NCBI RefSeq assembly: GCF_000299935.1
Contig: NZ_AMRL01000005.1
Location: forward strand, 1-64,000
Source of the DNA: Oceanibaculum indicum P24
GTDB lineage: Bacteria > Pseudomonadota > Alphaproteobacteria > Oceanibaculales > Oceanibaculaceae
Length of the DNA stretch: 64,000 nt
Reading direction: 5' to 3'
Part shown: piece by piece, positions 1 through 64,000 of the stretch
Position numbering within the stretch: the stretch's first letter is position 1
Layout of the letters: the number at the start of each line of letters is the position of its first letter
Notes under the pieces: model-generated
Told to the model about the DNA's origin: nothing
Database searches by the model: none
Seen by the model: only the letters and a program-made list of their open reading frames with translations
Program-made: the position numbers and the translations under genes

Positions 1-1
1 A

Positions 2-769
2 CTCTCCACTGCCAACAACACGCTGACCAACGGCAGCGGCAACACCGGCACCACCGCCCTCATCGTCAACCAGACCATCACTGGCACCGCAGGCGCCGAC
101 AACCTCAGCGGCGGTGCGGGCAACGACACCATTACCGGCCTTGGCGACAACGATACGCTGAGCGGCGGCGACGGTAATGACAGTATTGACGGCGGCACCG
201 GGAATGATTCGATAAGCGGCGGCGATGGCAATGACACCATCATCGGTGGTGCCGGGATCGATGATATGAATGGCGACACCGGCGTCGACACCTTCGTCTA
301 TACGGGTGTGGACCAGGGCGGTGCCGTCGGCGGCGGCGGTGTGTTCGCGAACGGTGATAGCATCAGCAGCTTCACCGCGCCCGGCGCGTCCGGGGCGGTG
401 GACCGGCTCGACTTCACCGGTATCACCAACATCCAGAATGTGGTGGGTGGTCAGGCCTCGTTCGAATCGGTTGCCTCCGGCTCCGCGACCGGCACCAACA
501 CGGTCATCTATATCAATAATGCGACGGCGGCTGCTCTGACCGATACGGCGAACGTCCTTACCGCCATTGGCGATTTCAGCGGCAATGCGGCGGGTTTCTC
601 GGCGGGCGATGTGCATATCTTCATCGTCGGCAATGGCGCCGCCACCCAGTTCGGCATCTATGCCTATACGGAAGCCGACGGCAACGCGACCGTAGCGGAA
701 GGCGATCTGCGCCTGCTGGGTACGGTGAATAACGCCGTGACCGGCTTCGACGGCGACAACATCGTCTAA
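2..769 (+). CDS. RTX (hemolysin-type calcium-binding repeat) protein, C-terminal part
   Basis: This is the end of a larger gene that starts before the window; the frame is open from base 2. The visible 255 residues begin with about six glycine/aspartate-rich nonapeptides of the GGxGxD type (for example GGAGNDTI, GGDGNDSI, GGTGNDSI), encoded at about 107-270, which form calcium-binding parallel beta-rolls. A roughly 165-residue C-terminal domain follows, beginning NGDTGVDTFVY and ending in a strand-rich region (FDGDNIV). In known RTX proteins the uncleaved C-terminus carries the type I secretion signal, so this is probably an exported surface or extracellular protein. The effector domain, if any, lies upstream and cannot be seen. 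A strong terminator follows the stop codon. Confidence 0.85.
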   Translation, partial: LSTANNTLTNGSGNTGTTALIVNQTITGTAGADNLSGGAGNDTITGLGDNDTLSGGDGNDSIDGGTGNDSISGGDGNDTIIGGAGIDDMNGDTGVDTFVYTGVDQGGAVGGGGVFANGDSISSFTAPGASGAVDRLDFTGITNIQNVVGGQASFESVASGSATGTNTVIYINNATAAALTDTANVLTAIGDFSGNAAGFSAGDVHIFIVGNGAATQFGIYAYTEADGNATVAEGDLRLLGTVNNAVTGFDGDNIV

Positions 770-810
770 GCGGCTTCGGCAAGACCGGTAATACGAAGCG
801 ACGAAAGACG

Positions 811-847
811 ATCCCCGCCTCCGGCAAGGAGGCGGGGATTTTCTTTT
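811..847 (+). terminator. Rho-independent terminator after the RTX gene
   Basis: A perfect 12-bp stem (ATCCCCGCCTCC at 811-822 with its complement at 828-839) closes a 5-nt loop and is followed by a T-rich run (TTTCTTTT). It lies 42 bp after the RTX stop codon. Confidence 0.9.
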
Positions 848-941
848 ACCGAAAGCCTGCCTGTAGTTCCGCGCCCTTCCCTGAACCGGCGAAAGGGGCT
901 AAGAGCATCGGCAAGAACGACGCCAGAGGGAGCAACCAGAC

Positions 942-2015
942 ATGCGCCAGTACAAGATCGCCGCCATTCCCGCCGATGGCATCGGGCCGGAAGTCATCGA
1001 GGCCGGTGTCGCGGTGCTGCAGGCGCTGGCGCAGCGCGCGGGCAATTTCTCGCTTGTCGTCGAGAATTTCGACTGGGGCTCGGATTACTACAAGAAGCAT
1101 GGCGTGATGATGCCGGCGGACGGGCTGGCGCAGCTGAAGCCGTTCGACGCGATCTATTTCGGCGCGGTCGGCGCGCCCGACGTGCCGGATCACATTACCC
1201 TATGGGGCCTGCGCCTGCCGATCTGCCAGGGCTTCGACCAGTATGCCAATGTGCGCCCGACGCGCATCCTGCCGGGCATCGCCTCGCCGCTGCGCAATGC
1301 CGGGCCGGGGGATCTGGACTGGGTGATCGTGCGCGAGAATTCCGAGGGCGAATATTCCGGCCATGGCGGGCGGGCGCATAAGGGCCTGCCGGAGGAAGTC
1401 GGTACGGAGGTTGCCATCTTCACGCGCGTCGGCGTCACCCGCATCATGCGCTATGCCTTCCGCCTCGCCCAGGCGCGGCCGCGCAAGCTGCTGACCGTGG
1501 TGACCAAGTCGAACGCGCAGCGCCACGGCATGGTGATGTGGGACGAGATCGCCGCCGAGGTGGCGAAGGAATTCCCGGACGTGACCTGGGACAAGATGCT
1601 GGTCGATGCGATGACCGTGCGCATGACGCTGAAGCCACAGAGCCTGGACACTATCGTCGCCACCAATCTGCATGCCGACATATTGTCCGATCTGGCGGGC
1701 GCGCTGGCCGGCAGCCTGGGCGTGGCGCCGACCGCGAATATCGACCCGGAGCGGCGCTTCCCCTCCATGTTCGAGCCGATCCACGGCTCCGCCTTCGACA
1801 TCACCGGCAAGGGCATCGCCAACCCGGTGGCCACCTTCTGGACCGCAGCGCAGATGCTGGAGCATCTGGGTGAGGGTGCCGCCGCGGCGCGGTTGATGAC
1901 AGCGGTGGAGCAGGTCTGTGCGGCCGGCATCCTGACGCCGGATGTCGGCGGCAAGGCCACCACGCGGGAGGTCACCGACGCGGTGATTGGCGCGATCCGC
2001 GGGGCGAATGCGTAA
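942..2015 (+). CDS. tartrate dehydrogenase / D-malate dehydrogenase (decarboxylating) family
   Basis: A 357-residue NAD-dependent beta-decarboxylating dehydrogenase of the isocitrate/isopropylmalate dehydrogenase superfamily. It starts with the family's IPADGIGPEV motif and carries DHITLWGLRLPICQGFDQYA followed by NVRP, the signature of the tartrate/D-malate branch rather than LeuB. The RENSEGEYSGHGG loop, the lysine of VVTKSNAQRHG, the metal-binding DILSDLAGALAGSLG segment and the NAD-binding EPIHGSAFDITGKGIANP motif are all present. The length is normal for the family. Known members oxidise tartrate, D-malate or related 2-hydroxyacids in the cytoplasm; the exact substrate cannot be read from the sequence. 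AGAGGGAG lies upstream of the ATG. The gene stands alone between the RTX terminator and an intergenic palindromic element. Confidence 0.88.
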   Translation: MRQYKIAAIPADGIGPEVIEAGVAVLQALAQRAGNFSLVVENFDWGSDYYKKHGVMMPADGLAQLKPFDAIYFGAVGAPDVPDHITLWGLRLPICQGFDQYANVRPTRILPGIASPLRNAGPGDLDWVIVRENSEGEYSGHGGRAHKGLPEEVGTEVAIFTRVGVTRIMRYAFRLAQARPRKLLTVVTKSNAQRHGMVMWDEIAAEVAKEFPDVTWDKMLVDAMTVRMTLKPQSLDTIVATNLHADILSDLAGALAGSLGVAPTANIDPERRFPSMFEPIHGSAFDITGKGIANPVATFWTAAQMLEHLGEGAAAARLMTAVEQVCAAGILTPDVGGKATTREVTDAVIGAIRGANA

Positions 2016-2036
2016 GGGGGGAGAACCCGCCCTATG

Positions 2037-2158
2037 CTTCGAGACGACTGCGCCAGAAACTGGCGCAGTCTCCTCAGCATGAGGTCACCTGGGGGCACTG
2101 TTAGTATTCCAACAATGCCCTCGTCCTGAGGAGCCGGCGTTATGCCGGCGTCTCGAAG
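2037..2158. repeat. intergenic palindromic repeat element, type A
   Basis: The outer ends CTTCGAGACG (2037-2046) and CGTCTCGAAG (2149-2158) are perfect inverted repeats. Inside lie a near-complementary pair (CTCCTCAGCATGAGG and CCTCGTCCTGAGGAG) and two smaller hairpins (CTGCGCCAG/CTGGCGCAG and GCCGGCGT/ATGCCGGC). The whole 122 bp could fold into one long imperfect hairpin. Similar palindromic intergenic elements are widespread in alphaproteobacterial genomes. There is no open reading frame. Confidence 0.7.
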
Positions 2159-2329
2159 GACATGAGGGGAAGGCCATCCGCCCCGCATCCATGGCCGGCC
2201 CCGTGACTCTTCGTCGCTTCAGGGCTGCCTTGGAATGCCAATGACTTGCACTTTCGTCGCGGCGGGTGCTATTCGGCAGGGGTAGGGCAGGCAGCGGCCT
2301 GCCGTCCCGTCTTTCCAGGACAACCGCAA

Positions 2330-4039
2330 GTGACAGAAGGCATCGCGCCGGACCGGATCGTCCCCACCACCACCCTTGCGCCGCAGGGCCGCACCGGCCG
2401 GTTGCGCGGCAGCCTGTCGGTATGGCCGGTGATCTCGGTCGTGATCGCGCTGCTGGTGGCGGTGCCGGTCCTCGTGGTCGGCGGGCATGTGTTCCAGCCG
2501 GCCGGCGATGTCTGGCGGCATCTCGCCGATACCGTGCTGTGGGATTATGTGCGCAACACGCTGGTGCTGCTGCTGGGCGTCGGCGCCGGCGTCGCGGTGA
2601 TCGGCGTCGGTACGGCCTGGCTGGTCACCATGTGCCGCTTCCCCGGCGGGCGGCTGTTCGAGTGGCTGTTGCTGCTGCCGCTGGCCTTTCCCGCCTATGT
2701 GCTGGCCTATGTCTATACCTACCTGCTGCAATCCGGCGGGCCGGCGCAGGTGGCGCTGCGCGAGATGACCGGCTGGCGCTATGGCGATTACTGGTTTCCG
2801 GAGGTCTATTCCATCGAGGGCGCCATCGCGATGTTCGCGCTGGTGCTCTACCCCTATGTCTACCTGCTGGCGCGGGCCGCCTTCCTGTCGCAGTCGATCT
2901 GCGTGCTGGAGGTCAGCCGTACGCTGGGCTGCGGGCCGTGGCGCAGCTTCTTCCGCGTGGCGATCCCGCTGGCCCGACCCGCGATCATCGGCGGCGTCAC
3001 GCTGGCGCTGATGGAGACCATGGCCGATTTCGCCACGGTGCAGTATTTCGCGGTGAACACCTTCACCACCGGCATTTACCGCACCTGGTTCGGGCTGGGC
3101 GACCGGGTGGCGGCGGCGCAGCTGTCGGCGGTGCTGCTGGCGCTGGTGCTGGGGCTGCTGCTGCTGGAGCGGCTGTCGCGTGGCGAGGCGCGCTATCACC
3201 ACACCTCGGGCCGTTACACCCATATCTCGCCGGTATCCTTGCGCGGCTGGAAAGCGGCGCTGGCGATGCTGGCCTGTGCCCTGCCGATCCTGCTGGGCGC
3301 CGTGCTGCCGGCCGCCGTGCTGCTGGAGATGCATCTGTCGGTCGGCGACCCCTATTTCGGCAGCCGCTTCATCGGCTATGCCGTGAACAGCTTCGTCGTT
3401 GCCGGGCTGGCGGCGGTGCTGGCGGTCATGCTGTCGCTGCTGATCGCCTATGGCCAGCGCCTGAAGCCGTCGCCGCTGGTGCGCGGTGCGGCGCGGGTGG
3501 CGGCACTGGGCTATGCCGTGCCGGGGTCGGTCATCGCGGTCGGCATCCTGATTCCGCTGGCGACCTTCGACAATGCGCTCGATGGCTGGATGCGCTCCTC
3601 CTTCGGCTTCTCGACGGGCCTGCTGCTGAGCGGCACCATCGCGGCCCTGCTCTATGCCTATGTGGTGCGCTTCCTGGCGGTGTCGCTGAATGCGGTGGAT
3701 GCTGGCCTCGCCAAGGTGACGCCCAGCATGGACCAGGCCGCGCGCACTCTGGGCAAGGGGCCGGGGCGCACGATCTGGCAGGTGCATGTGCCGATGATCA
3801 GCGGCAGCGTGCTGACCGCCGGTCTGATCGTCTTCGTCGATGTGATGAAGGAACTGCCGGCAACCCTGATCATCCGGCCGTTCAATTTCGATACGCTGGC
3901 GATCCGGGTCTATAATCTGGCCTCGGACGAGCGGCTGGAGCAGGCCTCCACCGGGTCGCTCGCCATCGTGCTGGTCGGCATGGTGCCGGTCATCCTGCTC
4001 AGCCTGATGATCGCCCGCTCCCGGCCCGGACAGCGGTAG
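2330..4039 (+). CDS. ABC transporter permease, ferric-iron type (FbpB/SfuB-like)
   Basis: A hydrophobic protein of about 569 residues with two tandem permease halves, as in FbpB/SfuB/HitB. The first half has the cytoplasmic loop LEVSRTLGCGPWRSFFRVAIPLARPAI, and the second has DQAARTLGKGPGRTIWQVHVPMI. Both match the EAA loop that contacts the ATPase. It would move iron (or a similar small substrate) across the inner membrane. I chose the GTG at 2330, nine bases after an AGGA; the frame stays open upstream to a TTG at 2246, but that extension is Cys/Gly-rich and unlike a permease N-terminus. The binding-protein gene lies convergently downstream. No ATPase gene is adjacent, which is unusual because these systems are normally one operon. 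Confidence 0.85.
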   Translation: MTEGIAPDRIVPTTTLAPQGRTGRLRGSLSVWPVISVVIALLVAVPVLVVGGHVFQPAGDVWRHLADTVLWDYVRNTLVLLLGVGAGVAVIGVGTAWLVTMCRFPGGRLFEWLLLLPLAFPAYVLAYVYTYLLQSGGPAQVALREMTGWRYGDYWFPEVYSIEGAIAMFALVLYPYVYLLARAAFLSQSICVLEVSRTLGCGPWRSFFRVAIPLARPAIIGGVTLALMETMADFATVQYFAVNTFTTGIYRTWFGLGDRVAAAQLSAVLLALVLGLLLLERLSRGEARYHHTSGRYTHISPVSLRGWKAALAMLACALPILLGAVLPAAVLLEMHLSVGDPYFGSRFIGYAVNSFVVAGLAAVLAVMLSLLIAYGQRLKPSPLVRGAARVAALGYAVPGSVIAVGILIPLATFDNALDGWMRSSFGFSTGLLLSGTIAALLYAYVVRFLAVSLNAVDAGLAKVTPSMDQAARTLGKGPGRTIWQVHVPMISGSVLTAGLIVFVDVMKELPATLIIRPFNFDTLAIRVYNLASDERLEQASTGSLAIVLVGMVPVILLSLMIARSRPGQR

Positions 4040-4052
4040 GAAGATAAAAGAA

Positions 4053-4081
4053 AAGGGCGCGTCCCTGCGGACACGCCCTTT
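4053..4081 (-). terminator. terminator between the permease and binding-protein genes
   Basis: A 12-bp stem with one mismatch (AAGGGCGCGTCC at 4053-4064 with GGACACGCCCTT at 4069-4080) sits between two convergent genes. Reading the minus strand, the stem is followed by TTTTCTTTTATCTT, so it best serves the minus-strand binding-protein gene; the plus-strand T run is short. Confidence 0.75.
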
Positions 4082-4103
4082 CCGGTACCGCAAGGATGGT
4101 AGC

Positions 4104-5141
4104 TTACTTCCAGCCGGCCTGATCGGTGATCTGCAGCGCCTTGGTGTTGTTCATCGCGAAGACATCGGCGTTCAGCTTGTCCTGCTTGAACTCGCCCCAG
4201 CTCTTCAGCGTGTCGTTCCAGGCAACGCCCGGGACCGCCGGATACTCGTAATTGCCCTCGGCGAAGTACTGCTGGGCTTCCGCAGTGGTCAGGTACTCCA
4301 GGAACTTGATGGCGTTTTCTTTGTTCGGCGCGGTCTTCACGACGCCGGCGCCGCTGATGTTCACATGGGTGCCGCGACCGTCCTGGTTCGGGAAGATCAC
4401 GCCAACCTTGGAAGCAGCTTCCTGATCCTCAGGCTTGCCGTTGATCATCTGGCCCAGATAGTAGGTGTTCGAGACCGCGATGTCGGCTTCACCTGCCGCC
4501 ACGGCGCGGATCTGGTCGCGGTCGCCGCCCTTCGGCGCGCGCGCCAGGTTGGCGACGACACCCTTCGACCATTCCAGCGTCTTTTCCGGGCCGTGCGCGG
4601 CCAGCATCGAGCCGACCAGCGACTGGTTATAGATGTTGGTAGAGGAGCGGATCGCCAGCTTGCCCTTCCATTTCGGGTCAGCCAGATCCTCATAGGTGCT
4701 GATATCCGTCGGCTTCACCCGGTCCTTGGCGTAGATGATGACGCGGGCGCGCGTGGACAGGCCGAACCAGTGGCCCTGCGGGTCGCGCAGATTGGCGGGG
4801 ATCGCCTTCTCCAGCACCTCGGACTTGATCGGCTGCAGCACGCCGGCTTCCTCGGCGCGGACCAGGCGGCCGGCATCGACGGTGATCAGCAGGTCGGCCG
4901 GGCTGTTCTGGCCCTCGGCCTTGATGCGCTCGATCAGCTGGTCGGCCTTCGCCTCGATCAGATTGACCTTGATGCCGGTCTGCTTGGTGAAGTTCTGGTA
5001 CAGCGCATCGTCGGTATCGTAATGCCGCGCGGAATAGACATTCACCTCGGCGGCCTGCGCCATGGACGGAACGAACCCGGTTCCCAGCGCAACGATGCCG
5101 ACGCCGGCGCCCAGCGCCAGCTTGTGGAAGAGAGTACGCAT
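4104..5141 (-). CDS. Fe(III) ABC transporter substrate-binding protein (FbpA/FutA-like)
   Basis: A 345-residue periplasmic protein. It has a clear Sec signal peptide (MRTLFHKLALGAGVGIVALG, cleaved after ...SMAQAA), followed by EVNVYSARHYDTDDALYQNFTKQTGIKV, the typical start of the iron-binding periplasmic class. NTYYLGQM near residue 225 carries the paired tyrosines that coordinate Fe(III) in FbpA and FutA relatives. It should deliver ferric iron to the permease encoded convergently at 2330-4039. The start is supported by AGGAGG 9 bases upstream of the ATG. It is transcribed separately from the permease, so the two could be expressed at different levels. Confidence 0.92.
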   Translation of the reverse strand: MRTLFHKLALGAGVGIVALGTGFVPSMAQAAEVNVYSARHYDTDDALYQNFTKQTGIKVNLIEAKADQLIERIKAEGQNSPADLLITVDAGRLVRAEEAGVLQPIKSEVLEKAIPANLRDPQGHWFGLSTRARVIIYAKDRVKPTDISTYEDLADPKWKGKLAIRSSTNIYNQSLVGSMLAAHGPEKTLEWSKGVVANLARAPKGGDRDQIRAVAAGEADIAVSNTYYLGQMINGKPEDQEAASKVGVIFPNQDGRGTHVNISGAGVVKTAPNKENAIKFLEYLTTAEAQQYFAEGNYEYPAVPGVAWNDTLKSWGEFKQDKLNADVFAMNNTKALQITDQAGWK

Positions 5142-5199
5142 GTGGCAGACCTCCTAACGTCTCGTCTGTCACCCGCAGTTTGCGAGTGACTTTCACTAC

Positions 5200-5229
5200 C
5201 CTATAAAGGCGCAGCAAATACCAGTGCAA
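5200..5229 (-). promoter_or_regulatory. possible promoter of the iron-binding protein gene
   Basis: On the minus strand a TTGCAC (5224-5229) and a TATAGG (5200-5205) are separated by 18 bp, about 60 bp upstream of the start codon. The match to the sigma-70 consensus is partial. A short palindrome GTGACTTTCAC (5186-5196) lies just downstream; no convincing Fur box was found here. Confidence 0.35.
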
Positions 5230-5341
5230 GCGCTATTCACTTGCGTTCTCGATTTCTGTCATTGCCCTCATTCCGGCGCATTCCCATCTCAGAAAATGAC
5301 GGCACGGATTTTCCGTTCGACAGCAGGGGGATGGAGGCAGC

Positions 5342-6070
5342 ATGCAGCGCCGGTTCCGGTTCTCTAATACCGTTCACATTTTCGTGATCACCCTGCTGGT
5401 CGGGCTGGCGGGCTGTGCCTCGACCGGCCCGACGGACAATCCGCTGCGCCGCAGCCTCACCTGGTTCAGCTATCTGGGCGGTGACGATCTGCGCACCACA
5501 TGCCAGCCCGGATCGCCGGAGCGCTACCGCTTCGTCTATAACGCCCGCGCGGAAGAGCAGATCCGGACCTATGACATCATCGTCGGTCCGTCCGGTACGG
5601 GGCGGCTCGAATCCCATGTCCTCACCAATGCCGATCTCGACAGACTGTCGGTGGTCGATCCGCTGCGTCCCTGGCGCGGCGAGGAGTCGGAGGTGACGGT
5701 CGGCGCGGCGGAAATCAACGCCCTGCGGTCGGCGCTGGCGGCCAGCGGCTTCGACCAGCCGGCGCCGCGCGGGACCTTCCTGCGCTCCGACGATTTCTAC
5801 TGGATTGTCAGCGCCTGCCGGGATGGTGCCTTCCGCTTCAACGCCTATCGCCGCGACATGCCGTCCTTTGAGGCCATCCGCTTCGATGCACCGCTCTTCG
5901 CGATGGACCCGCTGACCCGGCAAGTGGCGGTGAATCCGCCGCGCGAACTGAACCTCGCGCCCTTCCTCAGCGCCCAGCAGAAGTCGCGCCTGGCGCCGGG
6001 CGTGCACGGCTCGCCGCCCTGGCAGGTGCAGGTTGGCGAGAACGGGCTGAAGACCGGCTTGTTCGATTAG
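5342..6070 (+). CDS. putative lipoprotein of unknown function
   Basis: A 242-residue protein with a lipoprotein signal peptide: a basic start (MQRRFRFS), a hydrophobic core and the lipobox LAGC, so Cys24 would be lipidated and the protein anchored to a membrane. The remainder is soluble, has no transmembrane segment, and shows no catalytic motif that I recognise. Two further cysteines (in LRTTCQPG and IVSACRDG) could form a disulfide in the periplasm. It lies between the iron-binding protein gene (divergent) and the azlCD pair, with no obvious operon partner. GGAGGCAGC precedes the ATG. Confidence 0.75.
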   Translation: MQRRFRFSNTVHIFVITLLVGLAGCASTGPTDNPLRRSLTWFSYLGGDDLRTTCQPGSPERYRFVYNARAEEQIRTYDIIVGPSGTGRLESHVLTNADLDRLSVVDPLRPWRGEESEVTVGAAEINALRSALAASGFDQPAPRGTFLRSDDFYWIVSACRDGAFRFNAYRRDMPSFEAIRFDAPLFAMDPLTRQVAVNPPRELNLAPFLSAQQKSRLAPGVHGSPPWQVQVGENGLKTGLFD

Positions 6071-6155
6071 GCCTGTTTGCCTGGAAGGCCGCGCATCCGG
6101 GGCATGCAGCGGGAGGGGTTCGACAGGATAGGGCTTTTGCGCTATCGCATCCCTC

Positions 6156-6938
6156 GTGCCTGATTCATCTTCCGATAGTTCCGCTGCGGCGGAAACCCAG
6201 TACCGGCCCTTTGGCTCCGGTGCGCGTGCCTTCCGGGGCGGCGCCATCGATGCGCTGGGACTGCCGGCGCTGGTGCTGGGGGCCTCCTATCTGGGTTTCG
6301 GCTCACTGGTGCGCGAAAGCGGCTACAGCCTGACCCTTGGATTGTTCTCCACCATGACCGGCTGGGCGCTGCCCGGCCAGGTGGTGCTGATCGAGCTGAT
6401 GGCGCTGGGCAGCTCGCTGTTCGCCATCTGCCTTGCCGTGGCGATGACCAACATGCGCCTGCTGCCGATGGCGGTGACGCTAACGCCAGTGCTGCGCGTG
6501 CCGGGGCGGGCCAGCTGGCGCTATTACCTGGCGGCGCATTTCTGCGCGGTGACGGCCTGGGTGTTCACCATGCGGCGCGCGCCCTCCCTGCCGCCGGAGG
6601 AGCGGCTGCCCTATTTCCTGGGCTTCGGGGCCATGGTGTGGGCGGCCTCCATGATCGGCACGGCGACGGGCTATCTGCTTTCCGCCACGGTGCCGATGCA
6701 GGTGTCGCTGGGGCTGGTGTTCCTGAACCCGATCTATTTCATGCTGATGTTCATGGGCGATCTGGGCCAGCGTTCGCGCGTGCTGTCGCTGCTGATCGGC
6801 GTCGCCGCCGGGCCGCTACTGTTCCAGATCGACGCCGACTGGGGGCTGATGATCGCTGGTCTCGGCGCCGGCACGCTGGGCTTCTATATCGACCGCTGGC
6901 TGCCGCGAAAGGGCAGCGGGAAGGGCGGCCATGGCTGA
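6156..6938 (+). CDS. azlC: AzlC family branched-chain amino acid permease
   Basis: A 260-residue inner-membrane protein with several hydrophobic helices. It starts after a cytoplasmic N-terminus with FRGGAIDALGLPALVLGASYLGFG and contains the family's conserved NMRLLPMAVTLTP segment after the second helix (AzlC and YgaZ have a similar motif). AzlC and AzlD together export branched-chain amino acids or analogues such as 4-azaleucine. The start is a GTG at 6156. The 3' end overlaps azlD by 8 bases, which suggests translational coupling. Confidence 0.88.
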   Translation: MPDSSSDSSAAAETQYRPFGSGARAFRGGAIDALGLPALVLGASYLGFGSLVRESGYSLTLGLFSTMTGWALPGQVVLIELMALGSSLFAICLAVAMTNMRLLPMAVTLTPVLRVPGRASWRYYLAAHFCAVTAWVFTMRRAPSLPPEERLPYFLGFGAMVWAASMIGTATGYLLSATVPMQVSLGLVFLNPIYFMLMFMGDLGQRSRVLSLLIGVAAGPLLFQIDADWGLMIAGLGAGTLGFYIDRWLPRKGSGKGGHG

Positions 6939-7278
6939 GGCGTTCGGCTCCTACTGGCCCTATTTCGTGGTCCTGGCGGGCGGTCTCGTCACCTATTGCA
7001 TCCGCGTGTTCGGCGTGGCGCTGGCCGGCCGCATTTCTGTGGACAGCCAGGTGTTCCAGTGGGTCGGCTGCATCGCCTACGGGCTGCTGGCGGCGCTGAT
7101 CGCACGGATGATCCTGATGCCGGTCGGCGTTCTGCAGGAAGCGCCGCTGGTCTTCCGCATCGCCGGCACGGCGGCGGCGCTGGCGGCCTTCTTCCTGGTG
7201 CGGCGCAACGTGTTCGCCGGCTGCATCGCCGGTGTGGGAACGCTGATCGCGCTCACCGCAATCTTCGGCCTGGAGTAG
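6931..7278 (+). CDS. azlD: AzlD family protein, small subunit of the branched-chain amino acid exporter
   Basis: A 115-residue protein with four predicted hydrophobic helices and the AzlD-like N-terminal segment VTYCIRVFGVALAGR. It is the small partner of AzlC and overlaps it by 8 bases. The gene that follows starts only 3 bases after its stop, so the three membrane-protein genes (azlC, azlD, MFS) probably form one transcript. Confidence 0.85.
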   Translation: MAEAFGSYWPYFVVLAGGLVTYCIRVFGVALAGRISVDSQVFQWVGCIAYGLLAALIARMILMPVGVLQEAPLVFRIAGTAAALAAFFLVRRNVFAGCIAGVGTLIALTAIFGLE

Positions 7279-7281
7279 CCC

Positions 7282-8445
7282 ATGCCCTCGGCGCTCGCGC
7301 TGCGCATGGCGGCTTTCTACGGCGCCTATTTCACGGTGGCCGGCATCTACCTGCCGTTCTGGCCGGTCTGGCTTGCCCACCGCGAGATGAACCCGACGGA
7401 GATCGGCGTGCTGCTGGCCGTCGGCTCCATCGTGAAGATCGTCGCCAACCTGTTCTTTGCCCGCATCGCCGACCGCACCGGGCGGACGAAGCTGGTGGTA
7501 ATCGGCCTCGGCGTTGCCAGCACGCTGACGCTTGCCGCCTTCGGTGTGGTCAGCGGCTTCGCGGCCTTCCTCCTGCTATCGCTGCTGGTCGGTGCGGTAT
7601 TCTCGCCGATGATGCCGCTGGGCGAGAGCATCACCCTGCGGCAGGCCCGCGCTGGGCGCATCGATTACGGGCGGGTGCGGCTGTGGGGCTCGATCACCTT
7701 CATGGTCATCACGGTGATCGCCGGCTGGCTGATTGGCCTCTATGGGGCAGGCGTCATCCATGTGCTTGTGGTGGCTGCCGCGATTGCCACCTTCCTCACC
7801 ACGCTGAGCCTGCCGGCTGATGCCGGCCGCATGGCGGCACCGCGCAAGGGGGCGGCGCTGGCACTGGCGCGGCATCCGTCATTCCTCCTGTTCCTGCTGG
7901 CGGCCTCGGCGGCGCAGGCGAGCCATGCCGTCTATTACGGCTTCTCCGCCCTGCACTGGCGGGCCAGCGGCCTGTCGGAGACGGTGATCGGGCTGCTCTG
8001 GGCCGAGGGGGTGATTGCCGAGATCCTGCTGTTCGCGGTCGGTGCGCGGGTGACCGCCCGCATCGGCCCGGCGGCACTGCTGGCACTGGCCGGCGCGGCG
8101 GGCCTGCTGCGCTGGGGCGTGTCGGCGGAGACGACGGCGCTGTGGGTGCTGGCCATCGTGCAGCTGCTGCACGCCGTTACCTTCGGTGCGGCGCATCTGG
8201 CGGCGATGGCCTTCCTGACCCGTGCCGTGCCGGACAATCTGTCGGCGACGGCGCAGAGCCTCTATGCCGGTATGGTGTCGGGCGTGGCCTTCGGCATGGC
8301 GATGCCGCTGTCCGGCTGGCTGTATGGCCAGACCGGCGGCGGCGCCTTCTACCTGCCGGTCGCGCTGTCGCTGCTGGCGATGCTGGCAGCACTCGCCCTG
8401 CGTCGCCGCTGGGATGGCGGCGTGCTGCTGAAGGAAGCCGACTAG
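7282..8445 (+). CDS. MFS transporter (MFS_1-like / HcaT-type)
   Basis: A 387-residue protein with about twelve hydrophobic helices. It starts with FYGAYFTVAGIYLPFWPVWL and has the loop 2-3 signature FFARIADRTGRTKLVV and the RIDYGRVRLWGSITFM segment typical of the phenylpropionate/nucleoside-like MFS_1-like family. The substrate is unknown. It follows azlD by 3 bases and runs convergently into polA with only 7 bases between stop codons; no terminator is apparent in that gap. Confidence 0.85.
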   Translation: MPSALALRMAAFYGAYFTVAGIYLPFWPVWLAHREMNPTEIGVLLAVGSIVKIVANLFFARIADRTGRTKLVVIGLGVASTLTLAAFGVVSGFAAFLLLSLLVGAVFSPMMPLGESITLRQARAGRIDYGRVRLWGSITFMVITVIAGWLIGLYGAGVIHVLVVAAAIATFLTTLSLPADAGRMAAPRKGAALALARHPSFLLFLLAASAAQASHAVYYGFSALHWRASGLSETVIGLLWAEGVIAEILLFAVGARVTARIGPAALLALAGAAGLLRWGVSAETTALWVLAIVQLLHAVTFGAAHLAAMAFLTRAVPDNLSATAQSLYAGMVSGVAFGMAMPLSGWLYGQTGGGAFYLPVALSLLAMLAALALRRRWDGGVLLKEAD

Positions 8446-8452
8446 CCTGGCA

Positions 8453-11269
8453 TCAGTGCGCCGCTTCCCAGTCGTCGCCGACACCGGCCTCGGCGACCAG
8501 CGGCACGGACAGCTCCAGCACCGGGCGGGTGGCGCCCTCCATCACCTCGCGCACCAGGGCGGAGGTCTTCTCGATCTCCGCCTCCGGTACCTCGAACAGC
8601 AGTTCGTCATGCACCTGCAGCAGCATGCGGGCCTTGAGACTGGCCTTCTCCAGTGCGGCGGGAAGGCGGATCATCGCGCGCTTGATGATGTCGGCCGCCG
8701 TGCCCTGGATCGGCGCGTTGATCGCCTGGCGTTCGGCGAAGGCGCGCCGGGCCGGGTTCTTGTCGGTGATGCCGGGCACGTGGCAGCGCCGGCCGAACAG
8801 GGTGGTGACGTAACCCTGCTTCTTCGCCTCCGCCTTGGCCCGGTCCATATAGTCGCGGATGCCCGGATAGCGCTCGAAATAGGCGCGGATATAGGCTGCC
8901 GCCTCGCCCTGCTCGACGCCAAGCTGGCGGGCCAAGCCGAAGCCCGAGATGCCGTAGATGATGCCGAAATTGATCGCCTTGGCCTTGCGCCGCGTCATCG
9001 GGTCCATCTGGTCGAGCGGCACGCCGAACACCTGGCTGGCGGTCATGGCGTGAATGTCGATGCCATCACGGAAGGCCTGGCGCAGCGCCTCGATGCCGCC
9101 GATATCGGCGACGATGCGCAGCTCGATCTGCGAGTAATCGACCGACAGCAGCCTGTGCCCCTTCTCGGCGACGAAGGCGCGGCGGATGCGCCGCCCTTCC
9201 TCGGTGCGGACCGGGATGTTCTGCACGTTCGGATCGGAGGAGGAAAGGCGCCCTGTACTGGTTGCCGCCATGGCGAAGGCGGTGTGCACACGCCCCGTCT
9301 CCGGGTTTATCTGCTCGACCAGCGTGTCGGCATAGGTGGATTTCAGCTTGGCGAGCTGGCGCCATTCCAGGATTTTCGCCGGCAGGTCGTGCTGCGTGGC
9401 CAGTGCCTCCAGCACCTCGGCGCCGGTGGCATAGGCGCCGGTCTTGCCCTTCTTGCCGCCCTGCAGTCCCAGCTCGTCGAACAGGATCTCGCCCAGCTGC
9501 TTGGGCGAGCCGATGTTGAACTCGCGGCCCGCCAGCTTGTAGATGTCCAGCTCGTATTCGCCCATGCGGCGCGCGAAATCCTTCGACAGGTCGGCCAGCA
9601 CCTCGCGGTCCACCTTGATGCCGGCGCGTTCCATCTCGCCGATGATCGGCACCAGTGGGCGTTCCACCGTCTCGTACAGCGTCAGCACATGCGATTCGCG
9701 CAGGCGCGGCTTCAGCAGCCGGTGCAGCCGCCCGGTGATGTCGGCATCCTCGGCGGCATACTCGGTTGCCTTGTCCAGCGGCACCTTGTCGAAGGTCACC
9801 TGGTCCTTGCCGCTGCCCGCGACCTCCTTGAAGGGGATGGTCTTGTGGTCGAGATGCAGCTCCGCCAGCTCGTCCATGCCGTGGCCGTGCAGCCCGCCTT
9901 CCAGCACGTAGGAGATCAGCATGCTGTCATCCACCGGCGCCACCTCGATGCCGTGGCGGCGGAAGATCAGCCAGTCATATTTCATGTTATGGCCGACCTT
10001 CAGGACCGACGAATCCTCCAGCATCGGCTTCAGCAGCTCCAGCGCGCGCTTCTTGTCGATCTGCTTCGGCCGCTCGGTGGGGGCGTCCAGCAGATTGCCC
10101 TGATCCGCGCCATCGCCGGCCCCGTGCCCGACTGGGATGTAGCAGGCCTTGCCCGCCTCGACCGACAGCGAGATGCCGACCAGCTTCGCCGACATGGCAT
10201 TCAGCGAGGTGGTCTCGGTATCGACCGCGACCGTGCCGGCCTCCATAGCGGCGGCGATCCAGCGCTTCAGGTCGGCCTCCTCGACCACCGTTTCATAGGC
10301 GGTCTCCGACGGGGCGATCTCGGCGGCCATGCCGAGGCTGGACGGGGCCTCGCCCTCCTGCACTTCCAGCGCCTGCAGCCGGGCGACCAGCCGCTTGAAG
10401 TTATTCTCCTCGAAGAAGGACAGCAGGGTGGCGTGCTCCGGGTCCTTCACCTCCAGCTGATCGACGCTCACTTCCAGCGGCACGTCGTCGCGCAGCTTCA
10501 CCAGCTCGCGGGAGATGCGGGCCTGCTCGGCATACTCGATCAGGCTTTCGCGGCGCTTGGGCTGCTTGATTTCCGTGGCGCGCGCCAGCAGCGTTTCCAG
10601 GTCGCCATAGTCGGTGATGAGCTGCGCTGCCGTCTTCACGCCGATGCCCGGCACGCCCGGCACGTTATCGACCGAATCGCCAGCCAGCGACTGCACATCC
10701 ACCACCTTGTCCGGGGCGACGCCGAATTTCTCCATCACCTCGTCCGGGCCGATGGGCCGGTTCTTGATCGGGTCCAGCATGGTGACACCGTCGCGCACCA
10801 GCTGCATGAGATCCTTGTCGGAGGAGACGATGACGACATCCATCCCCTTCGCGCGCGCCTCCTTCGCGTAGGTGGCGATCAGATCGTCCGCCTCGAAGCC
10901 CGGCATCTCGATGGACGGCACGTTGAAGGCCCGCACCGCGTCGCGGATGATCGAGAATTGCGGGCGCAGATCCTCCGGCGGTTCCGGGCGCTGCGCCTTG
11001 TAGGCGGGATAGATTTCGTTACGGAAGGTCTCGCGCGCCGAATCGAAAATGACCGCCAGATGCTGCGCGTCGATCTCCTCCACCAGCTTCATCAGCATCG
11101 CCGAGAAGCCGAACACCGCGTTCACCGGCGTGCCATCGCCCCGGTTCATCGGCGGCAGCGCGTGATAGGCGCGGAAGATGTAGCCCGACCCGTCGATCAG
11201 GTAGAGCGTGTTCTTCACCACCTCGGGCGAGAGGATGTCGGGCGTGTCGTCTGTCGATGCATCGGTCAT
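8453..11269 (-). CDS. polA: DNA polymerase I
   Basis: A 938-residue three-domain enzyme of standard length. The N-terminal 5'-3' nuclease (about residues 15-310) has LIDGSGYIFRAYHALPP, GFEADDLIATYA, SSDKDLMQLV and GVPGIGVKTAAQLI. The 3'-5' proofreading domain is intact: AVDTETTSLNAM near residue 350 and YAAEDADITGRL. The polymerase domain shows LLSVDYSQIELRIVAD (motif A, around residue 710), KAINFGIIYGISGFGLA (motif B) and LLQVHDELLFEVP (motif C, around residue 885). It fills gaps in DNA repair and removes Okazaki primers. It is transcribed alone, towards the MFS gene. Confidence 0.98.
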   Translation of the reverse strand: MTDASTDDTPDILSPEVVKNTLYLIDGSGYIFRAYHALPPMNRGDGTPVNAVFGFSAMLMKLVEEIDAQHLAVIFDSARETFRNEIYPAYKAQRPEPPEDLRPQFSIIRDAVRAFNVPSIEMPGFEADDLIATYAKEARAKGMDVVIVSSDKDLMQLVRDGVTMLDPIKNRPIGPDEVMEKFGVAPDKVVDVQSLAGDSVDNVPGVPGIGVKTAAQLITDYGDLETLLARATEIKQPKRRESLIEYAEQARISRELVKLRDDVPLEVSVDQLEVKDPEHATLLSFFEENNFKRLVARLQALEVQEGEAPSSLGMAAEIAPSETAYETVVEEADLKRWIAAAMEAGTVAVDTETTSLNAMSAKLVGISLSVEAGKACYIPVGHGAGDGADQGNLLDAPTERPKQIDKKRALELLKPMLEDSSVLKVGHNMKYDWLIFRRHGIEVAPVDDSMLISYVLEGGLHGHGMDELAELHLDHKTIPFKEVAGSGKDQVTFDKVPLDKATEYAAEDADITGRLHRLLKPRLRESHVLTLYETVERPLVPIIGEMERAGIKVDREVLADLSKDFARRMGEYELDIYKLAGREFNIGSPKQLGEILFDELGLQGGKKGKTGAYATGAEVLEALATQHDLPAKILEWRQLAKLKSTYADTLVEQINPETGRVHTAFAMAATSTGRLSSSDPNVQNIPVRTEEGRRIRRAFVAEKGHRLLSVDYSQIELRIVADIGGIEALRQAFRDGIDIHAMTASQVFGVPLDQMDPMTRRKAKAINFGIIYGISGFGLARQLGVEQGEAAAYIRAYFERYPGIRDYMDRAKAEAKKQGYVTTLFGRRCHVPGITDKNPARRAFAERQAINAPIQGTAADIIKRAMIRLPAALEKASLKARMLLQVHDELLFEVPEAEIEKTSALVREVMEGATRPVLELSVPLVAEAGVGDDWEAAH

Positions 11270-11566
11270 GGTCGTGGCCGGCTTTCAGTCTGGCGGAAGA
11301 AGCGTCCGCCACTTTAGTCCGCTAATCACTGCAAGCAAGGCGTACGGCGTTTGTCGGGATCAACGGTTGTTGTCAAACCATTCTGTCATGCCCGGACTTG
11401 ATCCCATGGGCGTCTTGGGCATCCAGAGGCGGTGCTCTGCCTGAAACGTCTCAGACCGTGGCCCCTGGATTGCCGGGTCAAGCCCGGCAATGACAGGTTG
11501 AGACGTCGCGCCGCCTTTCGCGATCTGCTATGAACGGCCATCATTCAATCAGGGAGGAGGGGAGCG
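11270..11566. other. intergenic region between polA and an SDR gene
   Basis: This 297-bp gap between two divergent genes holds the palindromic element at 11384-11495 and should also contain both promoters. I see no small open reading frame with a ribosome binding site and no RNA gene. Confidence 0.6.
11384..11495. repeat. intergenic palindromic repeat element, type B, copy 1
   Basis: The ends are inverted: TGTCATGCCCGGACTTGATCC at the left (from 11384) is nearly the complement of the right end, which reads GGGTCAAGCCCGGCAATGACA (11475-11495). The inner part includes CATGGGCGTCTTGGGCATCCAG and, near the right end, CCCCTGGAT. A related copy lies at 14208-14320. This type resembles palindromic intergenic elements seen throughout alphaproteobacterial genomes. 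Confidence 0.75.
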
Positions 11567-12328
11567 ATGCATCCCAAGGGGCATGTGGCGCTGGTGACCG
11601 GCGGCGGTTCCGGTCTGGGCGCGGCAACCGCGCGGCTGCTGGCGAAAGAGGGCGCCAAGGTTGCGGTGCTGGATGTGAATGCCGAAAGTGCGGCTAAGGT
11701 CGCCGCCGAGATCGGCGGCATCGGCATCGGCTGCGACGTCTCCAGCGCGGAGGCCGGCGAGAAGGCGGTGGCGGAAGTGGTCGCCAAGCTGGGCGCGCCG
11801 CGCATCGTGGTGAATTGCGCCGGTATCGTGCGCGGAGCGCGCATCGTCGGCAAGGACGGCCCGTCCGACCTCGACACCTTCCGCAAGGTGATCGAGGTGA
11901 ACCTGATCGGCACCTACAACATGATCCGCCTGACCGCCGCCGAGATGGCGAAGCTGGAGCCGTTGGCGGATGGCGAGCGGGGTGTCATCACCATGACCTC
12001 CTCGGTTGCGGCCTATGACGGGCAGATCGGCCAGGCGGCCTATTCCGCCTCCAAGGGTGGCATCGCCGGGCTGGTGCTGCCGGCGGCGCGCGACCTGGCG
12101 CGCAGCGGCATCCGCGTCATGGCGATCGCGCCCGGCCTGTTCCAGACGCCGATGATGGCCAGCCTGCCGGCCGAGGTGCAGGACAGCCTGGGTAAGTCCA
12201 CGCCCTTCCCGCAGCGCCTGGGCACGGCCGAGGAATATGCCGACCTGGTGCTGGCGATCTGCAACAACATCATGCTGAACGGCGAGACCATCCGCCTGGA
12301 CGGCGCGGTCCGACTCGCCCCGCGCTGA
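11567..12328 (+). CDS. SDR dehydrogenase, 3-hydroxyacyl-CoA dehydrogenase type 2-like (17beta-HSD10-like)
   Basis: A 253-residue short-chain dehydrogenase. It has the NAD-binding motif TGGGSGLGAA, the acidic cofactor-selecting residue in VLDVN (which favours NAD), NCAGI, and the catalytic Ser-Tyr-Lys set (MTSSVAAYDG with YSASKGG). The insert DGERGVITMTSS and the ending FPQRLGTAEEYADLV...MLNGETIRLDGAVRL are typical of the HADH2/17beta-HSD10 branch, which oxidises 3-hydroxyacyl-CoA and some other alcohols. GGGAGGAGGGGAGCG precedes the ATG. It stands at the head of a cluster of dehydrogenases that may degrade a 3-hydroxyacid. Confidence 0.88.
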   Translation: MHPKGHVALVTGGGSGLGAATARLLAKEGAKVAVLDVNAESAAKVAAEIGGIGIGCDVSSAEAGEKAVAEVVAKLGAPRIVVNCAGIVRGARIVGKDGPSDLDTFRKVIEVNLIGTYNMIRLTAAEMAKLEPLADGERGVITMTSSVAAYDGQIGQAAYSASKGGIAGLVLPAARDLARSGIRVMAIAPGLFQTPMMASLPAEVQDSLGKSTPFPQRLGTAEEYADLVLAICNNIMLNGETIRLDGAVRLAPR

Positions 12329-12337
12329 TTTTCAGCG

Positions 12338-13102
12338 CTACGTCATCAGCCAGCCGCCGGCGACATCGACGGTCTGGCCGGTGACGAAGCGGGCCTGATC
12401 GGAGGTGAGGAACAGCGCCATGTCGGCGACCTCCGAGGGCTGGCCGAGGCGGCGCAGCGCTGTCTCGCCGGCAATGGCCTCATTCACCGCCGGGTTGACG
12501 CCGCGCATCAGCGGCGTGTCGATGCGGCCCGGCGCAATGGCATTCACGGTGATGCCGTAGGGGCCAAGCTCCCCCGCCAGATGCCGGGTGAAACCAATTA
12601 CCCCGGCCTTGGTGGTGGAATAATGCACGCCGACGAAGTCGCAATAGGACTTCCCGGCGACCGAGGCCATGTTGACGATGCTGCCGTGCCCGCGCTGCTT
12701 CATGCCGGGCGTCACCAGCCGGGTGAGGTTGAAGCAGCCGGTCAGGTTCACATCCAGCACGCGGCGCCATTCCTCCGGGTCCATTTCCCAGACCTCATGG
12801 CGGCGGCCCTCATGCTTGGGCGAGATGCCGGCATTGTTTACCAGGATATCGACGGGGCCGAGCGCGCCCTCGATCTCGGTGACGGCTTCCCGCATCGCCT
12901 CAAAGTCGCCGACATCGCCGGCCAGCCCTATGGCGGTGGTACCTGCCGCCGCCAGCTTTCCGGCAGCCGCCGTGACATCCTCCTTTCCGAGATCGACCAG
13001 CGCGACTTTCGCGCCCTGCGCGGCGAAGGCTTCCGCGATGGCGAAGCCTATACCGCGCGCCGCCCCCGTCACCAGCACGGTGCGGTTCTTGTGACTGCCC
13101 AT
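12338..13102 (-). CDS. SDR oxidoreductase, FabG-like
   Basis: A 254-residue short-chain dehydrogenase with TGAARGIGFAIA, VDLG at the end of strand 2, NNAGISPKH, the catalytic serine in NMASVAG, and YSTTKAG. The end (FVTGQTVDVAGGWLMT) is typical of FabG-like enzymes. The substrate is unknown; the spacing from the divergent 3-hydroxyacid dehydrogenase suggests a related role. I chose the ATG at 13102, which sits just after GGAGGGGAA; the frame is open for 15 more codons upstream. It converges on the HADH2-like gene with 9 bases between stop codons. Confidence 0.85.
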   Translation of the reverse strand: MGSHKNRTVLVTGAARGIGFAIAEAFAAQGAKVALVDLGKEDVTAAAGKLAAAGTTAIGLAGDVGDFEAMREAVTEIEGALGPVDILVNNAGISPKHEGRRHEVWEMDPEEWRRVLDVNLTGCFNLTRLVTPGMKQRGHGSIVNMASVAGKSYCDFVGVHYSTTKAGVIGFTRHLAGELGPYGITVNAIAPGRIDTPLMRGVNPAVNEAIAGETALRRLGQPSEVADMALFLTSDQARFVTGQTVDVAGGWLMT

Positions 13103-13152
13103 TTCCCCTCCCTTGCGCCCTTCCAGCAGGGCTTGCCGGCCCTGCATGGAGT

Positions 13153-13165
13153 GCTGTTGTACAGC
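13153..13165. promoter_or_regulatory. short palindrome in a divergent promoter region
   Basis: GCTGT-TGT-ACAGC is a perfect 5-3-5 inverted repeat between the divergently transcribed SDR (minus) and 3-hydroxyacid dehydrogenase (plus) genes. It could be a regulator site. Just downstream, CGGTTTAGCA (13176-13185) equals ten bases of the 19-bp palindrome found upstream of the BKACE gene (reverse strand of 14368-14386). Confidence 0.35.
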
Positions 13166-13229
13166 GTCGTTCTATCGGTTTAGCATCGCCCCCGTAAGCG
13201 CCAACCCACAAGTGGAGAAAGCGAGCGCG

Positions 13230-14183
13230 ATGGGAGGAGATAAGGGGACGATTGCCGTCATCGGCAGCGGACTGATCGGGCGGGCCTGGTCGATCTGCTT
13301 CGCGCGGGCCGGCCACAAGGTGAAGTTTCACGATGTCAGCAAGCCGGCGCTGGATGCCGCCCTCGGGCTGATCGACGGTGCGCTGAAGGAACTGCACGAG
13401 AGCGGGTTGCTGGACGATCCGGCCGCCGCGAAGGCGCGGATATCGACCGCCGCGACGCTGGAGGAGGCGCTGGAGGGCGCTTCCTATGTGCAGGAAAATG
13501 TGAAGGAGACGGAGGAGGCGAAGCAGGAAATCTTCGCCGTGATGGACCGTATCGCCGATCCTGGCGCCATCCTTGCCTCCTCCTCCTCCAATATCCGCGC
13601 CTCGCTGTTCACCGAAGACCTCAAGGGCCGGGCGCGCTGCCTGGTGGCGCATCCTGCCAACCCGCCACATCTGGTGCCCATCGTCGAGCTGTCGCCGGCC
13701 CCCTGGACCGATCCCGAGGTGGTGGCGCGCGCCCGCGCTCTGTACGAGCAGGCGGGCATGGTGCCGATCCTGGTGAAGAAGGAGATTCCCGGCTTCATCC
13801 TGAACCGGCTGCAGGGCGCCCTGCTGGCCGAGGCCTTCAAGCTGGTCGCCGATGGCTATGCCAGCACCGAGGATGTGGACAAGACGATCAAGGACGGCCT
13901 CGGCCTGCGCTGGTCCTTCATGGGGCCGTTCGAGACCATCGACCTGAACGCGCCTGCCGGCGTGGCCGACTATATCGCGCGCTATGCCCCGATGTACTGG
14001 GACATGCAGCATGAACAGGCGCAGCCCCGACGCTGGGACAAGGCACTGTCCGACGTGCTGGAAGGCGAGCGCCGGCAGGCGCTGCCCGCCGACAGGCTGG
14101 GCGAACGGCAGGGCTGGCGCGACCGCAGGTTGATGGCGCTGATTGCGCACAAGCGCGAGGCGGCGAAGAAGATAGGGGAGTAG
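13230..14183 (+). CDS. 3-hydroxyacid dehydrogenase, lambda-crystallin / L-carnitine dehydrogenase-like
   Basis: A 317-residue NAD-dependent dehydrogenase of the 3-hydroxyacyl-CoA dehydrogenase superfamily. It has the Rossmann motif VIGSGLIGRAWSICFARAGH, the ENVKE segment, the catalytic histidine in VAHPANPPHLVPIVEL, EIPGFILNRLQ, and in the C-terminal domain GLGLRWSFMGPFETIDLNAPAGV. These features and the short C-terminal domain place it with L-carnitine dehydrogenase and L-gulonate 3-dehydrogenase rather than fatty-acid HADs. The next gene encodes a BKACE enzyme. In pseudomonads carnitine is oxidised by such a dehydrogenase and then cleaved by a DUF849 enzyme, so a similar pathway on a 3-hydroxyacid is plausible here; the substrate is not known. 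Start: ATG at 13230; a GTG at 13212 in frame is possible. Confidence 0.83.
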   Translation: MGGDKGTIAVIGSGLIGRAWSICFARAGHKVKFHDVSKPALDAALGLIDGALKELHESGLLDDPAAAKARISTAATLEEALEGASYVQENVKETEEAKQEIFAVMDRIADPGAILASSSSNIRASLFTEDLKGRARCLVAHPANPPHLVPIVELSPAPWTDPEVVARARALYEQAGMVPILVKKEIPGFILNRLQGALLAEAFKLVADGYASTEDVDKTIKDGLGLRWSFMGPFETIDLNAPAGVADYIARYAPMYWDMQHEQAQPRRWDKALSDVLEGERRQALPADRLGERQGWRDRRLMALIAHKREAAKKIGE

Positions 14184-14207
14184 GAGGAGCGGCGCTATTT
14201 TTCCATT

Positions 14208-14320
14208 CGTCATTCCCGGGCTTGTCCCCATGGGCGCCTGGGGAATCCAGGGGTCAGCTTACTCGACCGACGATCCAGCGGGCTGAAGCCTAGACCCCCG
14301 GCACAAGGCCGGGGGTGACG
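14208..14320. repeat. intergenic palindromic repeat element, type B, copy 2
   Basis: The left end CGTCATTCCCGGGCTTG (from 14208) is nearly the inverse complement of the right end CACAAGGCCGGGGGTGACG (to 14320). The internal CCCCATGGGCGCCTGGGGAATCC matches the corresponding part of copy 1 at 11384-11495 in order and spacing. It lies between two genes that could otherwise be one operon. Confidence 0.75.
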
Positions 14321-14367
14321 GTCTGGGGAGGTTGCTGCGGACAGGAAAGATATCTCCGCCATAACGC

Positions 14368-14386
14368 AACGGTTTGCTAAACCGTT
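14368..14386. promoter_or_regulatory. 19-bp perfect palindrome, likely operator of the BKACE operon
   Basis: AACGGTTT-GCT-AAACCGTT is a perfect 8-3-8 inverted repeat, 31 bases upstream of the BKACE start codon. Its size and symmetry fit a TetR-type or similar dimeric repressor. No regulator gene adjoins it. Ten bases of it recur upstream of the 3-hydroxyacid dehydrogenase (13176-13185). Confidence 0.6.
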
Positions 14387-14417
14387 ACAGAGACAGGGAC
14401 AGAGGGAAACGGGAACA

Positions 14418-15353
14418 ATGGCCAACGCCAAGAAAGTCATCATTACCTGCGCCGTCACCGGCTCGATCCATACGCCGACGATGACGCCGCATCTGCCGAT
14501 CACGCCGGACGAGATTGCCGAGAACGCCATCGGCGCGTGGGAGGCGGGGGCCTCGATCCTGCATCTGCATGCCCGCGACCCCAAGGACGGACGCCCGACA
14601 CCGGACCCGAAGGTGTTCATGGAGTTCCTGCCGCGCATCAAGCAATCGACCGATGCGGTGGTGAACATCACCACCGGCGGCGGCCAGGGCATGAGCGTGC
14701 AGGACCGGCTGGCCGGGCCGCTGCAGGCCAAGCCGGAAATGTGCTCGCTGAACATGGGCTCGATGAATTTCGGCCTGTTCCCGATGCTGGACCGCTATCC
14801 GAGCTTCAAGCACCAGTGGGAGGCCGATCATCTGGAGGCCAGCCGCGACGCGATCTTCCGCAACACCTTCAAGGATATCGAATTCATCCTGAAGGAGCTG
14901 GGGGAGGGCTGCGGCACGCGCTTCGAGTTCGAGTGCTACGATGTCGGCCATCTCTACAACCTTGCCCATTTCGTGGATCGCGGGCTGGTGAAGCCGCCCT
15001 TCTTCGTGCAGACCATCTTCGGCATCCTGGGCGGCATCGGCGCCGACCATAAGAACCTGATGCATATGCGCGAGATTGCCGACAAGCTGTTCGGCGATTC
15101 CTATCAGTGGTCGATCCTGGCCGCCGGCCGGCACCAGATGTCGCTGTGCACCATGGGCGCCATCATGGGCGGCAATGTGCGTGTCGGGCTGGAGGATTCG
15201 ATCTATGCCGGCAAGGGCAAGCTGGCCGAGAACAATGCCGAGCAGGTGGCGAAAATCCGCCGCATCCTGGAAGAGCTCTCGCTGGAGATCGCTACCCCCG
15301 CCGAGGCGCGCCAGATGCTGGACCTCAAGGGCGGTGACCAGGTGAATTTCTGA
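14418..15353 (+). CDS. beta-keto acid cleavage enzyme (BKACE, DUF849)
   Basis: A 311-residue TIM-barrel, zinc-dependent enzyme. Family members condense a beta-keto acid with acetyl-CoA and cleave it to acetoacetate and a CoA ester. The zinc ligands HLHARDP (His49, His51) and NITTGGG, NMGSMNFG, EFECYDVGHL and RVGLEDSI are all present. The best known member acts on 3-keto-5-aminohexanoate, and others act on dehydrocarnitine and many other beta-keto acids. The N-terminal substrate loop here reads TGSIHTPTMTPHLP, unlike the lysine-fermentation enzyme, so the substrate is open. A 3-hydroxyacid dehydrogenase lies upstream and an AroE-like gene overlaps its stop by one base (TGATG). AGGGAAACGGGAACA precedes the ATG. 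Confidence 0.9.
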   Translation: MANAKKVIITCAVTGSIHTPTMTPHLPITPDEIAENAIGAWEAGASILHLHARDPKDGRPTPDPKVFMEFLPRIKQSTDAVVNITTGGGQGMSVQDRLAGPLQAKPEMCSLNMGSMNFGLFPMLDRYPSFKHQWEADHLEASRDAIFRNTFKDIEFILKELGEGCGTRFEFECYDVGHLYNLAHFVDRGLVKPPFFVQTIFGILGGIGADHKNLMHMREIADKLFGDSYQWSILAAGRHQMSLCTMGAIMGGNVRVGLEDSIYAGKGKLAENNAEQVAKIRRILEELSLEIATPAEARQMLDLKGGDQVNF

Positions 15354-16144
15354 TGATCACGGGCAAGACGAAACTCTACGGCATCATTGCCGATCCCATC
15401 GGCCATGTGCGCGCGCCGATGCTGTTCAACCCGCTGTTCGCGGAGCGCGGCGTCGATGCCGTCATGGTGCCTTTCCATGTAAAGCCGGAGAAGCTGAAGG
15501 CCTGGGCCGACGGGTTGCGCGCCACCGAGAATTTCGGCGGCATCGTCATCACCGTGCCGCACAAGCTGGAGATCGCGAAACTGTGCGACGAGCTGGGCAC
15601 GGCAGGCCGGCTGATCGGGGCGATCAATGCGCTGAGGCGCGACCCCGACGGGCGACTGATCGGCGACATGTTCGACGGCAAGGGCTTCGTTGCCGGCATG
15701 CGCCATCAGGGCTTCGAGGTGACCGGCAAGCGCATCCTGCTGCTGGGTGCCGGCGGGGCGGCGCGGGCGATTGCCTTCGAGCTGGCTGCGGAGGGCTGCG
15801 AGAGGCTGACGATCCAGAACCGCACCATGGTGAAGGCGGAGGAACTAGCCGCCGCCGTGAAATCGGCCTATCCGAAGGTCGATGTCCGTGCCGGCAGCGA
15901 CGATCCGGCGGGGCACGACACCATCGTCAATTCCACCTCGCTGGGGCTGAAGCCGGGCGATCCGCTGCCGATGGATGTGTCAAGGCTCACGCCGGACATG
16001 CTGGTCGCTGAAATCATCATGGACCCAGTGGAGACGCCTTTGCTACAAGCAGCCAAACAGCGTGGCTGTCCGGTGCATTACGGGCGGCACATGCTGGACC
16101 AGCAGATCCTGCTTCTCGCCGATTTCCTGCGCGTAGGAAAGTGA
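15353..16144 (+). CDS. shikimate dehydrogenase-like protein (AroE superfamily)
   Basis: A 263-residue protein with the AroE fold: N-terminal substrate domain (YGIIADPIGHVRAPMLFN; the catalytic lysine in VITVPHK; the aspartate in GDMFDGKGF) and a C-terminal Rossmann domain (LLLGAGGAARAIAFEL, IQNRT). The usual shikimate-binding S-x-S of PIxHSxSP is replaced by VRAP here, so it is probably not the housekeeping AroE but one of the AroE-like enzymes that act on quinate, aminoshikimate or unknown acids. The dinucleotide-binding loop ends IQNRT, which often indicates NADP. It is translationally coupled to the BKACE gene (one-base overlap), so it may work in that pathway. Confidence 0.82.
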   Translation: MITGKTKLYGIIADPIGHVRAPMLFNPLFAERGVDAVMVPFHVKPEKLKAWADGLRATENFGGIVITVPHKLEIAKLCDELGTAGRLIGAINALRRDPDGRLIGDMFDGKGFVAGMRHQGFEVTGKRILLLGAGGAARAIAFELAAEGCERLTIQNRTMVKAEELAAAVKSAYPKVDVRAGSDDPAGHDTIVNSTSLGLKPGDPLPMDVSRLTPDMLVAEIIMDPVETPLLQAAKQRGCPVHYGRHMLDQQILLLADFLRVGK

Positions 16145-16189
16145 CTGGAGGCAGTAGCCAACAACGCATAGTCACAGGGACCGGGTTCC

Positions 16190-16657
16190 ATGAAGCAGGT
16201 CGTTCCGCTCGAAATCGGTATCTGCACGCCGGATATCGACCGGCTGCTGCCATTCTATACCAAGCTGCTGGGCTGCGAGCCGGTGGGCGATGTGTCGGTG
16301 CCAACCGACAAGGCCAAGAGCGCCGGCCTGTCCACCGCCGGCTATCGCGTGGTGCGCCTGCAGACCCCCTATGGCGAACGGATCAAGCTGCTGCAGCCGC
16401 AGACCCCGGCGGAGGCGCCCAGCATCAGCGCCTTCGTGCTGGACCGCTACGGCATGGCCTACATGACCTTCATCGTCTCCGACCTGGATGCGGTCGTGAA
16501 GAAGCTGAAAAAGGCGGAGATCAACATCCTGTCCGGCGAGGACAAGGTCGAGGTGCGGCCCGGCACTTTCCTCGTCTTCTGCGAGGACCCGGACGGCAAT
16601 GTCGTCGAGTTCGTGCAGTATGACGATGTGAAGGCCTACCGCCCGGACGTGAAGTAG
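16190..16657 (+). CDS. VOC family (glyoxalase/bleomycin-resistance-like) protein
   Basis: A 155-residue protein with the paired beta-alpha-beta-beta-beta units of the vicinal oxygen chelate superfamily: LEIGICTPDIDRLLPFYTKLLG at the N-terminus and YMTFIVSDLDAVVKKLKKAEI in the second half, ending FLVFCEDPDGNVVEFVQ. The final glutamate is a usual metal ligand; an earlier ligand could be His or Glu but is not evident. Members include isomerases, epimerases, dioxygenases and glyoxalases. It lies 45 bases downstream of the AroE-like gene in the same direction, so it may be part of the same catabolic operon. Confidence 0.8.
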   Translation: MKQVVPLEIGICTPDIDRLLPFYTKLLGCEPVGDVSVPTDKAKSAGLSTAGYRVVRLQTPYGERIKLLQPQTPAEAPSISAFVLDRYGMAYMTFIVSDLDAVVKKLKKAEINILSGEDKVEVRPGTFLVFCEDPDGNVVEFVQYDDVKAYRPDVK

Positions 16658-16693
16658 GGCTTAGCTCCTTAACCCGAAGTATATTCGGGCTTA

Positions 16694-16722
16694 TTGACAT
16701 GTGATGCACATGCACCCATGCT
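16694..16722 (+). promoter_or_regulatory. promoter and operator of the vapBC-type pair
   Basis: TTGACA (16694-16699) and CATGCT (16717-16722) are 17 bp apart, 6 bases before the antitoxin start codon. A perfect 6-3-6 palindrome, CATGTG-ATG-CACATG (16698-16712), fills the spacer and overlaps the -35 box, the expected position for autorepression by the antitoxin. A weak hairpin of the upstream VOC gene (CCCGAA/TTCGGG, 16673-16689) lies just before. Confidence 0.6.
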
Positions 16723-16728
16723 TAAGCC

Positions 16729-16959
16729 ATGGGAACGATGATTCAGATTCGTAATGTGCCGGACACGCTGCATCGTCGCCTCAAGTCCCGGGCGGCGCTG
16801 GCCGGCATGTCGCTTTCCGACTATTTGCTTAGTGAACTCAGGCATGTGGCGGAACGTCCAACGCTTGATGAGTTGCGGGAACGGATGCGTAGCCGGCCGG
16901 AAACTGCGCTTCCCGTAACGCCGGCTGAAGCGCTGCGCGCAGAGCGCGACCGTGCGTGA
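16729..16959 (+). CDS. ribbon-helix-helix antitoxin (VapB/FitA-type)
   Basis: A 76-residue protein starting MIQIRNVPDTLHRRLKSRAALAGMSLSDYLLSEL (from the second methionine), a typical ribbon-helix-helix fold that binds DNA as a dimer. The C-terminal half (LDELRERMRS...) is the tail expected to bind the toxin. The next gene starts within its stop codon (GTGA overlap at 16956-16959). The start could be 16729 or the ATG at 16738; the second fits the usual RHH start better. Confidence 0.85.
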   Translation: MGTMIQIRNVPDTLHRRLKSRAALAGMSLSDYLLSELRHVAERPTLDELRERMRSRPETALPVTPAEALRAERDRA

Positions 16960-17348
16960 TTGTCGTCGATGCCTCCGTTCTGCTCGACGTGATTCTGCGT
17001 ACGCCGGAGGCGGCTGCTGCCGAGGCTAGGCTTTTTGCACCAGGCGAAACCTTTCATGCGCCGCATCTGCTGGATGTCGAAACTGCCCAGGTAATCCGGC
17101 GATTCACTGCCGGCGGCCACATCGACCATGAGAGGGGGCGTCTCGCCTTGGTCGATCTCGCGGATTTCCCGATACAGAGATACCCACACGATTTCCTGCT
17201 GCCGCGCATCTGGGAGCTGCGGAACAATCTGACTGCCTATGATGCGGCGTATGTCGCCCTCGCCGAGGTTCTGGACGCCCCGTTGCTGACACGCGACCGG
17301 CGTTTGACGAATGCTGCCGGGGTACGGGCGCGTATTGAGCTGATATAG
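16956..17348 (+). CDS. PIN-domain toxin (VapC-type ribonuclease)
   Basis: A 130-residue PIN domain. The acidic metal-binding residues are visible: Asp5 in MIVVDASVLLDV, the Glu in LLDVETAQV, the Asp in LTAYDAAYVALAE, and the Asp in LLTRDRRL. Such toxins cut RNA, often tRNA or rRNA, when the paired antitoxin is lost. It starts with GTG, overlaps the antitoxin stop by 4 bases and is translationally coupled to it. Confidence 0.9.
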   Translation: MIVVDASVLLDVILRTPEAAAAEARLFAPGETFHAPHLLDVETAQVIRRFTAGGHIDHERGRLALVDLADFPIQRYPHDFLLPRIWELRNNLTAYDAAYVALAEVLDAPLLTRDRRLTNAAGVRARIELI

Positions 17349-17363
17349 CTTCCTGGCTGTTGC

Positions 17364-18143
17364 CTACTCCACCGCCGCCGCGTCGCCCGGCGCGCCATAG
17401 GCGATCCAGCCGCCATCGACCGGCAGTGCCGCGCCGGTAATATAGCCGGCCATGTCGGAGGCGAGGAACAGGATCGCCTTCGCCACATCCTCCGGCGTGC
17501 CGAGCCGGCCGGACGGGCAGCGGCGCGCCAGCACCTTCTGGTCCAACTTGCCCTCGGCGATCAGCTTCTCGACGAAGGGGGTGAGGATATAGCCCGGCGT
17601 GACGGCGTTCACCCGCACACCGCTCTGCGCCCATTCGCAGGCCAGGGCGCGGGTCAGGCCCAGCGTGCCGGTCTTGGCGGCGGTATAACCGTTGCGGCGC
17701 GGCAGCGCGGTCCAGCTGGCGATGGAGCCGATATTCACGATGGCGCCCGCCCCCCGTGCCAGCATCGGCTTCGCCGCGTGGCGGCACATCGCATAGGTGC
17801 CGGTCAGGTGGATGTCGATGAGCCGGCGGAACTGCTCCAGCGGCTGCTCCAGCGTCGGGGTGAAGCTGTCGGAGATGCCGGCGCAGTTCACCAGCACGTC
17901 GATCCGACCGTGCTGTTTCTCCACGGCGGCGACGAAAGCCTCGCCGCTGCTCTCGTCGGTGACGTCCAGCGCCAGGCCCATATGGTCCGCGCCTAAGCTG
18001 GCCGCAGCGGTTTCCGCCGCTTCGCCAGACAGATCGCCGATGGCGACATGCGCGCCGGCCCCGGAAAAAGCGCGGGCGGTGGCGAGCCCGATACCGCTCG
18101 CCCCGCCCGTGATGAGAACAATCTTGCCGGTGAAATCGATCAT
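17364..18143 (-). CDS. SDR family oxidoreductase
   Basis: A 259-residue short-chain dehydrogenase: TGGASGIGLATARAF (cofactor loop), GDLS at the end of strand 2, NCAGIS, NIGSIASWTALPRRNGYTAAKTG (Ser, Tyr and Lys of the active site), and VNAVTPGYILTPF. The end is a family-typical ITGAALPVDGGWIAY. The substrate is unknown. It lies in the same dehydrogenase-rich region as two other SDRs and is convergent with the VapC-type gene (16-base gap). Confidence 0.87.
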   Translation of the reverse strand: MIDFTGKIVLITGGASGIGLATARAFSGAGAHVAIGDLSGEAAETAAASLGADHMGLALDVTDESSGEAFVAAVEKQHGRIDVLVNCAGISDSFTPTLEQPLEQFRRLIDIHLTGTYAMCRHAAKPMLARGAGAIVNIGSIASWTALPRRNGYTAAKTGTLGLTRALACEWAQSGVRVNAVTPGYILTPFVEKLIAEGKLDQKVLARRCPSGRLGTPEDVAKAILFLASDMAGYITGAALPVDGGWIAYGAPGDAAAVE

Positions 18144-18175
18144 AGCGCCAAGAATGCGGCGCTAATCGTGGAAGA

Positions 18176-18655
18176 TCAATCCTCCGCCGGCTTGGTGTGG
18201 AGCTGCACGTAATTCTGGATGCCCATGCGGCCGATCAGTTCCAGATGGGTTTCGAGGAAGTCGATATGCTCCTCCTCGCTCTCCAGGATATCGACCAGCA
18301 GCTCGCGGCTGACATAGTCGCGCACCTCCTCGCAATGCTTGATCGCGTCGCGCAGGTCGGGCACGCCGGCCAGCTCCAGCTTCAGGTCGCATTCGAGGAC
18401 TTCTTTCACATCCTCGCCGATCAGCAGCTTGCCGAGATCCTGCAGGTTGGGCAGCCCTTCGAGGAACAGAATCCGTTCGATCAGCGCATCGGCATGCTTC
18501 ATCTCGTCGATGGATTCCTCGTATTCCTTCTTCGCGAGGTACTCCATCCCCCAGTTGCGCAGCATACGCGAATGCAGGAAGTACTGGTTGATCGCCGTCA
18601 GCTCGTTGAACAGGATCTTGTTCAGATGCTGGATGACCTTCTTGTCGCCCTTCAT
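18176..18655 (-). CDS. bfr: bacterioferritin
   Basis: A 159-residue iron-storage protein that forms 24-mers in the cytoplasm. The diiron ferroxidase residues are in canonical places: Glu18, Glu51, His54, Glu94, Glu127 and His130. The heme ligand Met52 (DEMKHAD) is present, so this is the heme-type subunit. I chose the ATG at 18655, giving the family's usual start [15 protein letters not shown]; the frame is open for 22 more codons, but that stretch does not look like bacterioferritin. A near-consensus Fur box sits about 110 bases upstream of it and the gene for its ferredoxin, bfd, lies just beyond. Confidence 0.97.
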
Positions 18656-18761
18656 GGCGGCCCTCTTGCGTTTGGTGATGCGGCAGAGGGGCATTATACA
18701 CAAGCACACCCTTCCCGGCAAATGCGGGCGGACAAAATATCAATAAATTCAACGCCTAAGG

Positions 18762-18780
18762 GATAGTGATAATCACTTCC
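18762..18780 (-). promoter_or_regulatory. Fur box upstream of bacterioferritin
   Basis: The 19-mer GATAGTGATAATCACTTCC matches the classical Fur consensus at 15 of 19 positions (my alignment) and contains the perfect palindrome AGTGAT-A-ATCACT. It lies in the gap between bfd and bfr. Fur or an Fur-family regulator probably controls bfr here. Confidence 0.7.
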
Positions 18781-18794
18781 AAGGCAAGTGCGAG

Positions 18795-19007
18795 TTAATC
18801 GCCGCCGGCCATCGCCATCGCTGGCTGCATAAGGGTAGCGGTCGCCGCTTTCGCCTCGCCGAGCATCTCGCAGATGCTCTGCTTGCAGCGCCCGCATTGC
18901 GGCTGGCTGCCACAGGCGCGATACACCTTGCCGGCGGTCGTGGCGCCTTCGGCAATGGCGGTACGCACATGGCGTTCGGAGATCGCGTTGCAGATGCAGA
19001 CATACAT
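18795..19007 (-). CDS. bfd: bacterioferritin-associated ferredoxin
   Basis: A 70-residue [2Fe-2S] protein. The cysteines C4 and C6 (MYVCICNAIS) and C38 and C41 (QCGRC) are the four cluster ligands. Bfd passes electrons to the heme of bacterioferritin so that stored iron can be released. The ATG at 19007 gives the standard N-terminus. It lies upstream of bfr in the same direction with a 139-base gap containing a Fur box, so the two may have separate promoters. Confidence 0.95.
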   Translation of the reverse strand: MYVCICNAISERHVRTAIAEGATTAGKVYRACGSQPQCGRCKQSICEMLGEAKAATATLMQPAMAMAGGD

Positions 19008-19087
19008 GGCGATTCGGGTCCCAGCGGGCACGTCTTCAGCGTGCGGACCCCGATCATATGATAAGAGTGCGAATGAGTGTCAACGAA

Positions 19088-19106
19088 AATGCGAATCGTT
19101 CGTATT
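19088..19106 (-). promoter_or_regulatory. possible Fur-like site upstream of bfd
   Basis: An imperfect palindrome, AATGCGAA-TCG-TTCGTATT, lies 80 bases upstream of bfd. The related TGCGAAT heptamer recurs about 23 bp closer to the gene. Sites of the TGCGAAT-N-ATTCGCA type are bound by Fur in several alphaproteobacteria. This is weaker than the site upstream of bfr. Confidence 0.4.
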
Positions 19107-19139
19107 GGTTGGCGCGCTCAGTAATTTCTGCGTTGGTGA

Positions 19140-19586
19140 TCAGGCCGGCCAGGTGACGATGTGGTCTTCCAGGTCGTCCTCATCCACCAGCATTTCCGGG
19201 ATGACGCGGCGGCGCACCGAAATACCGGCGGAATGCACGGTGCTGGCATCGCCGGAGACCAGCGGGTGCCAGTCTGGTAGCTCCTTGCCTTCATGCAGCA
19301 GCCGGTAGGCGCAGGTGGATGGCATCCAGGGCAGATGTTCCAGCTTGCCGGGCGACAGCACGACGCAGCCCGGCACCAGCCGGTTGCGGTTCTTGTAGTC
19401 GCGGCAGCGGCAGGTCTCGATGTTCAGCAGCTTGCAGGCGACATCGGTGTAATCGACGGCGCCGCTATCCTCGTCCAGCAGCTTCAGCAGGCAGCATTTC
19501 CCGCAGCCATCGCACAGCGATTCCCATTCGGCGCGGGTCATCTCCCGCAGGCTCTTGCGTTTCCAGAAGGGCAGGTCGGTTGTCAT
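19140..19586 (-). CDS. YcgN family cysteine-cluster protein (UPF0260)
   Basis: A 148-residue protein starting FWKRKSLREMTRAEWESLCDGCGKCCLLKL. The cysteines CDGCGKCC, then CKLL...CRCRDY, and C73 in VPGCV form the set expected of a metal-binding (probably Fe-S or zinc) protein of the YcgN/YkgJ type. E. coli YcgN is of the same family, and its function is not established. It lies in the same direction as bfd and bfr but with its own start and a 132-base gap. Confidence 0.9.
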   Translation of the reverse strand: MTTDLPFWKRKSLREMTRAEWESLCDGCGKCCLLKLLDEDSGAVDYTDVACKLLNIETCRCRDYKNRNRLVPGCVVLSPGKLEHLPWMPSTCAYRLLHEGKELPDWHPLVSGDASTVHSAGISVRRRVIPEMLVDEDDLEDHIVTWPA

Positions 19587-19673
19587 CGCCCCAGCATAGT
19601 CCCTGCCCCTTCAGGATGACAGGCACTAGCGTTTGCGGTTACTTTGTATGCGTTGTTTCTGATGGAGGGGCCG

Positions 19674-20213
19674 ATGCGTCTTGCCGTGATCCTGCTGCTG
19701 GCATTTCCCGTCATGGCGGTCGCCGCGCCCGCCGAAGCCGCCAAACGCTTCACCGGTGCCGCCGCCCTTTCGGAGGCCGGCGCCTATATCTCCGCCAGCC
19801 TCGCCTATCCGAAAAGCTATTACGACCCGGGCCGGCTGGCGGTGCAGCTGGTGGAGGTCTATCGCGGCGCTTTCATGTCGAATGTCCGGTTCCGCCCCAG
19901 CCTTGGCCACCAGGTGGTGCTGAGCAAGGGGATGAACCAGCATGATGCGATGGAGGATGGCCAGTGCGCCGATTTCCGGCTGACGGTCGAGCGATTCAGC
20001 GCCAACAGCCTAGGTGCGCTTGCCGCCGGCGAAACCGGGCCGCTGGCCATCGACAGCATGGACACGATCTTCGGCAGTATCTGCCTGCGCAGCGCGCGCG
20101 ATGTCACGGTCGATATCCAGAGCCTGCTGCTGGACCAGCCCTCCGAGGGGCGGGCCGCCTTCAACCGGCCGTTCGGCTTCGGCGGAGCAGGCGGCGACGA
20201 GGGGGGACGCTAA
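19674..20213 (+). CDS. secreted or periplasmic protein of unknown function
   Basis: A 179-residue protein with a Sec signal peptide ([23 protein letters not shown]). The mature part has no motif that I recognise; two cysteines (QCADFRL and ICLRSARD) could pair in the periplasm. The stop overlaps the end of the convergent DUF962 gene by 4 bases. The ATG at 19674 follows a GGAGGGG; in-frame alternatives further upstream (19662 and a TTG at 19644) give a poorer signal peptide. Confidence 0.65.
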
Positions 20214-20551
20214 GGCTGGATTCCGGCCTTTTCCAGTTCCGGGCGCAGCCGGCCGGTGGCCCACAGGAAGAACATTCGGAAATCGCTGTACAGCGACCAC
20301 AGCGGGTAGCGGAAGGTGGCCGGGCGGTTCCGCTCCACCCGGAAATGCGCGATCCAGGCGAAGAAGTAGCCGGCGATCAGCGCGGCCAGGAACAGCCAGC
20401 CCGTGCCGGTCAGAATGGCGGCGGCCAGCAGGAACAATCCCAGCCCGGTGCCCGCATAATGCAGCGCCCTTGTCGCGGGCTTCGCATGTTCGCGCAGATA
20501 GAAGGGCCAGAACTCATTATAGGTCCGGATCGGCGCTTCAGGATTCTGCAT
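20210..20551 (-). CDS. Mpo1-like (DUF962) membrane protein
   Basis: A 113-residue protein with the DUF962 signature: [26 protein letters not shown] at the N-terminus, then two or three hydrophobic helices and [20 protein letters not shown] followed by [14 protein letters not shown]. The yeast family member Mpo1 is an iron-dependent dioxygenase that acts on 2-hydroxy fatty acids using histidines of this type (HY, HFRVE). The function in bacteria is not established. It converges on the unknown secreted protein. Confidence 0.85.
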
Positions 20552-20657
20552 GACGCCTCCTCGTCATTTGCACTGCGGCTAATGTTGCAATGCAGCTGAT
20601 GAAAGCGTATTTCAACCAGTCCAGACGTTAACACGCTTTTTTCACGGGAGTCCGGTT

Positions 20658-21683
20658 ATGGGCTATAAGGTTGCGGTTGTCGGTGCCACGGGGGCTGTCG
20701 GGCATGAGATGCTCACTACCCTGGCCGAGCGTAACTTCCCGGCCGACGAGGTTGTCGCGCTCGCCTCGGAGCGTTCGGCCGGCCAGCAGGTGTCCTATGG
20801 TGAGGACACCGTGCTGAAAGTCCAGAATCTGGAGACTTTCGACTTCAAAGGCACCGATATCGCGCTGTTCTCGCCGGGGGCAAAAATCTCCGCCGTGCAC
20901 GCCCCGCGTGCCGGCAAGGCGGGCGCCATCGTCATCGACAACACCTCCCAGTTCCGCATGGACCCGGATGTGCCGCTGATCGTGCCGGAGGTGAATCCGC
21001 AGGCGATTGCCGGCTACACCAAGCGCAACATCATCGCCAATCCGAACTGCTCCACCATCCAGATGGTGGTGGCGCTGAAGCCGTTGCACGACCGCTTCAA
21101 GATCAAGCGCGTCGTGGTCTCGACCTACCAGTCGGTGTCCGGCGGCGGCAAGGAGGCGATGGACGAGCTGTTCAACCAGACCCGTGCGGTCTATGTGAAC
21201 GATACGATCAACAAGGAGGTCTTCACCAAGCAGATCGCCTTCAACGTGATCCCGCACATCGACATCTTCATGGATGACGGCTCGACCAAGGAAGAATGGA
21301 AGATGCGCGTCGAGACCAAGAAGATCCTCGACCCTTCCATTGAGGTGTTTGCCACCTGCGTGCGCGTGCCGGTGTTCATCGGCCATGCCGAGGCGGTCAC
21401 CATCGAGACTGAGAAGCCGATCGACGAGAACGAGGCGCGCGCCATCCTGCAGAAGGCCCCGGGCGTCACCGTGGTCGATCACCGCGCCAATGAAGGCTAT
21501 GTCACGCCGCAGGAAAGCGCCGGCGAGGATGCGGTCTATATCAGCCGTATCCGCAAGGACCCGACCGTGAAGAACGGTCTGGGCTTCTGGTGCGTGTCGG
21601 ACAATCTGCGCAAGGGGGCGGCACTGAACGCCATCCAGATCGCCGAGACACTGATCGCCACGCATCTGCGCAAGGCCGCCTGA
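20658..21683 (+). CDS. asd: aspartate-semialdehyde dehydrogenase
   Basis: A 341-residue NADP-dependent enzyme that reduces aspartyl phosphate to the semialdehyde, the branch-point step toward lysine/diaminopimelate, threonine and methionine. It has VVGATGAVGHEML, SERSAGQ, the catalytic Cys131 in NPNCSTIQM and His243 in RVPVFIGHAEAVTIE. The length is standard. A strong terminator follows. Confidence 0.97.
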   Translation: MGYKVAVVGATGAVGHEMLTTLAERNFPADEVVALASERSAGQQVSYGEDTVLKVQNLETFDFKGTDIALFSPGAKISAVHAPRAGKAGAIVIDNTSQFRMDPDVPLIVPEVNPQAIAGYTKRNIIANPNCSTIQMVVALKPLHDRFKIKRVVVSTYQSVSGGGKEAMDELFNQTRAVYVNDTINKEVFTKQIAFNVIPHIDIFMDDGSTKEEWKMRVETKKILDPSIEVFATCVRVPVFIGHAEAVTIETEKPIDENEARAILQKAPGVTVVDHRANEGYVTPQESAGEDAVYISRIRKDPTVKNGLGFWCVSDNLRKGAALNAIQIAETLIATHLRKAA

Positions 21684-21706
21684 TTACCGGCTGGCACCCA
21701 GACGCG

Positions 21707-21737
21707 AAAAGCCCCGCCAACTGGCGGGGCTTTTTTT
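21707..21737 (+). terminator. Rho-independent terminator after asd
   Basis: A GC-rich stem (AAAAGCCCCGCCA at 21707-21719 with its complement TGGCGGGGCTTTT from 21722) is followed by a run of seven T residues. It lies between asd and the convergent ialB-like gene, and because of the A run on the left it probably acts in both directions. Confidence 0.92.
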
Positions 21738-21752
21738 GGTCTAGATAAGAAT

Positions 21753-22304
21753 TCAGCCCGCGACCTTACAGGCCTTGCTGATTTCCTCATAGGCCTTGGT
21801 GAAGCCGCTCAGCGAGTAGGTGTCCGTGGTCTCGGTGCCGCGCGAGGACACGCCCTTGATGACCATGCTGGAGCCCTTTTTCATGGCGTCCACAAGCTGC
21901 TTGTCTTCCTGCGCGGTGGCGGCCCAGGCGTGGTCATCGACGGTGAACAGACGGTAGGTCGTGCCGCCGATATTCACGCTGATCTCGCTGCCTTCTTTGT
22001 ACTGATAGCCGGCGATCACGCTGACCACGCCGACCGACTTCTTGGAGGGGCGGTGCGTCACCAGCGTGTAGATCTTGCCGCGCCTTGTGTAATCGCCCTC
22101 ATCCTTGGTCGGCTCGCTGACCATGTAGCACACGATCCCGCCATTCTCCTGATAGGTGAAGGCGCTCCAGGCGTTGTAGGTGCCGATCTGCTTGGGCTGC
22201 TGGGCACTGGCCTGGCCGGTCGCTGCGGGCAGGGACGCCAGGGACAGGAAGGCTGTCCAGAGGGCGAGGCGAAAGAGCGGGGAGATGCGAATCGACTTCA
22301 TCAT
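21753..22304 (-). CDS. invasion-associated locus B (IalB) family protein
   Basis: A 183-residue periplasmic protein with a signal peptide ending ...TGQASAQ. The mature part starts QIGTYNAWSAFTYQENGGIVCYMVSEPTK, the family's opening, and ends with a C-terminal ISKACKV, giving the conserved cysteine pair. IalB was named in Bartonella, where it is involved in erythrocyte invasion, but members are common in free-living alphaproteobacteria and their function there is unknown. Confidence 0.88.
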   Translation of the reverse strand: MMKSIRISPLFRLALWTAFLSLASLPAATGQASAQQPKQIGTYNAWSAFTYQENGGIVCYMVSEPTKDEGDYTRRGKIYTLVTHRPSKKSVGVVSVIAGYQYKEGSEISVNIGGTTYRLFTVDDHAWAATAQEDKQLVDAMKKGSSMVIKGVSSRGTETTDTYSLSGFTKAYEEISKACKVAG

Positions 22305-22624
22305 GTCGGTAACCTAAGCGAGAGCCCTATGCCCTGCCAACCCAGGATTGCCCCGGTTGGCCGTCAATTTGATGCCAGCTGGCTTCTAGGCGGCAAATCG
22401 AACTTTTTTGAGGCGGCCGGTAATCCGGCAACGCCACCGCCCCCGTATAAGTTTTCATGCAGGGACAAATTGACATCAGTCTGAAGCTTCGACGCGACCG
22501 CTCGCCGGCCAGCCCTGCCTTGTCCTGCTTTGTGGTTCCCTCGCTTGCAGGGATGGGCGGAAACCCCCTACATAAGGGGGCGGGCGTGGCACGGCCCGCA
22601 AAAGGGGGCGGCGAAGCCGGATCG
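22305..22624. other. intergenic region upstream of the ECF sigma gene
   Basis: A 320-bp gap. It holds a candidate ECF promoter at 22421-22453 and an in-frame extension of the sigma factor from 22457 that I reject because it is not sigma-like. I see no other gene. Confidence 0.5.
22421..22453 (+). promoter_or_regulatory. candidate RpoE-type (autoregulated) promoter
   Basis: TAATCC (22421-22426) and GTATAAGTT (22445-22453) are separated by 18 bp. This resembles the TGATCC / TAAG-type promoters used by RpoE of the ChrR class, with one mismatch in the -35 element. Such sigma factors usually transcribe their own operon. Confidence 0.4.
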
Positions 22625-23176
22625 ATGTCGGTAAAGACCCAGGAAGAACTCTTGATCGCCGTCGGGCGCAATCGTGACAGGGATGCGTTTGCGGCGCTGT
22701 TCTCGCATTTCGCGCCCCGGCTGAAATCTTTCCTGATGCGCCAGGGGACGGCGCCGGAAGGTGTCGAGGAACTCGTCCAGGAAGCCATGCTGATGGTTTG
22801 GCGCCGCGCCGAGACTTTTGATCCGTCGCAGGCCAGCGCCAGCACCTGGATATTCACCATCGCCCGCAACAAGCGGATTGATGCCCTGCGCCGCACGCGG
22901 CGGCCGGAACTCGACCCGGAAGACCCGGCGCTTGTGCCCAGCGCCCCGGCCGCTGCTGACGATGTGGTGTTCGAGACCCAGCGCGACGCGGTCGTGAAAC
23001 AGGCCCTGAAGACCCTGCCGCCAGAACAGGCGGACCTGTTGCGCCTTGCCTATTTCGAGGACAAGTCGCACGGCACGATAGCGGCCGAGAGCGGTATCCC
23101 AATCGGGACGGTGAAGTCGCGTATCCGACTTGCCCTGGCGAAGCTGCGCCAGAGCCTAGCAAGTGAGTTGATGTGA
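22625..23176 (+). CDS. ECF RNA polymerase sigma factor, RpoE (ChrR-partner) type
   Basis: A 183-residue ECF sigma factor. Region 2 is at about residues 20-85 (DAFAALFSHFAPRLKSFLMRQG, EELVQEAMLMVWRRAETFDP, STWIFTIARNKRIDALR) and region 4 at about 120-178 (LKTLPPEQADLLRLAYFEDKSHGTIAAESGIPIGTVKSRIR). The next gene encodes a ChrR-type anti-sigma that starts at its stop codon (TGATG). In Rhodobacter and Azospirillum such pairs control the response to singlet oxygen and carotenoid synthesis. The true start is the ATG at 22625; the frame is open further up but that part is not sigma-like. Confidence 0.92.
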   Translation: MSVKTQEELLIAVGRNRDRDAFAALFSHFAPRLKSFLMRQGTAPEGVEELVQEAMLMVWRRAETFDPSQASASTWIFTIARNKRIDALRRTRRPELDPEDPALVPSAPAAADDVVFETQRDAVVKQALKTLPPEQADLLRLAYFEDKSHGTIAAESGIPIGTVKSRIRLALAKLRQSLASELM

Positions 23177-23835
23177 TGATGTTTCATGTAAGCGAAGAAC
23201 ATCTGATGGATTATGCGGCGGGCACGGCGAGCGAGCCGGTCAGCCTGCTGGTTGCAACCCATCTGGCATTGTGCCCGGAGTGCCGGGCCAAGGTGGCCGA
23301 TTACGAGCGTATCGGTGGCGCGATGCTGGCGGACAGCAAGCCGGCCGACCTGACCGATGCGGCGTTGGACGCGGTGCTGGCCCGGCTCGACGAGGAGCCT
23401 GCCGATCTGCCCGCGCATAAGCCGGCAGTTCGCTATGACGAGACGACGCAGCGGATCCTGCCGGAGCCGCTGCGCTCCTATCTTGGCGATAATCTGAGCG
23501 CACTGCCCTGGCGCAACGTGACCCGGTCGCTGCAGGAGATCGAGCTGCCGATTGGCGACAGCGGCTACCGTACCCGTCTGCTGCGTATCAAGGCGGGGCA
23601 GGCGATGCCGGAACATACGCACGGCGGCAGCGAGATGACGCTGGTGCTGGCGGGCGGCTTCTCGGACGACACGGGTCATTACGGGCGCGGCGATGTCTCG
23701 ATTGCCGATGATGAGCTGGTGCACACGCCGGTGGCCGATGCCGGCGAGGATTGCATCTGCCTTGCCGTCACGGATGCGCCGCTGAAGCTGACCGGTCCGG
23801 TGGGGCGGATCATCAACCTCTTCATGCGCTATTAA
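23176..23835 (+). CDS. chrR: ChrR-type zinc-binding anti-sigma factor
   Basis: A 219-residue two-domain protein. The N-terminal anti-sigma domain has zinc ligands His4, His29, Cys33 and Cys36 (THLALCPEC); the C-terminal cupin has His147, His149 and Glu153 (EHTHGGSEM) and His183 (ELVHTP). The spacing of both sets matches that known for Rhodobacter sphaeroides ChrR exactly, so it very probably binds and inhibits the sigma factor encoded just upstream until oxidative signals release it. Possible starts are GTG 23173, ATG 23176 and ATG 23179; I used the ATG that overlaps the sigma stop by one base. Confidence 0.93.
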   Translation: MMFHVSEEHLMDYAAGTASEPVSLLVATHLALCPECRAKVADYERIGGAMLADSKPADLTDAALDAVLARLDEEPADLPAHKPAVRYDETTQRILPEPLRSYLGDNLSALPWRNVTRSLQEIELPIGDSGYRTRLLRIKAGQAMPEHTHGGSEMTLVLAGGFSDDTGHYGRGDVSIADDELVHTPVADAGEDCICLAVTDAPLKLTGPVGRIINLFMRY

Positions 23836-23843
23836 TTTCGCTA

Positions 23844-24509
23844 TCAGTTTCCGGCGCGGGCCAACAGTTCCTCGACCTTCGGCAGGATGCGCCCGACCAC
23901 CTCGGCGACTCCTTGCTCGTTAGGGTGGATGCCGTCCGGCTGGTTCAGCGATGGCTCCGTCGCCACCCCATCCAGGAAGAAGGGGTAGAACACCACGTCG
24001 TGCTTCTCGGCGAGGCGGTGGTAGGCGGCGTGGAAGGCCTCGGTATAGTCGCGCCCGAAATTGGGCGGGGCGTGCATGCCGGCCAGCAGCACGGGAATAT
24101 TTTCCTGCTTCAGCCGGGTCAGGATGGCATCGAGGTTGGCGTAGAGCTGTTCGACCGGCTGGCCGCGCAGCCCGTCATTCGCCCCCAGCTCGACGATGGC
24201 GGCATCCGGCTTTTCGGCCAGCGCCCAGTCCAGGCGGGCGAGGCCGCCGGTCGAGGTGTCGCCGGACATGCCGGCATTCACCACCCGCACCTGCTTTCCG
24301 GCAGTACGCAGGGTTTCTTCCAGCTGCGCCGGGAAGCTCTTGCCGTCGGGCAGGCCATAGCCCGCCATCAGGCTGTCGCCCAGGCCCAGGATGACGGTCT
24401 CCGCCCGCGCCGCCGTGCTGGTGAACAGCAGGGCGGCCAGCAGCGCTGGTATGATCAGTCCGTTGAATATCTTGCGCAGCGGGCCATATCCGGATTGGGC
24501 CTGCCGCAC
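23844..24509 (-). CDS. tesA: TesA-type SGNH esterase / thioesterase (arylesterase)
   Basis: A periplasmic SGNH hydrolase. It has a Sec signal peptide (LIIPALLAALLFTSTAARA), block I ILGLGDSLMAGYGL with the nucleophile Ser, block II AGMSGDTSTG, block III GANDGLRG, and block V DGIHPNEQG with the Asp and His. E. coli TesA of the same type hydrolyses acyl-CoAs and aryl esters. I chose the GTG at 24509, which gives a normal signal peptide; the frame stays open to ATGs at 24566 and 24614. It is divergent from the ABC genes ybbA-ybbP, the same arrangement as in E. coli. Confidence 0.9.
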   Translation of the reverse strand: MRQAQSGYGPLRKIFNGLIIPALLAALLFTSTAARAETVILGLGDSLMAGYGLPDGKSFPAQLEETLRTAGKQVRVVNAGMSGDTSTGGLARLDWALAEKPDAAIVELGANDGLRGQPVEQLYANLDAILTRLKQENIPVLLAGMHAPPNFGRDYTEAFHAAYHRLAEKHDVVFYPFFLDGVATEPSLNQPDGIHPNEQGVAEVVGRILPKVEELLARAGN

Positions 24510-24564
24510 TGCAGCAGCCCGGCGGTTTCCACAATCAGTCCCGGCAACAGCGCAGGCTTGCGAC

Positions 24565-25314
24565 ATGACAGCGCCCTCTTCCTCGGCTTCGGACTCGTCG
24601 CGCGATCCGATCATTCAGCTCGACGATGTGCGCCTTAACTTGAGAAGCGGGGCGGGCGAGGTCAACATCCTGCGCGGAATTGACCTCACCATCGCAGCGG
24701 GCGAGACGGTCAGCATTGTCGGTCCGTCCGGGGCCGGAAAATCCTCGCTGATGATGCTGATGGCGGGGCTGGAGCGCGCGACCGGCGGCTCGATCCGCGT
24801 TGCCGGCCATGATCTGGGCGGCATGAACGAGGACCGGCTGGCGCTGTTCCGCCGCGCCCATGTCGGGATCGTGTTCCAGGCCTTCCGGCTGGTGCCGACC
24901 ATGAGCGCACTGGAGAATGTCGCCATACCGCTGGAACTGGCCGGGGCGGCAGATGCGTTCGACCGGGCGGCGGAAGGTCTTGAGGCGGTCGGCCTCGGCC
25001 ATCGTACCGGCCATTATCCCGATCAGCTGTCCGGTGGTGAGCAGCAGCGCGTGGCGCTGGCTCGCGCTTTCGTTGCCGGCCCGTCGCTGCTGCTGGCGGA
25101 CGAGCCGACCGGCAATCTGGACGGCCATACCGGCGAGCAGGTCATCGAACTGATGTTCGACCTGAAGCGCCGCTTCGGCACCACGCTGGTTCTCATCACC
25201 CACGACCTTGATCTTGCGCGGCGCTGCCAGCGCACCATCCATCTTTCGGACGGCCGCATCGTCTCCGACGAGCGCGCGGGCGAGGCCAGCCTCGCCGCTG
25301 CGGCCGGGGGCTGA
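24565..25314 (+). CDS. ybbA: ABC transporter ATPase, YbbA/LolD-MacB type
   Basis: A 249-residue ATPase with Walker A GPSGAGKSS, the Q-loop FQAFRLVPTMSALENV, the signature LSGGEQQRVALARA, Walker B LLLADEPTGNLD and the H-loop LITHDLDLARRCQ. The EPTGNLD and ENV motifs are typical of the LolD/MacB/YbbA class. It pairs with the FtsX-like permease starting 2 bases after its stop. The function of YbbAP is not firmly established, with a proposed role in releasing lipophilic substrates. I chose the ATG at 24565; an upstream extension overlaps the divergent tesA and is unlikely. Confidence 0.9.
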   Translation: MTAPSSSASDSSRDPIIQLDDVRLNLRSGAGEVNILRGIDLTIAAGETVSIVGPSGAGKSSLMMLMAGLERATGGSIRVAGHDLGGMNEDRLALFRRAHVGIVFQAFRLVPTMSALENVAIPLELAGAADAFDRAAEGLEAVGLGHRTGHYPDQLSGGEQQRVALARAFVAGPSLLLADEPTGNLDGHTGEQVIELMFDLKRRFGTTLVLITHDLDLARRCQRTIHLSDGRIVSDERAGEASLAAAAGG

Positions 25315-25315
25315 T

Positions 25316-27850
25316 ATGCCAGTTTGGGGGATGCCAGTCTGGTTGCGCTTTGCCCGGCGCGAGCTGCGCGGCGGGCTGAAAGGCTTCCGCATCTTCCTCG
25401 CCTGCCTGATGCTGGGCGTGGCGGCGATTGCCGGTGTCGGCTCCGTCTCCGAATCGCTGCTGGCCGGCCTGCGCGCCGATGCCAGCCAGATCCTGGGCGG
25501 CAGTGTCGATGTCGAATCGGTGCACCGGCCGATCACGCCGGAGGCGCTGGCCTATCTGCAAACGCAAGGACGATTGTCGCATGTCGCCGACATGCGGGCG
25601 ATGGCGCGCAATCCGAACGGTGACCAGCGCTCGCTCTCCGAACTGAAGGCGGTGGACGGCGCCTATCCGCTCATCGGCGCCATGGAACTCGACCCCGCCG
25701 TGCCGCTGGAAGAGGCGCTCGCCAATCGCGGCGGCGTCTGGGGGGCGGTCATCGAACCCAATTTGCTCGACCGTCTGGGACTTGCTCTGGGTGACAGGCT
25801 CCGCGTCGGCGAGCTGGATGTCGAGGTGCGGGCCACGATCCTGCGCGAGCCGGACCGCGCGGTCAGCTTCGCCAGCTTCGGGCCGCGTGTGATGATCGCC
25901 CGCGACGCGCTGGAGGCGACCGGCCTTATCCAGCCTGGCACGCTGATCGACTATCATTACCGCCTCGTGCTGCCTGCCGGCACCGACCATGCCGCCTGGA
26001 TGCGGGACTTCCGCGACCGCTATGCCGCCGAGAATGGCTGGCGCGTGCGCGGCCTGAGCGAAGCGGCGCCGGGCCTGCGGCGCTTCATCGACCGGGTGGC
26101 GCAGTTCCTGACGCTGGTCGGGCTGACCGCGCTGCTGGTCGGCGGCGTCGGCGTCGGCAATGCGGTGAAGAGCTATCTGGACGGCAAATCCACCACCATC
26201 GCCACGCTGAAATGCCTGGGTGCCGAAGGCGCGGTGGTGTTCCGCACCTACCTGTCGCTGGTCATGATCCTGGCGCTGGCCGGAATCGCCGCCGGGCTGG
26301 TGCTGGGCGCGGCGCTGCCCTATGCTGCGGCGGCGGTGCTGAACCAGCTGATCCCGGTGCAGGTGGCGCCGGCACTCTATGCCGGTCCGCTGGCGCTCGC
26401 CGGCCTGTTCGGCCTGCTGACGGCGCTGGCCTTCTCGCTCTGGCCGCTGGCGAAGGCGAAGGACATCCGCCCGGCGGGCCTGTTCCGCCAGCTGGTCAGC
26501 GGCGAGGGCGGCCGGGTCGGCCTGCCCTATATCCTGGCGCTCGGCCTGTCGGCGGTGGCTTTGGCGGCGCTTGCCATCTTCTCCTCCAATGAGCGGGTGC
26601 TGGCCGGCTGGTTCGTGCTTGGCGCCATCGGTGCCGTCCTCATCTTCCTGGGGGCGGCGCGTCTGCTGATGCTGGGCGTCGCGGCGGCGGGGCGTCCGCG
26701 CCAGCCGACGCTGCGGCTGGCGCTGGCCAATCTGCACCGGCCGGGCGCGCCGACCGCCAGCATTGCGCTTTCGCTGGGGCTGGGCATCACCGTGCTGGTC
26801 GCGGTGGCGCTGACCCAGGCCAATATGGCGCGGCAGGTGACCGAGCAGTTGCCGGAGCAGGCACCCAGCTATTTCTTCATCGATATCCAGCCGAACCAGA
26901 TCGACCGCTTCCAGCAGACCGTCGATGCGGTGCCGGGCATCAGCAAGGTCGAACGGACGCCGATGGTGCGCGGCCGCGTCTCTGCCATCAATGGCGTGCC
27001 TTCCGACCAGGTGACCGTCGATCCGGAGGTGCGCTGGGTGCTGCGCGGCGACCGTGGCCTGACCTATGCCGCCGCCCCGCCGCCGGGAACGCAGATCGTC
27101 GCCGGCGACTGGTGGCCGGAGGATTACAAGGGGCCGCCGCTGATCTCCTTCGATGCGGAGATCGCCGCCGGCATGGGCATCGGCATCGGCGACACGCTGA
27201 CGATCAATGTGCTGGGCCGGGACATCACCGCGACCATCGGCAATCTGCGCCGGATCGACTGGGGCAATCTGTCGATCAACTTCGTCATCATCTTCGCGCC
27301 GGGCACGATGGAGGCTGCACCCCATACCATCATCGCCACGGTGAACACCGATGGTCCGGCGGCCGAGGAGGCGGTGCAGCGCGCCGTCACCGACGAGCTG
27401 CCGAATGTGAATGCGATCCGCGTGAAGGACGCGCTGGAGGCCGCGAACCAGATTCTGGAGGCGGTCGGGCAGGCGGTGCGGATCACCGCCTCGGTCGCCA
27501 TCCTCGCCGGCACGCTGGTGCTGGGTGGGGCGGTGGTCGCCGGCCATCACCGCCGGGTCTATGACGCGGTGGTGCTGAAGGTGCTGGGGGCGACGCGGCG
27601 CGACGTGCTGGCGGCCTTCCTGCTGGAATACGGCCTGCTGGGAGCGATGGTGGCGCTGATCGCCTCTGTCGTCGGCACCATCGTCGCCTGGGCGGTGCTG
27701 GTCTTCGTCATGCGTTCCGACTTCGTGTTCGCGCCCGGTGTCGTGATTTGGACATCATTGCTGTGTACGGTCATTACCGTCGCACTGGGTCTTGCCGGGA
27801 CCTGGCGGGCGCTGGGCCAGAAGGCGGCCCCGCTGCTGCGCAACGAATAA
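25316..27850 (+). CDS. ybbP: ABC transporter permease, FtsX-like, YbbP type
   Basis: An 844-residue permease with an N-terminal helix (GFRIFLACLMLGVAAIAGVGSVSESLL), a large periplasmic domain, a core FtsX block around residue 260 (FLTLVGLTALLVGGVGVGNAVKSYLDGKSTTIATLKCLGAEG), then a second periplasmic domain and a second FtsX block at the C-terminus (GTLVLGGAVVAGHHRRVYDAVVLKVLGATRRDVLAAFLLEYGLLG). Length and architecture match YbbP. The start is the ATG at 25316 (2 bases after the ybbA stop; ATG 25331 is also possible). It is probably cotranscribed with ybbA. Confidence 0.9.
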   Translation: MPVWGMPVWLRFARRELRGGLKGFRIFLACLMLGVAAIAGVGSVSESLLAGLRADASQILGGSVDVESVHRPITPEALAYLQTQGRLSHVADMRAMARNPNGDQRSLSELKAVDGAYPLIGAMELDPAVPLEEALANRGGVWGAVIEPNLLDRLGLALGDRLRVGELDVEVRATILREPDRAVSFASFGPRVMIARDALEATGLIQPGTLIDYHYRLVLPAGTDHAAWMRDFRDRYAAENGWRVRGLSEAAPGLRRFIDRVAQFLTLVGLTALLVGGVGVGNAVKSYLDGKSTTIATLKCLGAEGAVVFRTYLSLVMILALAGIAAGLVLGAALPYAAAAVLNQLIPVQVAPALYAGPLALAGLFGLLTALAFSLWPLAKAKDIRPAGLFRQLVSGEGGRVGLPYILALGLSAVALAALAIFSSNERVLAGWFVLGAIGAVLIFLGAARLLMLGVAAAGRPRQPTLRLALANLHRPGAPTASIALSLGLGITVLVAVALTQANMARQVTEQLPEQAPSYFFIDIQPNQIDRFQQTVDAVPGISKVERTPMVRGRVSAINGVPSDQVTVDPEVRWVLRGDRGLTYAAAPPPGTQIVAGDWWPEDYKGPPLISFDAEIAAGMGIGIGDTLTINVLGRDITATIGNLRRIDWGNLSINFVIIFAPGTMEAAPHTIIATVNTDGPAAEEAVQRAVTDELPNVNAIRVKDALEAANQILEAVGQAVRITASVAILAGTLVLGGAVVAGHHRRVYDAVVLKVLGATRRDVLAAFLLEYGLLGAMVALIASVVGTIVAWAVLVFVMRSDFVFAPGVVIWTSLLCTVITVALGLAGTWRALGQKAAPLLRNE

Positions 27851-27861
27851 GGGAGGCGGAC

Positions 27862-28134
27862 ATGCGCGTTCTGATACTGGCGGCCCTGCTTCTGACAGCT
27901 GCTGTCCCGCAGGCGCGCGCCGAGGAACCTTCCGGCAATCCGGTGGAGACGCTGCGCGAAGGGATGACGAAGGCGGTCGAGGCCCTGCGCGATCTTGCCG
28001 AGGAAGTGCAGCGCTATGGCGTCCCCTATTTCGACAAGGACGGCAACATCGTCATTCCGCGCAAGGTGCCGGATGAGGGTGTGCCCGATACCGCCGATAC
28101 AGGGCAAGCGGAGGCCCGCTCGATCACACTCTGA
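27862..28134 (+). CDS. small secreted protein of unknown function
   Basis: A 90-residue protein with a Sec signal peptide (MRVLILAALLLTAAVPQARAEE). The mature part is amphipathic, with an Asn-Pro-Val start and an acidic C-terminus (EVQRYGVPYFDKDGNIVIPRKVPDEG). It has no domain that I recognise. GGGAGG precedes the ATG and it lies 11 bases after ybbP, so it may be cotranscribed. The lanthipeptide precursor genes start about 100 bases later behind their own promoter, so a link to them is not indicated. Confidence 0.6.
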   Translation: MRVLILAALLLTAAVPQARAEEPSGNPVETLREGMTKAVEALRDLAEEVQRYGVPYFDKDGNIVIPRKVPDEGVPDTADTGQAEARSITL

Positions 28135-28173
28135 TCTGATCGCTGTCACCATTTTTTCTTAAAAAACAGTCAA

Positions 28174-28202
28174 TTGTCTGCATTTTCCGGTTGCGATATG
28201 CT
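28174..28202 (+). promoter_or_regulatory. putative promoter of the lanthipeptide operon
   Basis: TTGTCT (28174-28179) and TATGCT (28197-28202) are 17 bp apart; each matches four of six consensus bases. The start of transcription would be near 28209, 28 bases before the first precursor's ATG. An AT-rich tract, TTTTTTCTTAAAAAA (28152-28166), lies at about -57 to -43 and could act as an UP element. Confidence 0.5.
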
Positions 28203-28236
28203 GCCCGCCATCATTGGTTTGAGGGCGGAAATCATC

Positions 28237-28524
28237 ATGTCGCAGCAGAATTTCGAGAGCCTGAAGAAGAGTGTCGAAGCCGATCCGGCACTGGTCCAGA
28301 AACTGTCCGGCGTGAAGGAAGTGGGCGATGTCGCAGAGTTTCTGGCCGGCGTTGCCGCGCAGAAGGGCATTGCGCTGAATGCTGATCAGATCAAGGCACA
28401 GATGACGGCCAGCAAGGCCGGCCCGGACGACGAGCTCGACGATGCAGCACTGGAAGCGGTGTCCGGCGGCGGCTCGCCCTATTGCATGTTCACCAAGGGC
28501 TGCTACTGCATTTTCACCAAGTGA
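28237..28524 (+). CDS. lanthipeptide precursor 1 with Nif11-type leader
   Basis: A 95-residue RiPP precursor. Residues 1-78 form a Nif11-like leader: FESLKKSVEADPALVQKL, then the VAEFLAGVAAQKGIAL helix, and an acidic end DDELDDAALEAV just before the double-glycine SGGG. Cleavage after Gly78 would leave the 17-residue core GSPYCMFTKGCYCIFTK. It contains dehydratable residues Ser80, Thr86 and Thr94, and cysteines 83, 89 and 91. SPYC and TKGC are each spaced i to i+3, as in short lanthionine and methyllanthionine rings. The leader and core, the paralogue immediately downstream and the LanM gene after it together support a class II lanthipeptide. It starts at the ATG following GGCGGAAATCATC; the frame is open upstream to 28174 but that part lies over the promoter. 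Confidence 0.88.
   Translation: MSQQNFESLKKSVEADPALVQKLSGVKEVGDVAEFLAGVAAQKGIALNADQIKAQMTASKAGPDDELDDAALEAVSGGGSPYCMFTKGCYCIFTK
28387..28488 (+). repeat. 102-bp tandem-duplicated segment, copy in precursor 1
   Basis: This segment encodes residues 51-84 of precursor 1, which are identical in precursor 2 (28709-28810). By my count the two differ at 6 of 102 nucleotides and all six are third-position, synonymous changes, while the rest of the two genes diverges much more. It covers the last third of the leader, the cleavage site and the first six core residues. Confidence 0.8.
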
Positions 28525-28558
28525 CGGTAGGCCAAAAAAGCCGACAGGGAGGAAGGTA

Positions 28559-28867
28559 ATGGCAAATCAGGCATTCGAGGCGCTGAAGGCAGCCGTGAAG
28601 TCGGACAAGGCACTGCTCGACAAGCTGTCCGGTCATAAGGAAATGGGCGACGCCGCCGAGGCGCTGGCCGGCATCGCCAAATCGAAGGGCATCGATATCT
28701 CCGCCGAGCAGATCAAGGCGCAGATGACGGCCAGCAAGGCCGGCCCGGATGACGAGCTGGACGATGCCGCGCTGGAAGCGGTGTCCGGCGGCGGCTCGCC
28801 CTACTGCATGACCACCAAGGGCTGCTATTGCATGTGCACCGGCAAGTTCACCGAAAACTGGTTCTGA
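28559..28867 (+). CDS. lanthipeptide precursor 2 with Nif11-type leader
   Basis: A 102-residue paralogue of precursor 1. The Nif11-like leader (FEALKAAVKSDKALLDKLSG...EALAGIAKSKGI) ends in the same acidic stretch and SGGG; residues 51-84 are identical to precursor 1. The core after Gly78 has 24 residues: it starts GSPYCMTTKGCYCMC and then continues for nine residues to the C-terminal Phe102. It offers Ser80, Thr85, Thr86, Thr94 and Thr98 for dehydration and Cys83, 89, 91 and 93 for ring formation, one more cysteine than precursor 1. Strong ribosome binding site (GGGAGGAAGGTA before the ATG at 28559). It lies 34 bases after precursor 1 and 23 bases before the synthetase gene. Confidence 0.88.
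   Translation: MANQAFEALKAAVKSDKALLDKLSGHKEMGDAAEALAGIAKSKGIDISAEQIKAQMTASKAGPDDELDDAALEAVSGGGSPYCMTTKGCYCMCTGKFTENWF
28709..28810 (+). repeat. 102-bp tandem-duplicated segment, copy in precursor 2
   Basis: The second copy of the segment described for precursor 1; it encodes the same 34 residues with 6 silent differences. This pattern fits either recent gene conversion or strong selection on the leader end and cleavage site. Confidence 0.8.
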
Positions 28868-28890
28868 GCCCGTATTTCCTTGCCGCCTGA

Positions 28891-31653
28891 GTGACAAAGC
28901 CGTTCGAGGATATCCTCCGGCCGCTGTGCGACAGTGCGCTGGAGGAGTTTAATCTGGCCACGGAAGTGTCGGGGGTGGACGCGACAGTCGGGCGGGTGGT
29001 GTGCGAGGGCCTGCGTCCCTTCCTGCTGGAACGGCTGTGCACCCTTGCAGCGCCGGTTCTGTTCGCGGCGTTCGACAAGGCCCGTCCCGCGCCGCCGCCA
29101 ATCTCTCTCCTGCTCGACGAACCGCCGGAGGATGTGTCCCGCACCACCTACGCAGCCTTTGCCGCTGGCATGGAAGCTGGCGGCCTTGATGATTTGCGGT
29201 GTTTTTACCCCGGCCTCGACACGGCGCTGACCCTTCTCATCGAGCATCATTCCGCCACCGCGCTGGAGCTGGCGGTGCGGCTGCAGGCGGATCGCGCCGC
29301 CTTGCGCGGCTTCATGCCAGGCTGGGCGGAAGGCGTGCCGGCGCTTTCGTCTATCGGGTTCGGTCTGTCCGATCCGCATGCGCAGGGGCGCATGGTTGCC
29401 AGTATCGACTTCGCGGACGGTACCAAGCTGGCCTACAAGCCACGCTCGCTGGCGGCGGAGGCCGGATTCGCCGGTGTGCTGCGCTGGCTGGCGGTGCGCA
29501 ATCCCGCCTTGCCGGATCAGCGCCTGCCGCGCGTGCTGGATCGCGGCACGCATGGCTGGATGGAATGGGTCACCCCCGCCGATAGCCGCGACGAAGGCGA
29601 GGTGGCGGCATTCTACCGCCGACTCGGCATGCTGATGGCGGTGCTTGGCCTGATGCGCGGCACCGATATCCATTCCGAGAACCTGATCGCGGCGGGCGCC
29701 TATCCGGTCATCGTCGATCTGGAATGCCTGCTGGCGCCGGACGCGATGCCAGACTGGCTGAAACGCCTGTCCGACCCGCCGCCCTTCATGGAGAGCGGGC
29801 TGCTGCCCTTCCTGCTGCCGCTGGGTGAGGGGCAGTGGCGCAATATCGGTTCCGGCGGGCCGCCGCTGCCGCCGGTGCCGCTGCCGGATCACGGCTTCCG
29901 TCATACTGGCACCGACTGGATTCGCCGCGCGGACATTCTGCGCCAGCCGGAGGAACCTTGCCTGCCGCGCCTTGGCGGCGCGGAGCAGGATATACGCGCG
30001 CATCTGCCGGCATTGCAGGAAGGCTACCGGCAGGCGTTGGAGGCAATGCTGGCGCAGCGCGCCGATTTTCTCGCTGAAGATGGGCCGCTGGCCGGTTTTG
30101 CCGATGCGCGCTGCCGTTTCGTCGCACTGCCGACGGACTCCTACCGACGGCTGCTGGTCCGGCTGCGCGAGCCGGACATGATGGCCATGCCCGACGCGGT
30201 GGAGCGGCAGGCGGCGCGCATCGCCCGTCCGGCCCTGCCGGGTATCGCGGAGGCCGACTGGCAACGGCTGCTGGCGGCAGAGGCGGCGGCGCTCGGCCGG
30301 GGAGATGTGCCGGCCTTCCTGTTCAGCCCGTCCGAGGGCATCCTCTCCGAATCCGCTGGCGCGCCGGTCGGAAGGCTGGGCGACCGGTCGCCGCTGGAGG
30401 CGGCAAGGCAGGCCATAGGGGGGCTGGACGAAAAGACGTTGGCGCGACACACGGCCATCCTGCGCGGCGCCTTTGCCCCCACGCCTCTGCCTGTGGAGGG
30501 CGATCTGCTGGACCGGCTGGCGGGGTGGCTGGCGGCGGGAGCGATTCCGCGCGGCGATGGCGGGGTGGACTGGCTGCGCCCGCATGAGGAATTGCCGATT
30601 TCGTTTCGCGTCGCCGGCCACGGCCTCTACCACGGCAGTGCCGGTATCGCGCTGGCGCTGGTGGCGGCTGGCCGGCACCGGGGGCGGTCTGACTGGCTGA
30701 ACCTTGCGGCCAAGGCGCTGCTGCCACTGCGCCATCTCGCGGCGGATGGGACAGCGCAATCGCTGGCGCAGGCGTTCGGTGCCGGTCATGCGGTCGGCCT
30801 GGGCGGCATGATCGCCGCGCTGGTCTGGGCCGGCGATCTGCTGGAAGAACCCGGTTATGTCGCGAATGCGCAGGCACTGGCGGACCGGTTGGGTGATCCG
30901 GCGGCGGTCTCCTCCTTCGACTTCTATGACGGTATCGCCGGGCTGTTACCGGCGCTGCACCTGCTGGCACGCCGGACCGGGAATGCCGCGCTGCCCATGC
31001 TGATGGCGCGCTGGGCGGACCGGCTGCTCGCCTTGGCGACGGAAGATGAGGACGCACTTCTCTGGCGTCCCCGGCGCGGTCAGCCGGTGGCGGGGCTGGC
31101 GCATGGCCAGTCCGGCATGGCGGTGGCGCTGGCCTCTGCCTTCAACGCGACGGGACAGCAGCGCTATCTCGCGGCGGCACAGGCCGCCCTGCTACCGGAG
31201 GACCGGCTGTTCAATGCCGATACGGGCAACTGGCCGGACCCCAACGGGAAAGGTCGCCCTTCGACCGCCTGGTGCCATGGCGCGCCGGGTGTGGCGCTGG
31301 CGCGCGCGGCGTTGCTGAGGCTGGCGCCGGAGGGCTTCGCGGAGCGCCGGACGGAGCTGGCACGGGCGCTCGCAACCACCGCTGCCGATCCCGCCGGGGA
31401 AGCCGGCGATCTGTGTTGCGGGCTGGCTGGCCGGTTGTCCGTGCTCGGGCTGGCCGGGGTGGAGGATACGGCGCTGGCGGAAGCGGCCCGGCTGCGCTGG
31501 TCCGGTGACAGGCCGGGCCTGTGGAGCGACGCGCTGCCCTTCGCGGCGCCCGACCCCTGCCTGTTCAAGGGCGTGGCGGGGATCGTCCTGGCGCTGGTGC
31601 AGGCGGAGGTGCCGAAACTGGCGCCGCCCGTCCTGCTCCCCGCGCTGGGTTAG
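28891..31653 (+). CDS. class II lanthipeptide synthetase LanM (CCG-type)
   Basis: A 920-residue bifunctional enzyme that would phosphorylate and eliminate Ser/Thr and then add Cys thiols to make lanthionine rings. The N-terminal dehydratase (about residues 90-500) has GTKLAYKPRSL (Lys183), RGTDIHSENLIAAG (Asp259, His261, Asn264) and VIVDLECLL (Asp276, Glu278) of the kinase-like active site. The C-terminal LanC-like cyclase (about 570-915) has HGLYHGSAGIALAL, AHGQSGMAVAL, WCHGAPG (Cys795) and DLCCGLAG (Cys842, Cys843). In most LanC domains the last ligand pair is Cys-His; here it is Cys-Cys, so zinc is held by three cysteines as in ProcM. The GTG start directly follows an in-frame TGA, so no earlier start exists, and no clear ribosome binding site is visible. 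The stop overlaps that of the convergent aldo/keto reductase by 4 bases. Confidence 0.93.
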   Translation: MTKPFEDILRPLCDSALEEFNLATEVSGVDATVGRVVCEGLRPFLLERLCTLAAPVLFAAFDKARPAPPPISLLLDEPPEDVSRTTYAAFAAGMEAGGLDDLRCFYPGLDTALTLLIEHHSATALELAVRLQADRAALRGFMPGWAEGVPALSSIGFGLSDPHAQGRMVASIDFADGTKLAYKPRSLAAEAGFAGVLRWLAVRNPALPDQRLPRVLDRGTHGWMEWVTPADSRDEGEVAAFYRRLGMLMAVLGLMRGTDIHSENLIAAGAYPVIVDLECLLAPDAMPDWLKRLSDPPPFMESGLLPFLLPLGEGQWRNIGSGGPPLPPVPLPDHGFRHTGTDWIRRADILRQPEEPCLPRLGGAEQDIRAHLPALQEGYRQALEAMLAQRADFLAEDGPLAGFADARCRFVALPTDSYRRLLVRLREPDMMAMPDAVERQAARIARPALPGIAEADWQRLLAAEAAALGRGDVPAFLFSPSEGILSESAGAPVGRLGDRSPLEAARQAIGGLDEKTLARHTAILRGAFAPTPLPVEGDLLDRLAGWLAAGAIPRGDGGVDWLRPHEELPISFRVAGHGLYHGSAGIALALVAAGRHRGRSDWLNLAAKALLPLRHLAADGTAQSLAQAFGAGHAVGLGGMIAALVWAGDLLEEPGYVANAQALADRLGDPAAVSSFDFYDGIAGLLPALHLLARRTGNAALPMLMARWADRLLALATEDEDALLWRPRRGQPVAGLAHGQSGMAVALASAFNATGQQRYLAAAQAALLPEDRLFNADTGNWPDPNGKGRPSTAWCHGAPGVALARAALLRLAPEGFAERRTELARALATTAADPAGEAGDLCCGLAGRLSVLGLAGVEDTALAEAARLRWSGDRPGLWSDALPFAAPDPCLFKGVAGIVLALVQAEVPKLAPPVLLPALG

Positions 31654-32696
31654 AGAACCGGCATCGGCTCCTCGTTCAGGATCGCCTCGATGCCCTTCAG
31701 CACCGTGTCCGACAGGGCAACATCGGCGCTGCCGATATTCTCGGCCAGCTGCTCGACGCTGGTGGAGCCAATGATGTTCGCGGTCACGAAGGGCCGGCTG
31801 TTCACATAGGCCAGTGCCATATGCGTCGGGCTGAGGCCGTTTTCCTTTGCCAGCGCCACCAGCTTCTCGGTCACCGCCATCGGCTTCGGCGCGATATAAC
31901 GGCCATAGCGCGAGAAATACCGGTCCATGCGCGAGCCCTGCGGAATCGCACCGCCGAGATATTTGCCGCTGAGCGCACCCATGGCGAGCGGCGAGAAGGC
32001 GAGCAGCCCGACATTCTCATGGATCGCCATTTCCGACAGGCCGATCTCGAACGGCCGGTAGAGCAGGCTGTAGGCATTCTGGATGCTGACAACGCGCGGC
32101 AGGTTCAGCTGCTCTGCGGCGCGCAGAAAGGCATGCACGCCCCAGGGCGTCTCGTTCGACAGGCCGACGGCGCGCACCTTGCCGGCTTTCACGATCTCGG
32201 CCAGCGCCTCCAGCGTCTCCTCGATCGGGGTGGCGCCGGGCGATTCCTTGTGGACATAGCCGAACTGGCCGGCGGTGTTGGTCTGCCGGTCGGCCCAGTG
32301 CAGCTGGTACAGATCGACATAGTCGGTCTTCAGCCGGCGCAGCGAATCGTCGATGGCCTGATGGATATTCTTGCGGTCCAGCTTCGCCTGGCCGCCCCTT
32401 ATATGCTCAAAGCCCTTGCGGCTGGCGCCCACCACCTTCGTCGCCAGCACGAACTTGTCGCGGTTCTTGCGGGCGGTGATCCAGTTGCCGACGATTTCCT
32501 CGGTGGCACCATAGGTCTTGCCGCTGGGCGGCACCGGATACATTTCCGCCGTGTCGATGAAGGTCACGCCGTGATCCAGCGCGTAATCGAGCTGGGTATG
32601 CCCCTCGGCCTCGGTGTTCTGTTCACCGAAAGTCATGGTGCCGAGGCAGATGACGCTGACCTCGATGTCGGTACGGCCAAGGCGGCGCTTTTCCAT
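31650..32696 (-). CDS. aldo/keto reductase (Tas-like)
   Basis: A 348-residue NADP-dependent (beta/alpha)8 oxidoreductase. The catalytic tetrad is visible as Asp and Tyr in FIDTAEMYPVPP, Lys in VLATKVVG and His in LYQLHWADR. RRLGRTDIEVSVICLGTMTFGEQNTEAEGHTQLDYALDHGV and the long loop before the GNWITARK segment are typical of the Tas/YghZ branch. The substrate is unknown. I chose the ATG at 32696, ten bases after GAGGAG; a GTG at 32714 is in frame. It converges on LanM with overlapping stops and is probably unrelated to it. Confidence 0.9.
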   Translation of the reverse strand: MEKRRLGRTDIEVSVICLGTMTFGEQNTEAEGHTQLDYALDHGVTFIDTAEMYPVPPSGKTYGATEEIVGNWITARKNRDKFVLATKVVGASRKGFEHIRGGQAKLDRKNIHQAIDDSLRRLKTDYVDLYQLHWADRQTNTAGQFGYVHKESPGATPIEETLEALAEIVKAGKVRAVGLSNETPWGVHAFLRAAEQLNLPRVVSIQNAYSLLYRPFEIGLSEMAIHENVGLLAFSPLAMGALSGKYLGGAIPQGSRMDRYFSRYGRYIAPKPMAVTEKLVALAKENGLSPTHMALAYVNSRPFVTANIIGSTSVEQLAENIGSADVALSDTVLKGIEAILNEEPMPVL

Positions 32697-32915
32697 GGCG
32701 GATGGTCTCCTCACGGGATGAAGGCTGGCACGTCGGTACGGAAGGTCCGGCGCGGTAAGTCGGTATCCGGTATAGCGGCCTGAGGGCGGGTTGCAAGCGC
32801 CGAGAAAGCGGCGCGCCCTTAAATCGGCCTTCTGCGGTCCTATATCTATTGAAGCCGTGGAGCAATTCGCCTACATCAGATGCAGTTTGCGTCCACCGCA
32901 TAGCAGAGGGAAGCG

Positions 32916-33659
32916 ATGGATACTCAAAAGCAGTATATGAACCGGGCGGAAGCACTTTCGGCGGACATCGATGCCGGGCTTCGCGCCCATATGCTCAAGG
33001 TTTACAACTACATGGCCAGCGGCCTGGCGCTGACGGGTATCGTCGCCTACGCCGTCGCGCAGATGGCCGTGGAGAGCTGGAGCCCGCTGGCACTGACCGA
33101 TCTGGGCATGACGCTGTATGCCTCGCCGCTGAAGTGGGTGGTGATGCTGGCGCCGCTGGCCTTCGTGTTCGGCCTGTCGATGGGCATCAACCGCATGTCC
33201 TACGCCACGGCGCAGATGGTGTTCTGGGCCTACGCGGCCGTGATGGGTCTGTCGCTGTCCTCGATCCTGCTGGTCTTCACCGGCGAGAGCGTGGCGCGCG
33301 TGTTCTTCATCACCGCCGGCATGTTCGCCGCGACCAGCCTGTACGGCTACACCACGAAGCGTGACCTGTCGCGCCTCGGCTCCTTCATGTTCATGGGGCT
33401 GATCGGCATCATCATCGCGTCGGTGGTCAACATCTTCGTCGGTTCGACGGCGCTGCAGTTCGCCATCTCGGTGATCGGCGTCATCGTGTTCACCGGCCTG
33501 ACCGCCTGGGACACGCAGCGCATCAAGGAACTGTATGTCGAGCTGGACGGCAGCGAGATCGCCGGCAAGAAGGCGCTGATGGGCGCGCTGTCGCTGTACC
33601 TGAACTTCATCAACATGTTCGTCATGTTGCTGCAGCTGTTCGGTACGCAGCGCGAGTAG
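32916..33659 (+). CDS. Bax inhibitor-1 / YccA family membrane protein
   Basis: A 247-residue protein with seven hydrophobic helices. The N-terminal cytoplasmic part (MDTQKQYMNRAEALSADIDAGLRAHMLKVYNYMASGLALTG) is the family's usual opening, and helix 6-7 includes FVGSTALQFAISVIGVIVFTGLTAWDTQRIKELY with the conserved Asp. Such proteins are pH-dependent calcium channels or modulators of membrane proteases (YccA inhibits FtsH). GAGGGAAGCG precedes the ATG. Confidence 0.93.
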   Translation: MDTQKQYMNRAEALSADIDAGLRAHMLKVYNYMASGLALTGIVAYAVAQMAVESWSPLALTDLGMTLYASPLKWVVMLAPLAFVFGLSMGINRMSYATAQMVFWAYAAVMGLSLSSILLVFTGESVARVFFITAGMFAATSLYGYTTKRDLSRLGSFMFMGLIGIIIASVVNIFVGSTALQFAISVIGVIVFTGLTAWDTQRIKELYVELDGSEIAGKKALMGALSLYLNFINMFVMLLQLFGTQRE

Positions 33660-33686
33660 CAGACCGCCCAATAAGACGAATGGGAA

Positions 33687-33722
33687 GGGGCCGTCCGGAT
33701 ATCCGGGCGGCCTCCTCTTTTC
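33687..33722. terminator. bidirectional terminator
   Basis: A stem with one G-T pair (GGCCGTCCGGAT at 33689-33700 with ATCCGGGCGGCC at 33701-33712) is followed by TCCTCTTTTC. It lies between the convergent BI-1 and phhB genes. Confidence 0.7.
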
Positions 33723-33731
33723 GGGCGGTGC

Positions 33732-34016
33732 TCAGAGGCTGTCGATGAAGCGCGCCAGCTTCAGGTCGCGCGCGCTGATCCCGCCGGCATCATGCGTCGT
33801 CAGCGTAATCTCCACCCGGTTATAGACGTTCGACCATTCCGGGTGATGATCCAGCTTCTCGGCCATCAGGGCGATTCTTGCCATGAAGCCGAAAGCCTGA
33901 TTGAAATCGGCGAATTTGAAGCTGCGGGCGATTGCGGATCGCCCCTCAACCCGCCGCCATCCCGCCAGTTCCTTCAACGCCGCGTCGATTTCCGTATCCG
34001 TCAGTCGCTGTACCAT
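33732..34016 (-). CDS. phhB: 4a-hydroxytetrahydrobiopterin dehydratase (pterin carbinolamine dehydratase)
   Basis: A 94-residue enzyme that dehydrates 4a-hydroxytetrahydropterin, recycling the cofactor of aromatic amino acid hydroxylases. It has the family motif [33 protein letters not shown], with the three histidines. No phenylalanine hydroxylase gene is present in the window. Confidence 0.93.
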
Positions 34017-34108
34017 CCGAAAAGACCTCCATGGCTGCTTCCAAACTCCTGAAATTCCCCGTCGGCGCCAGCTTGGCGGCCCAGCCCGGGCGCGCTATCG
34101 TCGATCAC

Positions 34109-34510
34109 ATGAAGACACCGATCCACACCACGGCACCCAGCCTTGAGGATATCGAGGAGATGGCCCTGGCCGCGCTGCAGGTCATCCCCGATCCGCTGCG
34201 CCAGCATGTGCGCGATGTGCTACTGCGGATCGAGGATTTCCCCGACGAGGATACCGAACTGGAGATGGGGGTGGAAACGCCCTTCGATCTGCTGGGCCTC
34301 TATCGCGGCGTGGCGATGACCAACCGCAGCCTGCTGGACGTGCCGCAGGATGTGGACATGATCTTCCTCTACCGCCGGCCGATCCTGGATTACTGGTGCG
34401 AGACCGGCGAGGATCTGCAGGACATCGTGCGCCATGTGCTGATCCATGAGATCGGCCATCATTTCGGCTATTCCGACGAGGATATGGAAGCCATTGAGGA
34501 GCAGGACTGA
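34109..34510 (+). CDS. minimal zinc metallopeptidase (DUF1025 family)
   Basis: A 133-residue protein with the zinc-binding motif HEIGHHFGYSDEDM at the C-terminus, preceded by RRPILDYWCETGEDLQDIVRHVLI. This is a zincin-like minimal protease family common in bacteria; the biological substrate is unknown. The ATG at 34109 gives the usual start (MKTPIHTTAPSLEDIEEMALAAL); an in-frame ATG at 34031 adds 26 residues that look less typical. Confidence 0.88.
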   Translation: MKTPIHTTAPSLEDIEEMALAALQVIPDPLRQHVRDVLLRIEDFPDEDTELEMGVETPFDLLGLYRGVAMTNRSLLDVPQDVDMIFLYRRPILDYWCETGEDLQDIVRHVLIHEIGHHFGYSDEDMEAIEEQD

Positions 34511-34579
34511 GGGGCGCTCTCGCGCTTTTCTGGCGAGACGACCGTTTTCCTGCCATGCTTTGCCTCTATCTCATGAGGC

Positions 34580-35338
34580 ATGACGCGCTTGGTCCAATCC
34601 CGCTCCTGCCATTGTCTGCTGCTGGTCCTGCTGGCGCTTGGCCTGCTGCTGCCGTCCCGCGCGGCGCGGGCGGAGATTCCCGTCGATCTGCAGCTCGTGC
34701 TCGCCATCGACGCTTCCTCCTCGGTCGATTTCGACGAATTCAACCTGATGGCCAACGGTCTGGCGCACGCCTTCCGCGACGAGCGCGTGAAGCAGGCCAT
34801 CTCCAGCGGCGCGCTGGGGGCGATTGCCGTCACGGTGGTGCAATGGGCCAGCGCGGGCACCAACGCCCAGCATGTCTCCGTGCCCTGGCAGCTGGTCGAT
34901 AGTCCGGCAGCCTCCGAGGCACTTGCCGATACGCTGCAGATGATGCCGCGCGATGTGGATGGCGGCGGTACCTCCATCGGCAATGCCATCCGTTATGCGT
35001 CACGGCAGTTCCCGGCCGGCCCCTATCGCGGGCTGCGGCAGGTGATCGACGTGTCGGGGGATGGCATCGACAATGGCGTCGATCCGGTGCGCGAGGCACG
35101 CGACGAGGCGGTCGGGCAGGGCATCACCGTGAATGGCCTTGCCATTCTGAACGAGGAAAAGAATCTCGACCGGCACTATCAGGATTATGTCATCGGCGGG
35201 CCCGGTGCTTTCGTCATCGATGCCGCCGACTATGCCGACTTCTCCCGCGCCATCCTGCAGAAGCTGATCCGCGAGATCAGCGACGTGCCCATCGCCCGGA
35301 ATGATCGGGTGCCTGCCGCTATCCTGGCCGCGCGCTAG
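34580..35338 (+). CDS. von Willebrand factor A-like protein (DUF1194)
   Basis: A 252-residue secreted protein with a signal peptide (CHCLLLVLLALGLLLPSRAARA). The mature part starts IPVDLQLVLAIDASSSVDFDEF, the MIDAS metal-binding DxSxS of a vWA domain, and includes GGGTSIGNAIRYA and VIDVSGDGIDNG. DUF1194 proteins are common in alphaproteobacteria and their role is unknown; a metal-dependent adhesion or sensing role is plausible. Its 3' end overlaps the convergent DUF1045 gene by 4 bases. Confidence 0.88.
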   Translation: MTRLVQSRSCHCLLLVLLALGLLLPSRAARAEIPVDLQLVLAIDASSSVDFDEFNLMANGLAHAFRDERVKQAISSGALGAIAVTVVQWASAGTNAQHVSVPWQLVDSPAASEALADTLQMMPRDVDGGGTSIGNAIRYASRQFPAGPYRGLRQVIDVSGDGIDNGVDPVREARDEAVGQGITVNGLAILNEEKNLDRHYQDYVIGGPGAFVIDAADYADFSRAILQKLIREISDVPIARNDRVPAAILAAR

Positions 35339-36036
35339 ATCTTGCTGAGCGGGAAATAGCGCGTCAGCAGGAAGGGTGTCTCCCGGCTGTCCTGGCGGAA
35401 CAGGGCGACCGCCTCAACGCGCAACGGCTCGGCTGCGAAACGCGCCACCATCGGCTCCAGCGCCTGACGGAAGGCGGCTCGCTCAGCCTCGTCGGGCAGG
35501 CGGCAGGTCAGCGTCAGGTGGAAGCGGAACTGGTCCATCACATAGGGATAGCCCCAGCGCACCAGCATCTCTTCCTGCCGGTCGCTCAGCCCGGCGGCGC
35601 GCCGCTTCGCCAGCTCCGATTCCGTGGCCGGCGCGCGGAAACGGTCAAGCGCGGTAACGGCGGCGGCGGCCAGCGTGTCGATCTCCGGCGATGGCGTGGC
35701 GCATTGCAGGGCCAGGAAGCCCGACAGCTCCTTCAGCACCAGCGGTGGCGCGATAAAGGGGCGCAGCTGTGCGGCGAACCGCCCGACGCTGCTGACAAGC
35801 TGCGCCTCCGTCGCCTTGGGATGCAGCCGGAAGGGCGGCTTCAGCGTGCCGTGGAAGCCGTAATGCCGGGCATCGCTGGTGACGTTGGCGAGGCGCGCCG
35901 GCGTGACGCCGGCCACCGCCGGCTGTTCGCGCAGCGCGCCGCTGACGGCATCGCGCCCCAGCCAGCGGCAGCCGAAACGGTACAGGTCACTGTCCTCGGG
36001 CGGGCAGTAATACAGGGCGTAGCGGGGATCGCTCAT
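35335..36036 (-). CDS. DUF1045 family protein (2H phosphoesterase fold)
   Basis: A 233-residue protein starting MSDPRYALYYCPPEDSDLYRFGCRWLGRD. It has the two H-x-T motifs HGTLKPPF and HLTLTCR of the 2H phosphodiesterase superfamily. DUF1045 genes are often near phosphonate-utilisation genes, but none is present here. Its ATG overlaps the stop of the upstream DMT transporter gene by 4 bases, so the two are probably one operon. Confidence 0.87.
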   Translation of the reverse strand: MSDPRYALYYCPPEDSDLYRFGCRWLGRDAVSGALREQPAVAGVTPARLANVTSDARHYGFHGTLKPPFRLHPKATEAQLVSSVGRFAAQLRPFIAPPLVLKELSGFLALQCATPSPEIDTLAAAAVTALDRFRAPATESELAKRRAAGLSDRQEEMLVRWGYPYVMDQFRFHLTLTCRLPDEAERAAFRQALEPMVARFAAEPLRVEAVALFRQDSRETPFLLTRYFPLSKI

Positions 36037-37040
36037 GTGGGGCGGGTCTTCAGTCTGTGGAATTGTGCCTGGGCGACGCCGGCCAGCACCACCAGCCCAC
36101 CGATGATCTGGCCGGTGGTCGGGATGGCGCCGATCAGCATCGAGATAAGCACGGCGAAGATCGGCAGCAAGTTCATATAGAGGGCAGCCACCGGCACGCC
36201 GACGATGCCAATGCCGCTATGCCACAGGAAGGTGCCGAACAGGGTGGGCAGCAGCGCCACATAGATGAGGCCGACCACGATGGTCAGCGGCGGCAGCGCG
36301 TCGGGCAGCTGGGCGATGCCGGCGAGGCAGAGCAGGGGATAGAGCAGCACCATGCCGGTGCCCGCCGCCGTCATGGTGAAGCCGGTGATCTGCAGCTGCG
36401 AATAGCCGGCCAGCCAGCGCTGTGCGAAGACCGAATAGCTGCTCCAGCAGATCATGCCGCAGACCAGCAGCACCTCGCCCAGCACCGGCACGCGGTGATC
36501 CTGGCCCGGCCCCGCTGGCTCGCGGCTGAACACGGCGATCAGCCCGCCGGTGACGGCGAAGGCCATGGCCAGCCACATTTCCCGGCCGGGACGGGTGCCG
36601 CTGATGATCCAGTTCACCAGCGTCGCCACGACGGGCGAGCAGGTGGCGATGATGGCCGCGGAGATCGGTCCGGCGAAATAGATGCCCGAGGAATAGAACA
36701 GCGCGAAGCCCAGCACGCCGGGGATGCCCAGGATTGCGATCCGGCGCAGTGGAAAGCGCGCCGGGATGCCGGCATCTGCCTCTGCATCCTTCGGCGGGGC
36801 GGGGCGGAAGGGCTGCGCCGTCGAGAGGGTGAGCCAGCACATCGCCACCGGAATCAGGATCAGGTAGCGGAACAGCGCCACGGTCCAGACATCCAGCGTG
36901 CCCAGCAGCACATCCAGCACCGGGATGTGCGATCCCCACAGGATTGCCACGCCCAGCAGCAGCATGTTGGCAAACAGAACGCGGCCGAGCGGAAGGTCCG
37001 CCCGGCCGCTGCCTGTCACCGGATTTGGGGTTTCGGTCAC
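36033..37040 (-). CDS. DMT superfamily (EamA) transporter
   Basis: A 335-residue inner-membrane protein with about ten helices in two EamA repeats (first repeat from LLLGVAILWGSHIPVLDVLLG, second from GEVLLVCGMICWSSYSVFAQRWLAG). Transporters of this family export amino acids and metabolites; the substrate is unknown. The stop overlaps the DUF1045 start by 4 bases. Its start codon lies only 10 bases after the stop of mmsA on the same strand, so mmsA, this gene and DUF1045 may form one transcript. Confidence 0.88.
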   Translation of the reverse strand: MTETPNPVTGSGRADLPLGRVLFANMLLLGVAILWGSHIPVLDVLLGTLDVWTVALFRYLILIPVAMCWLTLSTAQPFRPAPPKDAEADAGIPARFPLRRIAILGIPGVLGFALFYSSGIYFAGPISAAIIATCSPVVATLVNWIISGTRPGREMWLAMAFAVTGGLIAVFSREPAGPGQDHRVPVLGEVLLVCGMICWSSYSVFAQRWLAGYSQLQITGFTMTAAGTGMVLLYPLLCLAGIAQLPDALPPLTIVVGLIYVALLPTLFGTFLWHSGIGIVGVPVAALYMNLLPIFAVLISMLIGAIPTTGQIIGGLVVLAGVAQAQFHRLKTRPT

Positions 37041-37050
37041 GTCCCCCGGA

Positions 37051-38550
37051 TCATTTCATCGTCGGCATGATGAATTCGGCGCCGGAGCGGATGCCGGTCG
37101 GCCAGCGCTGGGTGATCGCCTTCATGCGGGTGTAGAAGCGCACGCCTTCCGGCCCGTGCATGTGGTGATCGCCGAACAGCGAGCGCTTCCAGCCGCCGAA
37201 GGAATGGAAGGCCATCGGCACCGGGATCGGCACATTGATGCCCACCATGCCGACCTTGATCTGGCTGGCGAATTCGCGCGCGGCATCGCCATCGCGGGTG
37301 AAGATCGCGGTTCCGTTGCCGAATTCATGGTCGTTGACCATCTTCACCGCGCTTTCATAGTCCGGCGCGCGCACGACGGAGAGGACAGGGCCGAAAATCT
37401 CCTCCTTGTAGATCGTCATGTCGGTGGTGACATTGTCGAACAGGCAGCCGCCCATGAAGAAGCCGTTCTCATAGCCCTGCAGCTTCAGGTCGCGGCCATC
37501 GACCACCAGCTTGGCACCTTCCTTCACGCCCTGATCGACATAGCCGCGCACCTTCTCCAGATGCTGGCGGGTGACCAGCGGCCCCATCTCCACTTCCTTG
37601 TCCATGCCGGGGCCGACCTTCAGCGAGCGCACCTTCGGCGTCAGCCGGTCGATCAGCGCATCGCCCACCTTGTCGCCGATGGCGACGGCGACGGAGACCG
37701 CCATGCAGCGCTCACCGGCGGAGCCGTAGCCCGCGCCCATCAGCGCGTCTGTCGCCTGGTCGAGATCGGCGTCGGGCATGACAATCATGTGGTTCTTCGC
37801 GCCGCCCAGCGCCTGCACGCGCTTATTGTGCGCGGTGCCGGTGTGATAGACATATTCGGCGATCGGGGTGGAGCCGACGAAGCTGACCGCCTCGATGCCC
37901 GGATGGGTGAGGATCGCGTCCACCGCCTGCTTGTCGCCGTGCACGACGTTGAACACGCCGTCCGGCAGGCCCGCTTCCTTCAGCAGCTCGGCCAGGATCA
38001 GACCGGCCGAGGGATCGCGCTCCGACGGCTTCAGGATGAAGGTGTTGCCGCAGGCAATCGCCACCGGGAACATCCACATCGGCACCATGGCCGGGAAATT
38101 GAACGGGGTGATGCCGGCGACCACGCCCAGCGGCTGGCGGATGGTCCAGGCGTCGATGCCGCCACCCACCTGCTCGGTATATTCGCCCTTCAGCAGCTGC
38201 GGAATGCCGCAGGCGAACTCGACCACTTCCAGGCCGCGCGTCACCTCGCCCTGCGCGTCGGGGAAGGTCTTGCCATGCTCCGCGGTGATCGCGGCGGCAA
38301 GCCGGTCCATGTTCTTCTCGATCAGTTCCTTGAACTTGAACATGACGCGCGCGCGGCGCAGCGGCGTGGCGGCGGCCCATGCCGGGAAGGCGGCCTGCGC
38401 GGCTGCGACGACCTTGTTCACCTCGGCCGGGGTGGCCAGCGGCACGCGGGCCTGCACCTCACCGGTCGCCGGGTTGAACACGTCGCTGAACCGGCCGCTC
38501 GTGCCGTCCAGCGGTGCGCCGTTCACATAATGCTGCAGCGTCTTGGTCAT
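37051..38550 (-). CDS. mmsA: methylmalonate-semialdehyde dehydrogenase (CoA-acylating)
   Basis: A 499-residue aldehyde dehydrogenase. It converts methylmalonate or malonate semialdehyde to propionyl- or acetyl-CoA in valine, pyrimidine and inositol breakdown. [52 protein letters not shown] and the catalytic Cys in [11 protein letters not shown] are typical of MmsA. GGAGGAACCCCC precedes the ATG at 38550; the longer open frame upstream is not aldehyde dehydrogenase-like. No other valine-catabolic gene is next to it. Confidence 0.96.
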
Positions 38551-38740
38551 GGGGGTTCCTCCGAGTTGTCGTGACGCCGGGTCCGATCCGGGGATCGCCC
38601 TGCGGCCTGCCTGTTTGACTGTCCGGGCTTGGTTATAGCGCCCCATGATGGGGAAGAACAACGGGCCGATAAGCACCGTTTGGCGATCCGCGGCAAACCG
38701 CCTTATCCTGCAAAGAAAGAACGAACCGGGAGAGGACGCC

Positions 38741-39901
38741 ATGATCGCGCATATACTGACACCCCGCATGATGCTGATCGGTGGCGATGCCGCCAAGGAG
38801 GTCGCGCTGGTCATGCACAAGCTGGGGGTGCACCGGCCGCTGATCGTGACCGACCCGTTCATGCGCGCTTCCGGCATGCTGGCGCATGTGACCGACCCGC
38901 TGGAGTCCGCCGGCATCCGCTGGGATGTCTTCGCCGATACCGTGCCCGATCCGACGACGGATGTGGTGGAGGCCGGGCTGGGCCGGCTGCGCCTCGGCAC
39001 CTTCGACTGTCTGATCGCCTTCGGTGGCGGCAGCCCGATGGACACCGCCAAGGCGATGAACGCGCTGGCGGCGCTTGGCGGCAAGATGCGCGACCATAAG
39101 GTGCCGAAGGCCGCCGACAAGGCGGCGGTGCCGCTGATCTGCATCCCGACCACGGCGGGCACCGGCTCGGAGGTGACGAAATTTTGCGTCATCACCGACA
39201 CCGAAACCGACGAGAAGATGCTGGTGATGGGGCTGGGCTGCCTGCCGACGGTGGCGCTGGTCGATTACAGGCTGACGATGAAGAAGCCGTTCCGGCTGAC
39301 CGCCGATACCGGCATCGACAGCATCACCCACGCGGTCGAGGCCTATGTCTCGAAGAAGCGCAACCCGATGTCGGACGTCTATGCGCTGACCGCGATGCGG
39401 CGGCTCTACACCCACATCCGCACCGCCTGCTTCGAGCCGGAGAATGAGCAGGCGCGCGAGCAGATGATGCTGGGCGCGACGCAGGCAGGCCTGGCCTTCT
39501 CCAACGCCTCGGTGGCGCTGGTGCATGGCATGAGCCGCCCGATCGGCGCCTTCTTCCATGTGCCGCACGGCCTGTCCAACGCCATGCTGCTGCCCGCCGT
39601 GACGGAATTCTCCGCCGAGGCGGCGCTGGACCGCTACGCCGATTGTGCGCGCGCCATGGGCATAGCGCCGGAGGATGAGGGCAACCAGTCGGCGGTGAAT
39701 AGGCTGCTGGATGCGCTGCGCCGGCTGAATGAGGATCTGAAGGTGCCGACGCCGAAGGAATACGGCATCGACGAGGGGCGCTACATGGAACTGCTGGACA
39801 CCATGGCCAGCCAGGCCATCGCCTCCGGCTCGCCCGGCAACAATCCGCGCGTGCCCGACGCGGCGGAGATCGTCGATCTCTACAAGCGGGTTTACGCCTA
39901 G
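38741..39901 (+). CDS. iron-containing alcohol dehydrogenase
   Basis: A 386-residue group III alcohol dehydrogenase. It has the NAD(P)-binding [24 protein letters not shown], and the metal-binding residues in [16 protein letters not shown] (Asp, His) and [17 protein letters not shown] (two His). The substrate is unknown; relatives act on primary alcohols, 1,3-propanediol, lactaldehyde or 4-hydroxybutyrate. GGGAGAGGACGCC precedes the ATG. It is divergent from mmsA. Confidence 0.92.
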
Positions 39902-40233
39902 CTTTTCGCGGGCGGCAGGGCGGTCGGCGGCTCTGTGTTGCCGCCCGCAGGGCCGGTTCCGGCGCTCTTCAGGGATTCGGGCGACCACAGGGGCTCGTCC
40001 GGCCCTGGGTTATTCGCGCCCGCGCTGTTTTCCGCGCCGTCGTTGGGCCAGCGCTGCAGCGCCAGCGCCCAGATCAGCGCGATGTTCAGCACCGGCACGA
40101 AGCTGGCCAGCACCCACCAGCCGGAATGGCCGATCCGGTGCAGGACGCGCACCGATGCCCAGATGGTGACGGCGAATACCGCCAGGCCCAGCAGGCCGGC
40201 GGGCACCAGGATCACCTCCATGCCGGCCATCAT
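39898..40233 (-). CDS. small membrane protein of unknown function
   Basis: A 111-residue protein with two hydrophobic helices (EVILVPAGLLGLAVFAVTIWASVRV and HSGWWVLASFVPVLNIALIWALAL) and a hydrophilic, Pro-rich tail. The helix 2 motif GHSGWWVLASFVPVLN resembles the LNPLFALLVFVPGI of the gene just upstream, so the two may be paralogues. The ATG overlaps that gene's stop by one base (TAATG), which indicates translational coupling. Confidence 0.6.
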   Translation of the reverse strand: MMAGMEVILVPAGLLGLAVFAVTIWASVRVLHRIGHSGWWVLASFVPVLNIALIWALALQRWPNDGAENSAGANNPGPDEPLWSPESLKSAGTGPAGGNTEPPTALPPAKS

Positions 40234-40436
40234 TATTCGCGGGTCCGGGATTCGGAAGCCCGGGGCCTGTTCGGCCAGTCCATGAAGGCCAGCGGCAGCA
40301 GCGCCAGCAGCCAGCCAATGCCGGGCACGAAGACCAGCAGGGCGAACAGCGGGTTCAGGCCCGTGCGCTCATAGATGCGCCACATGGGGTAGATGATCAG
40401 CAGCGCGAAGATGATGTTCCAGCCGAACATGCCCAT
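40233..40436 (-). CDS. small membrane protein of unknown function
   Basis: A 67-residue protein with two hydrophobic helices (GWNIIFALLIIYPMWRIYE and FALLVFVPGIGWLLALLPLAFM) and a charged tail. It lies between rlmN and the related small protein, and shares the helix motif with the latter. No function can be read from the sequence. Confidence 0.6.
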   Translation of the reverse strand: MGMFGWNIIFALLIIYPMWRIYERTGLNPLFALLVFVPGIGWLLALLPLAFMDWPNRPRASESRTRE

Positions 40437-40450
40437 GCCGGAATACTCCC

Positions 40451-41602
40451 TCAGGATGCGTCGGTGCGCAGGCTCTTCTTCAGCTTTTCGGAGGCGGATT
40501 TCAGCTGCCCGCAGGCGGCCATGATATCCGCGCCGCGCGTCGTGCGCACCGGCGAGGCATAGCCCGCCGCCATAAGGATCTTGGAGAACTTGTCGATCCG
40601 CGTGTTGCTGGACCGCTCAAAGGGCGACCCCGGCCAGGGGTTGAACGGGATGAGGTTCATCTTCGCCGGAATACCCTCCAGCAGCTTGACCAGCGCGTGC
40701 GCATCCTCGTCGCTGTCGTTCACGCCCTTCAGCATCACGTATTCGAAAGTGATGCGCCGCGCGTTCGAGGCACCCGGATAATCGCGGCAGGCCTGGATCA
40801 GCTCGGCCAGCTTGTATTTGCGGTTCAGCGGTACGATGACGTCGCGGATCTCGTCGGTCACCGCATGCAGCGAGACGGCCAGGTTCACGCCCAGCTCCTC
40901 GCCGCATTTCGCCATGGCCGGCACGACACCGGCGGTGGACAGGGTGATCTTGCGCCGGGACAGCGCGATCCCCTCGCCATCCATGATGATCTTCAGCGCC
41001 TTGGCGACATTGTCGTAATTATAGAGCGGTTCGCCCATCCCCATCATGACGATGTTGGTGAAGTTGCGCCCTTCCATGCTGGCCGGCCATTCGCCCAGCT
41101 TGTCGCGCGCCAGCATCACCTGGCCGACGATTTCAGGGGCGCCCAGATTGCGCACCCATCGCTGCGTGCCGGTGTGGCAGAACTTGCAGGTCAGCGTGCA
41201 GCCGACCTGGGAGGAGACGCACAGCGTGCCGCGATCCTCCTCGGGGATGAAGACGGTCTCGACCTCGTTGCCATCCTCGAAGCGCAACAGCCATTTGATG
41301 GTGCCGTCAGTGGATTTCTGCTCGGTGACCACCTGCGGCCGCTCGATGCGGAATTGCTCGGCGAGTTTCCCGCGCAGATCCTTGGCGATGTTGGTCATCG
41401 CCTCGAAATCGGTGACGCCGCGATGATAGACCCAGTTCCACACCTGCTTCATGCGGAAGGCGGGCAGGCCCATCGCGGCGAAGGCGGCGGCCATATCGGC
41501 GCGGTCCATGCCGACGAGGTTCGGGCGCGCGGCTGCGGGGGCGGCCGGGACGACGGGTTCCGGCTTCCAGATTTGATCGATCAGAGGCTGTACAGCGGAC
41601 AT
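40451..41602 (-). CDS. rlmN: 23S rRNA (adenine(2503)-C(2))-methyltransferase
   Basis: A 383-residue radical SAM enzyme that methylates A2503 of 23S rRNA and A37 of some tRNAs. The cluster motif CxxxCxxC is visible in [45 protein letters not shown] and [20 protein letters not shown] are typical of RlmN. The second catalytic cysteine lies in [12 protein letters not shown]. Length is standard. Confidence 0.96.
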
Positions 41603-41757
41603 GGGCGGTTACATAAGCGTCCTCTGCCGACAAAGCAACGGGAAGCTTGGCAATAGGTGGATGATAGGCACCGGTCCGCTGGATAAATAGCGGTCTCCGT
41701 GAGAGACTTTCGACCGGTGGCAACGTGTGGCGATGAGTGCTGTTGAGGGCTGTCTGG

Positions 41758-42807
41758 ATGGGTGACGTTCTTGATCGAGGCATTCTGGTTTGTCCGGCCT
41801 GTGCCACTGCCACACTGATGGTGCAGCAGGACGATGCTACAGGCAGGGGCTACAGCTGTATGTCCTGCGGGCATGTGTGCCGGGAAGAAGATGGCGTGCT
41901 CGACCTGCGCCTTGATGCCAGTTTCGACACATTGTTGGATGTCGAGGAGTATGACGCCGCGCATCATGTAACCGACGGCAGCGCCCGTATTCTGGCCCGG
42001 CTTTATAGCGACATCGTTACGGGTAAGGGAAAGGCCGCAACGGGTAAGGTGCTGGAGATCGGTGCCGGATCGGGAAACCTGACCTGCGGACTAGCGGAAC
42101 ATAGCGAATTTGCGGAAATACACTGTTCCGACCTTTCGCCTGCGTTCATGCGGTTGCTGTGCCAGCGGATAAAAATGCTGAGCTGCCGCAACACTGTCCA
42201 TTTCTATCTGCTTGATGCAAATGAGCTGCCGTTTGTGCCAGGCAGCTTCGATTTTGTTTTCGGCCACTCGATTCTCCATCATCTGGCGCATTTCGAGCGC
42301 GCGATTGCGGCAGCGTATCGTGTCCTGAAGCCCGGCGGCATCGCTGTTTTCGGCGAGCCGGTAATGGATACGAATGCCCTTATATCGCTTGCGGCCGGTA
42401 CAATCAGGATGATGGAAACGGTGCGGCCGGTTCCGGCCTTCACGCGCAGGGAGCAGGCCATTCTGGAGGTGGTGGCGCGCCGAAGCGCGGAGAAGCGGGC
42501 AAACATGGAAGGCGACCGCGATGCGCTGCGGCAGATCGAAGACAAATTCATGTTTGCGCTTGCCGACATGCGGCATTTGGCTAAGGAACTCGGATTCAGT
42601 GATTTCGACTGCATATCGCCGCATGTGGGTAAGGGATACGGCGCTGCTGTTAAAGCGGGGCTGGTCCAGATTTTCCGGCAGTGCGCTATCGACCCTGCCA
42701 AGCTCGACCCCTATCAGGCGGTTTTCGAGAATCTGGAATTGACCATGGGGCCGGTGGCAGACCGCCACCCTGTGGGTATGTTCAGCTATTTTGTCTTCGT
42801 GAAGTGA
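41758..42807 (+). CDS. SAM-dependent methyltransferase with N-terminal zinc ribbon
   Basis: A 349-residue protein. Residues 10-45 form a zinc ribbon with two cysteine pairs (VCPAC and SCMSCGHVC), like the Trm112-type segment fused to some methyltransferases. The methyltransferase domain follows: VLEIGAGSGNLTCGLA (SAM binding), HCSDLSP, ANELPFVPGSFDFVFGHSILHHL and VLKPGGIAVFGEP. The substrate is unknown. The gene looks lower in GC content than its neighbours and lies next to a tRNA, so it may be acquired. The ATG at 41758 follows GAGGG. Confidence 0.85.
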   Translation: MGDVLDRGILVCPACATATLMVQQDDATGRGYSCMSCGHVCREEDGVLDLRLDASFDTLLDVEEYDAAHHVTDGSARILARLYSDIVTGKGKAATGKVLEIGAGSGNLTCGLAEHSEFAEIHCSDLSPAFMRLLCQRIKMLSCRNTVHFYLLDANELPFVPGSFDFVFGHSILHHLAHFERAIAAAYRVLKPGGIAVFGEPVMDTNALISLAAGTIRMMETVRPVPAFTRREQAILEVVARRSAEKRANMEGDRDALRQIEDKFMFALADMRHLAKELGFSDFDCISPHVGKGYGAAVKAGLVQIFRQCAIDPAKLDPYQAVFENLELTMGPVADRHPVGMFSYFVFVK

Positions 42808-42860
42808 GGCGGAGCCCCGGCTTGCCGGGGGCGAAAGCTTCGCCTATAAGGAGGAGCATC

Positions 42861-42934
42861 GCGGGTGTAGCTCAATGGTAGAGCAGCAGCTTCCCAAGCT
42901 GACGACGAGGGTTCGATTCCCTTCACCCGCTCCA
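42861..42934 (+). tRNA. tRNA-Gly (anticodon CCC)
   Basis: A 74-nt cloverleaf including CCA. The acceptor arm pairs GCGGGTG with CACCCGC, the D arm GCTC/GAGC, and the T arm GAGGG-TTCGATT-CCCTT. The anticodon loop is TTCCCAA, giving the anticodon CCC, and U73 is the glycine discriminator. The 27-43 pair is a G-A mismatch, which is seen in some tRNAs. CCA is encoded. Confidence 0.95.
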
Positions 42935-43284
42935 GATTTTCCCTGACATGAAGTGTGTCTCTCATCCTGTGATGAGAAGCATCCGGTGTTTGCACGGATC
43001 TGTCCGGCCGCTTGATCCTGTTGCCGTAGTCTGTGGCGTGCTGCCACGCAGAATCCCATGAAAGACTGACGACTCCCGGCATCACACTTGCCTGCGGTGG
43101 GTGCGTTCCAGCCATTTCATCGTGTGTTCTATTTTAATATTGCAACTCATTCTTATTATCGTTTCTATGACTTTCGGCTGCGGATACCTCTACGAGAGGG
43201 CGTCGGGGCGCCTTGAGGTGATCTGCCTGGCCGGCCCGTTTTATCGGGCGTTTTGGGGTCATTGAGTCATTTAAGGGGACACAG
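42935..43284. other. leader region of the siderophore receptor gene
   Basis: This 350-bp gap holds a Fur-like box (43143-43161) and a short hairpin with a T run (GCCCG/CGGGC, 43234-43254) that could be a weak terminator or attenuator. No small protein with a convincing ribosome binding site is seen. It looks more AT-rich than its surroundings. Confidence 0.55.
43143..43161 (-). promoter_or_regulatory. Fur-like box upstream of the siderophore receptor
   Basis: On the minus strand GATAATAAGAATGAGTTGC matches the classical Fur consensus at 13 of 19 positions (my alignment), with a perfect first half GATAAT. It lies about 120 bases before the receptor's start codon. Confidence 0.5.
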
Positions 43285-45441
43285 ATGAGGATGAAGAAGG
43301 CGCTGGTTGCCGGGGCCATGTGGCTCAGCGCGGCCACAACGCAGGCTTTGGCGCAGGACAGTTCCAGGCAGGCTGAAAAAGGGGAAACCCCGGCAAAGAC
43401 TACGCCGGCGGTGTACGATTACGCGCTCAATCCGATTACCGTCTTCTCGGAACTGGACTCTTATTTCGAGCAGAAGAGCAGCACTGCGCTGAAAGGCGAT
43501 GTCGATCAAAGCCTGATTCCCTATACGACCAATGTTTTCAACGAGCAGGTCATCGAGGATCTGAAGGCGGACCGGCTTGAGAAGGTCTTTGCCTATATTC
43601 CGGGGTTCTCGCGCAGCGGCACCACCGCGAACAGCTTCACGATCAGGGGACAGTCGGTCGATCTGCAGAATCTTCAGGTCGATGGTCTTCCCGGGCTGAC
43701 CAGCCGTTTTGGCTCTCCGACGACCGCGAACATCGAAAGGGTCGAAGTCGTGAAGGGGCCAGCCTCCGTGCTCTACGGATGGATGGACCCGGGCGGGATG
43801 GTCAACATGATCACCAAGAAGCCCGAGGATAAGGAATTCCGTGAAATCACCTTGTCAGGAGAGCTGTTCCCCGAATATGGCGATACCAGCTATACGGGGT
43901 CTTTCGACCTTAACGGCCGGGCGAACGCAGACGGCACATTGCTGTATCGCTTGATTGCCGGCTATGAGCGCGAGGATTCCTATCGCGACCATGTCAAGGG
44001 CAACACGATGGCGTACCTGTTCCCGTCCTTGTCCTGGGTCCCCGATGACAAAAGGCGCCTGGATTTCCAGCTCGAATATGCCAAGGACGAGCGCGCTGCG
44101 GACGATGGGCTGTTCGTGCTGAACCGCGACATCAATCAGCGCGCCGACCTGACGACCTATTATCAGGAGCCGGGCGATATCGATAATGATGAGGGACTGT
44201 CGCTGATCCTCAACTACCGCGACGAACTCGCCAAGGACACGAAGCTGAACCTCAAATGGCGCAGTGTCTGGCACACCGACGAGCGCAAGCTTTATGAGAG
44301 TAACTCGGTACGGCCGGATGGCACGCTACGGCGGCGCAACCGGCATCAGTACAATGAGCGGGAATACCATTTCGGCGACGCCAACCTGACATTCGATTTC
44401 GATGCTCTCTTCCGGCAAAACCTCATCGTCGGCATGGGCGGCGGGTACGAATACCGTCAATATGACCGTCTCGCCTTCGGCGCGCTTGGCGCCAATCTCG
44501 ACCAGATGAACCCGGTCTACACAGGCGATGTGCTTGAGACCATCCCCGGTTCATACCGGAACTGGGACCTGTATAATTTCGGCGTCTATGCACAGGACCA
44601 GATTTTCCTGACCGACAAGCTGAGCCTGCTTGTCGGCGGCCGCTACGACACGCAATCGGGTGACTATAATCTGCGCTATGTGGACAGCGACGAGACGGCT
44701 CATGAATCGGTCTCGGTAAACACAACGGCCTATAATGCCGGTATCACCTATCAGCTCACCGAGCAGGCTGCGGTCTATACCAGCCTGTCGCAGTCTTTCA
44801 ATATGCAGGCCGTTCCGACTTTCGATGAGAATAACCGGCAGTTGGACCCTGAAAGCGGCACGCAGTATGAGGTCGGTCTGAAACTGAGCCTGTTGAACGG
44901 CAAGCTGAACACGAACTTTGCCGTTTTCGACCTCGTTAAGGAGAATGTCTCCGAGACGGTCGATGGCGCCAGCGCCCTTATCGGAAGTGTCGAGAGCCGG
45001 GGGGCCGAGGTAACGGTGCAATATCAGCCGTCCCTGAACTGGCAGTTCCAGGCCTCCTACGCCTATACGGATGCGAAGGTTGCCGAAACCACCAATGACG
45101 AGGCGCGCGGCAATGTGCCGGGCTTCTCGCCGGCGCATACGGCATCATTGCTTGCCCGATATAACTACCCGGAAGAGGTCCTCGGAGGCCTGGTCGGCAT
45201 GGGGGTTGGGTGGCACTACGAATCGACCCGATATACAGACGAGGATGAGTCCAATCGGGTTCGTCTGGCAGGCTATCATGTAACCGATCTCAATTTTTAC
45301 TATGAGCTCGACAATCTGAAATTGTCGCTGATCGTCGATAACCTGTTCGACGAGACATACTTCTTTGGTGGGTCGAACGACGTGAAGATCTATGCGGGCG
45401 ATCCACGCAAGGTCATGGTGAGGGCCAACTACAGGTTTTGA
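43285..45441 (+). CDS. TonB-dependent siderophore receptor
   Basis: A 718-residue outer-membrane receptor. It has a signal peptide (KKALVAGAMWLSAATTQALAQ), a TonB box-like NPITVFSE, the plug domain (YTTNVFNEQVIEDLKADRLEKVFAYIPGFSRSG, VDGLPGLTSRFGSPTTANIERVEVVKGPASVLYG, DPGGMVNMITKKP) and a 22-strand barrel ending VMVRANYRF with the terminal Phe needed for outer membrane assembly. IERVEVVKGPASVLYG is typical of ferric-siderophore receptors (FhuA/FpvA-like). The siderophore is not determined. A Fur-like box precedes it; a strong terminator follows. Confidence 0.95.
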   Translation: MRMKKALVAGAMWLSAATTQALAQDSSRQAEKGETPAKTTPAVYDYALNPITVFSELDSYFEQKSSTALKGDVDQSLIPYTTNVFNEQVIEDLKADRLEKVFAYIPGFSRSGTTANSFTIRGQSVDLQNLQVDGLPGLTSRFGSPTTANIERVEVVKGPASVLYGWMDPGGMVNMITKKPEDKEFREITLSGELFPEYGDTSYTGSFDLNGRANADGTLLYRLIAGYEREDSYRDHVKGNTMAYLFPSLSWVPDDKRRLDFQLEYAKDERAADDGLFVLNRDINQRADLTTYYQEPGDIDNDEGLSLILNYRDELAKDTKLNLKWRSVWHTDERKLYESNSVRPDGTLRRRNRHQYNEREYHFGDANLTFDFDALFRQNLIVGMGGGYEYRQYDRLAFGALGANLDQMNPVYTGDVLETIPGSYRNWDLYNFGVYAQDQIFLTDKLSLLVGGRYDTQSGDYNLRYVDSDETAHESVSVNTTAYNAGITYQLTEQAAVYTSLSQSFNMQAVPTFDENNRQLDPESGTQYEVGLKLSLLNGKLNTNFAVFDLVKENVSETVDGASALIGSVESRGAEVTVQYQPSLNWQFQASYAYTDAKVAETTNDEARGNVPGFSPAHTASLLARYNYPEEVLGGLVGMGVGWHYESTRYTDEDESNRVRLAGYHVTDLNFYYELDNLKLSLIVDNLFDETYFFGGSNDVKIYAGDPRKVMVRANYRF

Positions 45442-45495
45442 TGCCTGTGGGAGGTTGGGTTTGGGAGTCTGGGTTGCTGACCCCTGAACAGGCAA

Positions 45496-45530
45496 ACGCC
45501 GCCCGGTTGCCCGGGCGGCGTCGCTTTTTT
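45496..45530 (+). terminator. Rho-independent terminator after the siderophore receptor
   Basis: A perfect 11-bp stem, ACGCCGCCCGG (45496-45506) with CCGGGCGGCGT (45511-45521), is followed by CGCTTTTTT. It lies between two convergent genes. Confidence 0.9.
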
Positions 45531-45557
45531 AGACGTAGCTTTCGGCGTTAGGGCCGG

Positions 45558-46400
45558 TTAGCGGATGACCTTGGTATCCGCCTCCAGCGCCTGCTTGAAC
45601 TGCGCCTCGGTCATCGCCAGGACGACGGCCTTCTGCTCCGCATTCACGCGCAGCTGCATCGGCTTCACGGCGATCTCCTTCTCGCCCAGGCCCAGCACGC
45701 CGCCCGACCCGATCACGATCTGGTCGATCTGCTTGCCATCCTGGCCCAGCACGACGTCCTTCACCTCGCCGATTTCCTTGCCGTCCTGCGAATGGACCGG
45801 CTTGCCGACGATGGCCGCCATGTCAGCCGAGAAACCGGCCTGGGCGTCCGCCGTGGTGGCCTCGCCGCGGCCCGGGGAGGCGTTGGCCAGGGTCTCGAAC
45901 TCGGCCTCGGTCATCGAGACGACGACGTTCTTCTCCGCGCTGTCATAGCGGATCTGGTCAGCCGGGACGGCGACATTCTTCTCGCCCAGGCCCAGCACAC
46001 CGCCGGTACCGATCACGACCTGCTGCACCTGGGTGGCGCCGGCGCCGGCAACCACGTCTTTCACCGTGCCGATGGAGGTGCCATCGGTGGTGCGGACGGT
46101 CTTGCCGACGATCTTGTTGCTGAACTCCGGATCGCCATCGACCAGCTCCTTGCCGGCCTTGACGGTGCTGTCATAGGCGTCGCTGATCTCCTTGCCGGCC
46201 TTGTCCATGGCCCGGTCCACATCCTGGCCGACCGTGGTGTCGGTTTCGGTCTTGGCGCCGGCGCTGCCAGACATGCTGGTGCTGGTGCCGGTCTCGGCCT
46301 TGGTTTCGGTCTTGTTCATGTCCGTCGCCAGAGCGGGCGCGGCCATCAGGGGCGCGGCAAGGGCGATGGCGGAAACGGTGGCAATCAGATGCTTACGCAT
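45558..46400 (-). CDS. protein with two PRC-barrel domains, exported
   Basis: A 280-residue protein with a signal peptide (MRKHLIATVSAIALAAPLMAAPALA) and a Thr/Ser/Lys-rich linker. Two tandem PRC-barrel repeats follow, each with the pattern IVGKxVxxxDGxxIGxVKDVVxGxxG and the highly similar GVLGLGEKNVAVP / GVLGLGEKEIAVK, at about residues 115-180 and 205-280. The barrels usually mediate RNA or protein interactions and occur in RimM and photosynthetic reaction centre subunit H; this exported form is common in rhizobia and relatives and may be stress-related. The start is ATG 46400 after GGAGACAGTC. Confidence 0.88.
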   Translation of the reverse strand: MRKHLIATVSAIALAAPLMAAPALATDMNKTETKAETGTSTSMSGSAGAKTETDTTVGQDVDRAMDKAGKEISDAYDSTVKAGKELVDGDPEFSNKIVGKTVRTTDGTSIGTVKDVVAGAGATQVQQVVIGTGGVLGLGEKNVAVPADQIRYDSAEKNVVVSMTEAEFETLANASPGRGEATTADAQAGFSADMAAIVGKPVHSQDGKEIGEVKDVVLGQDGKQIDQIVIGSGGVLGLGEKEIAVKPMQLRVNAEQKAVVLAMTEAQFKQALEADTKVIR

Positions 46401-46604
46401 GACTGTCTCCTCTGTGTTGTATCGGTCCCCGCGGATGCGGGGCCACCGACGGTTTGTCCGGTGCGCTGCGTTCGATGCGCTTGCCGGACACTTGTGAGGA
46501 GAACGCCCGCCTTGCCGGGCCGGTTCCGGTTGCCGCCAGAATGCCCAATTGGGCGAAAAGGCGGGAGAAACGGACAAATTTCCTTAATTTATTGAAGGGT
46601 TTAA

Positions 46605-48971
46605 TCAGATACCTTTATGCCGCGCCTCGGTGAGGACGCCGTTGAAGGCGCGCAGGCGCGTCTCGACCCGCCTGCGTATCTCGTTCCAGCCGGTATCGAG
46701 GAACAGCTCTGCTGCCTCCTCGATGCTGTCCACGCTCCACAAATGGAAGCGCCCTTCCGCGATGGCGGCGGTCACGGCGGGGTCGAGCACCAGATTCTGT
46801 TCGTTGCTGCGCGGCAGCACGACGCCCTGATCGCCGGTCAGCCCGCCATTCTCAACGCAGGTGCGGAAGAAACCCTCGACCTTGTGATACGCGCCGCCGA
46901 TGGCCTGCGTCTTGCCGTGCTGGTTCACGGAGCCGGTGATGGCAAGATCCTGGCGCACCGGGATGTCGGCAAGGTCGGAGAGGATGGCGATCAGTTCCGC
47001 CATCGAGGCGCTGTCGCCCTCCACCCCGCCATAGCTCTGCTCGAAGGTGATGGAGCAGGTGAAGGACAGCGGAATGTCGCGCGCGAAGCTGCCGGCAAGG
47101 AAGCCTTGCAGCACCATGACGCCCTTCTGCTGGATCGGCCCGCCGAGATCGACATCGCGTTCGATGTTGGTGACACCCTCCCGGCCGGCCGAGGCACGGG
47201 CCGAGACGCGGGCCGGCATGCCGAAGGCGTGGTCGCCGAGATCGCGCACCACCAGCGCGTTGATCTGGCCCACGACCCTGCCGCGCACATCGATCATCAC
47301 CGTGCCGTCGGTGACCGCTTCCTGCAAACGGTCCTCGACCCGGGCGTTACGGCGATGGCGTGCGGCGATGGCGGCTTCCACCGCCTCATGGCCCAGCACG
47401 GCGCCCTTGCGCCGGGCAGCGGGCAGCTGCCGGACGGCCTCCACCAGAATATCGTCGATCAGCTCGAAGCGCGCCGTCAGCTTGCGGCGGTGGCCGGCTT
47501 CGCGCGCGGCCTCGCCCAGCAGCCTGTCCACCGCGTCCGGCGACAGGGTCACGCCGTCGAACTGCCGCATCATGTCGCGCAGCAGGCCGGCGTAGCAGGC
47601 GATATTCCCGGCTGTGGCCTCCATGTCCGGATCGATATCGGCCTTCACCTTCACATAGGCCTGGAATTCCGGGTCGCCGGAAAAGACCGAGTAATACCAG
47701 AAGGGGGAGCCGACAATGACGAGCTTCAGGTCCAGCGGGATCGGTTCGGGCCGGGGCGCGCCGGCAATCGGCACGCTGCCGGCGCGGTAGCGTTCCTCGA
47801 TCTGGATCGACCGGTCGCGCAGTGCCCCCTTCAGGAAGGTCCAGGCGGCGGGGTCGCGGGCCAGGGCCTCGGCGCGCACCACCAGCACGCCGCCATCATT
47901 GGCCTGATGCAGGGCGCCCGGCCGGATCAGCGTGAAGTCGGTCTCCAGCGAGCCGGCGGCCTGGCGGTATTCGATCCGGCCGAACAGGTTCTCGTAGGTC
48001 GGGTTGGGTTCCAGCACGACCTTCGGGTGGGTCTCGGTGCCGTGATCGACGAACAGGTTCACGGCATAGCGCTGTGCCGGCGGCATCACGCCGGGCTTGC
48101 TCTCGCCCTCCATCGCCATCTGGAAGGCGCCCAGCTGTTCGGTCATGTCGGCACGCATTTCGGTGAGCCAGCGCCCGAGCTGCGGAATCTGGCCGAATTC
48201 TGCGAGCACGCTGTCGACCGGCCCGGCGATGGCATGGTCGGCAATGCGCTGGTTCAGCTCCCTGATCCAGCCGACCAGCTCCATCTGCCGCTGGCCGGCC
48301 CAACGGTTGATCTCCGCCAGCTCTTCCAGAAGGCGCTTGGCGGTTGCCTCGGTCTCCGGCGAGTGCGGCTGCGGGGCCGTATCCGGCTTGCCGTCGCCAT
48401 CCTTATCCTCGGGCGGCGGCACCATGACGGTGAGGCCGGTTTCCGTGCGCACGATCTCCAGCCCGGCGGCGCGGGCGCGTTTCTGCACCTCCTCCAGCCG
48501 GGCGTTGATCTCCTCCTGCAACTTTTCCTGCCGGCTGCGCACCTGCCGCTGATAGTCCTCGCCGGTGAAGGCGCGCTTCAGCGCCTCCGTCACCTCACCG
48601 ACCAGCGCTTCCATGCGGCTGCGGAAATGCCGGCCGGTGCCCACTGGCAGGCGGAAGGGCAGCGGCTGATGCGGATGGCGGAAATTGTTCAGGATCACCC
48701 AGTCGCTGGGGGCGGGGCGCGTCTGCATCGCCTGTTCCAGATAGCGCAGCGTGGCGGTCATGCGGCCGCTGCGCTCCTCGCCCAGCACGAAGACGTTGTA
48801 GCCCAGATCCTCGATGCCCAGCGCGAATTCCAGCGCTTCCCGGGCGCGCCGGTGGCTGGTGAAATCGAAGACGGTGCTGTCGGCGCCTGCTTCCGCCACC
48901 GGGGCAAAGCTGGGAAGGGCCACCTCGGCGGCGGTCAGCTTCTTGAGGGCTTCAGGCTTGGGGGCTGGCAC
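46605..48971 (-). CDS. Lon-like ATP-dependent protease (AAA_32 / YcbZ type)
   Basis: A 788-residue protein. The N-terminal part has FDFTSHRRAREALEFALGIEDLGYNVFVLGEERSGRMTAT, where the usual Walker A lysine is replaced by arginine (SGRMTAT), as in the AAA_32 family. A central domain contains helical and linker segments, including DKDGDGKPD, which resembles a calcium-binding loop. The C-terminal S16 protease has the catalytic dyad: Ser in GVEGDSASMAEL (about residue 655) and Lys in GGAYHKVEGFF (about 697). Members of this group degrade misfolded proteins; their substrates are largely unknown. It is monocistronic and ends 204 bases from the PRC-barrel gene's start. Confidence 0.9.
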   Translation of the reverse strand: MPAPKPEALKKLTAAEVALPSFAPVAEAGADSTVFDFTSHRRAREALEFALGIEDLGYNVFVLGEERSGRMTATLRYLEQAMQTRPAPSDWVILNNFRHPHQPLPFRLPVGTGRHFRSRMEALVGEVTEALKRAFTGEDYQRQVRSRQEKLQEEINARLEEVQKRARAAGLEIVRTETGLTVMVPPPEDKDGDGKPDTAPQPHSPETEATAKRLLEELAEINRWAGQRQMELVGWIRELNQRIADHAIAGPVDSVLAEFGQIPQLGRWLTEMRADMTEQLGAFQMAMEGESKPGVMPPAQRYAVNLFVDHGTETHPKVVLEPNPTYENLFGRIEYRQAAGSLETDFTLIRPGALHQANDGGVLVVRAEALARDPAAWTFLKGALRDRSIQIEERYRAGSVPIAGAPRPEPIPLDLKLVIVGSPFWYYSVFSGDPEFQAYVKVKADIDPDMEATAGNIACYAGLLRDMMRQFDGVTLSPDAVDRLLGEAAREAGHRRKLTARFELIDDILVEAVRQLPAARRKGAVLGHEAVEAAIAARHRRNARVEDRLQEAVTDGTVMIDVRGRVVGQINALVVRDLGDHAFGMPARVSARASAGREGVTNIERDVDLGGPIQQKGVMVLQGFLAGSFARDIPLSFTCSITFEQSYGGVEGDSASMAELIAILSDLADIPVRQDLAITGSVNQHGKTQAIGGAYHKVEGFFRTCVENGGLTGDQGVVLPRSNEQNLVLDPAVTAAIAEGRFHLWSVDSIEEAAELFLDTGWNEIRRRVETRLRAFNGVLTEARHKGI

Positions 48972-49017
48972 GGCGGGTGGACTCCTTGTTTCGGGCGTCG
49001 GCGCCGATCTTGCCGGC

Positions 49018-50091
49018 TCAGCCGCCGCTTGTCAGCCTGTGCGCCGTGCGTACCAGATCCGCAAGATCGAGCAGCCGGGCGACATAGAGGTCGCGGATTT
49101 CATAGGCCTTGTCCGACTCGCCGCGCAGTGTGGCCTCCAGATGATCGACCAGTCGTACCAGCCGGCGCTGGTGCAGGCCCAGCCGGCGCTGCACCGGGTC
49201 GGTCACGACCCCGGCAAAGGCGGCCATGATGGCGCCGGCTCCCAGCAGTCCGCCGGTCACGCCCGCGACCAGCAGCGGCGAGGCGGCGGCCTGACCATAC
49301 CACAGCCCGCCCAGCAGCCCGGCGACCGGCCCGGCGGAGGCGGCGGCCTTCTGCGCCATCAAATTGGCGACGGCAGGGCCGAGCGACAGCATGCCTGGCG
49401 TGAATCCCTTTATGCCGACGGCACCGGCCCCAACCGCGAAGAGCGAGGTGGTGATGTCGGCGGCCGCCGTGCGGCTGCCCATATAGGTGGCCAGCGCCTG
49501 CTCCAGCCGCTGCCGGAAGGCCGGATCGTCGGCATGGCGGGCCAGCTCCATAAGCGGCAGGCGGAAGGCGGCGACGATTCGCGGGTCGGTCATCAGCGTT
49601 TCGCCCAGCGCGTCACGCGGATTCTCCCGGCCCGGCTGGTTGTAGGGCAGCTGAAGAAGGTCAGTGTAGAGCAGCCAGGACAATTCCCGGCCGACATCGG
49701 TTTCGAGAAACAGCCGGCGGCTGTTCAGCCACTCCGCCGTTTCCCGCCGGCCGAGACGCTGCGCCGTGGCGGCGGCGGCCTTTACGCCGACCGCCGGCAG
49801 GCCCATCGCCAGATTGGCCGGTGCCCGCAGCATGTCCCAGCCGAGCGCCCGGCGATGCAGTTTCCAGGCACCGGCAAAGCCGAAATGCCGGTCCACAAAG
49901 TCGGGCACGGCCGCCCTTCGGCTATCACAGTAGCGGGCGATGGCGGTATCGACCAGCCGGCCCGCCCCCTCACGGTCGAAGGCGAGCGGCAGGGCAGGTG
50001 CGGCGGCGGGCAGTGCCGTGAGAGGGTCGAGACTTTCGGTCATGCTGTCTGATAGATGGGGCAGCAGGCCGGTTTTCGCCAGAGCCACCAT
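49018..50091 (-). CDS. protein of unknown function with a hydrophobic C-terminal region
   Basis: A 357-residue protein. The first half is charged and helical (FDREGAGRLVDTAIARYCDSRRAAVPDFVDRHFGFAG). The second half has an Ala/Gly-rich hydrophobic stretch at about residues 225-305 (ITTSLFAVGAGAVGIKGFTPGMLSLGPAVANLMAQ, SAGPVAGLLGGLWYGQ, LLVAGVTGGLLGAGAIMAAFAG) that could be several helices or an amphipathic pore. The C-terminus is a charged helix (QRRLVRLVDHLEATLRGESDKAYEIRDLYVARLL). I do not recognise the family with confidence. The start may be 50091 or the ATG at 50043. It shares a divergent region with the SMP-30 gene. Confidence 0.65.
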   Translation of the reverse strand: MVALAKTGLLPHLSDSMTESLDPLTALPAAAPALPLAFDREGAGRLVDTAIARYCDSRRAAVPDFVDRHFGFAGAWKLHRRALGWDMLRAPANLAMGLPAVGVKAAAATAQRLGRRETAEWLNSRRLFLETDVGRELSWLLYTDLLQLPYNQPGRENPRDALGETLMTDPRIVAAFRLPLMELARHADDPAFRQRLEQALATYMGSRTAAADITTSLFAVGAGAVGIKGFTPGMLSLGPAVANLMAQKAAASAGPVAGLLGGLWYGQAAASPLLVAGVTGGLLGAGAIMAAFAGVVTDPVQRRLGLHQRRLVRLVDHLEATLRGESDKAYEIRDLYVARLLDLADLVRTAHRLTSGG

Positions 50092-50183
50092 GAGCCGGAG
50101 CAGGCAGCCATGCGCCCCGCAGGCTTGTGCGCTATGCCGTCGCCCCGCTTAATAGCCCGGCATCGATCAGGGGAGGGGAAGTG

Positions 50184-51101
50184 ATGAGCCTTTACGCGCC
50201 GCCGCAGGATGTGCAGACCGAGGTGCTGTTCCGGCTGCCGGACGAATTCCGCGACAAGCGCCGCACCGACTGGTCGGTCTTCAACAAGGGCGGCGAGGCG
50301 GCGGACTGTTTCCTGGAAGGCCCGTCCTTCGACCACGCCGGCAACCTCTATCTGGTGGATATCCCGTTCGGGCGCATCTTCCGCGTCTCGCCCGCCGGCG
50401 ACTGGACGCTGGTGAAGCAGTATGACGGCTGGCCGAACGGGCTGAAAATTCACAAGGACGGCAGCATCTGGATCGCCGATTACCGGCACGGCATCCTGAA
50501 GCTGGACCCGGAGAGCGGCGCGATGGAAACCATCGTTGGCCATGTCCATTCCGAGGGGCTGAAGGGCTGCAACGACCTTGTCTTCGCCTCGAACGGCGAC
50601 CTCTATTTCACCGACCAGGGCCAGACCGGCCTGCATGATCCGACGGGCCGCGTGTTCCGGCGGACGGCGGATGGACGGCTGGAGTGCCTGATCGATACCG
50701 TGCCCAGCCCGAACGGGCTGGTGCTGAACGCGGCGGAAACCCAGCTGTTCGTCGGGGTGACGCGGGCGAATGCGGTCTGGCGGCTGCCGCTGCATGCCAC
50801 CGGCGGCACCTCGAAGGTCGGGATGTTCGTGCAGCTGTCCGGCGGCACCGGGCCGGATGGGCTGGCGATGGGCAGCGGCGACGAGCTGGCCGTGTGCCAT
50901 GTCGGGCTGGGCAGCGTGTGGCTGTTCAACCGGCTGGGCGAGCCGATGTACCGGGTGCGCAGCTGCCGCGGATTGCTGACCACCAACCTCGCCTTTGGCG
51001 GCCCAGACGGCCAGACCCTGCACATCGTGGAATCCGATACCGGCTGTGTGCTGGGCACCCGTTTGCCGCTCGCCGGACAGCGCCTTTATGGCCAAAGCTG
51101 A
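50184..51101 (+). CDS. SMP-30 / gluconolactonase-like beta-propeller protein
   Basis: A 305-residue beta-propeller with FLEGPSFDHAGNLYLVDIPFGRIFRVSP, the metal-binding Glu of EGPSF, GWPNGLKIHKDGSIWIADYRHGILKL, CNDLVFASNGDLYFTDQG and SPNGLVLNAAETQLFVG. These are the conserved blades of the SGL family, which hydrolyses lactones such as gluconolactone or 6-phosphogluconolactone. The exact substrate is not known. GGGGAGGGGAA precedes the ATG at 50184. Confidence 0.9.
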   Translation: MSLYAPPQDVQTEVLFRLPDEFRDKRRTDWSVFNKGGEAADCFLEGPSFDHAGNLYLVDIPFGRIFRVSPAGDWTLVKQYDGWPNGLKIHKDGSIWIADYRHGILKLDPESGAMETIVGHVHSEGLKGCNDLVFASNGDLYFTDQGQTGLHDPTGRVFRRTADGRLECLIDTVPSPNGLVLNAAETQLFVGVTRANAVWRLPLHATGGTSKVGMFVQLSGGTGPDGLAMGSGDELAVCHVGLGSVWLFNRLGEPMYRVRSCRGLLTTNLAFGGPDGQTLHIVESDTGCVLGTRLPLAGQRLYGQS

Positions 51102-51367
51102 CGGTAGCCGGGTAAACGCGACAGATCGTCGCAGATTATTCGACCCACCAGTCTTGAAAGCGTCACGGTTTCACTTTATGTAAAGCGCGAGTTCAATCCC
51201 CGCGCATTCTCGCCGCAGATGACAGAGGCCCATTATCGGGCCGGTTTTCCTGTCCCCATATGGCGAGCCAGACCGCAAGCAGGGTTCTGCACGGCAGTCC
51301 TTTCGACTGCCCGGACCGGCTGTTTTTCTCTGCGAAGGGCGCGGCGTATAACCAGAAGGAGTTCCAT

Positions 51368-51940
51368 ATGACCGATACCAGCCTTGCCGGCCGCAAGATC
51401 GCCATCCTCGTCGCCAGCGGTTTCGAGGAAGTTCAGATGACGGACGCCCAGAAGGCGCTCATCGCGTCGGGCGCGCAGACCCGTATCGTGTCGCGTGAGA
51501 ACGGGCTGGTGAATGGCTGGCACGACAATTCCTGGGGCCACTTCTTCCCGATCGATGCCGACCTGACCCAGACTCTGGCCATCGACTATGATGCGCTGCT
51601 GATTCCGGGCGGCGCGCGCAGCATCGCCAAGCTGCTGGATGATCCGCATGCCAAGCGCATTGCGAAGGCCTTCCTGAAGGGCAACCAGCCGGTTGTGGCC
51701 TTCGGCGACGCGATCTCCCTGCTGGCGATCACCGAGGAACTGGCCGGCCGCACCGTGACCGGCGAGGACAGCACCAAGGAAGCCGCCGAGAAGGCCGGCG
51801 CCAACTGGAGCGAGGAAGATATCGTGGTCGATGGCATGCTGGTCACCGCAAAGGGCGACGCGCAGATCGGCGCCGCGCTGGATGCGCTGATGGCCAATGT
51901 GACTGAGTACGCGGCGACGCTGACCGACGAAGCGGCGTAA
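51368..51940 (+). CDS. DJ-1/PfpI family protein lacking the catalytic cysteine
   Basis: A 190-residue protein with the DJ-1/PfpI fold: KIAILVASGFEEVQMTDAQKAL (including the conserved Glu20), LLIPGGARSIAKLL, and FLKGNQPVVAFGDAISLLAITEELAGRTVTG. In active members the nucleophile elbow reads A-I-C-H-G; here it is A-F-G-D-A, so the cysteine is Gly113 and the histidine is Asp114. There is no cysteine anywhere in the protein. It cannot use the usual DJ-1/PfpI chemistry; it may be a binding or chaperone-like protein. Strong AAGGAG ribosome binding site. A possible promoter, TTGAAA-N17-TATGTA, lies at 51154-51182. Confidence 0.85.
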   Translation: MTDTSLAGRKIAILVASGFEEVQMTDAQKALIASGAQTRIVSRENGLVNGWHDNSWGHFFPIDADLTQTLAIDYDALLIPGGARSIAKLLDDPHAKRIAKAFLKGNQPVVAFGDAISLLAITEELAGRTVTGEDSTKEAAEKAGANWSEEDIVVDGMLVTAKGDAQIGAALDALMANVTEYAATLTDEAA

Positions 51941-51966
51941 CGCCGGCTTATCGGCCGATATCTTGG

Positions 51967-51999
51967 CGCCGGTCCCGGAAACGGGGCCGGCGTTTTTCT
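51967..51999 (+). terminator. Rho-independent terminator after the DJ-1/PfpI-like gene
   Basis: CGCCGGTCCCG (51967-51977) pairs with CGGGGCCGGCG (51982-51992) with one G-T pair around a GAAA loop and is followed by TTTTTCTTT. Confidence 0.88.
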
Positions 52000-52014
52000 T
52001 TGTCAGGACCGGGG

Positions 52015-52458
52015 TCAGGCCAGCTGCCGCCGGTACAGCAGCTCCAGCGTAACGCCCTCGCCACCCGGTACGGTCCCGGCCTCACGGAACCCGAACCGTT
52101 CGTAAAGGCGCCGCGCGCCTGCATTCTCGGCAAAGACATTCAGCGTCTCGATGGGCGGCGTGCGGGCGAGGGCAGCGCGCAGCAGGCCGCTGCCGATGCC
52201 CTTGCGCTGATGCAGCGGGTGCACGAACAGCTGGTCGAGATGCGTGCCCATGCCGGCGGCGAAACCGGCAGCCTTCCCATCCATCAGCGCGACAAGTCCC
52301 CACTCCCAGTCCGGCAGCTTGCCTTCATACCAGTCGCGGCATTCCTGCCAGCTGTAGTTCCAGCCCATGAAGGCATAGGCGGTCAGGCAGGCCTCGCGGT
52401 GGATATTGGCGATGATCTCCACATCGTCGTCGGCAAGCGGGCGGTGTGTCGCTGGCAT
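52015..52458 (-). CDS. GNAT family N-acetyltransferase
   Basis: A 147-residue acetyltransferase with the acetyl-CoA-binding motif QLFVHPLHQRKGIGSGLLRAAL and the C-terminal ENAGARRLYERFGF. The start (MPATHRPLADDDVEIIANIHREACLTAYAF) is typical for the family. The acceptor is unknown. It converges on the DJ-1/PfpI-like gene. Confidence 0.9.
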   Translation of the reverse strand: MPATHRPLADDDVEIIANIHREACLTAYAFMGWNYSWQECRDWYEGKLPDWEWGLVALMDGKAAGFAAGMGTHLDQLFVHPLHQRKGIGSGLLRAALARTPPIETLNVFAENAGARRLYERFGFREAGTVPGGEGVTLELLYRRQLA

Positions 52459-52669
52459 GATCTGACGCCTGTTGCGGTGATGGCCCTATAACCTAGCAGC
52501 GGTTTTAGGGGGTCGAAAGCTGCGCCGTCGCGCCGGTCTCTGTTCGTTTCTTGCAGAACAATGATTTTACAAGGAAAACAGCCATTTTTTCTTGATTTTC
52601 CGGCCCCTCTTCTCCCATATGCCCGGCTTGTTCCAGATATCTGGGTCATCTGCTGGGAGGAGAGCGATA

Positions 52670-53164
52670 ATGGCGAAAAGCGCGCTGATCCGCTCGGGGA
52701 TGGACTTGGAAGACATGCCAAGCGAAACCCCGGTCATGGCCGACACGGCCACTGCTGTTCCTTATACCGTTGTCGGGGAGACCGATGCGGACAAGGACCA
52801 TTTTGTCGTGCGCGATGGCGTGGCCTTCGCCGGGACGCATCTGATCATCGATCTGTGGGATGCCTCGCGTCTCGACGAGATCGGCCATATCGAGGAAACG
52901 CTGAAGGAGGCGGTGGAGGCGGCCGGAGCGACCCTGCTGCATATCCATCTGCATCATTTCACGCCGAATGGCGGCGTGTCCGGCGTTGCCGTGCTGGCGG
53001 AATCGCATATCAGCATCCACACCTGGCCGGAACGCGGCTATGCCGCGCTGGACGTGTTCATGTGCGGCGATGCACGCCCTCATGAGACGCTGAAGGTGCT
53101 GCGCCGCGCCTTCGAGCCTGGGCAGGTCGGGCTAGGCGAGCATCGCCGGGGGCTGACCCTGTGA
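52670..53164 (+). CDS. speD: S-adenosylmethionine decarboxylase proenzyme
   Basis: A 164-residue proenzyme that makes decarboxylated SAM for spermidine synthesis. The self-cleavage site is ESHISIHTWPE (cut before Ser112, which becomes the pyruvoyl group), preceded by LLHIHLHHFTPNGGVSGVAVLA. An N-terminal extension of about 45 residues, rich in acidic and polar residues, precedes the usual start (HLIIDLWDAS near residue 57). GGGAGGAGAGCG precedes the ATG. speE starts inside its stop codon (GTGA overlap). Confidence 0.95.
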   Translation: MAKSALIRSGMDLEDMPSETPVMADTATAVPYTVVGETDADKDHFVVRDGVAFAGTHLIIDLWDASRLDEIGHIEETLKEAVEAAGATLLHIHLHHFTPNGGVSGVAVLAESHISIHTWPERGYAALDVFMCGDARPHETLKVLRRAFEPGQVGLGEHRRGLTL

Positions 53165-54033
53165 GCCGTGAGGAATGGCTGGAGGAGCGGCTGCGTCCCA
53201 GCCTCGCCCAGAAGCTGCGGATTGACAGGCAGCTCTACCGCGACAAGACCGAGCATCAGGATCTCATCGTCTTCGAGCACCAGCTCTATGGCCGCGTCAT
53301 GGCGCTGGACGGCATCGTCCAGACCACGGAGGCTGACGAGTTCGTCTATCACGAGATGATGACCCATGTGCCAATCCTGGCGCATGGGGCGGCAAAGCGC
53401 GTGCTGATCATCGGCGGCGGTGATGGCGGCATGGCGGAAGAGGCGCTGAAGCATCCGCTGGAGAAGCTGGTGCAGGTGGAGATCGACCGCACGGTGGTCG
53501 ATATCGCGCGCGAACATCTGCCGTCGATCAGCGGCGGTGCCTATGACGACCCGCGGATGGAGCTGCTGATCGCCGACGGCGCACGCTATGTTCAGGAAAC
53601 CGACGAGCGGTTCGATGTCGTCATCGTCGATTCGACCGATCCGGTAGGGCCGGGCGAGATCCTGTTCTCCCAGGAATTCTACGCCGGCTGCAAACGCTGC
53701 CTGACGCCCGGCGGCATCATCGTCACCCAGAACGGCATTCCGTTCTTCGAGCGCTATGCAGTGGAGAACACCTATCGCCGGCTGGGGACGCTGTTCCAGG
53801 ATGTCAGCTTCTTCCTGGCGCCGGTGCCGGCCTATATCGGCGGCTTCATGGCCTTCGGCTGGGGCACTGACGATAAAACGCTACGCTGCCAGCCGCTCGA
53901 AACCCTTGCCGGGCGCTTCGCCGGGCTGGGGACGAAGCTGCGGTACTACACGCCGGCCATTCACCAGGCCGCCTTCGCGCACCCGCAATTCCTGGTCGAT
54001 ATCCTGGAAGCGGTGGAGTCGGAAAACGCCTGA
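53161..54033 (+). CDS. speE: spermidine synthase
   Basis: A 290-residue aminopropyltransferase. It transfers the aminopropyl group of decarboxylated SAM to putrescine. Motifs include TEHQDLIVFEHQLYGRVMALDGIVQTTEADEFVYHEMMTHVP, VLIIGGGDGGMAEEALKHP, QVEIDRTVVDIAREHLP, DGARYVQE and VDSTDPVGPGEILFS. It starts with a GTG that overlaps the speD stop by 4 bases, so the two are translationally coupled. A strong hairpin follows. Confidence 0.97.
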   Translation: MSREEWLEERLRPSLAQKLRIDRQLYRDKTEHQDLIVFEHQLYGRVMALDGIVQTTEADEFVYHEMMTHVPILAHGAAKRVLIIGGGDGGMAEEALKHPLEKLVQVEIDRTVVDIAREHLPSISGGAYDDPRMELLIADGARYVQETDERFDVVIVDSTDPVGPGEILFSQEFYAGCKRCLTPGGIIVTQNGIPFFERYAVENTYRRLGTLFQDVSFFLAPVPAYIGGFMAFGWGTDDKTLRCQPLETLAGRFAGLGTKLRYYTPAIHQAAFAHPQFLVDILEAVESENA

Positions 54034-54034
54034 A

Positions 54035-54073
54035 CCGGATGGGGCCGCAACGGAAGCGGGCGGCCCCATCCGG
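54035..54073 (+). terminator. long hairpin after speE
   Basis: A perfect 14-bp stem, CCGGATGGGGCCGC (54035-54048) with GCGGCCCCATCCGG (54060-54073), follows the speE stop directly. There is no T run, so termination would be weak or Rho-linked; it may also protect the mRNA 3' end. Confidence 0.55.
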
Positions 54074-54322
54074 AAGCCGATGCCTGTCGCCGCGCGGTAG
54101 GGGGGACATCGAGAGGGGATCGATGCCGCGAGGCTCTTGGCGTCGACCGCCGGGCAGGACCGCCCGTCGTCGGTGTACGCTTAAGTATGTTGCGTGATTT
54201 TCTGACAAAAAACAATAGTCAATCATCTGTCTATATGTGGGTGCTTGCCGGGGACGGTTTCAGCATGGTATGAGCCGCCGCCGAGCATGAAGATCGACCG
54301 CCAGCCGGAAGGGCCGCTTCGC

Positions 54323-54885
54323 ATGGAAATCGTCAGCCTGGACATCCCGGATGTGAAGCTGATCACGCCCCGCCGCTTCGGCGATAATCGCGGTTTCTTC
54401 TCCGAAACCTGGAACCGCGCCGCCTTTGCCGAGGCCGGTATCGAGGCGGATTTCGTGCAGGACAATCATTCCCTGTCGGCGACCGTGGGCACGCTGCGCG
54501 GCCTGCATTTTCAGATTCCACCTTTCGCGCAGGCCAAGCTGGTGCGCGTCAGCCGGGGCGCGATCTTCGATGTGGCGGTGGATATCCGCACGGGCTCGCC
54601 CACCTATGGCAAATGGGTGGGGGCGGAGCTGAGTGCGGAGAACTGGGCGCAGATGTATGTGCCCAAGGGCTTCGCGCATGGCTTCGTCACGCTGCTGCCC
54701 GATACCGAGGTGCAGTACAAGGTCGATGCGCCCTATGCGCCGGAGCATGATCGCGGCATCGCCTGGAACGATCCGGCCATTGCGGTTGACTGGCCGCTGG
54801 AAGGCCGCGATCCGGTCCTGTCCGGCAAGGATGCCGCCCTGCCGGCCCTTGCCGATATTCCGGCCCCCTTCACGATGGAGACCGC

Positions 54886-54889
<4 letters not shown>
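54323..54889 (+). CDS. rfbC: dTDP-4-dehydrorhamnose 3,5-epimerase
   Basis: A 188-residue cupin-fold enzyme of dTDP-L-rhamnose synthesis. It has [19 protein letters not shown], the catalytic histidine in [35 protein letters not shown], and [12 protein letters not shown]. The ATG at 54323 gives the standard start [16 protein letters not shown]; it follows GGAAGGG. In-frame codons upstream (54287) are less likely. rfbB starts within its stop codon (ATGA). The upstream 250 bp should contain the operon promoter. Confidence 0.95.
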
Positions 54890-55958
<1,069 letters not shown>

Positions 55959-55959
<1 letters not shown>

Positions 55960-56840
55960 TGGCGCGGATCGTCGTCACCGGTGCGAATGGCCAGCTTGGC
56001 ACGGAACTGCTGCGGCTGCCCCTGCCGGCGGGCTGGACGATCCAGGGCTTCAGCCGTGCCGAAGCCGATATCCGCGATCCTGCCGCCATCCAGCGCCTTG
56101 TCGCAGGCGCCGACCTGCTGGTGAATGCGGCCGCCTACACCGCCGTGGACAAGGCCGAGGAAGAGGCGGACATCGCCTACCAGATCAATGCCGAGGCGCC
56201 GGGCCTGCTGGCCGCCGCCTGCCGGGAAGCCGGCATCCCGATGATCCATGTCTCCACCGACTATGTGTTCGATGGCAGCAAGGCGGACGCCTATGTCGAG
56301 AGCGACCCGGTCGCACCGCTCGGCGTGTATGGCGCCAGCAAGGAGCTGGGCGAGCGCGCCGTCCGCAAGGAGCTGGAGCGCCATGTCATCCTGCGCACCA
56401 GCTGGGTCTATGCCGCGCACGGCCGCAATTTCGTGAAGACCATGCTGCGCCTGGGCACGGAGCGCGAAGCCCTGCGCGTGGTTGCCGACCAGCATGGCGC
56501 ACCGACGGCGGCCGGCGATATCGCGGCGGCGATCCTGGCGATTTCCCGGAAGCTGCTGGCCGGCTCCACCGCCTATGGCACCTATCACTACACCGCCGAG
56601 GACGTGACCAGCTGGCACGGCTTCGCCGAGGCGATCTTCGATCTGGCACAGCCGGCGCTGGGCAAGCGCCCGACGGTCGAGGCGATCCCGACCAGCGCCT
56701 ATCCGACACCGGCGCAGCGCCCGGCCAATTCCGCGCTGGACTGCAGCAAGGTGATGGCGGCCTTCGCGCCACCCCGCCGGAACTGGCGCACAGCACTGCA
56801 AGAAGTGCTGCGGGAGATACTGGCCTCATCCAGGCTTTGA
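55959..56840 (+). CDS. rfbD: dTDP-4-dehydrorhamnose reductase
   Basis: A 293-residue SDR with VTGANGQLGTELL, NAAAYTAVDKAEEEAD, STDYVFDGSK, and the catalytic YGASKELGERAV, plus LRTSWVYAAHGRNFVKTMLRLG. It makes dTDP-L-rhamnose. It overlaps the rfbB stop by one base. The TGA stop is part of a TTGACA that starts the parD promoter. Confidence 0.96.
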
Positions 56841-56865
56841 CAAAGTTTGTAGCCACTCTCATGCT
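56837..56865 (+). promoter_or_regulatory. promoter of the parDE pair inside the rhamnose operon
   Basis: TTGACA (56837-56842) and CATGCT (56860-56865) are 17 bp apart, the same pair of hexamers and spacing as the vapBC-type promoter at 16694-16722. A small palindrome, ACAAA-G-TTTGT (56840-56850), overlaps the -35 element and may be the operator. The -35 box overlaps the rfbD stop codon. Confidence 0.55.
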
Positions 56866-56890
56866 TTATCGAAGTGAAGGAGGGCGTGCC

Positions 56891-57139
56891 ATGCATGTGT
56901 CTTTGACCGCAAAGCTTGAAACCATGGTCCGCGAGAAGGTCGAAAGCGGGCTGTACAACAATGCCAGCGAGGTTATTCGCGAGGCGCTGCGCCTGATGCA
57001 GCAGCAGGATGAGGTCCGACGCCTGAAGCTGGACCGGCTGCGCGAGGAAATTGCAAAAGGTGAGGCTGATCTGGAAGCGGGCCGTTTTGTTGCCCTGGAC
57101 GACGCAGATACGCTGGATGCCTATTTCGCGGCACGCTGA
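56891..57139 (+). CDS. ParD-type antitoxin
   Basis: An 82-residue protein with the ribbon-helix-helix start MHVSLTAKLETMVREKVESGLYNNASEVIREALRLMQQQDEVRRLKLDRL, which is typical of ParD, and a C-terminal acidic tail ending DTLDAYFAAR for toxin binding. It overlaps the next gene by one base. It is inserted between rfbD and rfbA. Confidence 0.93.
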   Translation: MHVSLTAKLETMVREKVESGLYNNASEVIREALRLMQQQDEVRRLKLDRLREEIAKGEADLEAGRFVALDDADTLDAYFAAR

Positions 57140-57453
57140 TGCGGCTGCGCCTGTCACGCGAAGCCGCGCACGACATTGATGAAATCGCGCGCTATACCGA
57201 ACAGCGATGGGGCAAGGCGGCCCGGCAGCGCTATCTCGGGCAGATCAAGGAGCGGCTGAAGGCCTTGCTGGAGAATCCCGAACTAGGTCCGGTGCGTGAG
57301 GATATCCGGCCCGGAACCCGCAGTTTGACGGCAGGCCGTCATGTCGTTTTCTATCGGCTGGCATCGGATGCGGTGGAGATTATCCGTATCCTGCACCACG
57401 CCATGGATGTTCAACGCCGGATCGAACCGGCAGAGGAAGAAGAAAAATCATGA
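57139..57453 (+). CDS. ParE-type toxin
   Basis: A 104-residue RelE/ParE superfamily protein: [87 protein letters not shown]. Known ParE toxins poison DNA gyrase. The stop codon lies inside the rfbA start (ATGA, 57450-57453), so toxin and nucleotidylyltransferase are translationally coupled. Confidence 0.92.
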
Positions 57454-58316
57454 AGGGCATCATTCTGGCCGGCGGGTCGGGCACCCGGCTCTATCCTCTG
57501 ACCCAGACCGTCTCCAAGCAGCTGCTGCCGGTCTATGACAAGCCGATGATCTATTACCCGCTGTCGGCGCTGATGCTGGCCGGCATCCGGGACATCCTCA
57601 TCATCACCACGCCGCAGGACCAGCCGCTGTTCCAGGCACAGCTCGGCGACGGGTCGCAATGGGGGTTGAACCTCTCCTATGTCGTGCAGCCCTCGCCGGA
57701 CGGGCTGGCGCAGGCTTTCATCCTGGGCGAGGACTTCATCGGCGGCGATGCCTGCGCGCTGGTGCTGGGGGACAACATTTTCTACGGCGACGGGCTGACC
57801 GACCGGTTGCGCCGTGCCGCCGCGCGCGACAGCGGGGCGACGGTTTTTGCCTATCTGGTCAGCGACCCGGAACGCTATGGTGTGGTCGAGTTTGACGCCG
57901 ACAATAAGGCGCTGACCATCGAGGAGAAGCCGAAGCAGCCGCGCTCGCGCTGGGCGGTCACGGGCCTTTATTTCTACGACAATGACGTGGTGGAGATCGC
58001 CAGGTCGATCAGGCCGTCGGCGCGCGGCGAGCTGGAGATCACCGATGTGAACCGCGTCTATCTGGAACGCGGCGATCTGAATGTCGAGCAGATGGGCCGG
58101 GGTTTCGCCTGGCTGGATACCGGCACCCACGATTCCCTGATCCAGGCCGGTGAGTTCGTGCGCACGGTCGAAGCGCGCCAGAGCCTGAAGATTGCCTGTC
58201 CGGAAGAAATCGCCTACCGCCTCGGCTTCATCGATGCGGCTCAGCTGGAACGGTTGGCGCAGCCGCTGGCGAAGAGCGGTTATGGCGAATATCTGCTGCG
58301 GGTGTTGACCGACTAG
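57450..58316 (+). CDS. rfbA: glucose-1-phosphate thymidylyltransferase
   Basis: A 288-residue enzyme that makes dTDP-glucose, the first step of dTDP-rhamnose synthesis. It has [83 protein letters not shown] and [17 protein letters not shown]. It is separated from the other rhamnose genes by a parDE pair but overlaps parE by 4 bases. Its stop overlaps by 4 bases the end of a second, opposing ParE gene. Confidence 0.97.
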
Positions 58317-58615
58317 ACGACGAACAGTTCCGGCAGGTCGCTGGCGCCATGCAGCATGCGCAGGATCAGCGCCGGGCTGGCCGCCGCATCATAGACCAGC
58401 ACATAGGAAAAGCCGGTCAGGATCAGGAAGCGGATCGGGGGGTCGGCCAGCGTCGGGCTTTCAAGGCCTGAGTCCGGATCGGTGCCGATGCGACGCCCTG
58501 CGGTCTTGATGCTGTTGCGCAAGGCGCGCGCCGTGGCCGGGCTCTCGTCGGCGATATTGGCGATGGCGGCGCGGACATCCCGCGCTGCGGCCGGGGTGAA
58601 GCAGGCCTCCATCAT
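58313..58615 (-). CDS. second ParE/RelE-type toxin
   Basis: A 100-residue protein starting [35 protein letters not shown], with [38 protein letters not shown], the usual ParE strands. It overlaps its antitoxin gene by one base and converges on rfbA with overlapping stops. It is of a different sequence subgroup from the ParE at 57139. Confidence 0.88.
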
Positions 58616-58851
58616 CAGCGTCTTCCGTCGATGATGGTATCGGCCTGGCGTAGGACCAGATCGAGTTCCCGTGCCTCGCCGGCCCGCGCCTCCTTCAGGG
58701 CGGACAGGAAGGCGGCCTTGCGCCCTTCCTGTTCCTGCATCAGCCGCAGCGCATGGCGGACGACCTCGCTGACGCTGCCAAACCGGCCGCTATCGACGCA
58801 GTGCCGGGTGAAATCCTCCAGCTCCTGCGTCAGGCTGACATTGGTGGTCAT
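58615..58851 (-). CDS. second ParD-type antitoxin
   Basis: A 78-residue ribbon-helix-helix protein: MTTNVSLTQELEDFTRHCVDSGRFGSVSEVVRHALRLMQEQEGRKAAFLSAL, the standard ParD start, with an acidic C-terminal tail (LDLVLRQADTIIDGRR). A GGGAGAGAGCGC precedes the ATG. A perfect palindrome lies just upstream. Confidence 0.92.
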   Translation of the reverse strand: MTTNVSLTQELEDFTRHCVDSGRFGSVSEVVRHALRLMQEQEGRKAAFLSALKEARAGEARELDLVLRQADTIIDGRR

Positions 58852-58863
58852 GCGCTCTCTCCC

Positions 58864-58886
58864 GTTATGTCAATATTTGACATAAC
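58864..58886 (-). promoter_or_regulatory. operator-like palindrome upstream of the second parD
   Basis: GTTATGTCAA (58864-58873) and TTGACATAAC (58877-58886) are perfect inverted repeats with a 3-bp spacer, starting 13 bases before the parD start codon. This is the expected place for autorepression by a ParD dimer. It also contains a TTGACA on each strand. Confidence 0.65.
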
Positions 58887-58961
58887 GATCATATGCTAAT
58901 TTTCCGATAGGATGCAAACGCTCTCGTTCCTGCGGTTGATCTTGCCGCCCTGCGATCCGAC

Positions 58962-59960
58962 ATGCTGAAAATGAAGCGTCTCATCCCTGCCTTTTTCCTG
59001 CTCTTCCTGTCCGGCCCCCTCGCGGCGCAGGATATCTCGCTGTCGCTGCCCATCGGCTGCGAGCTTCGCAAGGATTGCTGGGTCTTCCAGCTGCCCGATG
59101 TCGATCCCGGCCCCGACCGTATGGATTATGCCTGCGGCAAGCTGGCTTATGACGGGCATGACGGCACCGATATCGCCCTTGCCGGCCTGGCGGAAATTGC
59201 ACGCGGTGTGCCGGTGTTCGCCGCCGCCCCTGGCATCGTGAAGGGCGTGCGCGACGGCATGCAGGATGCGCTGGTCTCCGAGATCGGCAAGGAGGCGGTG
59301 AAGGACCGCGAATGCGGCAATGGCGTGCTGATCGAGCATGCCGGTGGCTGGCAGACGCAATATTGCCATCTGCGCAAGGGCTCGGTTGCGGTCCGCGCCG
59401 GCCAGAAGGTCGAGAAGGGCGCGCGGCTGGGGGAGGTTGGGCTGTCCGGCTCCACCGATTTCGCGCATCTCGAATTCATCCTGCGCAAGGATGGCAAGAC
59501 GGTCGATCCGTTCCGCGGTCTGGAGGGCGGGCCGGCCTGCGGCCCTGGCGACAAACCGCTCTGGGATGCCGCTGCGCAGCAGGCGCTGGCCTACGGTCCG
59601 GCACCCTATGCCATCGGCGTCGCCCCCCGCGCCCCGAAATATGACGAGGTGCTGAAGGGCCAGTTCCCGGCGGACACCCTGCCGGAGAGCGCCGAGGCCA
59701 TCGTGCTTTGGGCGGAATTCAACGGGCTGGCACCGGGCGACATATTGCGCATGACCCTGACCGGTCCGGGCGGTGAGGAAATGGCCAGCGCCAGCGAGAC
59801 CATGCCAGCGGCGAAGGTCCGCCAGTTCCTGTTCATCGGCAAGAAGCGCGGGCAGCAGCCCTGGCCGAAGGGAACCTATGCCGGCCGCGCCAGTGTCGAA
59901 CGCAAGGACGGGCTGGGTGCTGGCAAGCGTGAAATCCGCTACAGCTTCACGGTGCGGTAG
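58962..59960 (+). CDS. M23 family metallopeptidase (LytM-like)
   Basis: A 332-residue exported protein with a signal peptide (MKRLIPAFFLLFLSGPLAAQ). The LytM zinc-site motifs are visible: GHDGTDIAL (His, Asp), then YCHLRKGS and FAHLEFILRKDGKTVDP (His). Cysteines at CELRKDC, CGK, ECGNG and AC could form disulfides. LytM enzymes cut peptidoglycan cross-links or activate amidases. The C-terminal half (from about residue 230) is a separate unknown domain. Start at 58962 or the ATG at 58971. Confidence 0.88.
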   Translation: MLKMKRLIPAFFLLFLSGPLAAQDISLSLPIGCELRKDCWVFQLPDVDPGPDRMDYACGKLAYDGHDGTDIALAGLAEIARGVPVFAAAPGIVKGVRDGMQDALVSEIGKEAVKDRECGNGVLIEHAGGWQTQYCHLRKGSVAVRAGQKVEKGARLGEVGLSGSTDFAHLEFILRKDGKTVDPFRGLEGGPACGPGDKPLWDAAAQQALAYGPAPYAIGVAPRAPKYDEVLKGQFPADTLPESAEAIVLWAEFNGLAPGDILRMTLTGPGGEEMASASETMPAAKVRQFLFIGKKRGQQPWPKGTYAGRASVERKDGLGAGKREIRYSFTVR

Positions 59961-60079
59961 CGTCCCACCCACTTCGATGTTGATTAGCGGCGGGCGAAGT
60001 GCATACTCCCCGCGCTTTCAGGCTGGCCCGGAATGGTCTAGGGTCCGCCCTTCGGACATCGTATGCCCCGGAAGACGCC

Positions 60080-61852
60080 ATGCATCGCTATCGTACCCAT
60101 ACCTGCGCCCAGCTTCGTGCCGAGAATGTCGGCGAGACCGTCCGCCTGTCCGGCTGGGTGCATCGCAAGCGTGATCACGGACAGCTCGTCTTCGTCGACC
60201 TGCGTGACCATTACGGCATCACCCAGTGCGTGGTCGATACCGAATCGCCGGTTTTCAAGAGTGTGGAAACGGTGCGACCGGAAAGCGTGGTCATCGTCAC
60301 CGGCCGTGTCGTCAGCCGCGATGCGGAGACGGTGAATTCAAAGCTGCCGACCGGCGATATCGAGGTGCGCGTCGATAGTTTCGAGGTGGAATCGGCTGCC
60401 GATGTGCTGCCGCTGCAGGTGGCGGGTGACGAGGATGCCGGCGAGGAAACCCGCCTGCGCTACCGCTTCCTCGATCTGCGGCGCGAGCGCATCCACCAGA
60501 ACATCCTGCTGCGCTCCCGGGTCATTTCCTCGATCCGCAACCGGATGGTGGCTCAGGGCTTCACCGAATTCCAGACGCCGATCCTGACCGCCTCCTCGCC
60601 GGAAGGCGCGCGCGACTTCCTGGTGCCCAGCCGCCTGCATCCGGGTAAGTTCTACGCCCTGCCGCAGGCGCCGCAGCAGTTCAAGCAGCTGGTGATGATC
60701 TCCGGCTTCGACCGTTATTTCCAGATCGCGCCCTGCTTCCGCGACGAGGACAGCCGCGCCGACCGCAGCCCCGGCGAGTTCTACCAGCTCGACCTTGAGA
60801 TGAGCTTCGTCGAGCAGGAGGATGTGTTCGCAGCGGTCGAGCCAGTGCTCGCCGGCGTTTTCCGCGAATTCTCCGACTGGAGCGTGCCGGACCAGTTCCC
60901 GCGCATCCCGTTTGCCGAGGCGCTGCTGAAATATGGCTCCGACAAGCCGGACCTGCGCAACCCGCTGATCATCAGCGACGTGACCGACATCTTCGCCGAC
61001 ACCGACTTCACCGTGTTCCGCAAGAACATCGAGAAGGGCGCCGTTGTGCGCGCCATTCCGGGGCCGAACTGCGGCAGCCGCGCGATCTGCGACCGCATGA
61101 ACAGCTGGGCGCAGGGCATGGGCGCGCCGGGCATGGGCTACATCATGTTCGCCGAGGGCGAGGGGCGCGGCCCGATCGCCAAGTTCCTGTCGCCGGAGAA
61201 GCTGGCCGACCTGAAGCAGCGCACCGGCCTTGGCGATGGCGATGCGGTGTTCTTCGCCTGCGACAAGCCGCTGAAGGCGGCACAACTCGCCGGCCAGGCC
61301 CGCACCAAGCTGGGCCAGGACCTCGACCTGCTGGAAAAGAATGTGTTCCGGCTGTGCTGGATCGTCGATTTCCCGATGTTCGAACTGGACGAGGAAACCG
61401 GCAAGATCGAGTTCTCGCACAACCCCTTCTCCATGCCGCAGGGCGGCAAGGAGGCGCTGGAGACCATGGACCCGCTGGATATCCTGGCCTACCAGTATGA
61501 CGTGGTGTGCAACGGCGTGGAGCTGTCGAGCGGCGCCATCCGGAACCATCGCCCGGACATCATGAAGAAGGCGTTCGAGATCGCCGGCTATTCGGAAGCG
61601 GTGGTGGAAGCGAAGTTCCCCGCCCTGTGGAACGCCTTCCATTACGGCGCCCCGCCGCACGGTGGCATTGCGCCGGGCATCGACCGCATCGTCATGCTGC
61701 TGGCTGACGAGCCGAACATCCGCGAGGTCATCCTGTTCCCGATGAACCAGAAGGCGGAAGATCTGCTGATGGGCGCCCCCAGCGAGGTGACGCCGGAACA
61801 GCTGCGCGAGCTGCACATCCGTTCGGTGCTGCCGCCTGAAAAGAAGAACTGA
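60080..61852 (+). CDS. aspS: aspartyl-tRNA synthetase
   Basis: A 590-residue class II synthetase of the bacterial type. It has the N-terminal OB anticodon domain ([19 protein letters not shown]), the class II motif 2 ([24 protein letters not shown]), the GAD insertion domain (about residues 300-420) and motif 3 ([19 protein letters not shown]). His28 in [10 protein letters not shown] matches the residue seen in non-discriminating enzymes that also charge tRNA-Asn, which suggests that Asn-tRNA is made by GatCAB in this organism. The ATG at 60080 gives the usual start [12 protein letters not shown]. Confidence 0.97.
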
Positions 61853-61857
61853 GGCGG

Positions 61858-62289
61858 ATGGCGGAACCGGGGGAGGCTGGCTACGCGCTGGAGGCTCAGG
61901 TGGGGCATCTGCTCCGCCGGGCACATCAGCGGGCGACGGCGATCTTCCTGGCCGCCATGCAGGAACATCAGGTCACGCCGACGCAGTGGGCCGCCCTTGC
62001 CAAGCTGCGCGAAGAGGGCAGCCTCTCGCAGAACCATCTGGGCCGGCTGACGGCGATGGACCCGGCGACGATCCAGGGTGTCTCGCGCCGGCTGATCGCG
62101 CGCAAGCTGGTCTGCCGGCAGGCCGACCCCGATGACCGCCGCCGTGCCGTGCTGCGGCTGACGGAGGCCGGCGAAAGGCTGGTGGACGGGCTCTACGGTG
62201 CCGCCTTCGGTATCAGCCAGGACACGCTGGCACCGCTCTCCGAGACTGAGCGCGAAACCTTCCTGTCGATGCTGCGCCGGCTGAGCTGA
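61858..62289 (+). CDS. MarR family transcriptional regulator
   Basis: A 143-residue winged-helix protein: LLRRAHQRATAIFLAAMQEHQVTPTQWAALAKLREEGSLSQNHLGRLTAMDPATIQGVSRRLIARKLVCRQADPDDRRRAVLRLTEAG. The DNA-binding and wing motif (DPDDRRRAV) is typical. The ligand and target genes are unknown. It starts 5 bases after the aspS stop. Confidence 0.92.
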   Translation: MAEPGEAGYALEAQVGHLLRRAHQRATAIFLAAMQEHQVTPTQWAALAKLREEGSLSQNHLGRLTAMDPATIQGVSRRLIARKLVCRQADPDDRRRAVLRLTEAGERLVDGLYGAAFGISQDTLAPLSETERETFLSMLRRLS

Positions 62290-62297
62290 GGCCCGCC

Positions 62298-62759
62298 CTA
62301 TTTCGTCAGGGGAATGGCGTAGCGCACCATGGTAGCGGGACCGGCCACGCGGTCATAGAGCAGCCGGGCGGTCTCGTTATCCTCGTCGGTGTGCCAGTAG
62401 AGCCGGAACCAGCCCTCGTCACGTCCCCGGGCGGCCAGCCATTCGATGAGCGCCCGGCCGACACCCTGGCCGCGTGCCGCCTCGGTCACGAACAGATCCT
62501 CCAGATAGCAGACTGTCTTCAGGCTCCAGGTGTGCGGATGCAGTACATAATGCATCAGCCCCAGCGCTTCGCCGGTTTCCGCACTCTCCGCCAGCATGCC
62601 GTGGATCGCCGGATCGCCGCTGGTCAGCTTCTCCCACAGCCCGTCAATGACCGGGGCCGGCAACCTCACCTTGTAGAAGGCACAATAGCCATCCCAGAGC
62701 GATTGCCAGACCGGGCGGTCCCCTTCGGTCAGCGGGCGGAGAATTGCCTGCGCCTTCAT
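62298..62759 (-). CDS. GNAT family N-acetyltransferase
   Basis: A 153-residue acetyltransferase with the acetyl-CoA motif LEDLFVTEAARGQGVGRALIEWLAARG and the C-terminal NETARLLYDRVA. LRPLTEGDRPVWQSLWDGYCAFYK is a common start. The acceptor is unknown. The ATG at 62759 follows GAGGACGGAAAT; an in-frame start at 62786 is possible. It converges on the MarR gene. Confidence 0.9.
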   Translation of the reverse strand: MKAQAILRPLTEGDRPVWQSLWDGYCAFYKVRLPAPVIDGLWEKLTSGDPAIHGMLAESAETGEALGLMHYVLHPHTWSLKTVCYLEDLFVTEAARGQGVGRALIEWLAARGRDEGWFRLYWHTDEDNETARLLYDRVAGPATMVRYAIPLTK

Positions 62760-62791
62760 ATTTCCGTCCTCATCACCAGCGGTCACAGCCC

Positions 62792-63385
62792 CTAATCATC
62801 CCAGCCGCCAAGCCGAAGCATCTCATCCGAGTTGCGGGGAAACAGCTCGTCGACGAGCTGCCGCGCGTAAGCGCGAAAGGCAGGATCGTCGACACCTCCA
62901 AAATTCTGGGCATAGCCGCTGACCGATGCGTACATCCTGTCGCGGTGGCAGAACACGGCCAGGGTGTTCATGCTCGGCCTTTCCGTATTCTGCCGCGTCT
63001 CGCCCGCGCAGACCTCGTCCGCGCGCAGGTTCAGCGCGTTGTTGAACAGGAAGATGATGCGCCAGTTCGGCTCCTGCACCGCCGCACGGTCGGCGGTGAA
63101 CTGCGTCGTCATGCCGAAGACCGTTCCGCTGATGATGTCGGCGACGCGCGGCGCAAGCTGCTGCCCGGTCAGCCCCATGGCGCCGACGGGCACCTCGACC
63201 AGCACCGGGCCTTCACGCCCCGCATATTGCAGATGGTCGCGCACGAAGGGGCCGGGGTCACTCATCCCGCCACGCACCGTGCGGACGCTGCCGGGGCCGG
63301 TGCAGGCGGCCAGCACGAAGGCGGCAAGCAGGACGGTCAGGGCCGGCAGGGCGATGCGGCGGTGGGGGCGCCGGAAAGCAGGCAT
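62792..63385 (-). CDS. putative lipoprotein of unknown function
   Basis: A 197-residue protein with a lipobox (LLAAFVLAACTGPG; Cys28 would be lipidated). The mature part has no domain that I recognise. Two more cysteines (EVCAGET and AVFCHRD) could pair in the periplasm. It starts 29 bases upstream of a GNAT gene in the same direction. Confidence 0.75.
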   Translation of the reverse strand: MPAFRRPHRRIALPALTVLLAAFVLAACTGPGSVRTVRGGMSDPGPFVRDHLQYAGREGPVLVEVPVGAMGLTGQQLAPRVADIISGTVFGMTTQFTADRAAVQEPNWRIIFLFNNALNLRADEVCAGETRQNTERPSMNTLAVFCHRDRMYASVSGYAQNFGGVDDPAFRAYARQLVDELFPRNSDEMLRLGGWDD

Positions 63386-63454
63386 GGGAAAAGGCCTCTG
63401 TAATCAATAGGTCTTAAGGATATGGGCATCGATTCCGGCGAGGCCAAGCGCGTA

Positions 63455-64000
63455 TCACCGCCCGGCGGCGCTGACCGCCTTGCGGGCCAGGGTGGTGATG
63501 CCTTTCCAGTCGCCAGCCTGCACCAGCGTGTCGGGGGCCACCCACGACCCGCCGACGCAGAACACGTTCGGCAGGGCCAGATAGTCGGCCATGTTCTCCG
63601 CCGTCACGCCGCCGGTCGGGCAGAAGGCGAGGTCCGGCATGACCGGCGCGATGGCCTTCAGTGCCGCCGGTCCGCCCATCGGCCCGGCCGGGAAGAATTT
63701 CAGCGAGCGGTAGCCCAGTTCGCGCGCCAGCATCATCTCCGAGACGGTGGCCACGCCCGGCAGCAGCGGGATACCGCTATAGCGGCCGGCATCGGCCAGT
63801 GTCTTGGTCAGGCCCGGGCTGACGGCAAAGGTGGCGCCGGCATTGGCCGCGCGATCCATATCCTCCGGCTGCAGGACGGTGCCAACTCCCAGCATGATAT
63901 CCGGCATAGCCTCACGGATCAGCCGCAGCGCTTCCAGCGCCACCGGCGTGCGCAGCGTGACCTCCAGGATGGTGAGGCCGCCCTCCGCCAGCGCGCGGGC
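63455..64000 (-). CDS. eda: 2-dehydro-3-deoxyphosphogluconate (KDPG) aldolase, 5' end outside the window
   Basis: The window holds the C-terminal 181 residues of a KDPG/KHG aldolase; the start lies beyond 64000. Visible are LTILEVTLRTPVALEALR (Glu of the active site), VGTVL, VSPGL, PGVATVSEMMLARELGY, the Schiff-base lysine in LKFFPAGPMGG, and FCPTGGVTAENMADYL. It cleaves KDPG to pyruvate and glyceraldehyde 3-phosphate in the Entner-Doudoroff pathway. Its partner edd is not in the window. Confidence 0.95.
   Translation of the reverse strand, partial: ARALAEGGLTILEVTLRTPVALEALRLIREAMPDIMLGVGTVLQPEDMDRAANAGATFAVSPGLTKTLADAGRYSGIPLLPGVATVSEMMLARELGYRSLKFFPAGPMGGPAALKAIAPVMPDLAFCPTGGVTAENMADYLALPNVFCVGGSWVAPDTLVQAGDWKGITTLARKAVSAAGR

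Follow-up and report, generated by a model that had tools for sequence, protein, structure and literature searches.

We found that the window, by which we mean the whole 64,000-base stretch of DNA analysed here, carries a three-gene locus that very probably yields two related class II lanthipeptides through a LanM synthetase, followed by export through an NHLM system. LanM enzymes, Nif11/NHLP leaders and NHLM exporters are already known in alphaproteobacteria; what stands out here is an unusual mode of evolution, with a core that is conserved between lineages while leader and synthetase diverge.

As the initial annotation had claimed, the locus consists of three genes that all lie on the + strand and encode precursor A (95 aa, 28237..28524), precursor B (102 aa, 28559..28867) and LanM (920 aa, 28891..31653), with intergenic gaps of 34 bases between A and B and of 23 bases between B and LanM. 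The start previously given for the first precursor (28174) is merely the first TTG of the frame and was replaced by ATG 28237, on the basis of the homologues and of a ribosome-site-like stretch, GAGGGCGGA. For precursor B the start is ATG 28559, preceded by GGAGG, and for LanM it is GTG 28891, a GTG start being common to its homologues. A promoter scan of the locus returned zero matches, and terminator matches at the locus did not exceed chance level. Judged by its sequence, the gene set for lanthionine peptides is real and apparently intact, and its assignment as a class II lanthipeptide locus was supported by the LanM model score, by the retention of catalytic residues and by the constant association of the precursor with LanM.

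The window LanM scored 482 bits against TIGR03897 (cut-off 304) and has a DUF4135 domain (PF13575, residues 106-478, 29206..30324, + strand) as well as a LANC_like domain (PF05147, residues 577-910, 30619..31620, + strand), which together exclude a chance match and bear out the earlier description of a full-length enzyme, with a dehydratase fused to a LanC-like cyclase. Its solved relatives by sequence, LicM2 and CylM, both align over the catalytic sites. CylM and LicM2, which are CHG-type cyclases of Gram-positive lantibiotics, share this dehydratase and cyclase architecture and the conserved catalytic residues with the window LanM, but their leaders and cores are unlike those of the window locus. 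All mapped CylM catalytic residues were present in the alignment: D161, H163, K183, D259 and H261 of LanM correspond to CylM D252, H254, K274, D347 and H349, and N264, D276, E278, R409 and T415 to CylM N352, D364, E366, R506 and T512; most of these ten CylM residues have been mutated or discussed (PMC4550811). The cyclase has the zinc motifs WCHG and CCG, and its zinc ligands C795, C842 and C843 are present; the second motif (GDLCCGLAGR) is of the CCG form typical of ProcM-like enzymes (PMC10783134). Every mapped catalytic residue is kept, which speaks against the grouping with inactive relatives that the initial annotation had named as a refutation, and LanM would be expected to form (methyl)lanthionine in precursors A and B.

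In a class sample of 385 alphaproteobacterial genomes, LanM was found over the cut-off in 8/385 and the precursor in 6/385, which supports the rarity claimed for the class. The locus is thus unusual for an alphaproteobacterium as far as its frequency in the sample is concerned, but LanM and Nif11/NHLP systems were already on record there (PMC2887384; PMC12328550). The six precursor-bearing genomes comprise three Oceanibaculum and three of another family, f34, and LanM adjoins the precursor in all of them (6/6). An additional locus occurs in Azospirillum sp. TSO22-1, where one contig holds the precursor together with an NHLM exporter and the C-terminal portion of LanM, and a second contig the rest of LanM; consequently, no precursor homologue without LanM, which had been posed as a refutation, was found in the six sampled genomes or in Azospirillum. 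The genome that holds the window measures 3.95 Mb, and in the congener G003 the locus lies on a 5640-base contig, at coordinates that match those in Oceanibaculum pacificum MCCC 1A02656. No precursor relative was found in plasmid or viral collections.

Several observations concern related genes in other genomes. In all three f34 genomes a regulator gene lies directly upstream of LanM (L050 10747-11487, L052 6833-7543 and L053 6543-7283), that of L050 having an ArsR/SmtB-type HTH match; no f34-type regulator was seen beside LanM at the Oceanibaculum loci. Two of the three f34 genomes (L049, L051) have a second, longer CCG-type LanM of ~1095 aa that is 31% identical to the window LanM. In genome G348, a LanM-like frame (L054 8090-10882) aligns without several dehydratase residues and keeps the CCG cyclase motif; since the N-terminal half of LanM is matched by another frame, this gene may be split or frameshifted. 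A match in Lachnospiraceae (L004) showed 35% identity.

Precursors A and B, at 73% identity, are clearly homologous to each other, and they are homologous to all the other precursors as well. Support for leaders of Nif11 type was less strong than initially claimed: B scored 33.2 bits against TIGR03798 (cut-off 32.3), but A remained below that cut-off (26.9 bits) and both were under the cut-off of the Pfam Nif11 model (16 vs 23.8); seven homologous precursors that were scored reached 16-31.5 bits against TIGR03798 or gave no match. We regard the Nif11 label as fair but marginal. The double-glycine site described before a Cys/Ser/Thr core was recognised, as VSGG/GSPYC and VAGA/GSPWC, and cleavage is predicted after GG from the C39 rule and from the GA/GSP form in family f34. 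Predicted core A, GSPYCMFTKGCYCIFTK (28471..28521, + strand), contains three Cys and three Ser/Thr, and predicted core B, GSPYCMTTKGCYCMCTGKFTENWF (28793..28864, + strand), four Cys and five Ser/Thr. All ten intact precursors align over a S-P-[YW]-C-x-x-T-x-G-C-Y-C-x-x-T core, in which the ring-forming residues S80, C83, T86, C89, C91 and T94 are invariant in the 10 precursors of three lineages; the count is exactly three Cys and three Ser/Thr in A-type cores, and four of each in O. pacificum B. We propose that LanM would bind the Nif11-type leaders of A and B, phosphorylate the core Ser/Thr and eliminate the phosphate, and that its CCG-type cyclase would close the thioether rings. In the simplest pattern, core A would acquire three four-residue rings (S-P-Y-C, T-K-G-C and C-I-F-T) and core B the same three rings and one more.

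Both the window and O. pacificum have two adjacent precursors, of which the second carries a conserved KFT[ED]NWF extension at its C terminus; this could be taken to indicate that A and B work jointly as a two-peptide lantibiotic. We consider this unlikely, given that the f34 and Azospirillum loci have one A-type precursor each and that the Oceanibaculum genome G002 has two A-type cores plus one Cys-free degenerate copy. The degenerate third precursor of G002 (L047 10948-11226, - strand) sits between the two intact ones and keeps its leader, with the Cys-less ESRDQNRRVEIIII in place of a core.

Returning to two related peptides made by one LanM, comparison between clades revealed a mean identity of 81% for the core, 39% for the leader (33% without its last 14 residues) and 38-50% for LanM, and no other equally long stretch of the precursor reached the mean identity of the core in the alignment between lineages. 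Between the window and Azospirillum, all 17 core residues agree although 6/16 compared codons differ, and identity falls to 35% in the leader and 40% in LanM. An identical core protein with differing codons, next to a diverged leader and LanM, is in keeping with purifying selection acting on the product and not with a recent transfer. In the phylogenetic tree, for which the two contig pieces of the Azospirillum LanM were joined, the LanMs from exactly the seven SPxC-bearing loci formed a single clade (100/100 support), from which we conclude that enzyme and product were probably inherited together.

In the window, we recognised neither a transporter nor a protease gene beside the precursors and LanM. 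The single C39 peptidase of the genome lies on contig C3 (L046), within an HlyD / C39-ABC / ABC2 / TolC cluster, where the HlyD, C39-ABC and ABC2 models were all over their curated cut-offs in profile searches. Moreover, the NHLM C39-ABC model was over its cut-off in 7/7 precursor-bearing genomes, and exporter and LanM are both missing from the congener G001, a pattern of joint presence and absence. Since the sole C39 peptidase belongs to this cluster and the exporter co-occurs with the precursor in all seven genomes, the NHLM exporter likely cleaves and exports A and B in trans: the C3 system (HlyD, C39-ABC, a second ABC and TolC) would cut the leader at GG and release the product. The locus is therefore compact, as initially described, in having three adjacent genes, but not in its export and leader removal, which probably depend on an unlinked cluster. 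The window genome shares these three exporter families with the NHLM/NHLP systems (TIGR03794/03796/03797; Haft et al. 2010, PMC2887384), and a LanM near leader peptides has been reported in Azospirillum sp. B510 (PMC2887384). In contrast to the window locus, however, the leaders of the B510 peptides are of the NHLP (nitrile hydratase) type, and identity between the B510 LanM and ours is only 27%; a further difference is that the exporter is unlinked to LanM in the window genome.

Six-frame HMM searches of the window genome detected one LanM and, spread over seven contigs, nine leader-like genes. Seven of the leader-like genes, on six contigs, have GG sites, Cys-free cores and no LanM beside them; they lie on C1 (4471, 223711), C6 (32744), C11 (20251), C18 (69843), C19 (49970) and C20 (39322), at loci L037, L042, L038, L040, L120, L044 and L043. 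The C6 gene, whose core ends in DPSKREFWLGF, recurs in G002 and G003 and is thus conserved throughout the three Oceanibaculum genomes that have LanM. These Cys-free peptides may be exported unmodified and could even be the main cargo for which the exporter is kept, and with such other cargo possible, the co-occurrence of the exporter is no proof that A and B are among its substrates.

The parallel drawn with prochlorosins was sound with regard to the CCG enzyme type and the leader family, but not with regard to the cores, which are conserved rather than hypervariable. The ProcM/SyncM systems of marine picocyanobacteria resemble the window genome in their Nif11-type leader, GG site, CCG LanM, HlyD/C39-ABC/TolC-type exporter and leader-bearing genes scattered in the genome. 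In prochlorosins, however, the leader is conserved and the core hypervariable (PMC10783134), whereas the window genome has only two Cys cores, which stay conserved between families despite diverging leaders and LanMs. Hence, although the CCG motif, the Nif11-type leaders and nine leader-like genes served by one LanM would suit a combinatorial system in which a promiscuous ProcM-type enzyme acts on many diverse scattered cores, we find this highly improbable: two Cys cores are conserved across families, and we rejected the nine genes as a prochlorosin-like library because the seven distant peptides lack core Cys, making lanthionine rings impossible.

The gene set is an accessory 3.6-kb cassette (28062..31650), as seen from a clean empty site in the congener G001, where both flanks are collinear with window positions 20005-28061 and 31651-39992 (86-90% identity) and only ~60 bases occupy the collinear site. 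No LanM, precursor, NHLM exporter or Nif11-leader gene was found in G001. That the locus is decaying and its product no longer made is scarcely credible, since the degenerate third precursor in G002 and the lack of the locus in G001 are outweighed by intact reading frames, fully retained catalytic residues and a core preserved with synonymous change.

With regard to function, we slightly favour a bacteriocin-like role over signalling, with low confidence; we recognised no immunity gene in the vicinity of this locus or at the others that were read. The conservation of what would be a secreted peptide suggests a fixed target or receptor. Neither this core nor any lanthipeptide of Oceanibaculum was the subject of a paper in our literature search, and an earlier mention of the exact core is possible; to our knowledge, few lanthipeptides have been characterised in Gram-negative bacteria.

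CCG-type LanMs are known as promiscuous enzymes with variable cores; a CCG clade whose core hardly varies, across lineages with LanMs that are only 38-50% identical, allows one to test whether the CCG motif implies promiscuity. The locus also offers a defined small peptide with three predicted four-residue rings and, probably, a conserved target in Gram-negative bacteria. More tentatively, it may belong to a dispersed alphaproteobacterial lanthipeptide/Nif11 secretion system, in which LanM, a fixed-sequence peptide, one trans-acting exporter and several unlinked Cys-free Nif11-leader peptides are gained or lost together, and in which the mature peptide, not the leader, is most constrained. If so, the strongest constraint would fall on the mature peptide, as expected for a signal or for the ligand of a conserved target.

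Follow-up and report, generated by a model that had tools for sequence, protein, structure and literature searches.

The window, a stretch of 64,000 nucleotides from Oceanibaculum indicum P24, carries three closely spaced genes on the plus strand, lanA1, lanA2 and lanM, with 34 bases between the first two and 23 bases between lanA2 and lanM (Table 1). The lanM product scores 482 bits against TIGR03897 (cut-off 304) and combines a DUF4135 dehydratase domain (PF13575) with a LanC-like cyclase domain (PF05147). A LanM of this composition beside precursors with Ser, Thr and Cys is what distinguishes class II systems. Both leaders match TIGR03798 over its full length (positions 1-68 of 68), that of lanA2 with 33.2 bits, above the cut-off of 32.3, and that of lanA1 with 26.9 bits, under it. 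The three genes form a compact operon for class II lanthipeptides, and the thioether products of this operon are predicted from sequence. An earlier note, made from the DNA letters, had given both precursors and their cores with sequences and numbering that agree with ours. It had placed Ser80, Cys83, Thr86, Cys89 and Cys93 correctly and had pointed out the four residues (ENWF) beyond T98, which is the last Thr in core 2.

Table 1. Positions in the window of the lanthipeptide genes and of the features within them
Feature	Position	Strand	Description	Basis
lanA1	28237..28524	+	precursor, 95 aa, Nif11-like leader and core GSPYCMFTKGCYCIFTK	TIGR03798, relatives
core 1 of lanA1	28471..28521	+	G79-K95; S80, T86, T94 and C83, C89, C91	
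lanA2	28559..28867	+	precursor, 102 aa, Nif11-like leader and core GSPYCMTTKGCYCMCTGKFTENWF	TIGR03798
core 2 of lanA2	28793..28864	+	G79-F102; the six positions of core 1 and T85, C93, T98, tail	
lanM	28891..31653	+	class II lanthipeptide synthetase, 920 aa, GTG start	
homogenised stretch of lanA1	28387..28485	+	codons 51-83; 94% DNA identity to lanA2	
homogenised stretch of lanA2	28709..28807	+	codons 51-83; DNA identity to lanA1	

Outside codons 51-83, where lanA1 and lanA2 are 94% identical in DNA, the two genes are considerably less alike (63% over codons 1-50), and gene conversion across the boundary between leader and core is likely. Judged from these identities, the likeness of core 1 and core 2 within O. 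indicum P24 is in part recent homogenisation. In O. pacificum, core 1 and core 2 are nevertheless matched by separate counterparts (DNA identity of 94% and 92% across 16 codons), so the two core types predate the split between these two genomes. Codons -60 to -30 were excluded from the comparison with O. pacificum, as an indel distorts the values there. Elsewhere in the window (22457-23835), an ECF sigma factor gene and a neighbouring gene for a ChrR-type cupin lie upstream of genes for an ABC ATPase and an FtsX-like permease; we saw no tie between this region and the lanthipeptide genes.

Relatives were sought through the synthetase, the leader and the core. A LanM search of 59 related genomes matched five, O. 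indicum P24 included, and 10 loci came out of the GTDB contig collection when it was scanned with four aligned LanMs. A profile built from seven leaders, blind to the core, showed that in the loci of Tistrella mobilis and Nitrospirillum, too, LanM lies next to precursors that carry this core. The DNA search pattern for the core, P-[Y/W]-C-x-x-T-x-G-C-Y-C, was present in 6 of 385 genomes of the class (three of Oceanibaculum and three of the genus of Tistrella mobilis), among which the reversed pattern gave no match. It was also present in 5 of 82 genomes of the Nitrospirillum family, in 1 of 397 genomes of the order of Rhizobium sp. RU36D (RU36D itself), in 1 of 398 genomes of a phylum sample (O. 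indicum P24 itself) and in all six searched genomes that had been reached through LanM; these samples overlap one another. In total, we collected 17 precursors from 13 genomes of Oceanibaculum, Tistrella, Nitrospirillum, Azospirillum and relatives, Rhizobium and Azorhizobium, with Tistrella mobilis (G261 and G390) counted once. In the open-licence papers that we searched for Oceanibaculum, Tistrella, Nitrospirillum, Azospirillum, Nif11 and the core strings, we came upon no description of this lanthipeptide family.

The core was absent beside the LanM relatives on the short contigs searched from Gemmatimonadetes and Ardenticatenia MAGs (L029, L030), and the core pattern was absent from G017, which has a partial LanM-like match. 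A third, decayed precursor of Oceanibaculum G002 was left out of the 17. It lies between the two intact ones (L003 4576-4866, the same in L059 and L018), the AVCGG at the end of its leader runs on into ESRDQNRRVEIIII and then a stop, and the other two frames hold no readable core.

In a tree of 14 LanM sequences, Oceanibaculum and Tistrella stand apart from the rest, Azorhizobium groups with Nitrospirillum, and Rhizobium RU36D groups with G461 of the Nitrospirillum family. We read the placement of Azorhizobium and RU36D as transfer between orders, to which the tree points even though a check for spread on plasmids, a tblastn comparison of the lanA1 precursor with 72,556 plasmid records, gave no match.

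To compare the cores, we numbered 16 residues from the Ser of GSP as 1. S1, C4, T7, C10, C12 and T15 are invariant in all 17 precursors, as are P2, G9 and Y11, whereas positions 3, 5, 6, 8, 13, 14 and 16 vary. For the precursors found by it, the search pattern itself fixed P2, C4, T7, G9, C10, Y11 and C12, and among the nine core positions that it does not fix outright, S1 and T15 are the sole invariant ones. The extraction required a Ser before the Pro, yet none of the 17 distinct DNA places located when this was not required was lost, so Ser1 was in effect not imposed. Exactly three Ser/Thr and three Cys, with no others, are present in 15 of the 17 cores. The remaining two, those of core 2 type in O. 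indicum P24 and O. pacificum, carry both C14 and T19, along with the tail, and T6 occurs in core 2 alone and is not conserved. In precursor numbering, T6 is the additional Thr85 of core 2, and C14 and T19 are C93 and T98; the earlier note had passed over Thr85 and the joint arrival of C93 and T98.

The core is more similar than the leader in every one of the 116 between-genus pairs (mean identities 0.78 and 0.43; the pairs are not independent), and pN/pS is 0.32 in the core and 0.71 in the leader. Synonymous changes are common in the core (pS 0.42, pN 0.13), and we therefore attribute its constancy to selection on the peptide and not to the recent spread of one piece of DNA. Tistrella mobilis and Azorhizobium have identical residues at all 16 core positions, and their leaders differ by about 74 non-synonymous changes. 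The constancy of the core against diverging leaders and synthetases implies that selection acts on one product shape, although the limits of what LanM or the peptidase will accept could account for part of this purifying selection.

The earlier note had taken SPYC and TKGC, each with a Ser or Thr three residues before a Cys, as two compact rings, and had proposed a fixed first ring joined to a variable second half. The two pairs themselves hold up, since SPYC-like and TKGC-like pairs are kept in all 17 precursors, beside a CCG-type LanM. The division into a fixed and a variable part does not, because Cys12 and Thr15, in the supposedly variable half, are as invariant as the other pairs, core 2 included. 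They form a third pair, Cys91-x-x-Thr94, that the note had overlooked and that is present with a spacing of three in both cores (CIFT and CMCT). When core 1 was shuffled 200,000 times, every Cys could be paired with a Ser or Thr at distance three, in either direction, in 0.95% of the shuffles, and in 4.2% when any one fixed distance from 2 to 7 was allowed. With chance figures of this order, the spacing within one peptide is only suggestive, and it is the conservation across genera that provides the real evidence.

The i,i+3 spacing fits S1-C4, T7-C10 and C12-T15 simultaneously. Only S1 and T7 precede any Cys, which means that a fully bridged product must hold a bridge from a Cys to the later Thr15, whatever the pairing. 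There are no indels among the six positions, so all six possible Ser/Thr-Cys pairings are equally conserved and conservation cannot discriminate between them; our choice of the i,i+3 pairing draws on precedent and compactness. That precedent comes from passages on ProcM, which describe Cys-first rings (Cys3/Thr7 in Pcn1.1 and Cys3/Ser9 in Pcn2.8) as well as rings of ProcA3.3 variants that join Thr11 to Cys14, three residues further on (PMC10306099). In the longer cores, the joint presence of C14 and T19 is consistent with a fourth ring, which would also be Cys-first.

Two other arrangements of the same residues have to be weighed against three i,i+3 rings. As described in part of one paper, lanthipeptide bridges mostly join a Cys to a preceding Ser or Thr (PMC11251773). 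In core 1, this would allow just S80 and T86 to be bridged, leaving one Cys free (or in a disulfide or dimer) and Thr94 merely dehydrated to dehydrobutyrine, which is the earlier note's picture of two forward rings. We regard a product with only these two conserved rings as unlikely, though it deserves to be taken seriously: against it stand the invariance of Cys12 and Thr15 in 17/17 precursors, the latter outside the search pattern, and the joint appearance of C14 and T19 in the long cores, and ProcM-type enzymes do make Cys-first rings, according to the passages cited above (PMC10306099). Rather less probable still are overlapping rings, for example Thr86-Cys91 with Cys89-Thr94. The invariance of the six residues backs such pairings equally, but they call for larger rings that span the conserved Gly9 and Tyr11, and each Cys already has a partner at distance three, an arrangement met in the 0.95% of shuffles mentioned above.

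The Thr-x-Gly-Cys spacing of TKGC recalls ring B of nisin, which is Thr-Pro-Gly-Cys. The resemblance goes no further, as nisin is a class I lantibiotic and its leader and enzymes differ.

A two-peptide product had also been raised in the earlier note. In such a product the peptides of lanA1 and lanA2 would act together, with one supplying the fixed binding part and the other the variable part. O. indicum P24 and O. pacificum do have two adjacent precursors before one LanM, with C-termini that differ within each genome and are kept between the two; two precursors with one LanM are also found in haloduracin, lacticin 3147 and roseocin. Nine of the 13 genomes, however, have a single precursor, which weakens this reading and makes such a product unlikely, and both precursors of Oceanibaculum G002 lack the long C-terminus of core 2. 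Where two precursors occur together they are near copies that share the six-residue layout, not complementary partners, whereas the two-component systems covered in the relevant part of one paper pair structurally dissimilar peptides (PMC7268733). The synthetases also differ, being of the CHG type in two-component systems, as far as passages in two papers describe them, and of the CCG type with Nif11 leaders here (PMC10027976, PMC7268733). We give a two-peptide lantibiotic little credence, slightly less than overlapping rings.

The CCG motif of the O. indicum P24 LanM is formed by C842-C843-G, with C795 also in the cyclase, and it reads LCCG where the aligned LicM2 has LCHG. The same LCCG is found in all core-associated LanMs for which the cyclase end was read, including the partial LanM of G423. 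In print, as passages from three papers have it, the motif is typical of promiscuous synthetases that are associated with Nif11 and have diverse cores (PMC10027976, PMC11251773, PMC10783134), and one of them states, for clusters outside its own actinobacterial group, that there is no significant core conservation (PMC10027976). The present family joins a CCG-type synthetase and a Nif11 leader with a fixed core.

The closest known systems are the prochlorosins, with ProcM and SyncM, which share the CCG cyclase motif and a Nif11-type leader ending in Gly-Gly, and whose small rings, Cys-before-Ser/Thr and i,i+3 rings among them, resemble those predicted here. Prochlorosin cores are many, diverse and scattered, in contrast to the nearly invariant cores of the present family, with one or two per genome and three Cys and three Ser/Thr at fixed places. 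The leader and exporter families are also those of the Nif11/NHLP-leader RiPPs with a LanM and an NHLM exporter (TIGR03794/03796/03797), where LanM lies in or near the cluster (Haft et al. 2010). For those, the part of the paper concerned stresses hypervariability of the core within a genome, whereas the core is the most conserved part of the present precursors; it also mentions an N11P with a LanM homologue in Sinorhizobium medicae (PMC2887384).

One might still ask whether the O. indicum P24 LanM serves a prochlorosin-like library, as a promiscuous enzyme acting on many scattered Nif11 substrates. Its CCG motif and Nif11 leaders would fit, as would seven further Nif11-like peptides elsewhere in the genome, found at E values up to 1. 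Against this, the tails of six of the seven, those that were read, contain no Cys, which weakens the idea, and the cores with Cys, one or two in each of the 13 genomes, hardly differ either inside a genome or from one genome to another; we did not find many diverse, scattered cores for one LanM. Such a library is very improbable here, the least probable of the alternatives considered. The Nif11 model gave 15 matches, of which five are core-bearing precursors; among the other 10, seven have a Gly-Gly-type site and a Cys-free tail and two have no such site. At an E value of 0.01, the model misses known precursors in G385, G386, G388, G390 and G461, and so further LanM substrates may be unseen.

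No LanT was seen among the ORFs listed for region 22000-36000, and the sole C39 peptidase match in the O. indicum P24 genome lies on another contig (C3) than lanM. It belongs to an NHLM export set, all above cut-off: TIGR03794 (HlyD) with 324.6 bits, TIGR03796 (C39-ABC1) with 1090 bits, TIGR03797 (ABC2) with 912.7 bits and a TolC. NHLM_micro_ABC1 is present in all 13 core-bearing genomes, above cut-off in 12, the copy in G461 being cut by a contig end. It lies within the lanthipeptide cluster in seven genomes (G385, G386, G387, G388, G389, G423 and G461) and away from it in three Oceanibaculum and three Tistrella. In Oceanibaculum G001 (98% complete), core, LanM and ABC1 are all absent, a joint absence that, as a single event, ties the three together where they are unlinked. 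The exporter link in Oceanibaculum is one that we infer from the exporter's family, its co-occurrence and this one co-absence.

On contig C3, a SpoIIE phosphatase with HAMP and a methyltransferase lie directly upstream of the NHLM exporter (L017 357-3262). Genes for SpoIIE, HATPase and STAS also occur in Azospirillum sp. SYSU D00513, within a 19-kb cluster that has a different core on either side. SpoIIE was considered as a shared regulator, but in our scan the neighbours of the clusters in Nitrospirillum, Azorhizobium, Rhizobium and G461 were other genes (glutaminase, a two-component pair, metabolic enzymes, a permease, an AraC regulator and an RND pump), and we claim no common regulator. Beyond precursor, LanM and exporter, we found no gene common to the clusters, be it receptor, immunity gene or regulator, so there is no immunity gene or receptor to point to and any role is a guess.

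Taken as a whole, it seems probable to us, though well short of certain, that lanA1-lanA2-lanM yields a conserved three-ring peptide that is exported by the unlinked NHLM system and whose shape is under selection for recognition by a partner. The Nif11-type leader would bring the precursor to LanM, which would dehydrate Ser and Thr of the core and couple them to Cys, giving the three small thioether rings conserved across the family: Ser80-Cys83 and Thr86-Cys89, with Ser or Thr first, and Cys91-Thr94, with Cys first. Core 2 would most likely gain a fourth, Cys93-Thr98. The calculated monoisotopic masses are 1947.839 for linear core 1 and 1893.807 after loss of three waters, and 2757.086 for linear core 2, 2685.044 after loss of four waters and 2667.034 after loss of five. 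The C39 peptidase of the NHLM-type exporter, encoded by the HlyD/ABC1/ABC2/TolC genes on the other contig, would then cut the leader after Gly-Gly as the peptide leaves the cell. Selection would favour one defined shape, most likely for a specific partner such as a receptor that senses it as a signal, or a conserved target in other cells, and not variety.

The near-constant 16-residue ring region in distantly related marine and soil bacteria suggests that one peptide shape has been kept for a purpose, and selection for recognition by one partner, either a signal receptor or an antibacterial target, is the most economical reading. More tentatively, and with rather less than even confidence, we propose that a CCG-type synthetase of the promiscuous kind, with Nif11 precursors, has become locked onto one three-ring product with an obligatory Cys-before-Thr ring, which has been kept and moved across several alphaproteobacterial orders and serves marine and plant-associated bacteria as an interbacterial or host-directed signal or as a single-target ligand.

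Enzymes that accept nearly any core have their standard example in the prochlorosin-like systems, whose products have no known role. The same type of enzyme and leader with an invariant core offers a natural contrast to them, and the family can be used to probe if the CCG motif truly signals promiscuity. One small peptide, presumably with one partner, would provide an entry to what such lanthipeptides do, and because the core cannot fully cyclise otherwise, the family is a clean test of Cys-before-Thr ring formation.

Two further observations concern other genes of these bacteria. Tistrella G036 (L079) and G164 (L080) each have a second, larger CCG LanM with an open frame of about 1100 aa. In O. 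indicum P24, six of the other Nif11-like peptides (L009, L010, L012, L014, L015 and L016) have Gly-Gly sites and Cys-free tails and are unlinked to LanM; the NHLM exporter may secrete these without lanthionines. The tail of one of them (L010) is kept in three Oceanibaculum (with L071 in G002 and L073 in G003), where it ends in NTQNGxDPSKREFWLGF, and this peptide is possibly a second exported product without lanthionine.

What the first reader, a model, noticed from the sequence alone, without database searches (positions are those of the whole stretch)
31411..31422. The LanM cyclase domain uses a CCG motif, as in substrate-tolerant ProcM
The zinc ligands read WCHG (Cys795) and DLCCGLAG (Cys842, Cys843). 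Most LanC-type domains have Cys-His at the last pair. A Cys-Cys-Gly motif with three Cys ligands marks the CCG group of LanM, which includes ProcM and is associated with low substrate selectivity. It fits a locus that has two different cores.
Basis: partly seen in the sequence, partly recalled or inferred. Interest (0 to 1): 0.75.

Follow-up and report, generated by a model that had tools for sequence, protein, structure and literature searches.

The report
Three-cysteine lanthipeptide synthetase, apparently a specialist
The enzyme does carry the three-cysteine zinc site of the ProcM group, but in this organism and its relatives it is found with one conserved peptide design only, so the motif marks ancestry here and is no sign that the enzyme accepts many substrates.

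Summary
The 920-aa LanM (28891-31653 +) reads WC795HG and LC842C843G at 31411-31422. In an alignment with other LanM and LanC-like proteins these cysteines fall on the three zinc positions, where CHG enzymes have Cys, Cys, His. On full-length and on dehydratase-only trees the enzyme lies on the CCG side of a strongly supported CCG/CHG split (100/100 and 95/100).

ProcM-type tolerance goes with many dispersed precursors that have conserved leaders and hypervariable cores. Here only two Cys-bearing precursors were found, both beside lanM. Their cores are variants of one design, G-S-P-[YW]-C-x2-T-x-G-C-Y-C-x2-T, kept in all nine intact precursors found in six genomes. Cores are more conserved than leaders (76% against 55% mean identity). 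Seven further Nif11-type peptides have no Cys and dissimilar leaders. A published CCG enzyme, NpuM, also has a single substrate.

Most likely this is a specialist member of the CCG lineage, making a compact peptide of about three rings. Export is probably by an unlinked NHLM transporter. The invariant last Thr follows every Cys in the short core, so a full ring set would need one reverse-direction ring, as reported for ProcM-clade enzymes.

The parts
28237..28524 (+). precursor A1 (95 aa): Nif11-like leader ending VSGG, core GSPYCMFTKGCYCIFTK at 28471-28521
   Evidence: TIGR03798 23.9 bits, below the 32.3 cut-off
28559..28867 (+). precursor A2 (102 aa): Nif11 leader, core GSPYCMTTKGCYCMCTGKFTENWF at 28793-28864
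   Evidence: TIGR03798 33.2 bits, above the cut-off
28891..31653 (+). lanM, class II lanthipeptide synthetase, 920 aa, GTG start
   Evidence: TIGR03897 482 bits; best structural matches LicM2 6st5 and CylM 5dzt
29206..30324 (+). dehydratase domain (DUF4135, residues 106-478) with conserved DPH, YKP, TDIHSEN and VDLE motifs
30619..31620 (+). LanC-like cyclase domain (residues 577-910)
31102..31104 (+). His738 of AHGQ, expected catalytic acid of the cyclase (LanCL1 His219 equivalent)
   Evidence: invariant in the alignment; role from PMC9934072
31273..31275 (+). Cys795 of WCHG, first predicted zinc ligand; the next codon, His796, is the residue equivalent to LanCL1 His277
31411..31422 (+). L-Cys842-Cys843-Gly: second and third predicted zinc ligands, the CCG motif

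Best explanation
This is a class II lanthipeptide synthetase of the CCG (three-Cys zinc) lineage that works as a specialist on one conserved peptide design. Shown by sequence: two adjacent Nif11-type precursors with near-identical cores, a LanM with an intact dehydratase and a Cys795/Cys842/Cys843 zinc site, and no other Cys-bearing Nif11-type precursor found in the genome. Inferred: LanM dehydrates the Ser and Thr of the core and adds the three (A1) or four (A2) Cys to them. A1-type cores have exactly three Ser/Thr and three Cys, spaced S-x2-C, T-x2-C and C-x2-T. If all react, three small rings may result, and the ring to the last Thr must be made from a Cys that precedes it, a direction that ProcM-clade enzymes are reported to use. 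Inferred: the leader is cut after Gly-Gly and the product exported by the unlinked NHLM peptidase/ABC system on contig C3. The CCG motif is an inherited mark of the lineage, possibly kept for bidirectional ring closure, and is not evidence of broad tolerance.
For: Motif and alignment. Tree: all 17 CCG rows plus two degenerate cyanobacterial LanMs form one side of a 100/100 branch against 13 CHG rows, and the dehydratase domain alone gives the same split at 95/100. The window clade of six enzymes is 100/100. Narrow substrate set: nine intact precursors in six genomes share the core, always close to this LanM. Core identity equals or exceeds leader identity in 18 of 21 pairs of seven precursors. 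The genome-wide Nif11 and precursor-profile searches give only A1 and A2 with Cys. Export: TIGR03796 (1089.8 bits) and TIGR03797 (912.7 bits), both over their cut-offs, plus TolC, at C3. The exporter is present in the six genomes with lanM and absent from congener G001, which has neither lanM nor precursors. Precedent for a CCG enzyme with one substrate and reverse rings: NpuM (PMC13060382).
Against: No activity, zinc content or ring pattern is known. ProcM-group substrates can include peptides without Cys (PMC11251773), so the seven Cys-less Nif11 peptides (1-5 Ser/Thr in each core) are not strictly excluded as dehydration substrates, although their leaders are only 22-37% identical to A1/A2. 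A conserved native core does not prove that the enzyme would refuse others. The genome is a draft (71 contigs, 98% complete), so a precursor could be missed, and a precursor with another leader type would not be found by these profiles. The exporter correlation rests on few independent events.
Confidence: 0.7

Rival explanations
1. The enzyme is a substrate-tolerant ProcM-like synthetase, and the two cores are a small sample of what it can or does process.
For: CCG motif and CCG-side tree position; Nif11-type leaders; published association of CCG with promiscuity (PMC10027976, PMC10783134); seven more Nif11-type peptides in the genome.
Against: Only two Cys-bearing precursors, both adjacent and with one core design. 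The other Nif11 peptides lack Cys and have dissimilar leaders. Relatives in the second genus carry a single precursor of the same design. NpuM shows CCG without many substrates.
Confidence: 0.15
2. A1 and A2 are the two halves of a two-peptide lantibiotic, and the enzyme is a dual-substrate LanM of the usual kind with an incidental CCG.
For: Two adjacent precursors before one lanM; one congener has the same short/long pair (L027).
Against: The cores share 13 of 17 positions. G002 has two short cores plus a third copy whose core has decayed, and the three genomes of the second genus have one precursor each. This pattern fits gene duplication and loss better than an obligate pair.
Confidence: 0.1
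3. The locus is decaying or silent: a solitary lanM without adjacent transporter, protease or regulator.
For: No lanT, lanP or immunity gene recognised among the adjacent genes; one congener lacks everything; one precursor copy in G002 has lost its core.
Against: All expected catalytic residues are intact, the frames are open, the cores are conserved between genera, and an intact NHLM exporter is present elsewhere in the genome.
Confidence: 0.05

Closest known systems
NpuM / nostolysamide synthetase (ProcM clade, Nostoc punctiforme; PMC13060382)
   Same: Class II LanM with three Cys zinc ligands, a Nif11 leader with Gly-Gly site, and a narrow substrate set instead of many variable substrates
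   Different: Cyanobacterial and clustered with a GNAT and a PCAT transporter; its core has four Cys and another pattern; its ring pattern has been studied experimentally, here nothing has
ProcM / prochlorosins (Prochlorococcus) and SyncM (Synechococcus)
   Same: CCG motif in the cyclase, Nif11-type leaders, solitary lanM with processing and export genes possibly elsewhere
   Different: ProcM and SyncM have 29 and 79 reported precursors with diverse cores (PMC10783134, PMC10027976); here two precursors with one conserved core. ProcM sequence not aligned directly
LicM2 (6st5) and CylM (5dzt), CHG-type LanM with solved structures
   Same: Same two-domain fold; best matches by sequence and by fold
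   Different: Cys-Cys-His zinc site, as is usual for LanM; other leaders and cores
NHLM/NHLP export system (TIGR03796, TIGR03797)
   Same: Present in the genome at C3, and its TIGR03796 transporter in all relatives that have this lanM; the leaders share the L..V.GG end expected for C39 cleavage
   Different: Not linked to lanM; that it handles A1/A2 is inferred

Membership tests
CCG-type (three-Cys zinc, type IIa / ProcM-clade) LanM | DUF4135 dehydratase fused to LanC-like cyclase | tested here: met
CCG-type (three-Cys zinc, type IIa / ProcM-clade) LanM | Cys in place of His at the third zinc position, with the other two Cys kept | tested here: met
   C795, C842, C843 aligned on the zinc columns
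CCG-type (three-Cys zinc, type IIa / ProcM-clade) LanM | Groups with other CCG LanMs on a tree | tested here: met
   CCG/CHG split 100/100 full length, 95/100 dehydratase only. The cyclase domain alone does not give one CCG clade.
CCG-type (three-Cys zinc, type IIa / ProcM-clade) LanM | Zinc bound by the three Cys | not testable with these tools
   needs metal analysis or a structure
ProcM/prochlorosin-type promiscuous system | Nif11-type leaders on the substrates | tested here: met
   A2 over the TIGR03798 cut-off; A1 below it (23.9 against 32.3) but 72% identical to A2 in the leader
ProcM/prochlorosin-type promiscuous system | Many precursors, partly dispersed, with conserved leaders and hypervariable cores | tested here: not met
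   two adjacent precursors, conserved cores; seven dispersed Nif11 peptides lack Cys and have leaders 22-37% identical to A1/A2
ProcM/prochlorosin-type promiscuous system | Enzyme falls with ProcM inside the CCG group | tested here: inconclusive
   ProcM not in the collections; cyanobacterial enzymes L033-L035 form another sub-branch and the order of sub-branches is unresolved
ProcM/prochlorosin-type promiscuous system | Tolerance for unrelated cores in vitro | not testable with these tools
   needs purified enzyme
Bidirectional cyclase (Cys on either side of Dha/Dhb) | At least one ring from a Cys N-terminal to its Dha/Dhb | not testable with these tools
   only suggested by the invariant last Thr after all Cys in the short cores

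The most novel reading that the evidence does not exclude
In this lineage the three-Cys zinc site is kept by selection for closing rings in both directions on one fixed core (S-x2-C, T-x2-C, C-x2-T) and not for accepting many cores. That would separate the two properties usually bundled under 'CCG', and the product would be a new small three-ring lanthipeptide family.
Probability: 0.3. Interest if true: 0.5.

Novelty: new member of a known kind. Interest (0 to 1): 0.3.

Why it matters
The CCG motif is often read as a flag for promiscuous enzymes useful in peptide engineering. This locus, with five sibling genomes, looks like a natural counter-example: a CCG enzyme tied to one conserved core in two genera. 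It makes a fair comparison possible between generalist and specialist members of one lineage, and warns genome miners not to infer tolerance from three residues. The conserved, balanced core also makes a definite ring-pattern prediction.

Tried and rejected
The genome-contig scan gave only two distant LanMs. ProcM could not be fetched: no marine picocyanobacterial LanM turned up in the collections searched, and a plasmid locus is not accepted as a centre for genome searches. The cyclase-domain tree of 51 rows had many long branches and left deep links open, so full-length and dehydratase trees were used. No model coordinates were among the files at hand, so ligand distances were not measured; pLDDT is low just before both zinc loops (788-792, 837-841). 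A sigma-70 and terminator scan of 28100-28900 found nothing. The upstream ABC transporter (24391-27850) was considered as a lanthipeptide exporter and set aside: the genome's only C39 peptidase is on C3, and the pair looks like a LolD/FtsX-type transporter (own reading of the sequence, no search run). tblastn of A2 against plasmids found nothing.

Full report
Observation. The ORF at 28891-31653 (+, GTG start, 920 aa) is a class II lanthipeptide synthetase: TIGR03897 482 bits against a cut-off of 304, with DUF4135 at residues 106-478 and LANC_like at 577-910. Its bases 31411-31422 read Leu-Cys842-Cys843-Gly, and Cys795 lies in WCHG. An alignment with LanM and LanC-like proteins from plasmids and genomes puts the three cysteines on the zinc columns. 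Enzymes such as the Trichormus LanM (L036, beside a mersacidin-type precursor) and the Bacillota LanMs (L039, L043, L094) have CHG there. CylM's ligands are Cys875, Cys911 and His912 (PMC4550811). The expected catalytic acid, His738 of AHGQ, and His796 of WCHG are present; the roles of these positions in LanC enzymes are described in PMC9934072. A predicted structure (mean pLDDT 87.8, pTM 0.88) matches LicM2 and CylM best, as does the sequence.

Is it in the CCG group? Three trees were built. On the cyclase domain (51 rows, zinc pair removed) CCG is strongly clustered (4 changes against 16 on shuffles) but does not form one clade. On full-length LanM (32 rows, the decisive column removed) all 17 CCG rows, plus two cyanobacterial LanMs that have lost zinc ligands, form one side of a 100/100 branch against 13 CHG rows. 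The dehydratase domain alone gives the same split at 95/100, so the motif marks a lineage of the whole protein. The window enzyme sits in a six-member clade (100/100): itself, two congeners (about 64% and 63% identity) and three genomes of a second genus (50% over the alignment, 51-52% over the matched part). That clade is separate from the Nostoc/Pseudanabaena branch and from haloarchaeal CCG enzymes; the order among CCG branches is unresolved. A published cyclase tree describes three independent three-Cys subclades (PMC11251773). ProcM itself was not available, so kinship to ProcM within the CCG group was not tested.

Does CCG mean tolerance here? ProcM and SyncM have 29 and 79 reported precursors (PMC10783134, PMC10027976), and prochlorosin-type families pair conserved leaders with diverse cores (PMC11251773). 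In this genome the Nif11 model finds nine peptides. Two are A1 and A2 beside lanM. The other seven are scattered, end in Gly-Gly, and have no Cys in their cores; their leaders are 22-37% identical to A1/A2, against 72% between A1 and A2. A profile of seven A1/A2-type precursors adds only one weak, Cys-less candidate. In 385 genomes of the class the A1/A2 family appears in six genomes of two genera, the same six that carry this LanM clade. Nine intact precursors share G-S-P-[YW]-C-x2-T-x-G-C-Y-C-x2-T (in the two long cores the last Thr follows a fourth Cys, so the spacing C-x2-T counts from the third). In the seven compared first, core identity averages 76% and leader identity 55%, with the core at least as similar as the leader in 18 of 21 pairs. 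The pooled pN/pS is 0.50 for the core and 0.63 for the leader; with only 17 codons this difference means little. This is the opposite of a diversity-generating system. NpuM is a published precedent for a ProcM-clade enzyme with one substrate (PMC13060382). Cys-less peptides have been reported among ProcM substrates (PMC11251773), so the seven dispersed peptides are unlikely but not excluded as substrates.

Likely product. The seven short cores have three Ser/Thr and three Cys, and one long core has four and four; A2 has five and four. In the short cores the spacing is S-x2-C, T-x2-C, C-x2-T. The last Thr of the short cores is invariant and follows every Cys. Complete cyclisation would therefore need at least one Cys that precedes its partner. 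ProcM-clade enzymes, NpuM among them, are reported to form rings in both directions. This ring model is inference; a Ser or Thr may also stay unmodified, as Ser4 does in NpuA.

Export. No transporter with a leader peptidase and no LanP-type protease was recognised beside lanM. The genome's only C39 peptidase is on contig C3, in a TIGR03796 transporter (1089.8 bits) followed by a TIGR03797 partner (912.7 bits) and a TolC protein. All six genomes with lanM have a TIGR03796 exporter over its cut-off. The congener G001 lacks the exporter, lanM, precursors and Nif11 peptides. The leaders of A1/A2 and of the Cys-less peptides share the L..V.GG end (with small variations), so a shared exporter is plausible but not shown.

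Verdict. The motif and the group placement are confirmed. Substrate tolerance is not supported by the genome, and the relation to ProcM in particular is untested. The locus is a new member of a known kind, with a core family that did not turn up in the few literature searches made here; that is weak evidence of novelty, because most subscription journals are not held.

Noticed in passing
own genome G000: C1:4471-4692 -, C1:223711-223950 -, C6:32744-32989 -, C11:20251-20502 +, C18:69843-70040 +, C19:49970-50110 -, C20:39322-39576 - (L018-L024): Seven scattered Nif11-leader peptides with a Gly-Gly site and short cores without any Cys; the C6 one (core IFGAVLNAGFGAMSLPG...FWLGF) has close relatives in two congeners (L120, L121). 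Candidate unmodified or otherwise modified exported peptides.
   Followed up: partly
G000:C3, about 23.8-30.3 kb (L031), and G001-G003: An unlinked NHLM export system; the congener G001 lacks the exporter, lanM, A1/A2-type precursors and all Nif11 peptides together, which suggests that they form one functional unit spread over the genome.
   Followed up: partly
L026:9948-10226 - (congener G002): A third precursor copy between the two intact ones, with the leader kept and the core replaced by a Cys-less tail (GGESRDQNRRVEIIII): a precursor whose core has decayed.
   Followed up: partly
L034:4533-7793 and L035:2500-5715 (Nostoc and Pseudanabaena plasmids): LanMs inside the CCG side whose zinc residues are lost (ANG + CWG, ANG + MWG); L035 lies beside Nif11 precursors. 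Possibly dehydration-only enzymes.
   Followed up: no
L041:3797-6718 (Rhizobium beringeri plasmid): A LanM without a normal zinc site (SCG + HSG), next to MoaD/ThiS-family, MoeB and methyltransferase genes; related LanMs occur on many Rhizobium and Sinorhizobium plasmids.
   Followed up: no
L052 / G325:C1:4572122-4574997 -: A CCG LanM whose dehydratase and cyclase parts lie in two adjacent ORFs; a natural split or a frameshift.
   Followed up: no
L026:5668-6852 and L027:4431-5576, against window 40451-41602: In both congeners lanM lies next to an rlmN-like gene; in the window the same gene is about 9 kb downstream on the other strand, so the locus has been rearranged within the genus.
   Followed up: no
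L029 (G036) and L047 (G160): Two genomes of the second genus carry a second CCG LanM in another place, 36% identical to the window's, with no A1/A2-type precursor found beside it.
   Followed up: no
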